Below are positions 1-64,000 of a stretch of DNA of 64,000 nt, piece after piece; the stretch's first letter is position 1; the number at the start of each line of letters is the position of its first letter. The DNA is taken from the NCBI GenBank assembly GCA_001692895.1, contig KV748196.1, positions 1,364,001-1,428,000 on the forward strand, given 5' to 3'. The position numbers were made by a program, and so were the translations under genes. The notes under the pieces were generated by a model. It was not told the origin of the DNA. It made no database searches and was given only the letters and a program-made list of their open reading frames with translations. This stretch comes from Cenococcum geophilum 1.58. Taxonomy: Eukaryota; Ascomycota; Dothideomycetes; Gloniales; Gloniaceae.

Positions 1-169
1 TTAGTAAATTACGTTCCTACGTTTTAAACTTATAACGTAATTAGCTATATAACTTAGCTACCTTTTATTCTATAGCTTAATTGGTTCTAGCGCCTCCTAT
101 ACTATTTTAACTAACCCGCATATATATCTTTTTAATAGTTATACTACTGCTAATACAAGGTCCGTAATA
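1..169 (-). repeat. 3' LTR (partial) of outer chromovirus Z
   Basis: End of a gypsy LTR cut by the window edge. It resembles the LTR at 60976-61225 and ends in a RIP-altered form of the family terminus (GTAACA become GTAATA). It is followed by a polypurine tract on the minus strand (AAAGAGGGGGATA, about 171-187), as in elements A, B and G, so Z lies on the minus strand with this as its 3' LTR. Confidence 0.7.
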
Positions 170-213
170 CTATCCCCCTCTTTATTTTCGTCCTTAAAGA
201 TATTTTATATCTC

Positions 214-356
214 TGTCAGACCTTGCGCTACCCATACGGCGATATAGGCTGGAGAGCTTATAAGGCATTCTAACCGGCAGCCCGTCCAGTCGCGAGACAC
301 TGCTGCTACCTTTTTGGTAGTTTGTATGGTCAAGTGGGTTGGGCTTAGGTATAACA
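214..356. repeat. Solo LTR, 143 bp, with 5-bp TSD
   Basis: Starts TGTCAGACC and ends GGTATAACA (inverted TG..CA termini). It is flanked by perfect ATCTC repeats at 209-213 and 357-361 and lies within Z. No internal region is present, so it is a solo LTR left by LTR-LTR recombination. Its length suggests a Copia-type LTR, but the family is not identified. It is much less RIP-altered than the surrounding Z sequence, so it is younger. Confidence 0.8.
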
Positions 357-599
357 ATCTCTAAGTTATCTATTAGAGGTATAGCATTCCCATCTTTAAT
401 TTAATAACCTTTATTATTTTTAATACCTCCTATTAGATCCTTTATATCTAACCATTATAATTAGCTAGCAACTATAATTCTTTTACTTAGTAAAGCTATA
501 CTGTCCTATTCTTAAAATATGGAGAAGAAGTTAATATATATTATAATTATAGCTCTATCTAGTTGCTAACCTTCTTTATATATTAAGTATATATAAAAA

Positions 600-1325
600 T
601 GTCTATTCAAAGCGAAGTTACGCCTTCCCTCCGAACAGCAACATCAATATCTATCACAATCAGCCTTTTGGCTTTTTGCTTTAAAATAAGGCTTATTTGA
701 TAGAGATTTTATTATTTATTCGTCTTATAGCCTTAATAATGCTATGCCGTACGGCGTTGTGTTGTCGTCGCGATAAAACGTCTTACCCCTTGGAGGATCG
801 CGAAGTTTCGCGTCGCGTCTTTCCACAACAGCTGTTAATAAGTAGTCTTTCCTGACAATTTTTCCCACAGGGTTTTTTAACAGGTTTTAAATTGACGCTT
901 TCCAGCTTACTACGTCGTCGTTGTTAATAGCCTTCGATATTACCTACCCGAACGGTTTTTAATGATACTCTATAGGCGCAAAGAGACGACATATATTCCT
1001 ACTCCTATATTGGTTATTAGGCGCAGGCCTTGTACCGCTAGGTTCGTCGTTAACAGCCTTTAATATTACCTAGGTTCTGGGTTACCCAAACAGTCTTTTA
1101 ATGATACCCTACGGTCGTAAAAAAGACGAGATATATTCCTACTTCTATATTAGTTGTAGGGCGCAGGCCTCGTACCGCTAGTTTCTAACGGTACGCGTTG
1201 TTTGGGGCAATGAGTGTGTAATCATCTACCACTGCTTGAGATAGTAGGGAACCTACTATGCAATACAGCAGGCTGAGATGATTACCCTCTCCTCGGGCCT
1301 ACACCCCCAATCAATACATTATTTA
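600..1325. other. Unclassified, little-RIPped insert in Z
   Basis: Relative to A and B, the Z internal sequence is broken by about 0.7 kb of more balanced composition, with CpG-containing stretches such as GCGAAGTTTCGCGTCGCG near 800. It contains a tandem duplication (916-1181). A nearby inverted pair, GTAATCATCT about 1210 and AGATGATTAC about 1275, could be part of an LTR. I found no clean TSD or coding frame. Borders are approximate. Confidence 0.45.
916..1181. repeat. Direct tandem duplication, two copies of 126-140 bp
   Basis: Copy 1 (916-1041) and copy 2 (1042-1181) share the order TTAATAGCC / TATTACCTA / TTTTTAATGATAC / GACGA(C/G)ATATATTCCTAC / GCGCAGGCCT(T/C)GTACCGCTAG. Both end in the same CCGCTAG. 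Divergence is modest and includes both transitions and small indels. No protein frame is shared. Confidence 0.8.
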
Positions 1326-1739
1326 GAATATATCTCTACCTCTGCGAGCAAGTGAATAGATAAGTGAACATACAATCATTTTATAATATTTAATTTATCT
1401 CTAACGCTAAATATATATATCTTATTATTCTTTATAACCGCCTAGTTCCTTATCTAATTTATTTTAGGGTTTTATATATTAAAAGCAGCCAAAAGACTAG
1501 AAAAAAACTACAAGGTCGGTTCAATTAGTATTTATACGGCCTGTACACTCGATCCCAGTGCTAGTACTAATAAAATCTTATCCAATACAAACCAATAAAA
1601 TATCGGTATTGCCAATATTGCCAATATTCGGATAATATCGTAATATTTCTTAGCATATTGAAAATTTTACACAGCACCTAAGGTTATCTTCTATCTATAT
1701 AATATTATACAATATATCTTCCGGAATTTAAGAAATTAA

Positions 1740-1930
1740 GGATTTTAAATTATATCTTACTTCTAATGCCATTAAAGAAACGATTAAGATTATAGAGTTA
1801 ATTCCTTTAATAAAAAAAATCACGGAAAACCTCTCCAATCTACGAGCATTATCGTACGCTAACGCTAAAAGAAAGACTAGCAAAGCCAGAACCAAAATAG
1901 ATTTAGTATAAATATTATCTAAAATATATA
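1740..1930 (+). pseudogene. N-terminal coding-like remnant of L, cut by element A
   Basis: Plus frame reading D-F-K-L-Y-L-T-S-N-A ... A-R-T-K-I-D-L-V is open for about 57 codons, with stops only of the RIP type near the end. It runs to the CTTAA target of A (1931-1935) and would continue at 56616. Position fits the N-terminal part of the hAT gene, but I see no BED finger here, so assignment is by context only. Confidence 0.3.
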
Positions 1931-1935
1931 GCTTA

Positions 1936-2773
1936 ATATAACGAAGCCTTATAGCAGGAACTACGGTAGACTTATTAATAGGCTAGGTATATAGGTAAAT
2001 AAGAAGTTAATAACATAATAATAACTAGTAGAGTGGTTGCCTAATAGATTAACTCTAATTATATTCTAATTCTCAACACAAAAAGGCCTCAAGGCGGTCA
2101 CCCAGTGGCTTATTAGTCAAAATGTGCTAAATCAGTTCCGGGTTGCAAGGGAAATGGTAATAGAAGGCAAGGGGGCGAGCAGCAGGTGCCCCCTAGTAAC
2201 TCTACAGTAGTAGAGTAATAGTTTGTGATACTAGCGCGTCCGTAGGCTTGTTACGGCAGCAGTGGTTCCCAAGGAGGTNAAACAGTAAGGTAGTANAGCA
2301 CCANAGGNGANTNNNAGGNGCTAAGNAGGCGAGTCCCAAAAGGCGGGGAGATGGATCACGGGGTTTTCTCATTTTTCTTAAATAGAGTTTTCTCCCCACA
2401 TGTAAATAAGGAGTAGTCCGCGTGGGCCCAATAGGGATCCGAATCGGACGTTAAGCAATGAATTATTATTATTAATTATATTCTAAGATTTACTATAAAG
2501 AGAAGAACTATCTAGGTAGGGACTATAGTCCTTTAAATATATAACCACACTCTTAAGAAATCCTCTTTATATATAATATATGCCTTATATATAAGGTACG
2601 TAAGTTCCTCTTATTCCTTCCGTTTAATGCGTAGCATATTATATAACCTTAGCTACTATTCCTTATTATATAGTTCTATCGGCTTTATCTTAGACTATGC
2701 CTTAATTAACTAACTAGCTGCTTCTAACTCCTCTCCTAATAGTTATAATATTGTACTTAAAGCGTTTATAACA
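1936..2773 (-). repeat. 3' LTR of A, interrupted by K
   Basis: Starts TATAACGAAGCC (RIP form of TGTAACG..) and ends ..TTTATAACA. Removing K (2070-2472) and one TSD copy leaves 421 bp, the size of the B and G LTRs. The partner LTR at 56243-56610 lacks about 53 bp that is present here around 2597-2650. The minus-strand polypurine tract follows at 2774-2790. Confidence 0.85.
2070..2472 (+). mobile_element. SINE-like / truncated LINE insert K
   Basis: 403 bp of non-RIPped sequence in the A LTR, bounded by perfect 14-bp repeats TAATTATATTCTAA at 2056-2069 and 2473-2486. The right end is an ATT-repeat tail just before the repeat. Long TSD plus a simple 3' tail is the signature of target-primed reverse transcription. 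No ORF is present, and ambiguous bases (N) at 2279-2326 mark poor assembly. Possible Pol III boxes are too weak to call, so tRNA- or 5S-derived origin is undecided. Confidence 0.7.
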
Positions 2774-3160
2774 CTATCTCCTTTCTATCTTCGTCCTTAA
2801 AGATCCTTAATATCTTTAAGTCGTTTACTAGAGGTATAATATCCGTTTAATTAATTTAGTTAATATTATTACTTATTATACCTAAAGCTTCTTCTTCTTT
2901 ATACGCCTAATATTGTACTTATACCGTTGCTATAATATTATTACTTGGTGAAATTATACTATCTCTGTATTCTAGTTATGCGAAAAAGGGGTTAGTTTAT
3001 ATTACGTTAGTAAGTCCATCTTTATAACAACTATCCTCTTACTTAAAGTGTACTAAAGCGAATATTTATTTGTCCTATAACGTCCGCTCTACTTCTAATG
3101 CTAAATATACGTATCTTATTACTTTTAATAGTCGTCTAATTCCCTAATTAATTTATTTTA

Positions 3161-3562
3161 GGGTCTTATATTTAATCCGCTGCTATTTATCTTAATAGTA
3201 AGCTATTTTAGGCTCTTACTAAGTTAGAATATTCTTATAATATAGAGTAGAGGGCCTTAAATGCCTATATTGCGGCATCCGCTTAGTTACTTCGTCTTAA
3301 AAAGGGTTATAAGAAGGTATACTTTAAGGAGTAAAAACTTATAGAATAAGGTTTATAGGAACTTAGTAATAAAAAAACGGATTCTCTTTTAACTAAGAAG
3401 GAAGTAGATCTAAGTAGTTTAGCAACTACTCTTTTTAGGTCCCCCTTAGGTAACTTATTTTTTAGCAATCCTTTTTTATTAATACTACCTAACCTAATTT
3501 CTTCTAATACTCCTATACTTTTCTTATAGCGTTCTTTAGATTCTCTAGTAGTTCCTAAGTAG
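3161..3562 (+). pseudogene. Antisense ORF at the 3' end of chromovirus A
   Basis: Plus frame, opposite to pol. It reads G-S-Y-I-*-S-A-A ... Y-K-K-V-Y-F-K-E ... G-L-*-E-L-S-N-K ... T-K-K-E-V-D-L-S-S-L, with stops only at TAA/TAG (RIP of CAA/CAG) and a terminal TAG at 3560. The protein is rich in K, L, E and Q and could form a coiled coil. The homologous frames in B and G have exactly the same 402-nt length. Its 3' end overlaps the chromodomain end of pol on the other strand. The true start is not determined: another frame upstream is also open. Function unknown. Confidence 0.5.
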
Positions 3563-3696
3563 TTTTATTATAGCCTATCTACTTAACCTTATACTATATT
3601 TTATTGTTAATATCCTTATAACTAATAATCTTTAAAGCTTACTATTTGTCTTCCTTTTATTCTCTATATATATCTACTTTATAAATTAGTAGCTTA
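3563..3696 (-). pseudogene. Chromodomain end of A pol, left piece
   Basis: Minus-strand sequence collinear with the G chromodomain region (about 50560-50700) and with B 29340-29470. It continues at 23581 after removal of D. RIP stops are frequent. In intact chromoviruses this C-terminal domain of integrase directs insertion to particular chromatin. Confidence 0.55.
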
Positions 3697-3701
3697 ATAT
3701 T

Positions 3702-3862
3702 TGTTACGGAGTGAGTTATAAGCGGCGATAATATATAGCAAGGTAGATATTATTAAGCTATATATATAAACTATATAAAAAGTCAAGACGTTATATAAGG
3801 AAAGAAGGTAGGAAAACGGGAAGAAAGGGTATATATTATAGACTTAGTTACTTAATTAATAC
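3702..3862 (-). repeat. 3' LTR of D, outer part
   Basis: Starts TGTTACGGAGTGAG and matches 23196-23345 nearly base for base. It ends at the ATAC target (3859-3862) duplicated by E and continues at 15757. Confidence 0.88.
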
Positions 3863-4098
3863 TGTGGTGGTGGACGCGGTCCCTCTTAGATAGGAAGTCA
3901 CAATGCTGTCTATCTGTCGGTCGGTCGGTTAGTCAGTTAGTCGTTAGTCGTAATCAATTAGTAGGAAAGCAGTCAGTAAGAAGAAAGGAAAGAATATATT
4001 CCGGTAAGTCGTGATCGAGAGAAGGAGAGAAGCCGAAGGCTTAATATATACAGGAAAATGCCAAGGCACTAAGCAGTGGCCCATTTTACCCCACCACA
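3863..4098 (-). repeat. 3' LTR of E
   Basis: TGTGGTGGTGGACGC..CCACCACA, 236 bp, close match to 15517-15752. It contains GTCGGTCGGTCA-type tetranucleotide repeats near 3917-3950, a feature shared with the C LTRs. Confidence 0.9.
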
Positions 4099-4112
4099 TA
4101 CCTCCCCTACCT
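4099..4112 (-). promoter_or_regulatory. Terminal polypurine tract of E
   Basis: Minus-strand AGGTAGGGGAGGTA directly abuts the 3' LTR (TGTGGTGGGG..), the expected primer site for plus-strand DNA synthesis. A second, very similar tract lies at 12804-12818. Confidence 0.7.
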
Positions 4113-4299
4113 AGAACGTTGTCCCCTAACGTTCTATATTATAGAAGAATAGCCAAACGAAAGTAAAGCAAAAGCAGAATAGAAAAAGGAAAGCATACCC
4201 CTAAAAGAACTTAGATAACCCTATCCTCAGCTCTCCTATAGAACTGTTCTATAGTGCCCCTCTGTTACCTATAGCTAAGATCTAACCTAGCAACTAGGA

Positions 4300-4830
4300 C
4301 AGCAGTAAACTAGAAATAATAACGGTAGCAGTAACAGCAGCAACAGTAACGGTAGTAGTAATAGTAATACGGCAGACAGTTAGCGCGGTAGAATACTTAG
4401 TAAAAGAATTCGGTAATAGTTAGTAAATAGTAGGACATCTAGCAGCAGAACTTTTAGTAGCAGAAATCTCGGTAGCGGCAGACGGTCGGTAGCAGTTAGT
4501 TAGTAGCAGTCAGTAAGTAGCAGTTAGTAAAAATAGTAGCAGTAGAACAATCGGAATAATAAAACGGAACAGTCGGAATAGCAATGGCAGTAGTGGCAGC
4601 GGTAGAACAGCTAGTCGGCAGCAGTAGAACAGATCGGTTGGAATAGCAGTATAGAACGGTATAACAGACCTAGTAGATCTAGCAGTAAATAGACCTAGCA
4701 GCGGTACAGATCTAGGACGGTAGAGACAGCAGTCAGTCGAAACGGCAGGGACGAAATAGCCGAACGGAATAGCGGCAGCAGCAGCGGCAACGGCAGGCCA
4801 GTCAATCAAAATGGCAGAGACTACGGCCCG
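4300..4830. repeat. AGCAGT / CGGTAG-type low-complexity tract in E
   Basis: Long run of degenerate hexamer-like repeats (AGCAGT, AACGGT, CGGCAG, AATAGT). Any long frames here arise from the repeat composition. It occupies the place where the sister element C has its second ORF. Confidence 0.7.
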
Positions 4831-4849
4831 ACTCGGTGGTTCGGCTAGT

Positions 4850-6150
4850 CGTTTAATATTAGGACTCTACATCTAGCTCTGCATCGGTCTACATCGTACA
4901 CGGCTCTCAATTAAGGCTCTGTTAGTGGCTTTGCATCAGGTCCTGCATCATCAGGCTTTACGTCCACATTGTTCTGCATCTGGCTATGCATCAGGCTGCG
5001 CATCAGGCTGTGCATCAGTAGCTCTACATTACATACTCTGCGTCCGTGTTCGTACCCATAGTTCTAGAACATCAACTGGCAATGCTTCCGATAATCTACC
5101 AGCTGTATACTGATTTCCTATATAGGCCTAGTCTCTGCGTACGTGTCTGCGTGCGTACCTTTATGCCTGCTTTAACGGCTAGACAAAGACTGTCTAATTA
5201 GTTGGCGACGACGTGCTGCAACTGATCGTTCGGTCGTTCGATTAAGGTAGAAAGTCGGCCCGGTCGAAGGCTCTAATTATCCTAATTTGAATGCGGAGAC
5301 AGCGTTTAGCTAATCTAGACTTAATAAGGCCCTGGCTTAACTCAAGGTGTCTTCTACTACATATACAACTGGGGCTTTACATCCGTAGACAGTTAATTAA
5401 GGCTTCCGTGTAGACGTCCAATCGGTCAAGGTTCCGCATCTGCCGTTCGATCAAGGCTTCGCATCTATAGGCGTCCAGTCAAGCTACCGTACTGTTGTCC
5501 AATTAAGGCTCTGCACCTGTATGCTCTATATCTATAGACTCCGTATAAGACTCCGTGTAAAGCTCCGTATCTATATCTGCAGGAAATATCGTTCTAGTTA
5601 ACCAATCCGTGGGCGTCAAGACGGGCGGCAATCGATCGATACGGGGGCGGGCAGCCAAGGGAAGAGGCTCTCGCAGAGGCTCCAAAACGTTAATTAACCG
5701 TGTTTCCGACGTTCTTCCAGCCGTGTACTGGTCTCCTAATTAGGTCTAGTGCCTGCGTGCCTACGTGCCTGCGGTAATGCATCTTTAACTACCAATCAAA
5801 GACGTCTAACGGCGACGGTGACTGATTCGATTTAACTATAACAGCGTACAATCGACTGACGCTCAAATAGGGTATTAGGTCGGCCCGACCAAAGGCTCTA
5901 ATTTGACGACATTCGACTGATTCGATTCAGTGGCGGCGACGTACTGACATCAAGGCTCTGGCTTAATTCGGTTCCTCGACCAGTCGCGGCTTCTGCGCAG
6001 TCACTCGATTTAATCAAGGCTTCCGTGCTGTCGATCGATCAAGGCTCTACGTGCAGCTCTACATCATACAATCGGCTCTGTATCCGTGCAATAAATTAAG
6101 GCTCTCGGTATCCGTTCTCATCGTGTAGCTAGCGCATCGTCGAATTCCAG
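4850..6150. repeat. Degenerate tandem repeats around AAGGCTCTGCATC in E
   Basis: Repeated words AAGGCTC(T/C)GCATC, GTCCAATCAAGGCT and CGTGCCTGCG recur with variable spacing. There is no consistent protein frame and no homology to C ORF2. Together with the 4300-4830 tract this fills the 3' part of E. From 6181 rightwards the sequence is again homologous to C. Confidence 0.6.
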
Positions 6151-6180
6151 GGGCGGTGTAGAGTTCTGCCGGCTTTACTG

Positions 6181-6376
6181 CTAAATGGACCAATTAGGAT
6201 TTTCCATCCCCGGGATAGAAAATCGCTATTAGCTCGGTAACAGGCGGTAAGCTAAACTGATATCTTTGCAGTAGGTCGTCGCGACTGACGCGTCTCAACG
6301 CGTTGCGATTAAGAAAGTAAACAAGAAAAGGAGCTTTAGGAAATACTGTAATTAAGCAGACAAATAGAAATCTTTT
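6181..6376 (-). other. Pol/ORF2 intergenic block conserved between E and C
   Basis: Matches C 36826-37066 (shared words such as TTTTCCATCCC, GATAGAAAATCGCTATTAGC, GATATCTTTGCAG, AGGAGCTTTAGGAAATAC). In C it lies just upstream of ORF2; in E the match ends at 6181, which corresponds exactly to the ORF2 start codon of C. The right border is the TSD of H (6377-6384). Confidence 0.65.
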
Positions 6377-6687
6377 ATACGGCCCAGCGTGGTTTTCAAT
6401 ATAAATATTGCCAATCAGATTGGTCAATATTGTTACTAATCAATATTGGCGAGTATTGGCGAGATTTGTAATATTTGCAGATTTTCTTAGCACCCCTTTA
6501 AATTTTTAACTTTAATATCGTACGGATAAATTATTAAATATTATAGCTTCTAAAACAGACTTATTACTTTTTAATATAGAGGAGTTATTTAACTGCTAGT
6601 AAAAAAAATACTTTTAACCTATAGATACTAGTTAGTAGGATTTGCNNNGCAAATCCTATCCCTCCATCNTACNGCGCAGCCCCCCGC

Positions 6688-6770
6688 CCCGCTACGCTCC
6701 CTCTATAGAAGATATAAAGTCGGCTGCTACGCAGCCTCCTTTATATCCTCGCAGAGGGAAGCGTAGTGGG
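6688..6770. other. Long imperfect hairpin inside H
   Basis: GCTACGCTCCCTCT (6691-6704) pairs with AGAGGGAAGCGTAG (about 6752-6766). Inner arms GATATAAAG (6711-6719) and CTTTATATCC also pair, around a CGGCTGCTACGCAGCC core. A smaller palindrome flanks the NNN at 6646. GC content is unlike the surroundings. Confidence 0.7.
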
Positions 6771-6781
6771 GTAGGGAACTA

Positions 6782-6903
6782 TGATGTTTTTAGTGCTCTG
6801 ATTGGTTGATCATTATGTTCGTTATTCTCTAGAATACAGGAGGGCATCGCAGACTATATACCCAGTCTCGATACAGGGGCTTGCAGTACTAACAAATTCA
6901 ACA
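6782..6903 (-). repeat. 3' LTR of F
   Basis: TGATGTTTTTAGTGCTC..AATTCAACA, differing from the 5' LTR (11595-11716) at only a few transition sites, compatible with a recent insertion plus mild RIP. Confidence 0.92.
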
Positions 6904-7123
6904 CTCCCACTCAGGAATGCGAGCTATAGTCAAGCCATTGCTCTCTGGTAGCAGTCATATAAATAAAGTCGATAGTTCCAATACGCCCAAAAACCCGTTA
7001 TATCTCAGGGAAAATCGTAGTATATCGTCGGCTGGAAAACATAAACCAGCTTATATCTCAGCATCTCTAGGCGATAAAAACCCCCCTACAATAGGAGGGA
7101 AAAGCCTTACCTGCCGTGTCTTC

Positions 7124-10100
7124 TTATGCCTGCTCCAGCCTAATTGCCTTCCTAAATCTCTTGAACTTGATCTTATCTAATGGCTTCGTTAAGCCGTCGG
7201 CTACCTGATTCTCTGTCTTAATATACTAAAGCTCTATAACTCCCTTACTAACCTTATCTTGTATAAAATAATGTTATATATCAATATGCTTAGTATAGGC
7301 GTGAAATTGAGGGTTCTTCGCAAGTGCAATAGCGCCTTAATTATCGCAGTATATAATTATCGCTTACGCTTTATTCGCTGCTTCGGGTTATATTTCGTTA
7401 AGTAGTCATTGTAGCCAAATTACTTCTTTTATAGCGTTTATCTGGCCGATATATTCGGCCTTATATGATAACAGTGCAACAGTTAACTGTAGTTTTAAGG
7501 ACCAGCTAATTACTGCACTTCCTATATTAAAAACGTAGCCTAAAGTTAATTTCCGAGTGTCGTAGTCTCCTACCCAATTAGAATCACTATAGCCAAATAG
7601 TGCTGCCAGTGGGCCCTTAAAGACAAGCATATAGTCAATTATTTTTCGGAGATATCGGAAGATTTGAGTTACTATAGCCTTATATGCTTGCGTAGGTTTT
7701 GCAGCAAATCAGCTAATAACTAAGACAGCGTAGGCGATATCAGGGCGGGTTCCCAGCATAGCGTACATAAGGGAGCCTACGGCACTCTGATACCATTTAA
7801 TATCGGCTGTCTTTAGTTTATACTCGGCTTCTGCTTTCTATAGCCTTATATGTGTATTAATTAGCGTATTATATTTCTTATTACAGTCCCATATCCTAAA
7901 GTCGCGTAGCACTTTCTTAAGATAGCTTTGCTAGCTTAGCTTTAGGGTTCTGTTTTATCGATCTCTTATTACCTTTATTCTAAGGTAGTACTTATAAGGG
8001 CCTAGGTCTGTCATATAAAAACGCTCACTTAGTCTTACTTTAATTACAGAGATATTAGCCTTAGATAGGCCAACTATAAGAAGATTGTCAATAAAGACTG
8101 TAATATATATGCCTTTGCTGTCATAGAATATACAGTTGTTGGCTATAAGGGGTTTAAAACCAAGGGTTTTAAGGTAGGCCGTAAGGGTAAAATACTAGAC
8201 ATACGGTGATTGCTTTAGGCCGTAGAGTGCCTTATTTAGCCTACAGACCTTATATAACTCCCCAATAGCTCCTATTCCTTCAGGCTGCTCTATGTAGATT
8301 TTAGTATTAATATCGCCGTAAAGAAAAGCCGTTTTAACGTCCATTTGTTTAATCTTAAGGTCATTTACTACCGCAATCGCAAATAGTAGCTTATAGCTTA
8401 TTAGCTTGACAACCAAGGTAAAGGTCTTATAAAAGTTAAGGCCTTCTTACTGCTTAAAACCTCTTACTACCCATCTCAATTTATATCGTAGAATCTCGCT
8501 ATTTAAGCCACGCTTATGTTTATACACCTATTTACCAGTTAATACTGCTCTGTCTTTTAGTTGATCAACTAGGTCCCAAGTATAGTTTTCAGTTAAAGAG
8601 TTAACCTCATCTTCTATTAATTTCTCCCACTGCTTTGCATCCCCTCCACTAACAGCCTCTCTATATATTTGTGGTTCGTAGGGTTCTAAGCTATCTGTAT
8701 TTACGATAAGAGCAATAAAGCAGGGCTCGTTAGCTACAGCAAGTAGTGCTCGTTTAAGCGGGTGATATATAGTTGCCTTTACAATTTATGGACGAGGTTC
8801 TCATGCTAGTGCCGGCACTAGCGTATAGTCTTGTCCAGGTAAAGGCTCTCTTTCTAGGCTAGGAGTAACCTAAATTATCTCATCATCCCCCCATAAGTCA
8901 GGCGCGGGATATACAGGGAGTATTAATAAGTGTTATCTTTTAGCCAAAGGCTCAGATGCTCCCACATCATTAAGACCTCTCTTTTTGGCTGCAAATTGTA
9001 TAGATAACGCCCAAATTAGTCGTCTAGTGGCAGTAATAAGTCGGTAAATATAATCGCCCTCATAGCCAAGAAGCGTATATTTAACCGCATTGTCCTTCTG
9101 CTTAGATTGGATTCTTTCTAAAGCTAAGCACTTTATGCCTAGTGTGCGTATATATTAGTAGTAAGGATTATATCCATACTAAGCTCGGTATAGTGTTATC
9201 TAAAGCCTTAATTGGAGAGTACGTATTCGGATATAATTCGCTATACGTACTATTTCCGGCTAATATTCCCACGACAATCCAGAGAGCTTTAGGAAGGTTT
9301 TTGCCTTATTCTAGATAATATATCCAAGCTTCTCTACAGCGCTATTTTATTGTGGATTTCCTAGGACTGTAAACTCTAGCGTAATACCTAAGAGAAAAAG
9401 GTATCTTAACATAGCTTTGGACGTATATTCTCCACCATTGTTAGCTTGTAGTCGATGGATTTTATAATCTAGTCGTTCGTAGTATTGTTTAAAGTTTCTA
9501 AAACAATCGAATATGTCGGCCTTAGACTTAATATAATAGGTAACTAAGAGTTAGGTTGCGTTACAAAGGAATATAATAATAAATTGGGAGCCATTAAGTC
9601 CAATCTTAAATGGCCCTAAAACGTCTAAGTGGATGAGATCCATAGGAGCCTCTCCCGGTCAGATATGGCTGTTATGGAGTTTTAAGCGTAGCGTAAATAT
9701 TCCACATATCTTATAAGGGGAAATTTCAGGGATTGGCTTAGTGAGGTCGATTTCCTCTATTATTTCAGCTATTCTAAATAATATGCTTTCCGTAATATGG
9801 CCCAGACAATTATACCAAACTTATAATGTATTGGGGTTAATCTCCGTAGAAAGAAGGGCTAATTACTATTTAAGGGTTGTATTAAGGAACTAGCATCCGT
9901 TCCTACTTATCGCCATAATTATTCTCTTTCCCGTTCTAATCTTACAGTTATCCTTTAAGAATTAAATATCTGCGCCAACCTTAAATAATTGCGCAATAGA
10001 TATTAAGTTAACTGCACAATTAAGCACGTGGTAAACGTTAATAAGATAAATTAATTGAGATTTGCCTTTGATTTTGCATCGCAGTTTAACTATCCCTCTA

Positions 10101-11152
10101 CCAATAGGTGCGCATGATGTCCCTCCTAGACCTTTAACGTGTGCAAAGGATTTAGGGATAGCTTTATAGCTAATAAAATGTTCTTAAAAGTAAGTAATAT
10201 AACAGGAGCATCCGGTGTCAACAGCCTATTGGGTATATAAGAGATTTCCAGTATTATTATTAGCTGTTATTCCAAAGTGTGCAATAAGGCCCATAGGGTT
10301 ATCTGACTCGTCGTCATCCTTGTAAGTCTTCCTCTTCTTACCAAATAGTCCGCGGCATCCCTTTTCGGCCTTGGCCTGCTGCTTTAAATGCGGATACAGC
10401 GTCTAGCACTTCTCCTTAGTATAATAAGATTTGTGGCAGTGGGTACAATAGGGAACCTTAACATTTCTGGTGTCGCCAGTTGCCGCAAGTGCAGTGCTAG
10501 TCGTCGAGGCCATAGACACTGCTAGCGCAGCTACGCTTTCCTCTTATGCCAATATACGCTTATACCCTTTAGCCTTAAGCGCTACGAAGTCAAAGTCAAC
10601 CTCATTTCCATCATCCAGAAGTATCTAATTATTAGTAGTAAATAAAGTATAGAAGATACTATACGCCGACCCTAGGCCCTATAGGTATCGTAGAATCACT
10701 AGTAGCTGTGGGATTATAACTCCCAACTAGACCAATTAATTTTAAAGCTTCTTAACGGCTTTGGTGTAATCCTTAATACTCTTATAGTCGGCCAGAGAGA
10801 TAGTAAAGAACCAATTAGAGAGATCGCGGAAGGTACCGTTGCCTTAAGGTTTGTAGTTCTTTTCAAAAGTCTCATAGGCAGTGTAGTAGTTGCTCATTCC
10901 ATTAATTATTTGCTTAGCGTTATAATTAGATTAAGCTCTTATGGCGTATATAGCAAACTTGTGTTTCTTCTTTTATTCTATTAAGGGGATAACTGGCGTA
11001 TTCCTGTGGTCTTCTAGCCAGTCAAGCTGACTTCCCATAATTAGGAAGGTTTCGATACCGTCGGAAAAGTCTAGCCAATTATCTACTCCGTTAAGAAAGG
11101 GTACCATAGCCAAATTATAGCCTCCCTTTATTTCGGCTTGTACGTTTGCCAT
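7124..11152 (-). pseudogene. Copia Gag-Pol polyprotein (RIP-inactivated)
   Basis: A single frame of 1342 codons, the usual size for Copia. ATG at 11152-11150, start M-A-N-V-Q-A-E, TAA at 7124-7126 after R-L-E-Q-A. In order: Gag (about 11150-10450); a zinc knuckle C-T-H-C-H-K-S-Y-Y-T-K-E-K-C near 10400; integrase (about 9900-9200); reverse transcriptase with Q-M-D-V-K-T-A-F-L-Y-G-D and N-K-A-L-Y-G-L-K-Q-S-P (about 8400-8195); and RNase H with F-G-Y-S-D-S-N-W-V-G-D (about 7610-7400). The INT-before-RT order defines Copia. Scattered TAG/TAA at Q/W sites make it inactive, but all domains stay in one frame. Confidence 0.88.
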
Positions 11153-11572
11153 AATATTATAGTGTTAAGGGAAAGTAATAGATAGCTTATAGAATTAGAG
11201 TTGGACATCCCAAGTCCCGTTCTAAAGACTATGTATATAGCAATTTTATTAAGAAAATTTTAACTAATATAACTTTAGTTCACTTATGCGGCCTCGCCGA
11301 CGGCGTCTCCGTTAGTCTCTCCGTATAATATTTCTTGCGGACATTACCGCACCTATCAACAAATAGCATATTTATGAGATAGCTGTTATTATAGGGCTAG
11401 TTAGAGTAGGTTTCGCAGCTTGCTAAAAAGACCGTTAAATATCTTGTCGTCAGCCCTCATTCTAGGCTCTTCTAATTTAAGGCCGGCCAGTCTAAACCTC
11501 TCCGGTAATGCCAAAGGCGTTATCAGGAGATCAAGAAGGTTGGCGGGGTAAATATCAGACTTAGCTTAGTCA

Positions 11573-11594
11573 GCGCCCCTCCGGGCTCATAACC
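11573..11594 (-). promoter_or_regulatory. Primer binding site of F, complementary to initiator tRNA-Met anticodon arm
   Basis: Directly after the 5' LTR the minus strand reads GGTTATGAGCCCGGAGG. Its complement CTCATAACC is the anticodon loop and stem of initiator tRNA-Met. This matches half-tRNA priming known from Copia-type elements, where an internally cleaved tRNA is the primer instead of the CCA end. Confidence 0.7.
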
Positions 11595-11716
11595 TGATGT
11601 TTTTAGTGCTCTAATTGGTTAATCATTGTGTTCGTTATTCTCTAGAATACAGGAGGGCATCGCAGACTATATACCCAGTCTCGATGCAGGGGCTTGCAGT
11701 ACTAACAAATTCAACA
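11595..11716 (-). repeat. 5' LTR of F
   Basis: 122 bp, TGATGTTTTTAGTGC..AATTCAACA, followed by the AACTA target duplication at 11717-11721. Confidence 0.92.
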
Positions 11717-11756
11717 AACTACGCTATAGGGGCTGCTTCGCAGCGGGGGATAAGCT

Positions 11757-12370
11757 TTAGGCAGAGCCTTGTGTAGAGCTTTAGTAGAGCTTCATACAGA
11801 GGTTCGCGCAGAGCCTTATGCGGGACCACGTGCGGCGTGTAGGCGTGTAGACGTATAGATGTCTAGACGTGCAGACGTTCGTACGGGCGTTTATATAGAC
11901 ATTCGTATAGGCGTTCGTGTAGGCAATTAATTGATAAATCGATTAATTATAGAGCCGTTCGTATAGACAGTTATAGAGTCTTCCTAGTATATCAGTGCTG
12001 CGTGTTAGTAGAGCTTCGAGCAGAGCCTCGCGTAGGGCTTTATATAGGCGTTCGTGCAGGCGTTCGTGCAGACATTTATAGAGACGTTTGTAGAGACGTT
12101 CGTATAGACGATTATATGGGCGTTCGTACGGGCAATCGTGCGACATTTATAGAGCCGTTCGTAGAGACGATCGTATGGCGACTAATCGTATGGGCGTTCG
12201 TATGGCCGATTGTAGAACCTTCCTAGTATATTAGTGCTGCGTGTTAGTAGAGCTTTAGAGCTCTATATAGGGCTTTGAGCAGAGCTTTGAGTAGAGCTTT
12301 AAGTAGAGCTCCGAGTAGAGCTTTAAGTAGAGCTTCGTGCAGAGCTTTTGCAGAGCTTTGGTAGGACGTG
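11757..12370. repeat. Tandem repeats in H (GCAGAGCTT- and CGTGTAGACGTTCG-type)
   Basis: 12-13 bp units (GCAGAGCTTCGTG, GTAGAGCTTTA) flank an array of 12-mers (GTTCGTATAGAC, GCGTTCGTGCAG). Frames on both strands are open only because units are multiples of 3. The GCAGAGCTT unit recurs at 20140-20560 inside the unrelated element Q. Confidence 0.75.
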
Positions 12371-12767
12371 TACGGTCGCAAAAAATCTAACTACCCTTCT
12401 ACTGCGCCACCATAAAGCTATTATATAACTAGCTACTTATAGATAACGTAGATAGCAGAGTAAAGAGGCTATATTAGAGATATAGAGCTTTAATTATATA
12501 TAGTTGTGGTGCAGTTAGGGGTAGTTAATATTTAAATTAATTAATTTTGGTCAGGGAGCGCGTATTAAGACATTTTATAGTATATAAATACTTCTATACG
12601 CAAGAATATATTATAAAACTGCCAATCTATGCCAATAATTTGTATAATATTTATTTTAGAATAAGTATATTTCTATTATAATAATTTTATCCAAAAATTG
12701 CCAATATTCCAATATTGACACTGCAAATATCGACAAATGCCAATATTTTATTGGCTGGATTTTCGCT
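12371..12767. other. AT-rich right arm of H, no gene seen
   Basis: Contains CAATATT-type subterminal motifs near 12610-12755 mirroring those at 6402-6470. No coding frame or further repeat found. Confidence 0.5.
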
Positions 12768-12792
12768 TATTGAAAACCACGCTGATACGGCC

Positions 12793-13976
12793 GTCACCTA
12801 CGTCCCCTCCCCCACCTTATAACTTAACTGTCCCCTAGTTAAACATCCTATACCTCCTACGGAGCCTGCTACGGGTCAATAGCTAACCTGGTTAAGTGTC
12901 CGTCTCCAAGACCGTCTCCAAAAATTAGACGATTTATTCTTCTTCCTAGCTTTAGCTGTCTTATCTATAGGCTGTGACCCAATCTAGATATAATCTCCTG
13001 GTCGTACATGCTTCTCCTACGGCGGAGCCTACGCCACCTACTACAGAGCCTACGGCTCAACAGCTGTCCTGGTTATACGGCTGTCTCTAAGGGTCTGCGG
13101 ATATTACTGGCTAGGCGTTACTACTAAGTCTGCAGGTCGTACTTGATAGTAGTCCTCCCAGTTTATACGTGTTTTGTCACTATTCTTTAGCACTACTCCA
13201 TTATAGAAAGCAGTAAAATCCGTTTGTCCTATAGGGGCCTATTTCTACGTCTATCCTTATCCTTCTATTTTCTAACGTACCTATCTATCTAGGTCTATTC
13301 CTCGGTACATATAAAGCCAGTTCTTAATACCCTTTAATCGTCCTTCATTGCCGAGCCACGGAAGTTTAGGTCCAGGTCGTTCACGCGTCCTAGCTACTAG
13401 TCTTCCTCAGTTAAACAGATATACAAATCCTTACTAAATAAGATCCTTCAAGCCTTAATATTCGTGCTTGGTGAAACAGTGACTTCCTCTATATCCAAAA
13501 CAGGTCCACCGGCCTTATCCTCACTAACCCCGTACGTCCCGTTGCGGCCGTCTAAAGGCGGTAGAACCTTACGGATATTCAGAGCTTTACGGATATCAAA
13601 AGCCTTACGGAGGTCGAGAGTCCTATAGAGGTTAAGAGTCCTACAGAGGTCGGGTACTATTCTGCCAGTCTTTGTATCCTAGTGCTGGGCTATATCCTTA
13701 TACTAGGCCTTAAGCTACAGCCTAATTCGTCAGCGTTATAAGCTTCCTTGGGTCCATCCGTATTTAATTAAGAAACGGCATCAACCGTGCAGCTGCCGCA
13801 AGCTCCATCTTGGTCGGCTTTAGACTCCTTAGCTAGCTTCCCATTTCGCCCATTTCCTAATCTATAGCGGGTGACTGCTGCTACGTTAGGGCTCCTCTAT
13901 ATACACCTAAGTCTAAAAGCCTTCCTTCTCTTCTACGGTCAAGCCCATCCCTTTACTGCCGTAGCTCCTATATAAG
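12793..13976 (-). other. E interior between gag and the H insertion: no pol found
   Basis: This is where pol would lie. No RT, RNase H or integrase motif could be read in any frame. The leftmost 60 bases match C 37067-37130 (end of pol), including the polypurine tract at 12804-12818. The rest contains short direct repeats (for example the TTACGGATATC / AGAGTCCTA words at 13560-13640). Confidence 0.5.
12804..12818 (-). promoter_or_regulatory. Internal (second) polypurine tract of E
   Basis: Minus-strand AGGTGGGGGAGGGG, followed on the plus strand side by TTATAACTTAACTGTCCCC. It closely resembles the terminal tract (4099-4112) plus its flank, and the same arrangement occurs in C (37079-37092). 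It could act as a central polypurine tract or be a fossil of an older 3' end. Confidence 0.55.
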
Positions 13977-15515
13977 CTAGACATTTAGGGCGTCTTCTTC
14001 TAGAAGGACATCCATTCGCTCGGCGCCCTTTACAGCCACTATCCTTAACTCTACAGCCTCCTTCAGCCTTTTAAACACAAGGGTACTAGGCTCGTCTACT
14101 ACGGCTCCTATCTTTTCCATTACGTGCTTGCGGTATTTAATAGAAAGTCCTCGCACAAACCATCGCCCCTTCTCTTGCTCAGTAAGGTTTCCTACAGCTA
14201 CCACTTTGGCTGAGATAGTAGAGAAGTCCTGCACGTAGTGACGTAAGTCGCCTAGCTGTTCCGCAGATTTTCGAACGAAAGCTTTTACGAAGTCTCTTAT
14301 CTCTATACGTCGATAGTAGTCCTCGGCTTAATATTCGGCTCGGAGTTTAGTCACCAGTCGGCTCTAGTCGTCCTATTTAAATTCCGGTGTCATCTAAATA
14401 GCTTCCACGTATAAGCCTTCGCAATAGTTAAGGAGACACGCGAGCCTGCGGTCTTCGCCTACGTAGTACCTTTAACACATACCCTCGTAGCCCTTAATAA
14501 ACCTAGAGATATTCTTTCCGTTAAACCGTAGAACCCCTTACCCAAAAGGATCTGGCATTGCTACCATTAGAACGAACACGTGGCGTACTTCCCTTGCTAC
14601 CTAAACGGGTAAAGGCCGCGGCTAATCTACTTACATTGCTACCTAAGGTAAGGGTGTCCTAAATAGCTGTCTTAGTATTGGTTTATACTCAGCAAAAGAA
14701 GTATAGGCTTCGGTTCCTTCTAGCTGCTTCTTAACGCCTAGAGGTCGGTCTTCCTGGGAGAGCACAAAATCGCCATCTTCTACTACTGCCGGGTCTCGAT
14801 ACGTCCGTCTATTTTGGCCTACTATCGTTCCACGCGATAGGGCACTGCTACGCCTTAGGCTTCCGCTTGCATTTACTTCTTTATAGAACGCCTCTAGAGC
14901 CGCCGCTAATATAATCCGGATAACTTAAAAGAGGATAAAGCTAAGCCAGAATAGGAAGCTTTTAAGGGCAGATCCGATCTCGTGTGCTTGCGGCCTTGCT
15001 CGGTATTATCTCTATTCTTATAGGGCAGTGCTAACTTCCTCTGCCGCCGGATGCCTTAGATCTCGTTTTCACCTAGTTAATTAGCCCTTGGCTACCTATC
15101 GTCTCTATATTCTCAACAAAGCTCTAGCCATACTCGTGCGCGGGTAGTAGAAATATCGGGTAACGGTTAAAGTCGTCTAATTAGCTCACTAGTTCGCTTA
15201 ACGTCCTTGCTTATAACTCTCCAAGACACTCTATTGCCACTCTTTAGCCTATGCGTTAAGTCTAACTATTCTATCTTTTCCGGTCTTTCTATTCAGGGAC
15301 TACCTGGTTCCCCTTACTGTCCAATACTATCTACTTCTCTGCTACTGTCTCGTCTATCTAGCTAGCGGTTCTTTTACAGCTAGTCGTTCTTCTACAGCTA
15401 TCGGTTCTTCTATAGCTGTAGTATATTCCTGCATACCTCCTATATATATAGTTGTGTATAGAGTGCCAGACTTCTAATCCAAAGAGCTTGCCGTCGTCCC
15501 CACGTGGAATGCCAT
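13977..15515 (-). pseudogene. Gag of element E (512 codons, lightly RIPped)
   Basis: ATG at 15515-15513 (M-A-F-H-V-G-T-T-A-S-S-L) stands one base after the 5' LTR. The frame runs to TAG at 13977-13979, with RIP-type stops upstream but the last 85 codons fully open. The C-terminal part (G-R-W-F-V-R-G-L-S-I-K-Y, E-P-S-T-L-V-F-K-R-L-K-E-A-V-E-L-R) aligns with Gag of element C near 42640-42880. No zinc knuckle follows. It would form the capsid-like particle. E has no pol, so mobility would need enzymes in trans. Confidence 0.65.
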
Positions 15516-15516
15516 A

Positions 15517-15752
15517 TGTGGTAGTAGACGCGGTCCCTCTTAGATAGGAAGTCACAATGCTGTCTGTCTGTCGGTCGGTCAGTCAGTCGGTCAGTCATCA
15601 GTCGTAATCAATCAGTAGGAAAGTAGTCAGTAAGAAGAAAGGAAAGAATGTATTCCAGTAGGTCGTAATCAAGAGAAGGAGAGAAGCCGAAGGCTTGATA
15701 TATACAGGAAAATGCCAAGGCACTAAGCAGTAGCCCATTTTACCCCACCACA
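15517..15752 (-). repeat. 5' LTR of E
   Basis: 236 bp, TGTGGTAGTAGACGC..CCACCACA, with ATAC duplicated beyond it (15753-15756). It contains the GTCGGTCGGTCAGTCAGTCG tetranucleotide tract at about 15570-15590. Confidence 0.9.
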
Positions 15753-15756
15753 ATAC

Positions 15757-15954
15757 GTACACGGAGTAGAATAGGATTTAGGTAGTAGTCTTAGCAGAAC
15801 TTAGTAGGGTTTAGTAGAACTTAGTGGAACTTAGTAGAATATAGTAGAATATGGCAAGTTGCCGTTAGATTGCTATCTTATAGTCAATCTCTAGTTACTA
15901 AGTTGGTGGAAATAGGTAAATGTGTATAAGGTGTTACGGGGGTGTCCCATAATA
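15757..15954 (-). repeat. 3' LTR of D, inner part
   Basis: Continuation of 3702-3862. Matches 23353-23575 except that the latter has a 21-bp local duplication (about 23468-23490). Ends ..GTGTCCCATAATA, the RIP form of ..TATAACA. Confidence 0.88.
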
Positions 15955-18900
15955 GTACCCCCCTCTTTAAACTCGAGCTTCTGCGAGATAGGGCTGTGGT
16001 AGTTCTAAATAAAGTTTATAAAAGTCTTCTGCGGCTTATATAAGTCCTATAGAGTTAACGGGTTCCTATAAGGGCTTAGTATAGCCTCTCCACTTTATAA
16101 AATATATATATTAGCGTTTCCGTTTATTATACTTAATATTATTAATTCTTTTAATAAAGTACTTATCCTTACTATTTACCTTAACTAGTAGGGGAGGGTC
16201 CTATATTTATTTAGGCAGGGCGTTTAATATAGGGGTAGTAGGGTGGAGGACTAACGTATAGAATATGGGGTGGATTTTAACCGTATTAGGGAGCTTTAGT
16301 TAGTAGGCATAAGGAAAGATAACCTTTTTAACCTTATAAGGGCTAGCATTCTTCTAATTAAGTTTCTTAATAGGTTGTTTTATGTTTAAATTTCTTATAT
16401 TTAGCCAGACGAAATTACTAATTTAGTAGGCTGGTGCTAGGGTTCGTTTCTTATTCGCTGCGGATTTATAAATAGATTAAGCCTATATTATCTTATTAGT
16501 AAGGAACTATTATAGTTCCTCTATCTTTTCTATAAATTTATTTACTTTTATAACCTATAAGGCGTAATAAGCGGGGTAAGGAATATTACTAAAGGGTTTA
16601 AAACCTATTTATAGGTACTAGCTATAATTAGCCAGAAACAGGGAGACTTTTATTATTTCTAAGACGGAATTATTTATAGTAAACTTGGTAAATGTAAGCC
16701 AGTTAATCTAGTTATCTTATAGATATAACGTGTATATCCGAATATACTATTCTATTATAGCATTTACGCATTCCGTTTAATTATCCGTTTTTAGGTAGTA
16801 TATAGTAGATAACAGTGCTTTAATACGAAGTTAGGTAGTTAGTTCTTTTTAGAATACTAAAATTAACTAGCTATCTTTATTAGAGATAATTGTTTTAGGG
16901 AGTCTGTAGAGTTTCTATATATAATTTAGGAATAGTTGGGCAACGGTAGGCGTTAATATATTAGGATAGGCAATTAAGTATCTTATTTTAGATAGTTGGT
17001 CTATAACTATTATAATGTTTATATAGCCTCTACTTTTAGGGAGGTTAATAATAAAGTTAATTAAGATATCCTTTTATCTTTGGTCCGGAATAGGCAGCGG
17101 CTTTAAAAGACCATTATACGTCTTATATAAGGCTTTAGCTCGTTAGTAGGTATAGTAGCTAAAGATATACCTTTATGTTATATTATGCATATTTGGCTAG
17201 TAATACTCCCGTTAGAGTAGTTCTAGGGTCTTTTCTTGGCCTAGGTAGCTAGTAATAGGTAGATTATATATGTGTTTAAGGAGCTTAAGCTTAAGCTTAT
17301 TATAATTAGGGATAACTAGACGGTTCTAGTAATATAAGCGGTTTCCGTAAACTTCGCATTTACTTAAAGAAATCTTTTTAGAGCGTCTAACGCTATCTTA
17401 AATTAGCTTAAGCATTTCTTAGATAAACTCGTTATTTAGGTATTTATTAACTATAATCTATTTAATTAGTTAATTAGTTATTTTAAGGACGTATACCGTA
17501 AGGTCTTTAGCAGAAGGGTTAAATAGTTTAGGGCGAAGCAGGGTCTGATTTTAGTAAGAGCGCGCTTCTTTTAGGGCTAGCGCGTCTTGCGAGTATTAGG
17601 TTAGAGCATTAGGCTTCTAACCTTAAACGCCTAGGCAGTACGTAATTAAGAATTAAAAAGGTAATAGATATTCTAACCAGCGGGCCTAATAATGACTTAG
17701 CTATTTTGTGGTTGTGAAGTACTATAGGTTCTTATAGTCGCTAAGAACCTTAATTAAAAATCCAGCGCCTTCTAGTTTGGGTTGCTATTGCTTAAAGTAT
17801 CTAATAATAGCTAGCAATTCTTTATTATAGATCTTATAATTATATTCGGCAGGACTTAGTTATTTTAAGAAGTATATTATGGAGTATAATATTCCTTCTT
17901 TATTATATTAAGATAGAATACCTTTAGTAACATAATCAGATAAGTTGGCTTCTATAACACTTATTTATTTTAGGTTAAAGTATTAGAGTATAGATATAGT
18001 AGTAAATATAACCTTTAGATAAGCAAAGGCCTTCTTATATTCCTTATTAAAGATAAAAGCTTTATCCTTTTAGGTTAAAGTAATAAGGGGTAAAACTAGG
18101 GCGGAGAAGTTATTAATAAACCGTTAGTAGAAATTAGCAAATCCTATAAAGGCTTTTATATCCTTAACGTCCTTAGGTTCTTACTAGTTTATAATTACTT
18201 TAACTTTCTTTAGGTCTATTTATATACCGTTTATAGAAATAAGGAGTCTAAGGTATAGAACTTCCGTTTTATAAAACTTATATTTATCTATATTTAATTA
18301 TAAACTAGCTCTATATAGGGCTTATAAAATAAAATAAACGTATTTCTAATATTCGGTTAGGTTATTACTATATATTAGGATATTGTTAATATAAGTAGTA
18401 CAGAAGATATCTAGGTAGGGACGTAGGGTATTATTTACGTAATATTAAAATAAGCTTAGAGCATTTACGAGGCCGAATAGCGTTATTAAGTATTTAAATA
18501 ATCTATACTAAGTACGAAATATAATAAGCCATTTATCTCCTTTTACTATACGGGGGCGGTTAAATACAGAGATAATATTAAGCTTTGTATAGTAGCGAGT
18601 CTTACTTAGTTAGTTTAGTGTCTCCTATATTAATAGGATTAGGTATTAGTTCTTAACGGTAACGGCGTTAAGAGCTTAGTAGTCTATATAAAAGCGCAGA
18701 CTACTATTAAGTTTCTTAATAAAGATTACTAGTATAGCTATAGGTAAAGAGCTTACTCTAATAAATCCTTTACTTAGGTTCTTGTCTAAATACTTCTATA
18801 GCACTTAGAGTTCGTTTTAGGATATTCTATATAGGGGTCTAAATCTAGGCTGCTTTCCTTCTTTAAGTATAATCTTATGGTTATACGATTGGTGTTTTAG

Positions 18901-19066
18901 TAGCTTATCGGCTTTCTTCTATAAGAATACTTCTAGGCGGTTATAGTACTCTACTAATACCTTCGTAGTAGGGTTAGTATACTTCTTTAGTGCTAAGGCC
19001 TTCTTAATATTAGCTATAGTAACAGCAAAGATTGTATATTTGGGTTTCTTAGCGAGTTGCGCTAGC
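15955..19066 (-). pseudogene. Pol of gypsy element D: RT, RNase H, integrase
   Basis: Minus strand. The RT is unmistakable: F-G-L-V-N-A-L then, about 40 residues on, Y-I-N-N-I-L-I-Y-S-N-N (18365-18400), the catalytic Y-x-D-D box with both Asp RIPped to Asn. RNase H should follow at about 17900-17400 and integrase at about 17350-16500. Very many TAG/TAA. The frame is interrupted at 19070 by Q and resumes at 21067 with protease and Gag. Confidence 0.75.
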
Positions 19067-19384
19067 GGGCATCGGGAAAATATGGTACCCTTTCAATGGC
19101 CTCAATGGCTGGTGGTTGACGCAATTGGCGCGCAGTTGAGGTCATTTAGCAACTCGACCGACTAGCCTATGTCGTGTTTTTTTGACACGCAGCCTGCGCG
19201 CAGCCTGCGCGCAACCTGCCAGCAATCTGCGCATTTGGCAACTATAATTATATTTACCTCTTTTATACTAATAGCATATTTTAAATAAATAAAAGCTACT
19301 TTAAAGCTATTTATAAGGCTAGCAAAATAAATATTATTATTTTAGATAATTTAATATAATATAGCGATGGTTCTCTTCTACCTA

Positions 19385-19770
19385 TCTACCTATTAACTTA
19401 CCTACCTGCCTACATTGCCTACTTGTCTACATTGCCTACCTGTCTACATTGCCTACCTATCTATATCTACTTGCCTATCTGCATCTACTTACCTGTCTAT
19501 ATCTACCTACCTATTTGCATTGCCTACCCGTCTATATCGCCTATCTATCTATATCTACTTGCCTGTCTGCATCTACTTACCTATCTATATCTGCCTACCT
19601 GTCTATATCTACTTACCTATCTATATCTACTTACCTATCTATATCTACTTACCTATCTATATCTACCTACTTGTTTACATTTGCTTGCCTGTTTGTATCT
19701 ACTTACCTGTCTGTATCTGCCTACCTGTCTGCATCTGCCTACCCGTTAGTATCTCCCTGTTTATGCCTAC
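19385..19770. repeat. CTACCTGTCTATAT-type tandem array in Q
   Basis: Units of 12-14 bp built from CTACCT(A/G)(T/C)CT(A/G)TAT and TACTTACC, repeated about 25 times. All three plus frames are open because the array lacks stops. None shows non-repeat protein features. Confidence 0.85.
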
Positions 19771-19834
19771 CTGTCTGTGCTACCTTGATTCGATCAATCG
19801 ATCGAATCGTTTATAGTGTTCGCTGGCTAGTCGT

Positions 19835-20035
19835 TGTCGTCTGGCTCTGGCGANAGTCGTCTGGTTCTGGCGACGGTCGTCTGGTTCTGGCGACGGTCGT
19901 CTGGCTCTGGCGACGGTCGTCTGGTTCTGGTAACGGTCGTCTGGTTCTGGTAACGGTCGTCTGGTTCTGGCGACGGTCGTCTGATTCTAGCGATAGTCAT
20001 CTAGTTCTAGCAACGGTCCTCTGCTGGCTGCCGTT
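19835..20035. repeat. 20-bp tandem array (GGTTCTGGCGACGGTCGTCT) in Q
   Basis: About ten head-to-tail copies of a 20-bp unit. Divergence increases to the right, mainly C-to-T and G-to-A changes. Confidence 0.9.
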
Positions 20036-20139
20036 CTAGTGCCCTCCCTAGTAGGGAGGATGTAAGAAGGAAGGAAGGGTAAAAAATAAGGCGGCTACAT
20101 AGGCAGAGACACGTGTAGACGCTATTGGGAATATAGCGG

Positions 20140-20560
20140 GGACCCGATGCAGAGCTTCGTGTAGAGCCCTCCGTACGCAGAGCTTCACGCAGAGCTTCGC
20201 GCAGAGCTTGTGCAGAGCCTCTGTACGTAGAGCTTCGTATAGAGCTTTCGTGTAGAGCTTCGTGTAGAGCTTCGTGTAGAGCCTCCGTATGCAGAGCTTC
20301 GCGCAGAGCCTCGTGCAGAGCTTCGTGCAGAGCTTCGTGCAAGAGCCTCCGTACGCAGAGCCTCGCGCAGAGCCTCGTGCAGAGCCTCTGTACGTAGAGC
20401 TTCGTGCAGAGCTTCGTGCAGAGCTTCGTGCAGAGCCTCTATGCGCAGAGCTTCGTGCAGAGCCTCTATGGCGCAGAGCTTCGGTGCAGAGCCTCTGTAC
20501 GCAGACTTCGTGTAGAGCTTCGTGTAGAGCCTCGTGCAGAGCCTTGTGCAAGAGCCTCTA
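20140..20560. repeat. 12-13 bp tandem array (GCAGAGCTTCGT) in Q
   Basis: About 33 units of GCAGAGC(T/C)TCGTG, punctuated by CTCCGTACGCAGAG variants. The same unit type occurs at 11757-12370 in hAT element H. The histidine/alanine/leucine-rich frames on the minus strand are repeat artefacts. Confidence 0.9.
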
Positions 20561-20699
20561 AGTAATAAGACTATATAAGATTGTATAAGATTATATTAGA
20601 TAATATATAATAGTTAAATATATAGTATATAACTTTACCTTAATTACATGTTAAGAAATATACAGTTACCTTTTAAAGTTGCTAAGTAGGTTAACTGCG

Positions 20700-21000
20700 T
20701 ATTATTTAACTTTTAAATATATTAAGTTAGTCAATTGCGTGTTAATTGCGTGTTAAGTTGGTTAAATTGCGTGTTAAGTTAGTTAATTGCGTATTAAGTT
20801 GGTCAAATTGCGTATTAAGTTGGTCAATTGCGTATTAAGTTGGTCGAATTGCGTGTTAAGTTGGTTAATTGCGTATTAAGTTGGTTAAATTGCGTGTTAA
20901 GTTAGTCAATTGCGTGTTAAGTTAGTTGAATTACGTGTTAAGTTAGTCAAATGCGTGTCAAGTTGGTTAATTGCGTGTCGAGTTGGTTAAATTGCATGTT
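20700..21000. repeat. 20-21 bp array (GCGTGTTAAGTTGGTTAAATT) near the right end of Q
   Basis: About 14 copies of a 20/21-bp unit close to the right TIR. Subterminal repeats at this position are typical transposase-binding sites in DNA transposons. A related short motif, GACGCAATTGGCGCGCAG, lies near the left end at about 19117. Confidence 0.85.
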
Positions 21001-21066
21001 AATGACGCGAAACGCGAAAATTAAAGTCTACTTAAATCTCATCCTGCGAATATTTTCCCGATGGGG

Positions 21067-23193
21067 TAGCTCTAATTATGTGGATATCTAGGGCGTTAAG
21101 CGGGCTCTAGTTATCTATAGTTTCTTATATAGTTCCTTATTCGATTTTAGGTTTAGTATTAGGTATAGAGTTAATATTAGATTTAGGTTTAGGTTCTTTA
21201 AGTATTCTTTTTGTTATAGGGTACTAGTTCTTCTAGTAGTTTTGTATACTAAGCTTAAAGATTTTACTTAGTTTGGGGCGGTGTAGTACTTAGGGTCTGT
21301 TTGTAGGGTTTAGTAGAATTTTTAGATCCTTAATAGATATTAGTAGAAATCTTACGTCGGTAGAATTCGGTAGAATTCCTAGGTTAGTAAAATCTGGTAA
21401 ATTCTTTAGGCGTAGGGTGGACATTAGTAGAAATCTTAGGCTAATAGATTTTAGTAGATTTCCTAGATTTTAGTTTAGGGTTAGGGCGATATATTATAAG
21501 GCACTTCTACTTATAACAGGAGGCGGTAAATAAAAGCTTAAGGTTGTCCTAATTAATAGTTACCTTATATAGCTTTATTTAGGGTTATCTAAGGATTACT
21601 AAATAACCTAAGGTAGTAACAAAAAGCTTAATTAGTTCTTCGTGGTTTAGGTATTAGAGTCTTAGGTATACTACGTAGGTAATTCGGCCTAAGATTATAT
21701 ATTTGCCATTAAATCCAAATACGTTAATATGCCGGTTAAGGGGGGTTAGGGTAAAACTATTATCTTACGTAAAGATCTTGTTAATAAATCCTATGCCACT
21801 AGCTCCTATATTAATTAGGACTTAAGCATTAACCTATTAAATATTCTACTAAAGACAATAGTTAACGGTTATACTATAATCCTAAAAGTTAGAGTTCGTG
21901 ACATCTAAAGCATTTAATGAAATCCTAAGGCAGAGCCGTTCTAGAGAGTGACTTAACTTTAAGATATGCCTTTTAGTGGTAAGCGGAAAGGGGTTCCTAT
22001 AGAACGTCGGTTATAGCTTTACCCTTATAAGTAGTGCTTATTAAACATAAGGTTAGAACTAGGTAAAGATTAGGGGCGGTAACTAAAAGATTAATACGGT
22101 AAACGGTTGCTAGTATTAGCCGTTTATAAATCGTTTCGGGGCGTAGGTAAGGGGATAAGATAGTATTTTAAGATATAGTCCTTACTTCCGCACTTAAAGT
22201 AAAGGCCTAGCTTAATGCGTCTTTCTTATTTAGGGGACCCTAGTAGGGCATACTTTAGGGTTTTAGTGTCAATATCTATAGCGTTAGGGTACTTAGGCTA
22301 AGATAATAACTTAGTAGATATTTATAGGGTTGCCGTATTATATTAGGGGGCGGGCTTTGGTATTAGGCATAGTATATTATTATACCGTTTATTAATGACG
22401 TTTACGCAGGCATTAAGGGCTCCCGGTAGGTCTACACCCATTAGGGAGGTTTTTAGTTTAGGGCTTAAAGATTTAATAAGGCTATTAATTAGTGCGGAGT
22501 CGTTCTAGCCTATTTCCCTTACATAACGGTTAAATTTGGAGAAGTATACTGGGAAACTTTTTGTTCCTTAAGCTATATAGTTTATTTTTCTCTAAGTAGT
22601 AGCTTAGCGGTTTAGGTTACCGTATAAGGCTTTAAGAAGTACAACTAGGCTTTATACTAAGGTTGGCAAAAAAGGTTTAATAAGGTTGGCTGCCTTTCCT
22701 CCTAGTTAACTTAGTGCGTAATAGAGTTGGTTAGCTTCGGTTAGGTAACAGTTAGCATTACTAGTTAGCTTATTTTTAAGCTAGCTTAGAAATAATTAGA
22801 GTTCTTATTATTTACTAGTAAATACTAGGGGATTTAGTAGTCATTTAGATCGTTTTAATATAGTAGTTAGTTTAAGGTAGACAGCTGCTATAGGTTTAGG
22901 GCTTATATTCCGCGTATTTATCTCTAGAGATAGTATTTAGTCTTAAGGCCCTAACGTAGGCGTCTTAAGTATACGGATTTCTTCTTAAAGGTCTTTAATT
23001 AATTACTAATGTCGTGGTTTTTATTCGGCTTATTATTAATTTAAAGTGGCTTAGTTTTATGCGAGGGTGTCTATAAAAAACTTCTATATTTCTGCCAGTT
23101 ATTCTTAAAGTGCGGATATAATACTGGCGGCCGTTATAGAGGCTTTAGGGTTATTCTACATTTCGGAGGTAGTATATAAAGTTAACGCAACAT
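21067..23193 (-). pseudogene. Gag and protease of gypsy element D
   Basis: ATG at 23193-23191 lies 2 nt after the 5' LTR, and the frame (M-L-R-*-L-Y-I-L-P-P-K ... N-N-W-Q-K-Y-R-S-F-L) has RIP-type stops only for the stretch checked. A zinc knuckle L-Y-F-K-C-G-S-K-D-Y-I-L-K-Y (Cys/His RIPped to Tyr) lies at about 22160-22205. An aspartic protease core L-I-N-I-G-A-S-G (from L-I-D-T-G-A) lies at about 21790-21815. The frame is broken by Q at 21064. Confidence 0.65.
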
Positions 23194-23195
23194 AG

Positions 23196-23575
23196 TATTA
23201 CAGAGTAAGTTATAAGCGGCGATAATATATAGCAAGGTAGATATTATTAAGCTATATATATAAACTATATAAGAAGTTAAGACATTATATAAGAAAAGAA
23301 GGTAGGAAAATAGGAAGAAAGGGTATATATTATAGACTTAGTTGCTTAGTTAATACGTACACGGAGTAGAATAGGATTTAGGTGGTAGTCCTGGTAGAAC
23401 TTAGCAGGGTTTGGTGGAACTTAGTAAAACTTAGTAGAATATAGTAGAATGTAATAAGTTGCCGTCAGATTACCGTGGATTGCTATTAGATTACTATCTT
23501 GTAGTTAGTCTCTGGTTGCTAAGTTAGTAGAAATAGGTAGACGTGTATAAGGTATTACGGGGGTGTCCTATAACA
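23196..23575 (-). repeat. 5' LTR of D
   Basis: 380 bp, TATTACAGAGTAAG (RIP form of TGTTACGGAGTGAG) to ..CTATAACA, followed by the ATATT duplication. It is 21 bp longer than the split 3' LTR because of a local duplication. Confidence 0.88.
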
Positions 23576-23580
23576 ATATT

Positions 23581-25308
23581 CCTGTATATTAGCTCTAGTA
23601 TTATAATATACTATATAAGGTAGATCTTTATTTTACCTAGTAGATTTAACTTAAATATAACTAGTAAAATCCTCTATATAATTTTAAAAGGTCTTAGTCT
23701 AATATAGTTCAACTTCTTACTTAGTTATTAACTTTTAAAATTTTTGTGTAGTAGCTATACTTTATCTCCCTCCTTAAGATCTAGTCCCTTAGATCTCTTA
23801 GCATTATAATACCTTTTTATTCTCTTTTATACTTTCTTTACTAATTTTATAAGGTCTATATAAAGATTTATTAATATCTTTATTCTTTCTTTATTTACTA
23901 TAGTAATAATAATGTTCTTAGCTTATATCCATAATTTGCCTTAAATAATAATATGCCTATTCCTTCTTATAGTGTTATATTATATATAAACTATATAACT
24001 AGTAATAGCGATACCCAATTATTCTATATATAATTAATATAATATTTTAGATACTGTTCTAGCGTCTAATTTAATCTTTCTATTTAACTATTTGTTTATA
24101 GGTAATATATAGTAAAAGTTGCTACTCTAACTCCTTATTCCGCTAAAAATACCTCCTAAAATACTACTATAAATCTTAGATCTCTATCTAATATAATCTT
24201 ACTTAGTACTTTATATCTTATAAATACTTCCTTAATATATCCTTAATATAGATTCTAACAACATCTTCTACTAGATTTCTTCTATATATGCTATAAAGTA
24301 GCCCTATTTAGTTAACTTATTCACTATTACTAAAATTACATTATATTCTTATCCAGTAATAGGATCTCTTAACTTTAGTAACTTAATAATAAAGTCCTAT
24401 AATATAACCTCCCATAGTCTCTTTAGTGTTTTAATAGGTTATAGCCCTCTATATAGCTTATACCTTATTAGTTTATTCCTTTAGTAATCTAAATACTCTT
24501 TTATTACTTTTTTTTAGCTATACCCTAGATTCCGTTAATAATATATTCTTCCTAAAGTCTTAATACTAGGCCTATTACCCTATTATGTCCTTGAGTTATT
24601 CCCTTATAGAAATCTTCTATAAAATACTCCGCTATACTTTTTAGGATATACTTTGCTTCTTAATTTTTATATATATCTACCTATAAATCTTCTAGCTATA
24701 TTTCTAAAATCCTTTATACTTAAAAGCTCTCTAGTGTCTTATAGATTTTTCTAGTTTATTATCCTCTTAGGTTATTACTAGCTTAGGGTAATTATACTAA
24801 ATTAATGTATCTTTATCTTTACGTAGTATTACTTCTAATAGTTTAGCCTTTTTACTAAGTGCGTCTGCCCTTATATTCTTAGTTCCTTTAGTATACTAAA
24901 TCTTAAAATAGTATTCTATAAGCATTTCTACCTATTTAACTTATCTATAATTAAGTTCTTTTATTATTAGAAACCCCATTAGGTTCTTATAATCCGTTTT
25001 AACTATAAATAGTTTTTCTACACCTTATAAGAATACTTTTTATTTCTTAAGTACTGTAACTATACCTAATAACTCCTTATTATAGATGTTATAGTTTAAC
25101 TCTAGTAGTGTTATTTTCTAACTATAGTATACTACTAGATGCTATGCGTTTCCGTATTTCTATAGTAAATATACTTTTAGTATAAAGTCTAATATATCCG
25201 TTTCTATAACCGTATCTAGTCCTAGTTAATAAATTTTAAGAATTAATTCTTAGGTAAATAACTCTTTAAGTTTCTAGAACAGCTTCTTCTATTTATCTCC
25301 CTATACCT
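23581..25308 (-). pseudogene. A pol: chromodomain start, integrase and RNase H
   Basis: Minus-strand continuation of A, collinear with B 29484-31243. The part nearest 23600-23700 precedes the chromodomain, 23900-24500 corresponds to integrase and 24850-25300 to RNase H. Dense TAA/TAG. The right border is the ATAG target (25309-25312) of element C, which split A between RNase H and RT. Confidence 0.7.
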
Positions 25309-25312
25309 ATAG

Positions 25313-25591
25313 TATAGGAGGGTACGACCTCTCTAAGATAAGAAAGTCTCAGTGCTGTCTGTCAGTCGGTCGGTCAGTCTATTAGTCAGTCACCATCAGT
25401 TAGAATTAAGCAGTAAGAAGAGAAAGAAAAGAGTATATTAAAGGAAAATTGTATATCTATTGGTTTTATCCAAGTTGTTAAAGACTCTAAGGGCTTTAGA
25501 CCAATCTATATAACTTATAGAAGACCTAGGCTCTCCCGAAGCTACGCCTAATTTAAATATTAAATTTAGGGGGCCAAATTACACTACCACA
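25313..25591 (-). repeat. 3' LTR of C
   Basis: 279 bp, TATAGGAGGGTACGACC..CACTACCACA, containing CAGTCGGTCGGTCAGTC tetranucleotide repeats like the E LTRs. It abuts the minus-strand tract AGGTGGGGGAGGTA (25592-25605). Confidence 0.9.
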
Positions 25592-25605
25592 TACCTCCCC
25601 CACCT
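25592..25605 (-). promoter_or_regulatory. Terminal polypurine tract of C
   Basis: Minus-strand AGGTGGGGGAGGTA immediately before the 3' LTR. The following GTCCCCTAAC motif (plus strand, 25614-25623) is repeated next to the internal tract at 37079. Confidence 0.75.
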
Positions 25606-27917
25606 AAGTTATTGTCCCCTAACGACTTCTAAAACTCTAAAACTCCTTATCTTCGAAACAAAGGCGCGGTAGGTAATTATATACGTTCCTTACCTTTACT
25701 ACAAACCCGAAATAGTAAATAAAGAGACTCCGTTCTAGTTAAACGAGACTATTCTTATCCGCCTGGCTAGGTAGTATAAGATATATTAGACTAGCGGCTC
25801 TCGGATAATATAGCTCTTTTACGTCCTTCCATTTGCTTAGTTCTGTCCCACAACTCTTTAGGCAACTCTATATAACTCTATCCTTCTGCAATAATTAGGG
25901 GTACTTTACTTAGATCTACCGCAACAGTTAAAGGATTAATTCCATTATTAACGCAGTAGAAGTATAAGCGGCTTTTAAAGCGCTCCATTTTAGTCCCACG
26001 TATTAGCTTAAACGTATCTTTATAATTCTTAACGGCCCTAAGACAGTAGGAATGCATCTATTTCCTAACTTCGTTCCCGTTGCTATTAAGAAAAAAATCG
26101 CAATCTTAAATTACCGCTAGAGAATCCTATCGTTATTTACTAAAAAGGGCGTTAAATAAAGCGCTAGCAGCTATAAGCTTAACTGCTATAGGGAAGCGAT
26201 ATAAAATCGCGCCGTAGAGATTGATATATCTAAACGGCGTATAAGGCGGCGCTCTTAAGTCTTAGTACGTATCTACCAACTCTGCCCAAGTACCTCCTTT
26301 AGTAACCTTAAGGTTATTATAATCGTCCTAAATACTAATAAACTATAGTAGCATTATTCGCCGGGTTCTAGTTAAAGGTCCTTTCACTCTATAAGGAAGG
26401 TAAGGTATAGTTATACGTATATCTCCTTTCTTATATAGCTAAGCTACCTAGTTAGTTACATACTTTTCTACGTCTTTAGTAGTCCAGTTTTAGTTAAAGA
26501 TCTTATAAACAAATCTATTACCCTTAGTTAATCTTTACGCCTTAAGATCCTCCTACTATAATTCTAGGTAGTAATACATACCGGGTAGGATAATTGTGCA
26601 GTTATCCTTAGTCTTATTATCTAGAGAAACGCTCCTTTAGATTATATTAGCACCGCGTTCACTTTTAAGGAGTAAGGAAATATTAATGTTAATATAACGG
26701 AAAGCTATAGAGTCTCCTTTAACCGCGAATTTTGTATAATAAGGGTAGGAAATAAGTTGCTACTAGCTATTAGGTCTAAGAGCGCAATAAAGATAATAAT
26801 ACTAAGGGTCTTATTTTATTAGCTGTTAGTAAAGACCGTAAACTATTATTCTTAACTAGCTATAATTTGGCCGCCTATTAATTAGATACTAATGGTGGCG
26901 GTATATACGCATTTCCTTATTAATTATTGCCAAGATACTAGAATCCCACCACTATCTAAATACATTTAAAATTATAGATCTTTCTCGCTGCTACACTTCT
27001 TAGTCTTTTAGTAACATTATCTAATTAAGCAAAGCCTCTCTATTATATAAAAACCTTAGCGTTAAGTTATAAATAAATTTATACGGTCCTAAGGAATTAG
27101 ATAAAACTAGAGGTCTATAAGCCTTTCTAAATTAAGAGTACGTAGTAGGATCGGTCTTTATAGTGCTAAGGTAGTTATAAGCGTAATATATTAAACGGAA
27201 TCTATAACATAGTACGGTATAGTTTAGACCCTTTATTACTAAACCTATACGTCCTCCTATAGCTTATATATACATCTAGAAAACCTTATATATCTCTAGA
27301 TTAGAACTAGCTACCCTATACTAACTACGTAAGAGCTTTATAACCTTAGTTAGTTTAATTTTAGTAGTTCGGTTTAGGGACACCTTAAGATAAGCGGGCA
27401 TATTATCCTTATAGTCACACCCTTATTTTGCGCAGAGTATCGCTATAATATCTACGGCCTCCTTAATATACTCCTTATTATCTCCCAGCTTAATAACGTT
27501 TTTATTAAATATTAATTCTACTCCTAGCCCTCCTACTTCTAGGTAAGTAATTATTAGCCCTCTTCTTAGATTCCTTTTTAATAAAGATACTAGCAGCTAC
27601 AAGGGCGAGCCAATAGGCGTTTTAGCTGTAAGAATACTCTTATTTATAGATAATAAGGGCGAGTTAACTAATATAGGTAATCCTTATTAGGACAGACTTA
27701 GCATAATACTAACGCCTCCTCCTTAAATAGGTGTTAATAGCTAAAAGGCTAAGGGATTTATTACGTTAGAAGCATATTATAGATATATTTATAGTATAAG
27801 AGCTAAGCTCTCTCCTACTTATCTAATTCCAATATTAATGACCTCTAGTCCCATAGTAGTTAGTCTCCTACTTCTTAGCGGTAGGTCCTTATTTAGAACA
27901 AGGAAGCTAGTTAAGTA

Positions 27918-28344
27918 TATAACGGAACCTTGTAGCAAGAACTACGATAGGCTCGTTATTGGGCTAGGTGTGTAGGAAATGCAAGTATAAAAGTCAACAA
28001 CGTAATAATAACTGGTGGAGTGGTTGCCTAATAGATTAACTCTAATTGTATTCTAAGAATTACTATAAGGAAGGAACTATCTAGGTAGGGACTAAGGGTC
28101 CTTAAATACACAACCATACTCCTATAAAATCCTTCTTGTACGTAATATACGCCTTATCTATATTAAACGTGACGTCCCTTACGTTTAACGCAGCTAATAC
28201 GTTTAACTATTATATGACCTTAGTTACTATTCCTTATTATATAGTTTTATTGGCTCTATTCTGGACCGTGCCTAAATTAACTAACTAGCTTCTTCCGTCT
28301 CTTCTTTAAGTAGTCGTAATATTATACTTAAAGCGTCCGTAACA
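27918..28344 (-). repeat. 3' LTR of B
   Basis: TATAACGGAACCTTG (RIP form of TGTAACGG) to ..GCGTCCGTAACA, 427 bp. Followed by the minus-strand polypurine tract AAGAGGAGGGAGATGG at 28345-28361. Confidence 0.92.
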
Positions 28345-28738
28345 CCATCTCCCTCCTCTTTATCTTTGTCCTTAAAGATACCTAGCATCTCTAGGTTGTT
28401 TACTAGAGGTATAATATCCGTCTAATTAATTTAGTTAATATTATTGCTTATTATACCTAAAGCAATTTCTTTTCTCTCTTGGGTTAAGCGTCGCCTTTAT
28501 ACTGTCTCTTTAATACTATTACTAGGTAAAGTAATAGTAATACCTTACTCTTGTTGTGCAAAAGAGGGGTTAAGTTATATTACGATTGCGAGTCCCTCTA
28601 GTCACTAACCTTCCTCTTGTTTTAAATGCACTTGTATTAATATACGTTTATTATATAACGTTCGTTCTACGTCTAATATTAAGTATATATATCCTATTAC
28701 TCTTAATAGTCTTTAAGTTCCCTAAGTAATTTATTATA

Positions 28739-29338
28739 GGGTCTCATGTTTAATCTATTACTGCGAAACTTAACGGTAAATTAGTGTGACGGCGCTGGAG
28801 CGCGTCACCTAGTCAGGGGTTCGCTTAAGACTTGGCGTGTGTATATAGACGTGGCCTCACCACCTTCTCTTGCTCCTTAGCTTAATATCTTCGTAATACA
28901 GCATTCGTTCGCTTGATCTTGCAAGCATTCGTTCAAGTCTCTGTCGAGACATTTGTTCGATGGTTCGAGCCGTCACAATTAGCCTCTGCGCTGCTTAAGG
29001 TTTAATATGCCTTAGAAGAGTCCGCACGTGTTCTTAAAGCTTAGCATCTAGCTTATGCTCGTCTTTAGCGTTTAGAACGTATCTATAAGAAAGTTTATTT
29101 AAAGGAGTGGAAGCTTATTTAATAAGGTCTTTAGGAACTAGGTAATAAAAGAATAGATTCTTTTCTAATAGAGAAGGAAATAGATCCGAGTAGCTTAGTA
29201 ACTACTCTTCTTAGGTCCCCCTTAGGTGACTTATTTTTTAGCGATCCTTCTTTATTAATGCTGCCTGACCTAATCTCTTCTAATACTTCTATACCTTTTC
29301 TATAGCGTTCTTTAAATTCTCTAGTAGCTCCTAGGTAG
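28739..29338 (+). pseudogene. Antisense ORF at the 3' end of chromovirus B, split by a solo LTR
   Basis: Plus frame: G-S-H-V-*-S-I-T-A-K-L-N-G-K-L then, after the solo LTR, A-S-A-L-L-K-V ... A-Y-A-R-L ... I-Y-K-K-V-Y-L-K-E-W ... L-F-F-S-D-P-S-L-L-M-L-P, ending TAG at 29336. Taking out the solo LTR and one TSD copy (198 nt) leaves 402 nt, the same as in A and G. Residues Y-K-K-V-x-x-K-E, K-L-I, G-L-x-E-L-x-N-K and L-R-S-P-L-G are shared between copies. Interior stops are RIP-type. Function unknown; the first half is probably coiled coil. Confidence 0.5.
28785..28977. repeat. Solo LTR, 193 bp, non-RIPped, in B
   Basis: TGTGACGGCGCTGGAGC..GAGCCGTCACA with inverted TGTGACGGC/GCCGTCACA termini and a perfect ATTAG TSD (28780-28784, 28978-28982). 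It has normal CpA and CpG content, in contrast to B around it, so it arrived after or escaped the RIP episode. Family not identified. Confidence 0.9.
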
Positions 29339-32300
29339 TCTTAGTATAGCCTATCTACTTAACCTTATACTATATTTCGTCGTTAATGTCCTTATAATTA
29401 ACGATCTTTAATACTTACCATTTGTCTTCTTTTTATCCTTTATATATGTCTACTTTATAAACCAGTGGCTTAATATTCCTATATACTGGCTCTAGCATTA
29501 CGATATACTATATAGGGTAGATCTTTATTTTAGCTAGTAGGTTTAACTTAAACGTAACCGGTAAAATCTTTTATGTAATTTTAAAAGGTCCTAGTTTAAT
29601 ATGGTCCAACTTCTTACTTAATTATTAACTCTTAAAATTTTTGTATAGTAGCCACACTTTATCTCCCTCCTTAAGATCTGGTCCCTTAGATCTCTTAGCA
29701 TTATAGTACTTTTTTATTCTCTCTTATACTTTTTTTACTAATTCTATAAGGTCTATATAAAGATTTATTAATATCTTTATTCTTTCTTTAGCTGTACTAC
29801 TTATTTTCTTCGCTTACTGTAGTAATAACGATATTCTTAGCTTATATCCGTAATTTGCCTTAAATAGTAATATGCCTATTCCTTTTTAAGGTATTATATT
29901 ATATATAAACTATATAACTGGTAATAGTGATACCTAATTATTCTATGCATAATTAATATAATGCCTTAGATACTATTTTAGCGTCTAATTTAATCTTTCT
30001 GTTTGACCGTCTGTCTGCAAATGGTATATAGTAGAAGTTACTACTTAAACTCCTTACTCCGCTAAGAATACTTTTTAGAATACTGCTACGAATCTTAGAT
30101 CTCTATCCGATATAATTTTACTTAGTGCTCTATATCTTACAAACACTTCTTTAATATAGATTTTAGCGATATCTTCCGCTGAGATTTCTTCTGTATATGC
30201 TATGAAGTATCCCCACTTTATAAGCTTATCTATTATTACTAAAATCGCGTTATAATCTTATCCGGTAATAGGATTTCTTAATTTTAGTAACTTAATAATA
30301 AAGTCCTATAATATGACCTCCTATAGTCTCTCTGGTATTTTAATAGGTTATAGCCCTCTATATAGCTTATACCTCGTTAGTTTATTTCTTTAGTAATCTA
30401 AATATTCCTTTATAACTTTTCTAGCTATCCTTTAGATTCCGTTAATAATATACTCCTCCTAGAGTCTTAATACTAAGCCCATAGCTCCATTATGTCCTTA
30501 AGTTAGTCCCTTATAGAAGTCCTCTATAAACTGTTCTACTATACTTCTTAGGATATACTTTACTTCTCAATTTTCGTATATATCTGTCTATAGATCTTTT
30601 AGTTATACTTTTAGAATTCTTTATACCTAAAAGCTTTTTAGTGTCTTATAGACTTTCTCTAGTTTATTATCTTCTTAAGTTACTACAATTTTTGGATAAT
30701 TATATCTAATTAATCTGTCTATATCTTTTTATAATAAAGCCCCTAATAGCTTTTCCTTATTTTATAGTTTAGCTTTACGGCTTAGAGCATCTACCCGCGT
30801 ATTATCTGTACCCTTAGTATACTAAATCTTAAAATGGTATTCCGTAAGTATCTCTGCCCATCTAACCTATTTTTAGTTAAGTTCCTTTATTATTAGGAAT
30901 CCTATTAGGTTCTTATAATCTGTTTTAATTATAAATAGTTTCTCTATACCTTATAAGAATGCTTTCTATTCCTTTAATGCTATAACTATACCTAATAACT
31001 CCTTATTATAGATGTCATAGTTTAACTCTAGTAGTATTATCTTTCGACTATAGTATGCTACTAGGTACCATCTATCTTAATGCCTTTATATAAAGCACGC
31101 CCCTAGTATATAGTTTAATATATCTGTCTCTATAACCGTCTCTAGTTCTAGTTAATAGATCTTAAGAACTAGCTCCTAGGTAAACAACTCTTTAACCTTT
31201 TTAAAGAGTTCTCTTTACTCCTCTCCCTATACCTATAGTTCTTCTTTCTTTATTAACCGTATAAATGGCTTAATATCCTTTAACTACTACGCTATAAACC
31301 TTCTACAGTAATTGCAAAACCCTAGGAACGATCTTAACTATATAACGTTTTCTGGTTCCTGCCAATTTACTATAGCCTTAATCTTTTTTAGATCTATGCT
31401 AAGTTAGCCTAGTTTAATAATAAATCTAATAAAATCGGTCTTTCTGGTAAAGAACTCGCATTTTTTAATTACTACTAGTATCTATTCTTTTTATAGTCTC
31501 TTTAAGACCTATTTAACGTATTCTCCGTATTCTTCCTTAGTTATTAAGTAGATAATAATATTATTAAGATATACCATAATAAATTTATTTAAGTATTCTC
31601 CTAATATATTATTAATATGCTTTTAGAATATTGCTGGTATATTTATAAGTCCGAATTATATAACTAATAGCTTATATAGTCCTTCCTTTAACCTAAAGGC
31701 TGCCTTTTATTTGTTGCCCTCCTTAATCCTAATCTAATGGTATGCCTATCTTAGATCTATCTTTATAAAGATTTGCGCATTACCTATCCTATCTTAGATT
31801 TCGCTAATTAAGGGTAAAGAATACCTATCCTTCCTAGTAATGCTGTTTAACTGTCTATAGTTAATACATAGCCTTAGTTTGCTATTCTTCTTTAGTATAA
31901 ATAGTACTAGATAACCTGCTAATAACTGCGATAGTCTAATATATCCCTTTTATAAGTTCTCTTAGATAAACTCTTTTAATACTCTATCTTCTTCTTTGGT
32001 AAGCTTATAGATTAGAAAGAACCTTAAACTTATTCCTAGTTCTAATTCTATCTTATAGTCCTATACTATATATTTTAATAGCTTTTTACTTTCCGGTAAC
32101 CATAGTTTCTTACCATACTTATAGTATCTCTTTAGTATATAACTTAGTCCTTTTTCTATTTCTTTATAGGTTGCTCCTACTTAGTACTATACCAACTTAG
32201 CTTATTATCGCATCTTACGGCGTTAAGTATTTCTAATATCAACCTAACCTGTAATTTAATTGATCCTTAGATTGTATTCCTATAACTAAGGTATACCTAA

Positions 32301-35300
32301 TACTGCCTTATCCCGTCCTAATAGTAGGATATTAAAAGATATCTTAATTTATCTTCCTTTAATAGTTATCTAAATAGGTCCTATTTTAAGATTAATAATC
32401 CCTCCTCTATAGGTTATTAGATCTCCTAAAATCGTAATTAATAGGTAAGGTTACTCCTTTTATCTATAAGGTAGTCTTATTCTTTTAACTGCTACTAGTA
32501 AGATATGGTTTCGCGTTACTCTACTATCTATTAGCGCCTTAAACTGCTAATCTTACTAATTAATTTATAAATTTAGGTGTTATCCTTAAATTCCTTTAAG
32601 GGTTTAAGGCTCTACTACTAGCTCCCTTTAGTCCTATAGGCCTCTACTTTTCTTAACTATTAGCTGCTTAATCCTAGTATACTTAGCTCGTTCTTTAGCT
32701 AATACCTAGTTCGCTTTTTATCTTTAATATACTATAGACATGTATTTTCTAGGCATTCCTACTACTATTATCCGTCTAAGCATTCTTCCATAAGAAATCT
32801 TTCTAGTTAAAGTGCCAAACTTCCTTCCTCTTAGACCTCTGCTGGATGCCATCTATATATATATTTAGCATTCCTATACTATTACTTATCTGTTATCCAG
32901 TATATCCTTATAGGGTATTTCTAATTTTTTTCCTTTAGATTCTTATGTATTTTATATATATCGTCTATATACGCAATCTATAATAACGTATAGTGTGCTA
33001 GGTGCTTTAGGTTAACCCTTAGCTTATCTTTATCCCTAAGTTTAAACCTTTATTATACTAATCTAAACGTTATAACTTTATTTATAGGTACTAAGATGCG
33101 TTTCTTACTTCTCTAGTCCTCTAAATATTCCTTTAGATCCTTTAACGTTATAATTAAGGCTCCTTTAATATGCGTTATAGCCTTCTCTGTAATTAGGTAG
33201 TCCTAGATAACTTTTTTATCTAACTATATATAGAAATCTTCCCACTTATTATTGTGCCTTTATCTATACCACTTTTAGTACAGCTGCTAGAGTATATATA
33301 GCCTATCCGTAAGGAAGTATTTTCTTATTACTATATCGTAATAGCCCTTTATATATTATTCCTTAAACCTAATTAGAATCCTTAAATCCTCTTTATCTTC
33401 TAGTTTAGTAAGCTACTTAGCTCTTAGTATACCTGCTCTTAGTCTATTAATAATTCTTTATACTAGTGCTCTATCCTTTATATATCCTAATATACTAGAT
33501 CTCTTATCTAGTTTCTGTTCTTGCTATATAATAATTCTTTACCTAAACTCTTCTATGGTTTTTTTTGGTTTACGCCTTACGCTCTAATCCTTAAAGTTGT
33601 CTTACTTCTTAATCCTAATATTAACTTTTTAATCTTTAGTCTGAATACTTTATTTAACTAGTAAATCCTCTAGGTCTATATATTTATCTCCTAGTTTAAT
33701 TACTGTTTATGCCGCAGATTCTCTAATCTATAAAGAAGCTCCTTACCTCTTATTTATAGGTGTCTTAATTTATACCCCAAATTCTTAACCCCTTAGGTTC
33801 TTTAATCCTAAGCTTACTTTTAACTTAAGCTTAGCTCTAGCCTTAGTCTAACTAGGCTTACTTAGTATTCTTATTTTATCTTAAAAGTCTTAAATCTTAC
33901 TTATCTTGTCTTAAGAATCTTATACCTATAGGAACTTCCGTCCTAAGCTTATTTGTATATTTTTAAACTAAGCTACTACTCTGCTCTATTGGTTATTATC
34001 TATTATAGGTCCTTAAGCTTACCTTATCTTATTTTAAGAATCTTAGTTATCTCTTATCTCGCTATAAGAATCTTAAGCCTTTAGCCTTTTGCCTTTATTA
34101 AGTGCTAAAGTGGTTTACTATCCTACTTCTCTTACGTCTCGCGAAGTGATAGATATCGTGTTTAGTGGGGTTTTAATTCCTACTAATATTCCCTATTCTG
34201 TAGTGGAATTATTCTCTACCTTTGGTATAATATCTCTAAGGTCTACTCGCTCCTAGTAAGCAGCCCTTATTGCCTTATTATTACGGAATGTTTTACCTAA
34301 GTTAAATTTATTATCCTTAATATCCGATCTATAAACTAGTTCGTTAGTTCCTTTATATTTTATAGGTGCTAGCTCTTATAGCTAATAGCTTACACTATAC
34401 TTAGCATCCTTATAAATTTGGTATACGTTATTGTAATAAAACATAAAACTTTTAATTAAACATTCTTTTGTTCCTCGCAGTATATTATTATCCCTTTATA
34501 CGTATATATCGTCTACTAGTCTTATACCTTTTACTATATAATAACTCTACCCACTTTTATAGTCTCTAACGTAATAACCCTGTTTTCTGCAATTTATATA
34601 AGCTCCTTCTTTAAACCATTTCTCTTGCTATGGAGTCCGCCTAAATATCTTCTACTATTAAGATCCCTAATTTGGCCTCTACTCCTTAAACCTTTAATTA
34701 CTTAATTCTTGTCCTCTAGGTTTCTATAGTTTACTCTATTTCTTATAGGTTTCTTTAATACCACTTAGGTCTATTAGCTCTGCGCTATACTATAGTTTCT
34801 AACTTAGCTTTTGTTATTGCGTACTCTGCGCCTTATATAACTGTAGAACTCTATTTTAGCCTCTCTTAGCCTATTCCCTTTAGTAGATCTAATTATTAAT
34901 CTTAATCGCCTAATTTATTAGTTCCCTTAGGGTATCCGCATCTTCTATTAGGATAATTACATCCTAAACTTTAGCCTTAAGTCCCTATTTATACTGTACT
35001 ATAAGCGCCCTATTATTCTATTTTACTTATATTGCTAGTGTCTAAAACTATATTATATACTTAATTGCTAAAGTTTATTATATAAGGTTCTAGAGTTTTC
35101 TTTCTACTGTAGTTATTTCTTCTAGGTTTCTAAATATCTGTGTAAGTTGTTCTGCAAATCCTTCCTAACTTAAGAATATAAATTACATGTCTTAGTTAGT
35201 GGTCGTCATTCCGTTTACCTGTATCTCCATAAGGTAAGGTTTAAACTACTTAAGTGCTTTTCCTAATAAGAATAGTCCTGCGTAGGCTATCCGATCTATG

Positions 35301-35602
35301 GGTATAGGTAACTTTACTCCCTCTTATAAGACCTTAAAGTATATCTATATAAGGAATCCTTTAAGCTTTAACCTTTTTCCTATAAATCTCTTAATTGATA
35401 GTAGCTTAATCTTTACTGCTCCTATCCTATTAAGTCTTTCTTCTAATACTATATTGTTAGCTATTAGCTAGTTAACTATTTCCTATAGCTATCTAACCGT
35501 TATAGGTTGCTGTGAGTTAGTATCTGCTATACTGGTATTACCTCCTGTCCCTAAAGTAGTTACTGCCGTTAATGGCATTGTGGTGGCTGCTTTTAGTGGT
35601 AT
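29339..35602 (-). pseudogene. Gag-Pol of chromovirus B
   Basis: Minus strand. Gag start is at 35602-35600 (ATG RIPped to ATA, then P-L-K-A-A). Gag runs to about 34500, protease about 32540, RT with V-Y-L-N-N-I-I-I-Y (Y-L-D-D box RIPped) at 31555-31580, RNase H about 31100-30700, integrase about 30500-29900, and chromodomain about 29470-29339. The same order is easier to read in G. Inactivated by many RIP stops. Confidence 0.75.
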
Positions 35603-35646
35603 ATTGTTTAACTTCTTATATTAATACTGTAACTAGGTAGTGATTA

Positions 35647-36073
35647 TATAACGGAACCTTGTAGTAAGAACTACGATAGGCTTATTATTGGGCTAGGTGT
35701 ATAGGAAATGCAAGTATAAAAGTTAACAACGTAATAATAACTAGTGGAGTGGTTGCCTAATAGATTAACTCTAATTGTATTTTAAGAATTACTATAAGAA
35801 AGGAACTATCTAGGTAGGGATTAAGGGTCCTTAAATATATAACCGTACTCCTATAAAATCCTTCTTATATATAATATACGCCTTATCTATATTAAACGTG
35901 ACGTCCCTTATATTTAACGCAGCTAATACGTTTAACTATTATGTGACCTTAGTTACTATTCCTCGTTATATGGTTCTATTGGCTCCATTCTAAACCGTGC
36001 CTAAATTAACCAACTAGCTTCTTCCGTCTCTTCTCTAAGTAGTTATAATATTGTACTTAAAGCGTCTATAACA
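35647..36073 (-). repeat. 5' LTR of B
   Basis: 427 bp, same ends as 27918-28344, followed by AAGTA. Differences between the two B LTRs are almost all C/T or G/A. Confidence 0.92.
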
Positions 36074-36825
36074 AAGTATCTTCCTAAGCTATACTTATTT
36101 ACCACCTAATTTAATACTGCCCTTCCTAGCATCTTCGGCGCGAGCGTAAAATCGGTCGGCTATAGTAAAGTAGTGTTCTTAATACCGCGTCCTAGATATT
36201 TGAGCCTGTTAATTAGGGCCTTATTAACTTATGCCGTTATTTTATAAAGTAAGTAGACGGTAAGCTTTTAGACGGTAAAAAGGAAGTAGTAGGAGACCGC
36301 GTATTTAAGTAGACTGTTAAGAACACCTTATCCCCAGGACTTTCGGATAGTTTCTCTAGCTTCATTATACTAATTTCTTTAATCTTTTACTATCTTACTA
36401 ACGTTAGAGATGTTCTTAAAGATTAATAAAAACGCGTCCCTTCCTAGAGATACTTATAGCCTATTATCCTAGTTAATAAAATTAACTACCACACTAGCAG
36501 TATCTACGTAGTTTTCTTAAGAGAGCAGAATCTCATTATAGATTTAAAGGAGTACTATTTAATGCCGATTAACTACAAAGCCTCTAACTTCTATAAGGAC
36601 GTTACTAATCTATTACTTAGCTCCTTTATATAGTACTAGAGGTCTACTAGATAAAGATATAATAAATATACTATTATTAATTCTATTTAACTTATAACTT
36701 TAACTAATTACAACTATATTTAAGGTTTATTAAGGGTAAAAAGGTAAAGTTCTAAATAGGGTTTTCTAATTTAAATAGTCTACTAAATCTAGGTAGTAGT
36801 ATAGAGTTCTACTAGCTCTAATCAT

Positions 36826-37066
36826 TAAATAGACTAATTATAATTTTCCATCCCTAGGATAGAAAATCGCTATTAGCTTAATAAAGGCGGTAAGCGGAAC
36901 TAATATCTTTGCAGTAAATAATACTAGATAGTTATACGTAAATATTCTTTTATCCTTACCTTACTGCCACCACGCATTAGATTTCTATAACTAAAAAAAG
37001 TAAATAAAAAAGCGCAATAAAAAGAGCTTTAGGAAATACGGTAAATAAATAAACGGATTATACGGC
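36826..37066 (-). other. Intergenic block between pol and ORF2 of C
   Basis: Non-coding as far as I can see, but conserved with E 6181-6393. It directly precedes the ORF2 start codon, so it may hold the ORF2 promoter, a splice acceptor or a re-initiation signal. Confidence 0.5.
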
Positions 37067-37078
37067 TATTATCTACAT

Positions 37079-37092
37079 CCCCTCCCCCACCT
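37079..37092 (-). promoter_or_regulatory. Internal (second) polypurine tract of C
   Basis: Minus-strand AGGTGGGGGAGGGG with the neighbouring plus-strand words AACTTAACTATCCCC, paralleling the terminal tract at 25592-25605 and its GTCCCC neighbour. Same position as the internal tract of E (12804-12818). Confidence 0.55.
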
Positions 37093-37129
37093 TAGAACTT
37101 AACTATCCCCTAGTTAAATATTTCGTACT

Positions 37130-40100
37130 TAGTTCTATTAAACAATCTTTTTAGAACATATACTTCTTAAACTACACGGCGTTATAATACTAGTAGATTT
37201 TATATAATATCCTCCTTAGGTTCTAGCTCTACTATTATTTCTTATAGTATAGTTCCGCCTAACTAGTTAAGCTAGTCTTCCTAGCAGACCTTAGATATCT
37301 ATTATTAATATAACTTCTTTAATCTATTCCCTAAAGTTTAATCACGGAACGGCGTGCTATTAAGATCCTTAATTAAGTACCATCCTTTATAAGGGTAACT
37401 CTTACATATACGGAACGGGCCCAGCCATTTTAGATCTAACTTATAACTGCTAGAATAGTCTTACTTAAGCTACGTATTATAAAGTATAACTATATCTCTA
37501 ACCTTAAATCCGTCCTAGCGAATATAGTAGGTGTTATTAAAGTATTCCTTATTTGCTACCCTTAGTCGTCTTATATACGCAACAGCCTCTTTTATATCTA
37601 CGTCTTTTTAGTTAAACTACTTTATATAAAGTACTAGTAGCTCTATAATAGTCTGGACTATTTACTAAGGTAGCGTCTACTAAGTAGGTATACAGAGTTC
37701 AATAGGAAGGACATGCTTATATCCGCATATAACTCTTACTAGCATTATTTCCATAGGCCGCTTAATAGTTATCCTATCTGCCCATAAAACGGTATAAAGA
37801 TTATCTAGTTATAAGCCATCCATCTTCACTAAAGCGTCTATTATAGGTTTATGGCCTCGCTCTATAAAGCCTTACGCCTAAGTATAGTAAGCGGAAGCCA
37901 TAACCCTTTTAATATTGTAGAGCTCTGCGAGCGCAGCGGTAATATTAGCATTCTCTCCTCTACCATCTATAGAGAGTTGTCCGAATACTCCCCATTAGCA
38001 GATAACATCTTTATAGAGGAACTTTGCTATACTTTTCATATCCTTATTTTAAAGGGCATAAGCTTCTACCTATCTAGATATATATTCTTAGGTAATAGCC
38101 AGGTATTAAAATCTAAGACGGCTTAGAGGCATAAACGTAATATTTACTACTACTTATTACTATAAGGTGGACTCCTATATAGGGTATATCGCTTCTTCTT
38201 CCTATCCTAGCTATTGCTCCTAGTATTATAAATACGACTTAATATGCCATAATATCTAATTCTATAGCCCTAGCCACTAATATTAATTTAAAATCCTCTA
38301 ATATATTTCCTTTTATCTATAATATCCGCTTTAATTATAAAGGCTTTTAATAATCTCCTACTAAGTATCCTTATTATCAACTACCCTTTATATTAGTATA
38401 TTTTTTAACTACTAGTAAAAGAGCTATTAATTATACACCAGAAACTTTAGCGCATATTATTTAAACTTTTTAAACTCCTTAGTATTTATCTTTTCTAGAT
38501 ATTATAAGGTTACTAGCTACTTTGCAATCTCCTAAGATTTCTCTAAATATAAGTCTTCTAGTAGCAAACCCGCTTCTATTTTAAGAGGGGCAGCCGTATA
38601 TTCTAAGGCACTTAGTTTACAGTTAATAAACTCTTTAATATCCTCAGTCGGCTTATTAGGTCGTTTACCATTAGGTAGCCGTTATAAAAGTCTATTAGCT
38701 AGGCTATTCTTCTTCCCTAATATATATCTAATATTAAAGTCCTATAGCTAAATCTATACTAGCCATCTTATTATTAAGGCTTTAGGTAAATTAGTAGCGG
38801 TACAATTTAGCTATATAACTAGGGTGTTTGCGTCTATCTCCACTATAAAGCGAACGCCGTATAGGTACACGCGATACTTCTTTAACGTATATAATAATAC
38901 CCAATATTTAAGCTTTCCTAAGTTATATTTCTGCTCCGCTAAAGACTAGATACCGCTTTTATATTAATACAGGTAATAATAACCTTGCATGTCTAGTTAT
39001 ATAAGGCCGCACCCCTATCTATTCTTGCATTCGTTAACGGCGAGAATAATTAGCTTAACCCCTTTACTATAATCTAGCTAAACTAATATAGGTATAGTAG
39101 TAACTGCATGCTTTAGAGTCTTTATAGTAGCTATCTGCTCTATACCCTATATAAACGGAACATTTACTTATAGTAGTTGGAAAATTAGCTTTACCTTAAT
39201 TGCAAAGTCTTTTACCTATATTTAGTAATATATAACAACTCCTAAAAACGCTTAGGCTAACGTAACGTCTTTACAGTCTTTCCAGTAAATAATCTTTACA
39301 ACCTTTAACTCTTCTAGATATTATCCTTTTCTATTATAGTAATAGCCAACTACTATAATCTTGTCTTTATAGAAGTAAGACTTTACGCCTAAAATTATAT
39401 ACCTAGCTTATTCTAAATCTGCAAGCACTCCGTCTAGCTATATAATATATTCTAAAATATATCTACGCATACCTAGAAGGCTCTCCTCCCCATTATATAC
39501 TATCTATAGGCCTTTCACTATAATATTATCTAGAAATGGCAGGGCATAGTATAAAATGTGTCGTTCTAAGATCTTAGTAATCATCCACACAAACTAGGCT
39601 ATAGAATTTATACCTTTTATAGGTACCGTTATTTATTATAAAAGTCCTAGAGGTATTATAAAAGCTATTAGGTTCTGGCTTTCTATATCTAGCTCTAATT
39701 AGTTATAGCTAGAGAAGAAGTCTACGAAAGATATAACCTTATACCCTACAAACTCCTTAGAAAATTCATCGGCATATAACGGTAGATTTATATCCCTAAC
39801 AGTTACTTAGTTAATATTTATCGCCGCGTTAATTAGTCGGTACTTATTACGTTCCTTTTTACTTATAAGAAACCATAGATTCCTATATAGGCTTTTACAA
39901 TATTCTAGAGTCCCTTAAACTAGTTGTTCTTATAATATATTTATTACTTCTCCTTATAGGGCCCTAGATACTAGAAAGTTTAGTACTTACTATACTTTAT
40001 ACGGCACAGTTTTAATCTTTAGTAGTAGAGTTACGTCTCTACCAACCCGACCCATCTCAGAGAACTCCCATACTAGAGCCTCTTCTTAGTTAAACAATAT

Positions 40101-41950
40101 AGCCTTAAGGATCTCTCGTTCTCTTAGCTAAATATCTCCTATAATTATACGCTCCAATTATTCTAGCTTTAGTCGTGTACTATAGGCCAGCTTAGTATAT
40201 TACGGCTTAAGGAAATAATTATATAGTCTAAAAAGCAATCCTTAGATAAACACCTTCTATCAATATAAGGCCACCTCTCGCCATTCTATTATACCTCCTA
40301 TAACTGTTCTATCTAGTGCCAATAAATTAACTAGGTAGACTTTATCTGCTTTCCATTTATACGCAGTTGCTATATTTATAGCGTTTAGTTAGGCCTTACT
40401 TTAGTAGCTTTCTATTTATATTATAAATAAATCTATTATCTTTAACATTTAATATATAAGAGACTTAGATTTTACTTTAAATACTAGCTTCTAATTCTTC
40501 CTTATATATTTCTTTAGGACTTCCTTTAACATTTTACTGTTAAGCTCTCTCCCTCTAATATTATACTCCTCTCCCTACTAATAGCTCTATCTAGCGGATA
40601 TCTAAAACAACATACGTCCGTATTAGAGCCGCACCTTATTTCCCTCCTCTTTATTCTTAATATCCTTCTTATCCTAATATACCAGGTTATAAGTAACCCT
40701 AGATACAATCCTAGCGGTCGCACCAGCTATATATTTCCCAAACTATTTTCTATACTAATACCTTTATCTAGTTTAAAGAACATCACATCCTTATAGGACG
40801 TTAAGAACCTTATTTTAACTCTACTATCTTCTAATTAAATAATATAAGATACCTAACCTATTGCGGTTCGTTTTATTACTAGTCTAGCCCTTACTAACAA
40901 TAGCTTACTAAGTATCACCTTATATAATATTTCCCCTATAGTAATAAACGTTATAGATATTAAGACATTACCTATTACTATAGGGACCGCATATACTAGC
41001 CTAATAAACTTAAACTAAGTTCTATTTATAGACGTTAAACGCGCACCTTATAACTATAAAGGCAGACTTAATATTAGTAGGCCGTATTATAGGGCTACGC
41101 TTTCCTTAATAAGGTTAAGCTTAGCTCTAGAGTTAATTAAGCATTTAGCCCTTCCGTCTCCTATCTACGCTTCTACCTTTAGGCACCGCCTTTAAAACCG
41201 GACAAATCCTACTTCTCGTTTAATCTAGTCCACTTCAGCAGTTATTAGGCCGGCTTAATTAGCATAAAACGTTAGGTATACTAATAACACAAATGCCTTA
41301 ACGTCCTCCTACTTCTATCAGTAAGGCTCCGTAAGGGGTAGCAAAAGAGGCTTAAAGAATAGCCTTATAACTTTAGGCATATACATAAGGCAGTCACTAA
41401 CAGTAACTTTAATAGTTTTTAACAAGATCTTGTCCGCCATTACTATTAGGCTTAAGACGTTTCCTTTTAGTATATCCATTATCCTAACTAGCTTTAGTCG
41501 TAATACTTTAACTATTATTATTACATCCGCTATTTACTCCATCTATCTTAGCTATTTAGTGTAATTGATTTCATTACCCCTATTACTGCTTAACGGTGGT
41601 GGAGAAGCCTACTACTAGGGCTATAGTGTAATTTAGATATATCCTCCTAGTTATATATTTTAAACCATTGCTAGTCATAGACCAGATAGTTTTAGAGGCT
41701 ATTTTATCACCCTTACTTCCCCTTACGGTCTCCTAAGATTATATACCCATAGCGTAGGCTATAACTAAGTTACAGCCCCTACTAAATCAACGTATATCAA
41801 CTCTACTTAGTATATATCTTCCTAGGACTTACTAAGTTCCTCTTTGCTTTTAGCGTCACTACCCTCTATAAGCTCCATAGAAGCTGCCTTTAATTAGACA
41901 CCTATCACTAGCGCATTAAAATTAATATTCGCGTTCTACCTTAGCTAGTC
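37130..41950 (-). pseudogene. Pol of gypsy element C
   Basis: Minus strand. RT catalytic region F-L-D-N-I-I-V-K-G at about 39515-39540 (second Asp RIPped to Asn), followed by Y-N-G-E-E-S-L-L-G-M-R-R-Y and later A-F-L-G-V-V, a pattern typical of one group of fungal Ty3/gypsy polymerases. The end of integrase reads L-W-A-D-R-I-T-I-K-R-P-M-E-I-M then H-V-L-P-I-E at about 37690-37810. RNase H is expected near 38700-39200. No chromodomain seen. Plus-strand open frames here (37851-38126, 40526-40723 region) are shadows. Confidence 0.75.
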
Positions 41951-42079
41951 TTTAAAAAACTAGATCTAATTATTACTTAGCAAATACAGAATTATATTTT
42001 CTAGGCGCTTACGTATTCCAGCACATATTTGGTTATTTTCATTTATATATAGGAAACTACAACAAACTAACTCTTTAAG

Positions 42080-43807
42080 CTCTGGACACTAATTAATAAA
42101 ATAGTAAGCACCCCTATATCTATAACACGTCTAATTTTATATTTAGTATGCGTCAAAGTTCCCTAGCCCTCTATACCTTCCTAGGCCCGGCTTATATTAT
42201 TCTTATAGCGCTCCCTTATAAGGCAGCTATAGTCTATTATTACCTAGTGCCAGTTACAGGTCCATTTATTCTTAACGCATTAACGCCCTATTTAGGAGCT
42301 ATATATACCATATTAGATCTTAGCAAATCCTATCTAGGAACGGCATTAAAGATATAACGCCTGCCAATTTAACTATCCCAAGATTAAGCTTCTAGAGTTA
42401 ATTAGTAAGTTTCTCTAGTTTAGGGTCTGTTTCCTAAATCGCTTAATAAGTATTTGCCAACTCGCTTAGCTAAAAGACTATAGGTAGTCAAAGGGCAGCA
42501 TCTCTTTAGTTTATTATAGCTAGTTGCTAATTATAAAATTATCTAACTAGCTAACAAAGGCCTTATTCCTTAGGATTTATAATTAATAACCAATTAGCGC
42601 CTTTATGCGAATTAAGCCTGTCTTCTACAGCTCTCCTTAGCAGGTAGAAGTTAAAAAACTCTCGCTTATTAGGGTCGGCTCCTGTTTTAGTTATTATATA
42701 TCTTTAGTATTTAAATAGGAGTCCTCTTGTAAACCAGTACCCTTATTCGCAGTTTTTTAAATTACTAGCCTTAGTAACCTTCTAGGAGATTAACGTGAAC
42801 TACCTACAGTATTCGCGTATACTGCTGGGTGGATTGTTCTTATACTACAGTATATAAGCTTCCAAGAATTCTACCGTTTTAACTTATTAAAAGTAGTTAC
42901 TTCCTTAGTAGTCTGTCCTAAGCTTTCCTATAAGTTCCATCTAGTTACTAATAGCAAACTTAGGCAGACTTCGGATCTATATCCCTATTTAATAGTCGCA
43001 ATACTCTAAAAGTCCTTAATACTTCTTATTATCTGTAACACGGTGCTAGATACATAGCCGCTTATACTATTTAATAAATTATAATACGTTTTATCCCGTA
43101 AAGTAAGGGGTCCTAGGGGTTCCCAGAGCTAGTATAGGCTAGGCTATAATATACACCTTATCTCGTTCTATTAGTAGTCTAGTAAGAAGTAGCGGACCTA
43201 TAGTTTCTCTAGAGATAGGTAGGTAGACCTTATAACCCTTATCCTCTATCTATTAAGGGTTATTGGTCCCTAATATTACGGGAGTTAGGGTTAGTATTAC
43301 ATGCCCTAGTTTAGGAGAGCTTCGCGGTTTAATAGGCTGCTTGCTTTTCTTTCCCTTTTTAGCACCCTTACCGTTATTATAGAATGGGCCTAACATTCCT
43401 AACAATCCCTTTACTAGTACTATCGCCATTATTATAAATTTAAAGGTAGCTCTAATAAATATAAGAATAATAGTATAAACTGTTGTAAATATAGTAAATA
43501 AAATATAAAAGACTTTTCTCTACTGTTCCTGGTGTACTATAGTCCTTCCTTTTATCCTTCGTCTTACTATACTACGTACTCGCCTTCTCGTCGCTACTTA
43601 CCGACCACTATTCCCGCATAGAGAGCTTGGCAAGTGTCATTGGTTTATTTTTTATAGCGGTAGCTGCGCATAGGTCGCTTATATGCCCGTACTTCTTTAT
43701 CTTAGTCGTTTTATCGCAGTTCCAGATCGTTCCTATATATCTCCTATATATAGAGCACCAGACTTCCAATCTAAAGAGCTTGCCGTCGTCCCTATATAGA
43801 ATGCCAT
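42080..43807 (-). pseudogene. Gag of element C
   Basis: ATG at 43807-43805 (M-A-F-Y-I-G-T-T-A-S-S-L-D-W-K-S-G), 6 nt after the 5' LTR and homologous to the Gag start of E. The capsid-like part reads V-K-T-V-E-F-L-E-A-Y-I-L and G-Y-W-F-T-R-G-L-L-F-K-Y (42620-42890). A zinc knuckle C-Y-R-Y-R-G-A-Y-Y-F-I-N-x-C (Cys and His RIPped to Tyr) lies at about 42085-42125. The plus-strand frame at 42148-42357 is a shadow. Confidence 0.65.
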
Positions 43808-43813
43808 AAAATA

Positions 43814-44043
43814 TATAGGAGGGTACGACCTCTCTAAGATAAGAAAGTCTTAGTGCTGTCTATCAGTCGGTCAGTCAGTCTATTAGTCAGTCACCATTAG
43901 TTAGAATTAAGCAGTAAGAAGAGAAAGAGAAGAGTATATTAAAGGAAAATTGTATATCTATTAGTTTTACCTAAGTTATTAAAGACTCTAAGGGCTCTAA
44001 ACCGATTTATATAACTTATAAAAGGCCTAGGCTCTCCTAAAGC
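43814..44043 (-). repeat. 5' LTR of C, inner part (230 bp)
   Basis: Matches 25313-25542. Cut at AAAGC (44039-44043) by element G; the remaining 49 bp are at 51920-51968. The sum is 279 bp, equal to the 3' LTR. Confidence 0.9.
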
Positions 44044-44469
44044 TGTTACGGACGCTTTAAGTACGATGCTACGACTACTTAGAGAAGAGACGGAAGAAGC
44101 TAGTTGGTTAATATAGGCACGGACTAGGATAGAACCCGTAGAACCATGTAACGAGGAATGGTAAGCGAGTCACATAATAGTTAAACGTATTAGCTGCGCT
44201 AAACGTAAGGGACGTCACGTTTAATATAGATAAGACATATATTACATATAAGAAGGATTTCATAGGAGTACGGTTATGTATTTAAGGACCTTTAGTCCCT
44301 ACCTAGATAGTTCCTTCCTTATAGTAATTCTTAGAATATAATTAGAGTTAATCTATTAGGCAACCACTCTACTAGTTGTTATTACGTTGTTAACTTTTAT
44401 ACTTGCATTTCCTATACACCTAGCCTAATAATAAGCCTATTATAGTTCTTGCTACAAGGTTCTGTTATA
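44044..44469 (+). repeat. 5' LTR of G
   Basis: TGTTACGGACGCTTTAAG..GGTTCTGTTATA (RIP form of GTTACA), 426 bp. Same family as the B LTRs in inverse orientation. Confidence 0.92.
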
Positions 44470-44513
44470 TAATTACTACCTAGTTATAGTATTAATATAA
44501 GAAGTTAAATAAT

Positions 44514-47500
44514 ATGCCACTAAAAGCAGCTACTATAACGCCATTAACGGCAGCAACTACTTTAAGGATAGGAGGTGATACTAGTATGGTAGATACTAAC
44601 TTATAGCAACCTATGACGGTTAAATAGCTATAGGAAATAGTTAACTAGCTAATAGCTAATAATATAGTATTAGAAGAAAGATTTAACGGGATAAAAGCAG
44701 CAAAGATTAAGCTACTATTAATTAAGAGATTTATAGAAGAGAGGTTAAAGCTTAAAGGATTCTTTATATAGATATACTTTAAGGTTTTATAAGAAGAAGT
44801 AAAGTTACCTATACCTGTGGATCGGATAGCCTATATAGGACTATTCTTATTAGGAAAAGCACTTAAGTAGTTTAAACCTTACCTTATAGAGATATAGGTA
44901 AATGGAATAATAACTACTAATTAAGACGTGCGATTTATATTTTTAAGTTAGGAAGGATTTATAGAACAACTTACGCAGATATTTAGAGACCTAGAAGAAA
45001 TAACTATAGCGGAAAGAAAACTCTAGAATTTTATGTAATAAACTTTAGTAATTAAGTATACGATATAGTTCTAGATACTAGCAATATAAGTAGAGTAGAA
45101 TAATAGGGTACTTATAGTATAGTATAAATAGGGACTTAAGGCTAAAGTTTAGGACGTAATTATCCTAATAGAAGATACAGATACCCTAAGGGAACTAATA
45201 GATTAGGTAATTAAGATTAATAATTAGATCTACTAAAGGGAATAGGCTAAAAAAGGCTAGGATAGAGTTTTATAGTTATATAAGGCGCAGAGTACGTAAT
45301 AATAAAAGCTAAGTTAAAAACTATAGAATAGCGTAGAGTTAATAGACCTAAGTGGTACTAAAGAAACCTATAAGAAATGGAGCAAACTATAGAAACCTAG
45401 AGGATAAGGATTAAGTAATTAAAGGTCTAAGGAGTAGAGGCCAAATTAGGGATCTTAATAGCAGAAGATATTTAGGCGGACTCTATAGTAAGAGAAATAG
45501 TTTAAAAAAGGAGCTTATATAAATTACGGAAAATAGGGTTATTACATTAAAGACTATAGAAGTGGGTAGAGTTACTATATAGTAAAAGGTATAAGACTAA
45601 TAGACAATATATATATATAAAGGGACGATAATATGCTATAAGGAACAAAAGAGTGTTTAATTAAAAGTTTTGCGTTTTGTTATAATAACGTATACTAAAT
45701 TTATAAGGATACTAAGTATGGCGTAAGCTATTAGCTATAAGAGCTAGCACCTATAGGATATAAAGGAACCAACGAACTAGTTTGTAGATTGGATATTAAG
45801 GACGATAAATTTAACCTAGGTAAAATATTCCGTAATGATAAGGTAATAAGGGCCGCTTACTAGGAGTAAGCAGACCTTAGAGATATTATACTAGAGGTAG
45901 AGGATAATTCCACTATAAAATAGGGAATATTAGTAGGGATTAAAACCCTACTAGATATAATGTCTATTACTTTATAAGACGTAAGAGAAGTAGGATAGTA
46001 AACTACTTTAGCACTTAATAAAGGCAAAAGGCTAAAGGCTTAAGATTCTTATAGCGAGATAAAAGATAACTAAGATTCTTAAAACGAGATAAGGTAAGCT
46101 TAAGGACCTATAACGGACGATAACCAATAGAGTAGAGTAGTAGCTTAGTTTAAAAATATACGAATAAGCTTAGGACGGAAGTTCTTATAGGTATAAGATT
46201 TTTAAGACAAGATAAGTGAGATTTAAGACTCTTAAGATAAGATAAGAATACTAAGTAAGCCTAGTTAAACTAAGGCTAAAGCTAAGCTTAAGTTAGAAGT
46301 AAGCTTAGGATTAAAGAGCCTAAGGGGTTAAGAATTTGGGGTATAAATTAGGACACCTATAGATAAGAGGCAGTTAAATAAAGTGTTCGGACTAAAGATT
46401 AAAAAGTTAATACTAGGATTAAGAAATAAGATAACTTTAAGGATTAGAGTATAAGGCGCAAATTAAAAGAAACTATAGAAGAATTTAGGTAAAGAATTAT
46501 TGTATAGCAAGAATAGAAACTAGATAAGAGATTTAGCATATTAGGACGTATAAAGGATAGAGTATTAGTATAAAGAATTACTAATAGACTGAGAGTAAGC
46601 ATACTAAGAGCTAAGTAGCTTACTAAATTAAAAGATAAAGAGGATCTAGGAATTCTAACTAGGTTTAAGGAATAATATATAAAGGGCTATTACAATACAG
46701 TAATAAGAAGATACTTCCTTATGGATAGACCGTATATACTTTAGTAGCTATACTAAAAGTAATATAGGCAAAGGTATAATGATAAGTGGGAAGATTTCTA
46801 TATATGGTTGGATAAAAAAGTTATCTAAAACCACCTAATTATAGAGAAGGCTATAACGCATATTAAAGGAGCCTTAATTATAACGTTAAAGGATCTAAAG
46901 GAATATTTAGAGGACTAAAGAAGCAAGAGACGTATCTTAGTACCTGCAAATAAAGTTATAATATTTAAATTAGTATAATAAAGATTTAAACTTAGGGATA
47001 AAAACGAGCTAAGAGTTAACCTAAAGCACCTAGTATACTATACGTTATTATAGATTGTGTATATAGATAATATATACAAAATATATAAGAATCTAAAGGA
47101 AAAAAATCGGAAATACTCTATAAGGATATACTAGATAACGGATAAATAATAGTATAGGAATGCTAAATATATATATAGATAGCATCCAGCAGAGGTCTAA
47201 GAGGAAGGAAGTTTAGTACTTTAACCAGGAAGATTCCTTATAGAAGAATGCTTAGACGGATAATAGTAGTAGAAATGCTTAGAAAATATATATCTATAGT
47301 ATATTAAAGATAAAAAGCGAACTAGGTATTAGCTAAAAAATAAGCTAAGTATACTAGGATTAAGCAGCTAATAGTTAGGAAAAGTAGAGGCCTATAGGAC
47401 TAAAGGGAGCTAGTAGTAGAGCCTTAGACCCTTAAAGGAATTTAAGGACAATACCTAAATTTATAAATTAATTAGTAAGATTAGCAGTTTAAAGCGCTAA

Positions 47501-50500
47501 TAAATAGTAGAGTAACGCAAAACTATATTTTACTAGTAGTAGTTAAAAGAATGGGACTACCTTATAGACAAAAGGAGTAACCTTACCTATTAGTTACAAT
47601 TTTAGGAGATCTAATAACCTATAGAGGAGGGATTATTAATCTTAAAACAGGACCTATTTAGATAACTATTAAAGGAAGATAAATTAAGATGTCTTTTAAT
47701 ATTCTACTATTAGGATAGGATAAGGCAGTATTAGGTATACCTTAGTTATAGGAATATAATTTAAGGATTAATTGGATTATAGGTTAGGTTAATATTAGAA
47801 ATACTTAATGCCGCAAGATATAATAATAAGCTAAGTTAGTATAGTACTAAGTAGAAGCAACCTATAAAGAAATAAAAAAAGGACTAAGTTATATACTAAA
47901 GAGATACTATAAGTATAGTAAGAAACTATAGTTACTAAAAAGTAAAAAGCTATTAGAATATACAGTATAGGACTATAAGATAGAATTAGAACTAAAAATA
48001 AGTTTAAGGTTCTTTCTAATCTATAAGCTTACTAAAGAAGAAGATAGAGCATTAAAAGAGTTTATCTAAGAGAACTTATAAAAGGGATATATTAGACTAT
48101 CGCAGTTATTAGCAGAATATCCAGTACTGTTTATACTAAAGAAAAATAGCAAACTAAGGCTGTATATTAACTATAAATAGTTAAATAGTATTACTAAAAA
48201 GGATAGGTATTCTTTACCCTTAATTAGCGAAATCTAAGATAGAATAGGTAATACGTAAATTTTTACGAAGATAGATCTAAGATGGGCGTACTATTAGATT
48301 AGGATTAAGGAGGGCAATAAATAAAAGGCAGCCTTTAGGTTAAAGGAAGGACTATATAAACTATTAGTTATATAATTTAGACTTATAAACGCACTAGTAA
48401 CGTTCTAGAAGCGTATTAATAATATATTAGGAGAATACTTAGATAAATTTATTATGGTATATTTTAATAATATTATTATCTACTTAATAATTAAGGAAGA
48501 ATATAAGGAATACGTTAAATAGGTCTTAAAGAGACTATAAGAAGAATAGATGCTAGTAGTAATTAAAAAATGCGAGTTCTTTACTAGGAAGACTAATTTT
48601 ATTAAATTTATTATTAAACTAGGCCAATTTAGCATAGATCTAAAGAAGATTAAGGCTATAGTAAATTAGTAGGAACTAGAGAACGTTATACAGTTAAGAT
48701 TGTTTTTAGGGTTTTGCAATTACTATAGAAGGTTTATAGCGCAGTAGTTAAAGGATATTAAGCCACTTATAAGGTTAATAAAGAAAGAAGAACTATAGGT
48801 ATAAAAAGAGGAGTAAAGAGAACTCTTTAAGAAAGTTAAAGAGTTGTTTACCTAGGAGCTAGTTTTTAAGATCTATTAACTAGAACTAGAGACGGTTATA
48901 GAGATGGATGCATTAGACTATATACTAGGGGTATACTTTATATAAAGATATTAAGATAGATGGCACCTAGTGGCATACTATAGTTAAAAGATAACACTAC
49001 TAGAGTTAAACTATAACATCTATAATAAGGAGTTATTAGGTATAGTTACAGTATTAAAGGAATAGAGAGCATTCTTATAAGGCACAAAGAAACTATTTAT
49101 AGTTAAGACGGATTATAAGAACCTAATAGGATTCCTAATAATAAAGGAACTTAACTAAAGATAGGTTAGATAGGTAGAGATGCTTATAGAATACTATTTT
49201 AAGATTTAGTATACTAAAGGTATAGACAATACGCGGGCAGATGCTCTAAGCCGTAAAGCTGAACCATAAAATAAGGAAAAGCTATTAGGGGCTTTATTGC
49301 GAAAAGATATAGACGGATTAATTAGATATAATTATCTAAAAATTATAGTAACTTAAGAAGATAATAAACTAAAGAAAGTTTACGAGATACCGGAAAGCTT
49401 TTAGGTATAAAGAATTCTAGAAGTATAGCTAGAAGATCTATAGACGGATATATATAAAAATTAAGAAGTGAAGTATATCCTAAAAAGTATAGTAGAGTAG
49501 TTTATAGAAGATTTTTATAAGGGACTAACTTAAGGACATAATGGAGCTATGGGCTTAGTGTTAAGACTCTAGAAGGAGTATATTATTAACAGAATCTAAA
49601 GAATAGCTAGAAAGGTTATAAAGAAATATCTAAATTACTAAAGGAATAAACTAATAAGGTATAAGCCGTATAGAGGGCTATAACCTATTAAAATACTAGA
49701 AAGACTATAAAAGGTTATATTATAGGACTTTATTATTAAGTTACTAAAATTAAAAGATCCTATTACCGGATAAGATTATAATATAATTTTAGTAATAATA
49801 GACAAGCTTATAAAGTAGGGATACTTTATAGCCTATACGGAAGAAATATTAGCGGAAGATATTACTAGAATCTATATTAAAGAAGTATTTATAAGACATA
49901 GAGCACTAAATAAAATTATATTAGATAGAGATCTAAGATTTATAGCAGTATTTTAGGAAGTATTCTTAGTAGAGCAAAGAGTTTAAGTAGTAACTTTTAC
50001 CGCATACTATCCGCAGATAGACAGTTAAATAGAAAGATTAAACTAGACACTAGAGTAGTATCTAAGGCATTATATTAATTATGCATAGAATAATTAGGTA
50101 TTACTATTACTAGTTATATAGTTTGCATATAATATAATACCTTAAGAAGGAATAGGTATATTACTATTTAAGGCAAATTATAGATATAAGCTAAGAATAT
50201 CGTTGTTACTATAGTAAATAAAGAAAACAAGTAGTACAGCTAAAGAAAAAATAAAGACGTTAATAAATCTTTATGTAGACCTTATAGAATTAGTAAAGAA
50301 AGTATAAGAAAGAATAAAAAAGTACTATAATGCTAAGAGATCTAAGGGACTAGATCTTAAGGAGAGAGATAAAGTATAGCTACTATATAAAATTTTTAAG
50401 AGTTAACAACTAAGTAAGAAGTTGGACTACGTTAAACTAAGACCTTTTAAAATTATATAAAAGATTTCACTAGTTATATTTAAGTTAAACCTACTAACTA

Positions 50501-50793
50501 AAATAAAGATCTACCCTATATAGTATATCGCAATACTAGAGCCAGTATATAGGAATATTAAGCCACTGGTTTATAAAGCAGACATATATAGAGGATAAAA
50601 AGAAGATAAATAGTAAGTATTAAAGATTATTAATTATAAGGATATTAATAATAAGATATAGTATAAGGTTAAGTAAATAGGCTACACTAAGACTACCTAG
50701 AAGCTACTAAAGAATTTAAAGAACGCTATAGGAAAGGTATAGGAGTATTAGAAGAGATTAGGTTAGGCAGTATTAATAAAAAAGGATCGCTAA
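44514..50793 (+). pseudogene. Gag-Pol of chromovirus G
   Basis: Start M-P-L-K-A-A-T-I-T-P-L at 44514. Zinc knuckle G-A-Y-I-N-Y-G-K-*-G-Y-Y (Cys/His changed) about 45511-45570. Protease F-K-A-L-I-N-S-R-V-T about 47455-47530. RT box V-Y-F-N-N-I-I-I-Y 48451-48490. RNase H V-I-E-M-D-A-L-D-Y-I-L-G-V-Y to A-D-A-L-S-R-K 48890-49260. Integrase with I-I-L-V-I-I-D-K, L-D-R-D-L-R-F and Q-I-E-R-L-N 49740-50060 (the D,D,E triad). Chromodomain K-I-I-N-Y-K-D-I-N-N-K-I-*-Y-K-V-K about 50605-50700. End K-K-D-R-TAA at 50793. Gag start and pol end are not in one frame, so there is a frameshift or two ORFs. Many RIP stops. Confidence 0.82.
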
Positions 50794-51094
50794 AGAATAA
50801 GTTACCTAAGGGGGACCTAAGAAGAGCAGTTGCTAAACTACTTAGATTTATTTCCTTCTTTATTAGAAGAAAATCCGTTCTTTTATTACCTAGTTCCTAA
50901 AGACCTTATTAAATAAGCTTCTACTCCTTTAAACGAACTTTCTTATAGATATATTTTAAACGCTAAAGATGAGTATAAGCTAGACGCTAAGCTTTAAGGA
51001 TACGTATAGACTCTTCTAAGGTACGCTAAACCTTAAGCAGCGTAGAGGCTAGCTTACTATTAAGCTTCGCAGCAGTAGATTAAACATAAGACCC
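50693..51094 (-). pseudogene. Antisense ORF at the 3' end of chromovirus G
   Basis: Minus frame, opposite to pol, from G-S-Y-V to a TAG at 50695-50693: 402 nt as in A and B. Reads A-K-L-N-S-K-L-A-S-T-L-L-K-V, then I-Y-K-K-V-R-L-K-E, then G-L-*-E-L-G-N-K-R-T-D-F-L-L-I-K-K-E-I. Stops are TAA/TAG at conserved Gln positions. It overlaps the last 100 nt of pol (chromodomain end) tail to tail. Confidence 0.5.
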
Positions 51095-51488
51095 TATAAT
51101 AAATTACTTAGGGAACTTAAAGACTATTAAGAGTAATAGGATATAAATACTTAGTATTAAATATAGAATAAACGTTATATAATAAACGTATATTAGCGCA
51201 AGTACATTTAGAATAAAAGGAGGGTTAGTAACTAGAAGGACTCGCAATTATAATATAACTTAACCCCTCTTTTATATAACAAGAGTAAGGGATTGCTATT
51301 ACTTTACTAAGTAATAGTATTAAGGAGACGGTACGAAGGTGACGCTTAACCTAAGAGAGGGAAGAAATTGCTTTAGGTATAATAAGCAATAATATTAACT
51401 AAATTAATTAGACGGATATTATACCTCTAGTAAACAACCTAGAGATACTAGGTATCTTTAAGGACAAAGATAAAGAGGAGGGAGATAG

Positions 51489-51914
51489 TATTACGAACGC
51501 TTTAAGTATAATACTATAACTACTTAAAGAAGAAATAGAAGAAGCTAGTTAGTTAATATAGATATAGACCAGGATAGAACCCGTAGAACTATATAATAAG
51601 GAATAATAAGCAAGTCACATAATAGTTAAATATATTAGCTACACTAAATATAAAGGACGTTATATTTAATATAGATAAGACGTATATTACGTATAAGAAG
51701 GATTTTATAGGAGTACGGTTATATATTTAAGGACCCTTAATCCCTACCTAGATAGTTCCTTCCTTATAGTAATTCTTAGAATATAATTAGAGTTAATCTA
51801 TTAGGCAACTACTCCACCAGTTGTTATTACGTTGTTAACTTTTATACTTGCATTTCCTACACACCTAGCCTAATAACGAGCCCATCGTAGTTCTTACTAC
51901 AAGGTTCCGTTACA
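51489..51914 (+). repeat. 3' LTR of G
   Basis: TATTACGAACGC (RIP form) to ..GGTTCCGTTACA, 426 bp, followed by AAAGC at 51915-51919. Confidence 0.92.
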
Positions 51915-51919
51915 AAAGC

Positions 51920-51968
51920 TACGCTTAATCTAGATGTTAAATCTAGGGGGCCAAATCACACTACTATA
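51920..51968 (-). repeat. 5' LTR of C, outer 49 bp
   Basis: Continuation of 43814-44043 after G. Ends CACACTACTATA (RIP form of CACTACCACA), then the ATAG duplication 51969-51972. Confidence 0.88.
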
Positions 51969-51972
51969 ATAG

Positions 51973-54900
51973 TTCCTCTTTCTTTATAAGCCTAGTAAAC
52001 GGTTTAATATTCTTTAACTATTATGCTATAAACCTTCTATAGTAGTTATAAAACCCTAAGAATAACCTTAACTGCGTTATATTCTCTAGTTCTTACCAAC
52101 TTACTATAGCTTTAATCTTCTTTAGGTCTATACTAATATAACCTAGTTTAATAATAAATTTAACAAAATTAGTCTTCCTAATAAAGAACTTATATTTCTT
52201 AATTACTACTAGTATCTGTTCTTCTTATAGTCTCTTTAAGACCTATTTAACGTATTCTCTACACTCTTCCCTAGTTATTAAGTAGATAATAATGTCGTTG
52301 AGGTATACTATAATAAACTTATTAAGGTGTTCTCCTAATATACTATTAATTTGTTTCTAAAACGTTACTAATGCATTTATTAATCTAAATTATATAACTA
52401 ATAGTTTATATAGCCCTTCTCTTAACCTAAAAGCTGCTTTTTATTTATTACCTTTCTTAATTCTAATCTAATAATATACCTATCTTAGATCTATCTTTAT
52501 AAAGATTTGCGCACTACCTATCTAATCTTAGATTTCGCTAATTAAGGGTAAAGAATACCTATCCTTCCGAGTAATACTATTTAACTATTTATAGTTAATA
52601 TATAGCCTAAGTTTCCCGTTCTTCTTTAGTATAAATAGTACTAGATATCTTGCTAATAACTATAATAGTCTAATATATCCCTTTTATAAGTTCTCCTAGA
52701 CAAACTCTTTAAGTACTCTTAACTCCTTTTAGGTAAATTTATAGATTAGAAAGAACCTTAAACTTATTCCTAGTTCTAACTCTATTTTATAGTTCTATAC
52801 TATATAATTTACTAGCTTTTACTTTTTAGGCTCTATAGCTTCTTACTATACTTATAATATCTCTTTAGTATATAACTTAAACCTCGCTTAGTTTCTTTAT
52901 ATATTACTCTAACTTAGTACTATACTAACTTAGTCTATTATTATATTTTATATTATTAAGTATCTCTAATATTAACCTAACCTATAATTTAATTAATCTT
53001 TAGATTATATTTCTATAACTAAGGCATTCCTAATACTGCCCTATCCTGTCCTAATAGTAGGATATTAAAAGATATCTTAATTTATCTCCCTTTAATAGTT
53101 ATTTAAATAGGTCCTATTTTAAGGTTAATAATGCCTCCTCTATAGGCTATCGGATCTCCTAAAATTATAATTAATAGGTAAAGTTACTCTTTTTATCTAT
53201 AAGGTAATCCCATTTTTTTTACTACTACTAGTAAAATATAGTTTCTAGTTGCTCTACTATCTATTAATGCTTTAAACTACTAATCTTACTAATTAACTTA
53301 TAAATTTAGGTATTATTTTTAAATCCCTTTAAGGGTCTAAGGCTCTACTACTAGCTCCCTCTAATTTTATAGGCCTCTACTTTTCCTAACTATTAGCTAC
53401 TTAATCCTTATATACTTAGCTTACTCTTTAGCTAATACTTAGTTTACTTTTTATCTTTAATATACTATAGACATGTATTTTCTAGGCATTCCCACTACTA
53501 TCGTTTATTTAAGCATTTTTCTATAAAAAATCTTCTTAGTTAAAGTATTAAGTCCTCTAACTCCTAAACTTTTATTAGATACTAGCTGTGTATATACTTA
53601 GTATTTCTATACTATTACTTATCTGGCGCCTAATATATTCTTATAAGGTACTTCTAATTCTTTTCTTTTAGAATCTTATATATTTCGCATATATTATCTA
53701 TATATATAATCTATAATAACGTATAATACGCTAGGTACTTTAGGTTAACTCTTAACTTATCTTTATCTTTAAGTTTAAACCTCTATTATGTTAATCTAAA
53801 CGTTATAACTTTATTCGTAGGTACTAAAATACGTCTCTTACTTCTTTAGTCCTCTAATTATTCCTTTAAATCCTTTAATATTATAATTAAGGCTCCTTTA
53901 ATATATGTTATAGCCTTTTCTATAATAGGGTAGTCCTAAATAACTTATTTATCCAACTATATATAGAAATCTTCCCACTTATCGTTATATCGCTGCCTAT
54001 ACTACTTTTAGTATAGCTACTAGAGTATATACGGCTTATCTTATAAGGAAGTATCTTCTTATTACTATATCGTAACAGCCCTTTATATATTGTTTCTTAA
54101 ACCCAGTAGGGATTTCTAGATCCTCTTTATCTTCTAGTTTAATAAGCTACTTAGCTCTTAATATACCTACCCTAAGCCTATTAGTAATTCTTTATATAGG
54201 TACTCTATCCCTTATATAACCTAATATACTAAATCTCTAGTCTAGCTTTTATTCTTACTATATAAGGATTCTCTATCTAAACTCCTCTTTAGTTTCTTTT
54301 AGTTTTCGCCTTATAAGTAAATCCTTAAAGTCTTCTTACTTCTTAATCTTAGTTTATTTAATAGTCCTTATTTATATCTAGAAGTCTTAGTCCTATAGGA
54401 TTCTTAATCCTAAGCTTACTTCTGTCTTAAGCTTAGCTCTAGCCTTAGTTTAACTAGGCTTCTATAGTGTTTTCGTCTTATCTTAAAAGTTTTAAATTTT
54501 ACTTATTTTGTCTTAAGAGTCTAGTGCTTTTAGGAAACTTCGTCCTAAGCTTATTTATATATTACTAAACTAAGCTATTACTCTACTCTATTAGTTATCG
54601 TCTATTATAAGTCCTTAAGCTTATCTTATCCCGTCTTAGAAATCTTAAGCGTCTTATATCTCTTCTTAAAAATCTTAAGCCTATAGCCTTTTACCTTTAC
54701 TAAGTGCTAAAGTAGTTCGCTATTTTACTTCTCTTACGTCTTATAAAGTAATAGATATTATATCTAGTAGGGTCTTAATCCCTACTAATATTCCCTATTC
54801 TATAGTGGAATTATTCTTTACCTCTTATATAACATCTTTAAGGTCTATATACTCCTAATAAGCTACCTTTATTACCTTATTATTATAGAATATTTTACCT

Positions 54901-56242
54901 ATATTAAATTTATTATTCTTAATATCCAATCTATAAACTAGTTCGTTAGTTCCTCTAAACTTTAATAATTTTGGCTCCTATAGCTAATAGCTTACGCCAT
55001 ACTTAGCATCCTTATAAATTTGGTATACGTTATTATAATAAAACGTAAAACTGTTAATTAAACATTCTTTTATTCCTTATAGTATACTATTATCTCTCTA
55101 TACATGTATGTCTTCTACTAGTCTTATTTCTTTTACTATATAGTAATTCTAACTACTTCTATAGTCTTTAACGTAATAACCCTATTTTCCGTAATTTATA
55201 TAAGCCCCTTTTTTAAACCATTTTTCTTACTATAGAGTCCGCCTAAACGTCTTCTGCTACTAAGATCCCTAGTTTAGCCTCTACTCCTTAAACCTTTAAT
55301 TACTTAATTCTTATCCTCTAGGTTTCTATAGTCGTTAATTTTATTTTTAGTTTTCTTTAGTATTACTTAGGTCTATTAGCTCTACGCCATACCATAATTT
55401 CTAACTTTAACTTTATTATTACGTGCCTTACACCTTATACAACTATAGAACTCTATTCTAACCCTTCTTAGTCTACTCTCTTTAGTAGATCCTATTATCG
55501 ATCTTAATTACTTAATTAATTAAATCCCTAAGAGTATCCGCATCTTCTATCAAAATAATTACGTCTTAGACTTTTGCTTTAAGTCCTTACTTATACTATA
55601 CTATAAGCGCTTTATTATTCTATTCGACTTATATTGCTAATATTTAAAACTATATTATATATTTAATTACTAAAGTCCTTTATACTAGGTTTTGAAGTTT
55701 TTGTTCCGCTATAGTAGTTACCTTTAAGTCTTTAAATATTTGCGTTAAGTGTTCCGCGAACCCATTCCAACTTAAGAATATATATCGTACCTCTAGGTTA
55801 GTAGTTATTATACTATATTCCTATACCACTATAAGGTAAGGCTTAAACCACTTAAGTGCCCTTCCTGTTAAAAACAATCCTATATAAGTGACTTAATCTA
55901 TAGGCGTTCCTAGTTTTACTCCTTCCTATATAACCTTAAAGTGCATTTATATAAGGAATCTTTTAAGTTTTAACTTCTCCCCTAAAAATCGCTTAATTAA
56001 GGGTAACTTAACCTTAGCTGCTCTAATCCCATTAATCCTTTCTTTAAATATCCTATTATTGTCTATTAATTAATTAACTATTTCCTATAGCTGTCTAACA
56101 GTAACTAATTACAAGTTAGTATCTACTATATTAGTGTTATTACCTAATCCTAAGGTAGTCGCCGCTGTTAACGCTATCGTGGCTACTACTTTTAGTGGTA
56201 TATTATTTAACTTTATTAATACTGTAACCTTAGTAGTAAATA
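51973..56242 (-). pseudogene. Chromovirus A: RT, protease and Gag piece
   Basis: Minus-strand continuation of A to the right of C. RT with I-V-Y-L-N-D-I-I-I-Y at 52290-52320, protease about 53250-53300, Gag zinc-knuckle region about 55190-55230, and Gag start about 56190-56215, near the 5' LTR. Collinear with B 31244-35646. Extremely rich in RIP stops. Gag leader and LTR join at 56243. Confidence 0.75.
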
Positions 56243-56610
56243 TATAATAAAGCCTTATAGTAGGAAATACGGTAGACTTATTAATGGGCTAGGTATATAG
56301 GTAAACAAGAAGTCAATAACGTAATAATAACTAGTAGAGTAGTTGCCCAACAAATTAACTCCAATTATATTCTAAGATTTACTACAAAGAGAAGAACTAT
56401 CTAGGTAGGGACTATAGTCCTTTAAATACACAACCGTACTTCTAAGAAATCCTCTTTATACGTAATATACGCCTTATATATAACCTTAGCTACTATTCCT
56501 TATTATATAGTTCTATCGGCTCCATCCTAAATCGTACCTTAATTAACTAACTAGCTGCTTCCAACTCCTCTCCTAGTAGTTATAATATCGTACTTAAAGC
56601 GTCCGTAACA
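56243..56610 (-). repeat. 5' LTR of A
   Basis: 368 bp, TATAATAAAGCC (RIP form of TGTAACGAAGCC) to GCGTCCGTAACA, then CTTAA. Lacks about 53 bp present in the 3' LTR, an internal deletion after insertion. Confidence 0.88.
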
Positions 56611-56615
56611 CTTAA

Positions 56616-58375
56616 AGTATAATAAATATAAAATAGCATCTAGAGAGTGTTTATAGAATTACCATTAGTAAGATACCTAACTTTAGTATTTATATAATAG
56701 CTTCCGAAACCATTAAAGCGTTATACACTAAGCTTCTTCTCTAGCTTAGTAATAGTAAAGACGACCTTAATTAAGAGATTCTTTAGCGTATAGTTAATTA
56801 ACAGGTCGTTAACCAAACCCTCCTAGATCTAATTATTGTATAACGGCTTCCGTTTTTATATATAAAATGGCCAAAATAGTATGCCTTTATTTAGGCAATA
56901 AATCCATAGGGCCGTATATTTATGCCAGCATCTTATAATATAATTAAATAGAGGGTAGGGGCTTAGTTTCCGCAAGCAAAAGATATTATATAAAAAAGGC
57001 TTTAATCGCCATAAATAAGTATCCATCTCGCTGTCGATATCTGGACCTTACTAAGCCATAACCTTTTACTTATAATTTGCGCTAGCTTTATTAATACCTA
57101 GAATCACTTTTAAAATATTTTAATTGCCCTTCGTACGGTATATAGCTATAGTGGTTTAAATTAATAGGAAATCCTTTGCCCTGTCCTTAAAGATTATAGA
57201 ATTATAGAAAATATTAGCATCCTTATTAGCCATAATTCTACCATAAATAATACACTTTATTGTATAATGGCAACTTATCTTAGCATAGAGAATTAAATTG
57301 GCTAAAATTAGACTTTCTAACGGCTCTGCTACATAGGCTATATCCTTAATCTTATTATCTATATTTATGCCTTACCTAATTATATAAATAAGTTTAAAGC
57401 ACTTTTTAGAAAGTTAATCCCCCTAAATAATCGTATAAGATAGAATAGCTAGTTCTGTATACTTTATATTACACTTAAAACGGGGGTCCTTAATACACTT
57501 TACAACTATACTAAAGCACATATTAATAAGGGTACGATTAATAAAAGAGATAAGCTTACTCCTTCTGATATTGCTCTCTGTCGTATAATAGAGCAATTTC
57601 TCTCTATCTTTAAGAGTGCAACTCTATTTCTTAAAGGTTAATAAGCAATAATTAAATGTATTCTTAAAGTTATTAAGATTATTAAGGAACATTTTAAAAT
57701 CTCTTTAGTATATCGTACAATAATATTAATAGCTTTTACTAATTTAAGTAGAAAGAAAACCAATAGCTTAAAAATTAAATTAAATACGTAAAGGCTAAGT
57801 TTAACTTCTATGCTTTAAAGCTAGATTAATCGCCTTACTACGCTGCGGCTTATATTCTTTATCTAGAACATTATATAACCTAGCTTAAGGATATAGACGG
57901 TAATCCTATTAATATATACGTCGCCTATAAACTTAAAGTCTAAAGCCTTTAGAAGAAATTCCGCCGAGAGAATTAATTCTTTTCTTAATTATATAATAGC
58001 CTTCAGAAACCAGCTAATTCTTTAAGTAATTAGGCCTAGCCTCTAAATCGGTTTAAGAAGCTTTATTAAAATATAAAGCAGAAACACATCTAGCCTTAAA
58101 GTTAAGATAAATTTAAGGATTACTATAATAAAGCAGCGTTGTACAATATTAAAATACCCATATTAGAGTGGTAGGACATATAACAAAAACAATGGCTACA
58201 GCTTTCACGCTAGGCAATTAAAATCCTATTAATCCTATTAATAAGTAATAAGCCAGAGAGAATCTTTTTAGGGGGTTATCGTACGGTTACTTAGGATAAG
58301 ACGTTAATAACGGCAGTAATATTAAAGCAATTAGAATATAGAAGAGATTGGAAAAAGAGAGACCTACTTTAAGAT
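56616..58375 (+). pseudogene. hAT transposase of element L (RIP-inactivated)
   Basis: Plus frame. I-S-I-H-L-A-V-D-I-W-T (about 57010) is the first catalytic Asp region. Next come N-I-L-I-A-L-R-T-V-Y-S-Y-S-G, then I-G-Y-I-L-N-L-I (from C-x-G-H-I-L-N-L) about 57330, F-L-S-I-F-K-S-A-T-L-F about 57600, and S-P-Y-Y-A-A-A-Y-I-L about 57840. The C-terminal dimerisation region reads I-P-I-L-E-W ... N-K-P-E-R-I-F ... R-R-D-W-K-K-R at 58150-58360. This order is that of the hAT family, DNA cut-and-paste enzymes making 8-bp TSDs. At least one frameshift near 57800 and many RIP stops. Region 56616-57000 (N-terminal part) is too decayed to classify. A rival minus-strand frame is a shadow. Confidence 0.7.
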
Positions 58376-58449
58376 AATTTCGAATTTTTAGGAGGACGTC
58401 GTACAATATTACAGGAAAGGCGCATAGGTGGCAGAATTTGGCAGAATTT

Positions 58450-58500
58450 GCGGATATTGCGAATATTACGAATATTACAAATATTGCGGATATTGCGGAG
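58450..58500. repeat. 9-bp microsatellite (GCGGATATT type)
   Basis: Five units of G/A-CG/A-G/A-ATATT in tandem, just after the hAT reading frame. Probably part of the L 3' end. Nothing else is seen between 58376 and 58720 except AT-rich sequence. Confidence 0.8.
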
Positions 58501-58867
58501 GAAGTAGGTAGGCAGAATATAGCAGAATATGGTAGGTAGCGTGTATAAGGTATTACGGGACAATAATATAATATAATTAATTGGATTTTCTGCCACCCTA
58601 ATTATATAATAGGAATATTTTATATTTTATTATTATAATAAAAAGCCATTTTTATAAAGTAGTAAGGCTCTTTTATAATATAAGGCTGTATAAAGTTAGT
58701 TATTTATATTTTTTTACCTAATATTGGCAATATCATATTGCCGATATATTTCCGATAACCGATATCTTATCGGTTCGTCTTGGTTCGTATCGGTGCCAGG
58801 TCTCACCCAAAATCAAACCCCCAAATGTAGTAAACAAGGCTCTCCACCACTAAAATAAACCACCAAT

Positions 58868-60195
58868 ATGGGTCGCAAAGGCTCTGAATTGTCAGAACCC
58901 CACCGCGCAATTATTGTTCACGAAGTTACAACTAAAAGGACACCCTTAGGGGTTATTTCTGCCAATTCAAAGCGCGATTTAGGCCGACATCTCCCTAAGT
59001 CAACAGTTCATTCTGTCGCCAAACACGCCCTCGAGGCTGCCTCTCAAGACAACTCCCACCCACTAGAGCCTCATAATCTAGCTTCGTACAAGCGTTCCGG
59101 AGCTCCTCGCATCCTTTCCAACCATAATATTGATCAACTAATTGCGCACGCAACAAAGAATAAGCCTCAAAGGCTTAGGGGATGGACTCGGATTGCTGCC
59201 GAACTTAACATCAAAGCCTCACGCGGAACGATTAATTCAGCCTTCTTCTCACGCGGCTATGGACGATATCGTGTCTACAAAAAGCCCTTCCTTTCAGAGG
59301 CTATGAAGGAAGCTCGGTTGGCGTGGGCAATTAAACACAATGAGTGGCCCTGTGGCCCACAATACCCCCCTAATATGGGCTTCAATCAAGTGTTATTTTC
59401 CGACAAAACTCTTGGGCGTATGGGAGAGGTAAAAGGAAAGCGACGTATCACCCGTCTTGCAGATGAAGGCTGGCTGGAAGATACAACTGATAAGACCTTC
59501 GGGGGTCCTAGACAGGGTATCCTATTCTATGGAATTATAGGATTCAATTGGAAGGGACCCTGCCACGTATATCGGAAGGAAACCAGGCAGCAGAGGGAGG
59601 ATCCTCACGCCGAAGATCTTGAAGCTGCGCGTGCAGAATGGACAGTTAAATTGCGGACCGGGTGGAGCAAGGGGGGGAGCTTGGTTTCAAAGGACGCCAA
59701 AAGGATCCTCAATACAAGGACTTCAGGCCGGGCAGACGTCCTGCAGAGCCGCGACTACCTCAGGAGGCCAAAAGGAGTGAGGGCAAAGGTGTTGACGCCT
59801 TCCGATTCTATCAAGAAGTCACCAAACCAATTCTTTGCCCCGCCTTTGAGCAATTTCAACGAGACGGACGTCTAGAGGCCTCCTTTATGCAAGACGGAGC
59901 CTCTATTCACAATGCAGCACTACTTAGGCCTCTATGGGAAGCTTGGGGTATTAAGTTCCTGTCGTGGCCAGGCAACTCGCCAGATCTAAATCCTATTGAG
60001 CATATTTGGGAGCTTCTTAAGCAAAAGATCTACAAGGACAATAGAATATATACTTCCTTTGAGGCCTTAGAGCATGCTTGGAGCTCTGCATAGGACGAGC
60101 TTTCAATTAAGGAAATTAATGAGTGCATTTTAGGCCTTCCAGGTCGTATACAAAAGGTCAAAGATCACCAGGGAAGGAACGACTTTCATGGATAA
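58868..60195 (+). pseudogene. Tc1/mariner transposase of N, nearly intact
   Basis: First frame from ATG 58868 (M-G-R-K-G-S-E-L-S-E), helix-turn-helix region in about the first 130 residues, first catalytic Asp in V-L-F-S-D-K at residue 179. A frameshift at or next to the G7 run (59671-59677) moves to the frame that contains M-Q-D-G-A-S-I-H and S-P-D-L-N-P-I-E-H-I-W, giving DD34E spacing typical of Tc1. A TAG at 60091-60093 (W or Q expected) interrupts it; reading continues to TAA at 60193-60195. Otherwise almost free of RIP stops, with normal codon use, unlike every neighbour. About 440 residues, longer than animal Tc1. One or both lesions could be sequencing error. Confidence 0.85.
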
Positions 60196-60249
60196 AAAAT
60201 AGATAAATATTACCAATATAGCTTCATATTTGGTTGTTGACCTTTTGAT

Positions 60250-60296
60250 TTGGTGAGGCTCGGTAGGGCGTCCGAATACTTATTGAACCGACCTCG
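60250..60296 (+). repeat. Right TIR of mariner N
   Basis: Minus-strand reading CGAGGTCGGTTCAATAAGTA matches the left end at 1511-1530. Followed by TA (60297-60298). The inner part TTTGATTTGGTGAGGC mirrors 58800-58816. Confidence 0.65.
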
Positions 60297-60304
60297 TATC
60301 CTTA

Positions 60305-60596
60305 GCTCTTATTAAGGTTTAGCATCGCTCTAATAAAGTATCTTAGGCTCTGAAGGCTTAGCTAGATGCCTACGCTTAATTAAACTATTTATTAAAAGTT
60401 TATAAAAAAGTACGCTTAAAGGAGTTGCGTTTTGCTGAGTAAAGTTTAGCGAAACTTAAGGCTAAGAAGGCCAAAAAGAATTCTAATTAAGAAGAGATGG
60501 AAATAACTAGTATACTAGTAGTAGATCCCTTAAATACTTTAGTTTATCTATTACCTTTAACTAATCCCTTTATCTTTAGCTCCTTCTTAATATTAA
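60305..60596 (+). pseudogene. Antisense ORF of chromovirus Z (truncated)
   Basis: Plus frame A-L-I-K-V-*-H-R-S ... A-*-L-D-A-Y-A ... V-Y-K-K-V-R-L-K-E-L ... with RIP-type stops, homologous to A 3161-3562, B 28739-29338 and G 50693-51094. Its first part lies left of mariner N (about 1470-1508), and its end is cut by an LTR at 60597. Confidence 0.45.
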
Positions 60597-61225
60597 TATA
60601 ACGAAGCCTTATAGTAAAAACTACAGTAGACTTATTAATAGGCTAAGTATGTAGGTAAATAAGAAGTTAACAATATAATAATAACTAGTGGAGTAGGTTA
60701 CCTAATAAATTAACTCTAATTATATTCTAAGATTTACTATAAAGAAGAGAACTATTATAAGGGGACTTTGTAGACAGGGGGCTATAAAGACACGATTGGA
60801 ACAGAATAGATTGGTAAGAGAGACAAATTCTTAAGGAGGTAAGGCCTTAGGGATTGTAGAGACTATATACTACGGGCACGTGCCTTTAGCACGTGACCGG
60901 CGACTATCCAAGGGGCGTCCGGGGGTTGTCCTAAGGGCAACCCAAGGTATCCGCAATAATATCCCTTACAACTATCTAGGTAGGGACTATAGTTCTTTAA
61001 ATATATAATACTACGCCTAAGAAATGTACTAAGTACGTTAGCATATTAGTACGTTAGTATATTACGTTTTTACGTTCCTATATTCCTACGTTTTAAACTT
61101 ATAACGTAACTAGCTATATAACTTAACTGCCCCTTATCTTATAGCTTAATTAGTTTTAGCGCCTCCTATACTATCTTAACTAACCTATTTATATCTCTTC
61201 TTAGTAGTTATACTATTACTAACGT
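60597..61225 (-). repeat. Chromoviral LTR (Y) with nested solo LTR, right end missing
   Basis: Begins TATAACGAAGCCTTATAG like the A LTRs, inserted in Z. It is interrupted by the solo LTR 60756-60970 and resumes at 60976 (CTAGGTAGGGACTATAG). The last part resembles the Z LTR at 1-169. It breaks off at 61225 where an AT-rich sequence starts. Whether it is a solo LTR or part of a full element cannot be told. Confidence 0.7.
60756..60970. repeat. Solo LTR, 215 bp, non-RIPped
   Basis: TATAAGGGGACTTTG..AATATCCCTTACA, flanked by perfect ACTAT (60751-60755, 60971-60975). GC-rich core (GGCACGTGCC, GGGCGTCCGGGGG) with intact CpA. Family unknown, probably Copia. Confidence 0.88.
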
Positions 61226-61600
61226 TAGGAAAAAATTTACTAGCATTTAATTTTACTTTTTAGCCATTTTAGCATATTATAGCATTTCTAGCAGTTTCTA
61301 GCATTTAGTAGCTAAATGCGGCATTTATAATTAAGTCTTAGTATTTAGCTACTAAGTGCTAACTATAAGATTATTAAGCATACATAAAAGTATAAATTTT
61401 ATAAATTTTATATTTTATATATATTTTATTAATATTAGTAAGCATATATAAAAGTATAAAAGTTAAATTTTTATAAAATTTAAATTTTATTAATATTAGT
61501 AAGCATATATAAAGTATAATTTTATAATTTTAATAATTTTAAATACTTTATTAATAAATATTAAAATTACTATAGTAAAATCTCCTTAATAAGATATAGG
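61226..61600. repeat. AT-rich block with TAGCATTT words and three 61-63 bp direct repeats
   Basis: Starts TAGGAAAAAATTTACTAGC; nearly the same start recurs at 63963. AGCATTT is repeated between 61245 and 61340. Three imperfect repeats beginning TAAGCATA(C/T)ATAAA lie at 61376-61438, 61439-61499 and 61500-61560. Probably the terminal/subterminal part of a DNA transposon. The region to 61860 is AT-rich with nothing recognisable. Confidence 0.6.
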
Positions 61601-61860
61601 GTATATAACGATACCCTTTACATAACAATCTATACCCCTTAGTTAAGCCTTTTTAGTGTAATATTACGATAATCTAACTTTTGCTAATATCGTTAAGTAC
61701 CTATTACTAATATCGGTATAAGCAGATTTTAATTTGTTAGATTTAACCTTTACTTACTATAAGTTTAGCTATAAAATCTATTAAAATCTATTAAAAATAC
61801 CTTTAGATCTTACTCTCTATACTTAATTCTACCTTATTTACTATAGTAAAACATTAAAAT

Positions 61861-63486
61861 TCTATAAGGCAACGCTATTACGGCTTTACTAATTATAAGC
61901 GCCAAAAAATACACGCCTATTACTAAAAATACCCCAGTCTACTATAATTAGACATTGCTCGCTAAGTAAGTAACTTCCTCTATTATAATATTAATTAATT
62001 CTTAATATTAAAAATACTAAGCGATAAATTCTAATAGCTTAATTAAGCTAAATTATAATGTGGGTAAAGTATATAAGAGCGAAAAAGAGCTGCCAAACAT
62101 CCTCTTTTAGAGGAGGCTCTTTTTAAGTAGTACTAACGCCTATAAAACTCTTGTATTCCTATTACTAACGACCTTATACATACTACAGCCACTTAATTAT
62201 GGCAATAAATACCTATATTGGCGATAGCATCTAAGCTAAAGTAGTCGCTTAGCTAGTTGGAAGGCTTTAAATCTCATAACAGTATTTATAAGAGAAAGTA
62301 GTATAGTAAGGCTACCTTAGCCAATATAGATGGAATAGAAGATTATATAGTAGAGCTTTAAGTAATTATTAAGCCTTATTTACTAAAGGATGTTTATAAT
62401 ATAGATAAGATAGGGCTATTTTAGAAGGCTATACTAGATACTATATTAGCTACTAAGGCTCTATTAGGAACAAAGAAGTAGAAGGCATAAATCTCTTTAG
62501 GCAATTACTCTAATATAAATAGCTTAAATAAGCTTCCTTTCCTTATAATTGGCTTATTACTAAAGCTATATTACTTCTTACATAATCGCATTAATATAGC
62601 CTTAATAAATATTATATAGAGGTATAATAAGAAGGCCTAGATAATAACGGTAATTATACTTAAGTAGCTTACCTAGTTTAATAAAAGGATATATAGCAGA
62701 AAGATATTACTCTTAATTAACGGCTTTAGCGCCTATAAAGCAGCTATTTAAATACTTATTAAGAATGGCTCTTTTAAGAATACGCGCGTAGAGTTCCTTC
62801 CTCCTAATTACACCTTAGTATATTAGCCTCTTAATTAAGGGATAATTATAAACTTTAAGCTGATCTACTGGCGATACTAGCTATAATTTATAGTAAAGGT
62901 TTTACTTTAAGATAAGAATTTAATTAAGTAGATGCACATCTTATGGGCAATTCGATAGTTAGTTAAAGCTTAAAAGAAAGTTATACTATAAACGATTAAG
63001 AATTGCTTTATTAAATCTACGTTATTTAGCTCTTATATAGGCCTATAGCCTTACCCTTAAAATTATCTAGATCCTCCTATAGTTAATAATATATAGTAAA
63101 TAGTAGAACAGCTACTTGTAGTAGGAAGGATTTATACTATAATAAATATTTAGGAATATATTAAGCTACTAGGTAAGGAAGTAGAAGATTCGTCTAAGGA
63201 TCTTATTAAGTATATAGTAGAGCTCTATATAGGGCCTAATCGCGATATAGAAACGGATAAGGAAGCTATTAAGTAACCTTAAATTAAACTTAATAAGGCG
63301 CTTATAGCCTTATAAAAGCTTTATCTCTATAAGGAGTAGTAAAGCAATTCTAATAGAGATGTAATTACGACTCTATTAAGGCATGAGCGCTAAATTTAAG
63401 GCCAACGACCTTAAAACACTAAGCAGCAATCAATCGCGACGTATTTTGGTGTAGCTAATCGCTTAATTACGAGTTCATATACGTAG
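61861..63486 (+). pseudogene. pogo/Fot1-type transposase, RIP-inactivated, with C-terminal PIP-box-like motif
   Basis: One frame of 541 codons from about 61861 (ATG not found, probably slightly upstream) to TAG 63484-63486. CENP-B-like DNA-binding half: I-H-A-Y-Y-*-K-Y-P-S, I-L-K-I-L-S-D-K-F, then H-P-L-L-E-E-A-L-F-K (61900-62120) and L-E-G-F-K-S (62240). Catalytic half: D-V-Y-N-I-D-K-I-G-L-F (Asp at 62404 kept), L-L-L-I-N-G-F-S-A (Asp to Asn at 62719), P-L-N-*-G-I-I (Asp to Asn at 62833), that is, D-D-D with two Asp destroyed by RIP. The C-terminus has Q-Q-S-I-A-T-Y-F (63424-63447), matching the PCNA-binding PIP box known in pogo. No frameshift over the whole length. TIRs not identified. Confidence 0.78.
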
Positions 63487-63603
63487 ATACATAATATCAT
63501 TACCTAATTTTAATCTTGGGTACATTTTATATATATAAGTATGCAATATAATAATACCCTTAGTATTACAATACGCTCGGTTAAATAAACCGTACCGTAC
63601 TAA

Positions 63604-63857
63604 AGAGATTTTACTATATTTATTTTCTTTTTATCCTCTATACGTATCTACTTTATAAACTAGTAGCTCTACGTCTCTATACACTGGCTTTAGTATCGCA
63701 ATATGCTATATAGGGTAGATCTTTATTTTCGCTTATAAGTTAAGTTTATATATAACTTCTAAAATCTTAGCCACGATTTTAAATAGTCCTAGTCTAACGT
63801 AATCTAACTTCTTACTTAGTCGTCAACTCGTGAAATTTTTATGTAATAGCTATACTA
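63604..63857 (-). mobile_element. Chromovirus Z, pol 3' region, right piece
   Basis: Collinear with B 29436-29660 (words TCTACTTTATAAAC, GCTATATAGGGTAGATCTTTATTTT, CTTCTTACTTAGT). It shows that Z continues beyond the pogo insert. Stops abruptly at about 63857. Confidence 0.65.
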
Positions 63858-64000
63858 GTGCTATAACTAGTCTAGTTCGCCTATTAGTTAGTTAATTAAA
63901 AAAGCTTTAAAATCGCAACTGGTTTAGAGCTTTAATTAGCCTCTAGCTGGTTAGTTTTAAACGTCAGGAAAAAATTTACCAGCATTTTTGCAGCATTTGG
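63858..64000. other. Start of a further insertion at the window edge
   Basis: Sequence after GTAATAGCTATAC no longer matches the chromoviruses. It contains TAGTGCTATAACTAG and then, from 63963, CAGGAAAAAATTTACCAGCA, the little-RIPped form of the sequence starting at 61226. Truncated by the window end, so not classified. Confidence 0.4.

What the first reader, a model, noticed from the sequence alone, without database searches (positions are those of the whole stretch)
25647..36825. A gypsy retrotransposon carrying a large second ORF with a dioxygenase-like H-x-D...H...R pattern
Seen: downstream of C pol and before its polypurine tract, one minus frame of about 1005 codons runs from 36825 to 25647; in the stretches translated, stops are only TAA/TAG, and the halves join in frame when chromovirus B is excised. 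The late part reads F-R-Y-I-N-I-N and, about 100 residues on, P-Y-L-P-Y-R then about 10 residues to T-R-T-R-R. Undoing plain RIP changes (CAT to TAT, GAC to AAC) gives H-x-D and the distal His. Known: H-x-D, about 50-130 residues, H, about 10 residues, R is the 2OG/Fe(II) dioxygenase layout, and TET/JBP and AlkB enzymes of this fold act on methylated bases. Inference: the element may carry an anti-silencing or base-modifying enzyme.
Basis: partly seen in the sequence, partly recalled or inferred. Interest (0 to 1): 0.88.

Follow-up and report, generated by a model that had tools for sequence, protein, structure and literature searches.

The report
Fungal retrotransposon carrying an oxygenase gene
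A family of fungal jumping genes, mutated in every copy seen in this genome, carries besides its copying machinery a full-length gene for a predicted iron-dependent oxygenase, an enzyme type that some other transposons are thought to use against host silencing.

Summary
Element C is a complete Ty3/gypsy retrotransposon (51968-25313, minus; about 10.6 kb net of two nested insertions; LTRs and 4-bp target duplication). Between pol and the 3' LTR lies a 950-codon gene, RIP-mutated and split by chromovirus B. An intact homologue (P0005, unnamed JGI record) is collinear with it; 333 of 363 differing codons need only C-to-T/G-to-A changes. In 85 aligned relatives the catalytic residues are His 85, Asp 84, His 85, Arg 85, and the predicted fold is a PhyH/DUF1479-type Fe(II)/2-oxoglutarate jelly roll, not recognised as TET/JBP or AlkB. 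The genome has at least 72 such places, none free of stops; 37 of 41 scored family pol genes have one downstream. Transversions shared between copies sit mostly at third codon positions (36 against 6 and 7), so the gene was selected while the element spread. The substrate is unknown; countering host silencing is my best guess, not shown. Precedents are an AlkB gene in orchid gypsy elements and TET/JBP genes in fungal DNA transposons; ten paper searches found no 2OG oxygenase in a fungal retrotransposon.

The parts
25313..51968 (-). Element C, whole Ty3/gypsy retrotransposon including nested B and D; 10,619 bp net
   Evidence: LTRs, 4-bp duplication CTAT at 51969-51972 and 25309-25312, empty site visible by comparison with B
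51915..51968 (-). 5' LTR of C, first part (split by D)
   Evidence: 88% identity to 3' LTR over 49 bp
43814..44043 (-). 5' LTR of C, second part
   Evidence: 92.6% identity to 3' LTR over 231 bp
40491..43440 (-). presumed gag/protease region (not identified by any profile)
   Evidence: position only; Pfam found nothing here; 40% tblastx match over 75 aa to element F
37141..40490 (-). pol: RT, RNase H, integrase, RIP-mutated
   Evidence: ungapped match to intact pol P0128, which carries RVT, RNase H and integrase Pfam domains; PDB Ty3 RT E 5.7e-14
37081..37091 (-). first polypurine tract GGTGGGGGAGG, just after pol
   Evidence: within 3 mismatches at the same place in 28 of 29 other copies
36661..37080 (-). 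spacer between pol and the oxygenase gene, pyrimidine-rich near its start
   Evidence: 79-91% alike at this place in 28 of 29 other copies
36076..36660 (-). oxygenase gene, first part (P0005 residues 1-195): helical N-terminal domain
   Evidence: tblastn; model pLDDT 87.9
27918..36073 (-). chromovirus B inserted in the oxygenase gene
   Evidence: 5-bp duplication TACTT; LTR pair
25650..27917 (-). oxygenase gene, second part (P0005 residues 195-950): linker, CxC...CxxH region, PhyH-like dioxygenase domain, tail
   Evidence: tblastn; model
25594..25604 (-). second polypurine tract GGTGGGGGAGG, just before the 3' LTR
   Evidence: 28 of 29 other copies
25313..25591 (-). 3' LTR of C, 279 bp
   Evidence: found right after the gene in 28 of 29 other copies
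44044..51914 (+). chromovirus D inserted in the 5' LTR of C
   Evidence: 5-bp duplication GCTTT

Best explanation
C is a RIP-inactivated copy of an autonomous Ty3/gypsy family of 10.6 kb with gene order gag-pol-oxygenase. The third gene encodes a ~950-aa Fe(II)/2-oxoglutarate oxygenase: a helical, partly coiled-coil N-terminal domain, a disordered linker, a Cys/His motif that may bind zinc, a PhyH/DUF1479-type jelly roll with the metal triad His602, Asp604, His703 and the 2OG-binding Arg713, and a basic tail. Shown: membership in the element, selection as a protein while the family spread, catalytic residues and predicted fold. Inferred: the enzyme was made from the element's RNA or from a promoter in the spacer, and oxidised a substrate that helped the element. 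Most likely it removed or altered a silencing mark (on DNA, RNA or chromatin) and thereby kept the element transcribed in vegetative cells; it did not protect the known copies from RIP. My odds: gene of the element 0.98; active 2OG oxygenase in the progenitor 0.9; anti-silencing role 0.45.
For: Place: 28 of 29 other fetched copies have pol directly upstream and 28 of 29 the 3' LTR directly downstream; 37 of 41 scored pol copies have an oxygenase match downstream on the same strand; three uninterrupted copies of about 10.6 kb run LTR to LTR. Same history: against intact counterparts, pol has 32 of 1089 codons and the oxygenase 30 of 948 that RIP does not explain. Selection: transversions, which RIP does not make, shared by at least 2 of 25 gap-free copies fall 36/6/7 on codon positions 3/1/2 (binomial P 1.1e-8), private ones 16/14/12. 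Enzyme: residues, fold, PhyH profile in 12 of 50 relatives at E up to 0.1. Role: transposons elsewhere recruited TET/JBP (PMC12730594) and AlkB (PMC9289625) oxygenases, for which the authors propose anti-silencing.
Against: No substrate evidence. Nearest folds are enzymes of the DUF1479/PhyH kind rather than TET/JBP or AlkB. Each of the 72 places carries stops, so the gene did not save the element from RIP here. Asp604 and His703 are lost in 25 of 25 gap-free copies, so an inactive progenitor in this genome is not excluded, although 9 of 24 T-preceded Asp and 6 of 32 His sites are equally empty. Four of 41 pol copies have no oxygenase match on my capped lists, and L039 has the gene without a recognisable C-type pol end or LTR. 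The pol end region gave too few transversions to serve as a positive control.
Confidence: 0.45

Rival explanations
1. The gene is a metabolic oxygenase (small-molecule hydroxylase or similar) captured from a host; it spread with the element because it benefits the host or changes its metabolism.
Against: Large conserved N-terminal domain and Cys/His motif (83 of 83 and 84 of 84 aligned) are unlike the compact metabolic enzymes; no intact stand-alone copy appeared among 56 scored matches with a distant relative as query; selection acted while in the element.
Confidence: 0.25
2. The oxygenase acts on RNA or on protein of the element or host (RNA demethylation, hydroxylation of Gag, integrase or a restriction factor), helping the replication cycle rather than erasing chromatin marks.
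Against: No AlkB profile match; fold similarity says nothing on substrate.
Confidence: 0.2
3. A passenger gene with no role for the element, maintained only because copying is faithful.
For: All copies seen are dead; function untested.
Against: 36/6/7 third-position excess for shared transversions against 16/14/12 for private ones (Fisher P 0.0013); 25 of 29 copies gap-free over 950 codons.
Confidence: 0.08
4. The gene is not part of C but a host gene or a chance reading frame caught between elements.
For: One window alone could suggest it.
Against: Fixed place in 28 of 29 copies, 37 of 41 pol copies, target duplications outside the LTRs.
Confidence: 0.01

Closest known systems
Orchid (Phalaenopsis) Ty3/gypsy elements with an AlkB-type 2-ODD gene (PMC9289625; abstract and one results section read)
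   Same: LTR gypsy element with an additional gene for a 2OG/Fe(II) oxygenase
   Different: AlkB-type domain (PF13532) in 25-kb plant elements, activity shown in vitro; here a PhyH/DUF1479-type domain in a 950-aa protein, 10.6-kb element, activity untested
Fungal DNA transposons with TET/JBP genes (Kojima 2025, PMC12730594; abstract, passages and section 4.2 read)
   Same: Fungal transposons that carry a 2OG/Fe(II) oxygenase, read as anti-silencing
   Different: DNA transposons and TET/JBP profile; [quoted passage not shown] Here a retrotransposon and a different oxygenase lineage
DUF1479 / PhyH fold enzymes (YbiU 4rgk and 7twe, Candida GIG2 6akz)
   Different: 12% sequence identity; compact cellular enzymes without the N-terminal domain and linker
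brtn, antisense extra gene of Boty in Botrytis cinerea (PMC8365987; passages read)
   Same: Fungal gypsy element with an additional gene
   Different: Described as antisense; the passages seen name no oxygenase

Membership tests
Fe(II)/2OG-dependent oxygenase | H-x-D ... H metal triad | tested here: met
   His602 85/85, Asp604 84/85 (Asn in P0039), His703 85/85 in A1, which holds 85 of the 120 relatives listed; in C itself the three codons read Y, N, Y
Fe(II)/2OG-dependent oxygenase | basic 2OG-binding residue shortly after the distal His | tested here: met
   Arg713 85/85, ten residues on
Fe(II)/2OG-dependent oxygenase | double-stranded beta-helix (jelly roll) | tested here: met
Fe(II)/2OG-dependent oxygenase | 2OG- and iron-dependent oxidation | not testable with these tools
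   needs a biochemical assay
PhyH (PF05721) | profile match above the curated cut-off | tested here: inconclusive
   P0005 17.1 bits against cut-off 22; 12 of 50 relatives at E up to 0.1; 5 of 9 chosen relatives above cut-off, all 5 chosen because already labelled PhyH
DUF1479 | fold and sequence profile | tested here: inconclusive
   best fold match but no Pfam match among the proteins scanned
TET/JBP, AlkB, JmjC | Pfam profile match | tested here: not met
   no such family in the Pfam answers for P0001-P0004, P0005, nine relatives or fifty relatives (15 families listed)
TET/JBP, AlkB, JmjC | fold relation within the jelly-roll superfamily | tested here: inconclusive
   only the best 50 rows of the fold search were seen
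Ty3/gypsy LTR retrotransposon | Ty3-like RT/RNase H followed by integrase in pol | tested here: met
   4ol8 E 1.2e-14 and Ty3 7q5b E 5.7e-14; RNase H profiles above cut-off; collinear intact pol P0128 has integrase domains after RT. RVT and integrase profiles did not match the mutated C sequence itself
Ty3/gypsy LTR retrotransposon | LTRs, target-site duplication, polypurine tract | tested here: met
Ty3/gypsy LTR retrotransposon | primer binding site | not tested
   not examined
Chromovirus | chromodomain at the end of integrase | tested here: inconclusive
   the precomputed Pfam list of P0128 shows none; not scanned further

The most novel reading that the evidence does not exclude
The ~950-aa PhyH/DUF1479-fold family (163 database proteins, seen here only in fungi where named, apart from a moss record that is probably contamination) is a transposon-borne oxygenase class: a third 2OG-oxygenase lineage, beside TET/JBP and AlkB, taken up by transposons to undo host silencing, and mainly carried by Ty3/gypsy elements in fungi that use RIP.
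Probability: 0.25. Interest if true: 0.9.

Novelty: new variant of a known kind. Interest (0 to 1): 0.72.

Why it matters
LTR retrotransposons are thought to need only gag and pol. Here a fungal family kept a third, large enzyme gene under selection through many rounds of copying. The enzyme belongs to an oxygenase superfamily whose other transposon-borne members are read as anti-silencing tools, and a recent survey remarked that no retrotransposon encoded a TET/JBP enzyme (PMC12730594). It gives a large unnamed fungal protein family its first genomic setting and a testable role, in a host where silencing and RIP have destroyed every copy seen.

Tried and rejected
Rejected: host gene or chance frame; TET/JBP or AlkB membership by profile; an inactive progenitor as the reason for the missing Asp and His (one search shows other such sites equally empty, though this does not prove activity).
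Full report
What is there. The window is part of an unnamed 177-Mb genome. That it is a RIP-active fungus is my inference from the mutation pattern and the relatives. Element C runs on the minus strand from 51968 to 25313. Its ends carry the 4-bp duplication CTAT and lie in a chromovirus, E, whose uninterrupted counterpart is seen in B. D sits in the 5' LTR of C and B sits in the extra gene, each with its own 5-bp duplication. Without them C is 10,619 bp; three uninterrupted copies elsewhere are 10,594 to 10,615 bp, with LTRs at both ends, pol and the extra gene; their printed flanks read as 4-bp duplications CTAG, ATAG and ATAG.

The extra gene. The mutated frame found one protein in 5.8 billion, P0005, 950 aa, from an unnamed JGI record, E 1.4e-179. 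It is collinear with both pieces of the frame. Of 948 codons compared 585 agree, 333 differ in a way that C-to-T or G-to-A explains, 30 do not; shuffled pairings are consistent in 19% on average, 26% at most. The same test on pol against the intact pol P0128 (found, also an unnamed JGI record) gives 690 same, 367 consistent and 32 not, of 1089 codons (a further 20 codons after a frame change gave 13, 6 and 1). So pol and the extra gene carry the same load and nearly the same residual divergence. The setting of P0005 itself cannot be seen; its longest contig is 11,780 bases and that of P0128 is 10,869.

Other copies. Searching the genome with the mutated protein scored 59 of 287 candidates, 59 matches; P0005 gave 48 and the distant relative P0029 gave 56. 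Together these are 72 distinct places, each with stops. The lists are capped, so 72 is a lower bound, and no intact copy or stand-alone paralogue was seen among them. Of the 29 other copies fetched, 28 have the pol end upstream (not L038) and 28 have the C-type LTR downstream (not L033). Conversely, 41 pol copies were scored of 3133 candidates; 37 have an oxygenase match downstream on the same strand within 10 kb, 28 of them at 1116-1126 bases from the match start, the window's own copy at 9286 because of B; four have none on my lists. Of five further loci, L041 has pol and LTR; L050, L054 and L055 have the LTR and spacer but do not reach pol; L039 has the gene and spacer but neither pol end nor C-type LTR.

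Two polypurine tracts. The identical 11-mer GGTGGGGGAGG stands right after pol (37091-37081) and before the 3' LTR (25604-25594). Within three mismatches each is found at its place in 28 of 29 other copies; 27 of 783 control stretches of 100 bases reach that. The cassette of spacer plus gene is thus bracketed by two such tracts, as if it was added behind an older element end. That is inference.

Selection. RIP makes transitions only, so transversions tell of older history. In 25 of 29 copies that align without a gap over 950 codons, transversions shared by two or more copies fall 36 on third, 6 on first and 7 on second positions (binomial P 1.1e-8); private ones fall 16, 14, 12. The contrast (Fisher P 0.0013) fits selection on the protein during spread and none after insertion. 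Sites in related copies are not independent, so the P values are indicative. The short pol stretch held too few sites to compare (shared 3/1/2, private 1/3/2 on positions 3/1/2).

Against. In the gap-free copies Asp604 is Asn and His703 is Tyr in 25 of 25, while His602 is kept in 9 and Arg713 in 13. Other RIP-prone sites are equally empty, 6 of 32 His and 9 of 24 T-preceded Asp, so RIP suffices as an explanation, but an inactive last progenitor here is not excluded. Each copy seen is dead, and the substrate is not known.

Function. Shown: a gene of the element, selected, with an oxygenase fold and residues. Inferred: activity and use. Transposons have taken up 2OG oxygenases at least twice elsewhere: AlkB in orchid gypsy elements, with in-vitro m6A demethylation (PMC9289625, abstract and section on domain screen), and TET/JBP in fungal DNA transposons (PMC12730594, abstract, passages, section 4.2), where the author proposes escape from silencing and notes that no retrotransposon had one. 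By analogy I favour a role against silencing, at 0.45. Fold neighbours that act on small molecules (recalled) make the metabolic rival serious, at 0.25.

Novelty. Ten searches of an open-licence library listed no paper that, from titles and abstracts, describes a 2OG oxygenase in a fungal retrotransposon; subscription papers were not searched. [quoted passage not shown] I rate it a new variant of a known kind.

Noticed in passing
window 3863-15752 (minus): Element F: LTR pair 92% alike, LTR 76-79% like that of C, shares the spacer behind pol (81.5%, 6273-6156) and a polypurine tract (12816-12806), but has no oxygenase match and seems to lack the C-type pol; ORFs between look copia-like to my eye. 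Possibly a non-autonomous relative.
   Followed up: partly
window 37081-37091 and 25594-25604: Identical polypurine tracts bracket the oxygenase cassette; the first may be a fossil element end or a second plus-strand primer.
   Followed up: partly
L039 (G000:C42:1175063-1177888): Best match to P0005 in the genome, with the spacer but without recognisable C-type pol end or LTR within 1500 bases: the cassette may also sit in another element family.
   Followed up: partly
P0005 residues 361, 363, 407, 410: Near-invariant C-x-C and C-x2-H pairs ahead of the oxygenase domain suggest a metal site.
   Followed up: partly
window 58868-59875 (+): Open 335-aa frame without RIP signature, matches HTH_Tnp_Tc3_2 (E 4.2e-10): a possibly young Tc1/mariner-type transposase.
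   Followed up: partly
window 19415-20990: Cluster of several unrelated tandem arrays (18-, 20-, 12- and about 41-base units) with high G+C.
   Followed up: no
G000:C77:757907 and C134:8572: RT matches in long open frames (1054 and 1396 aa, no stops): other retroelement families of this genome have unmutated copies.
   Followed up: no
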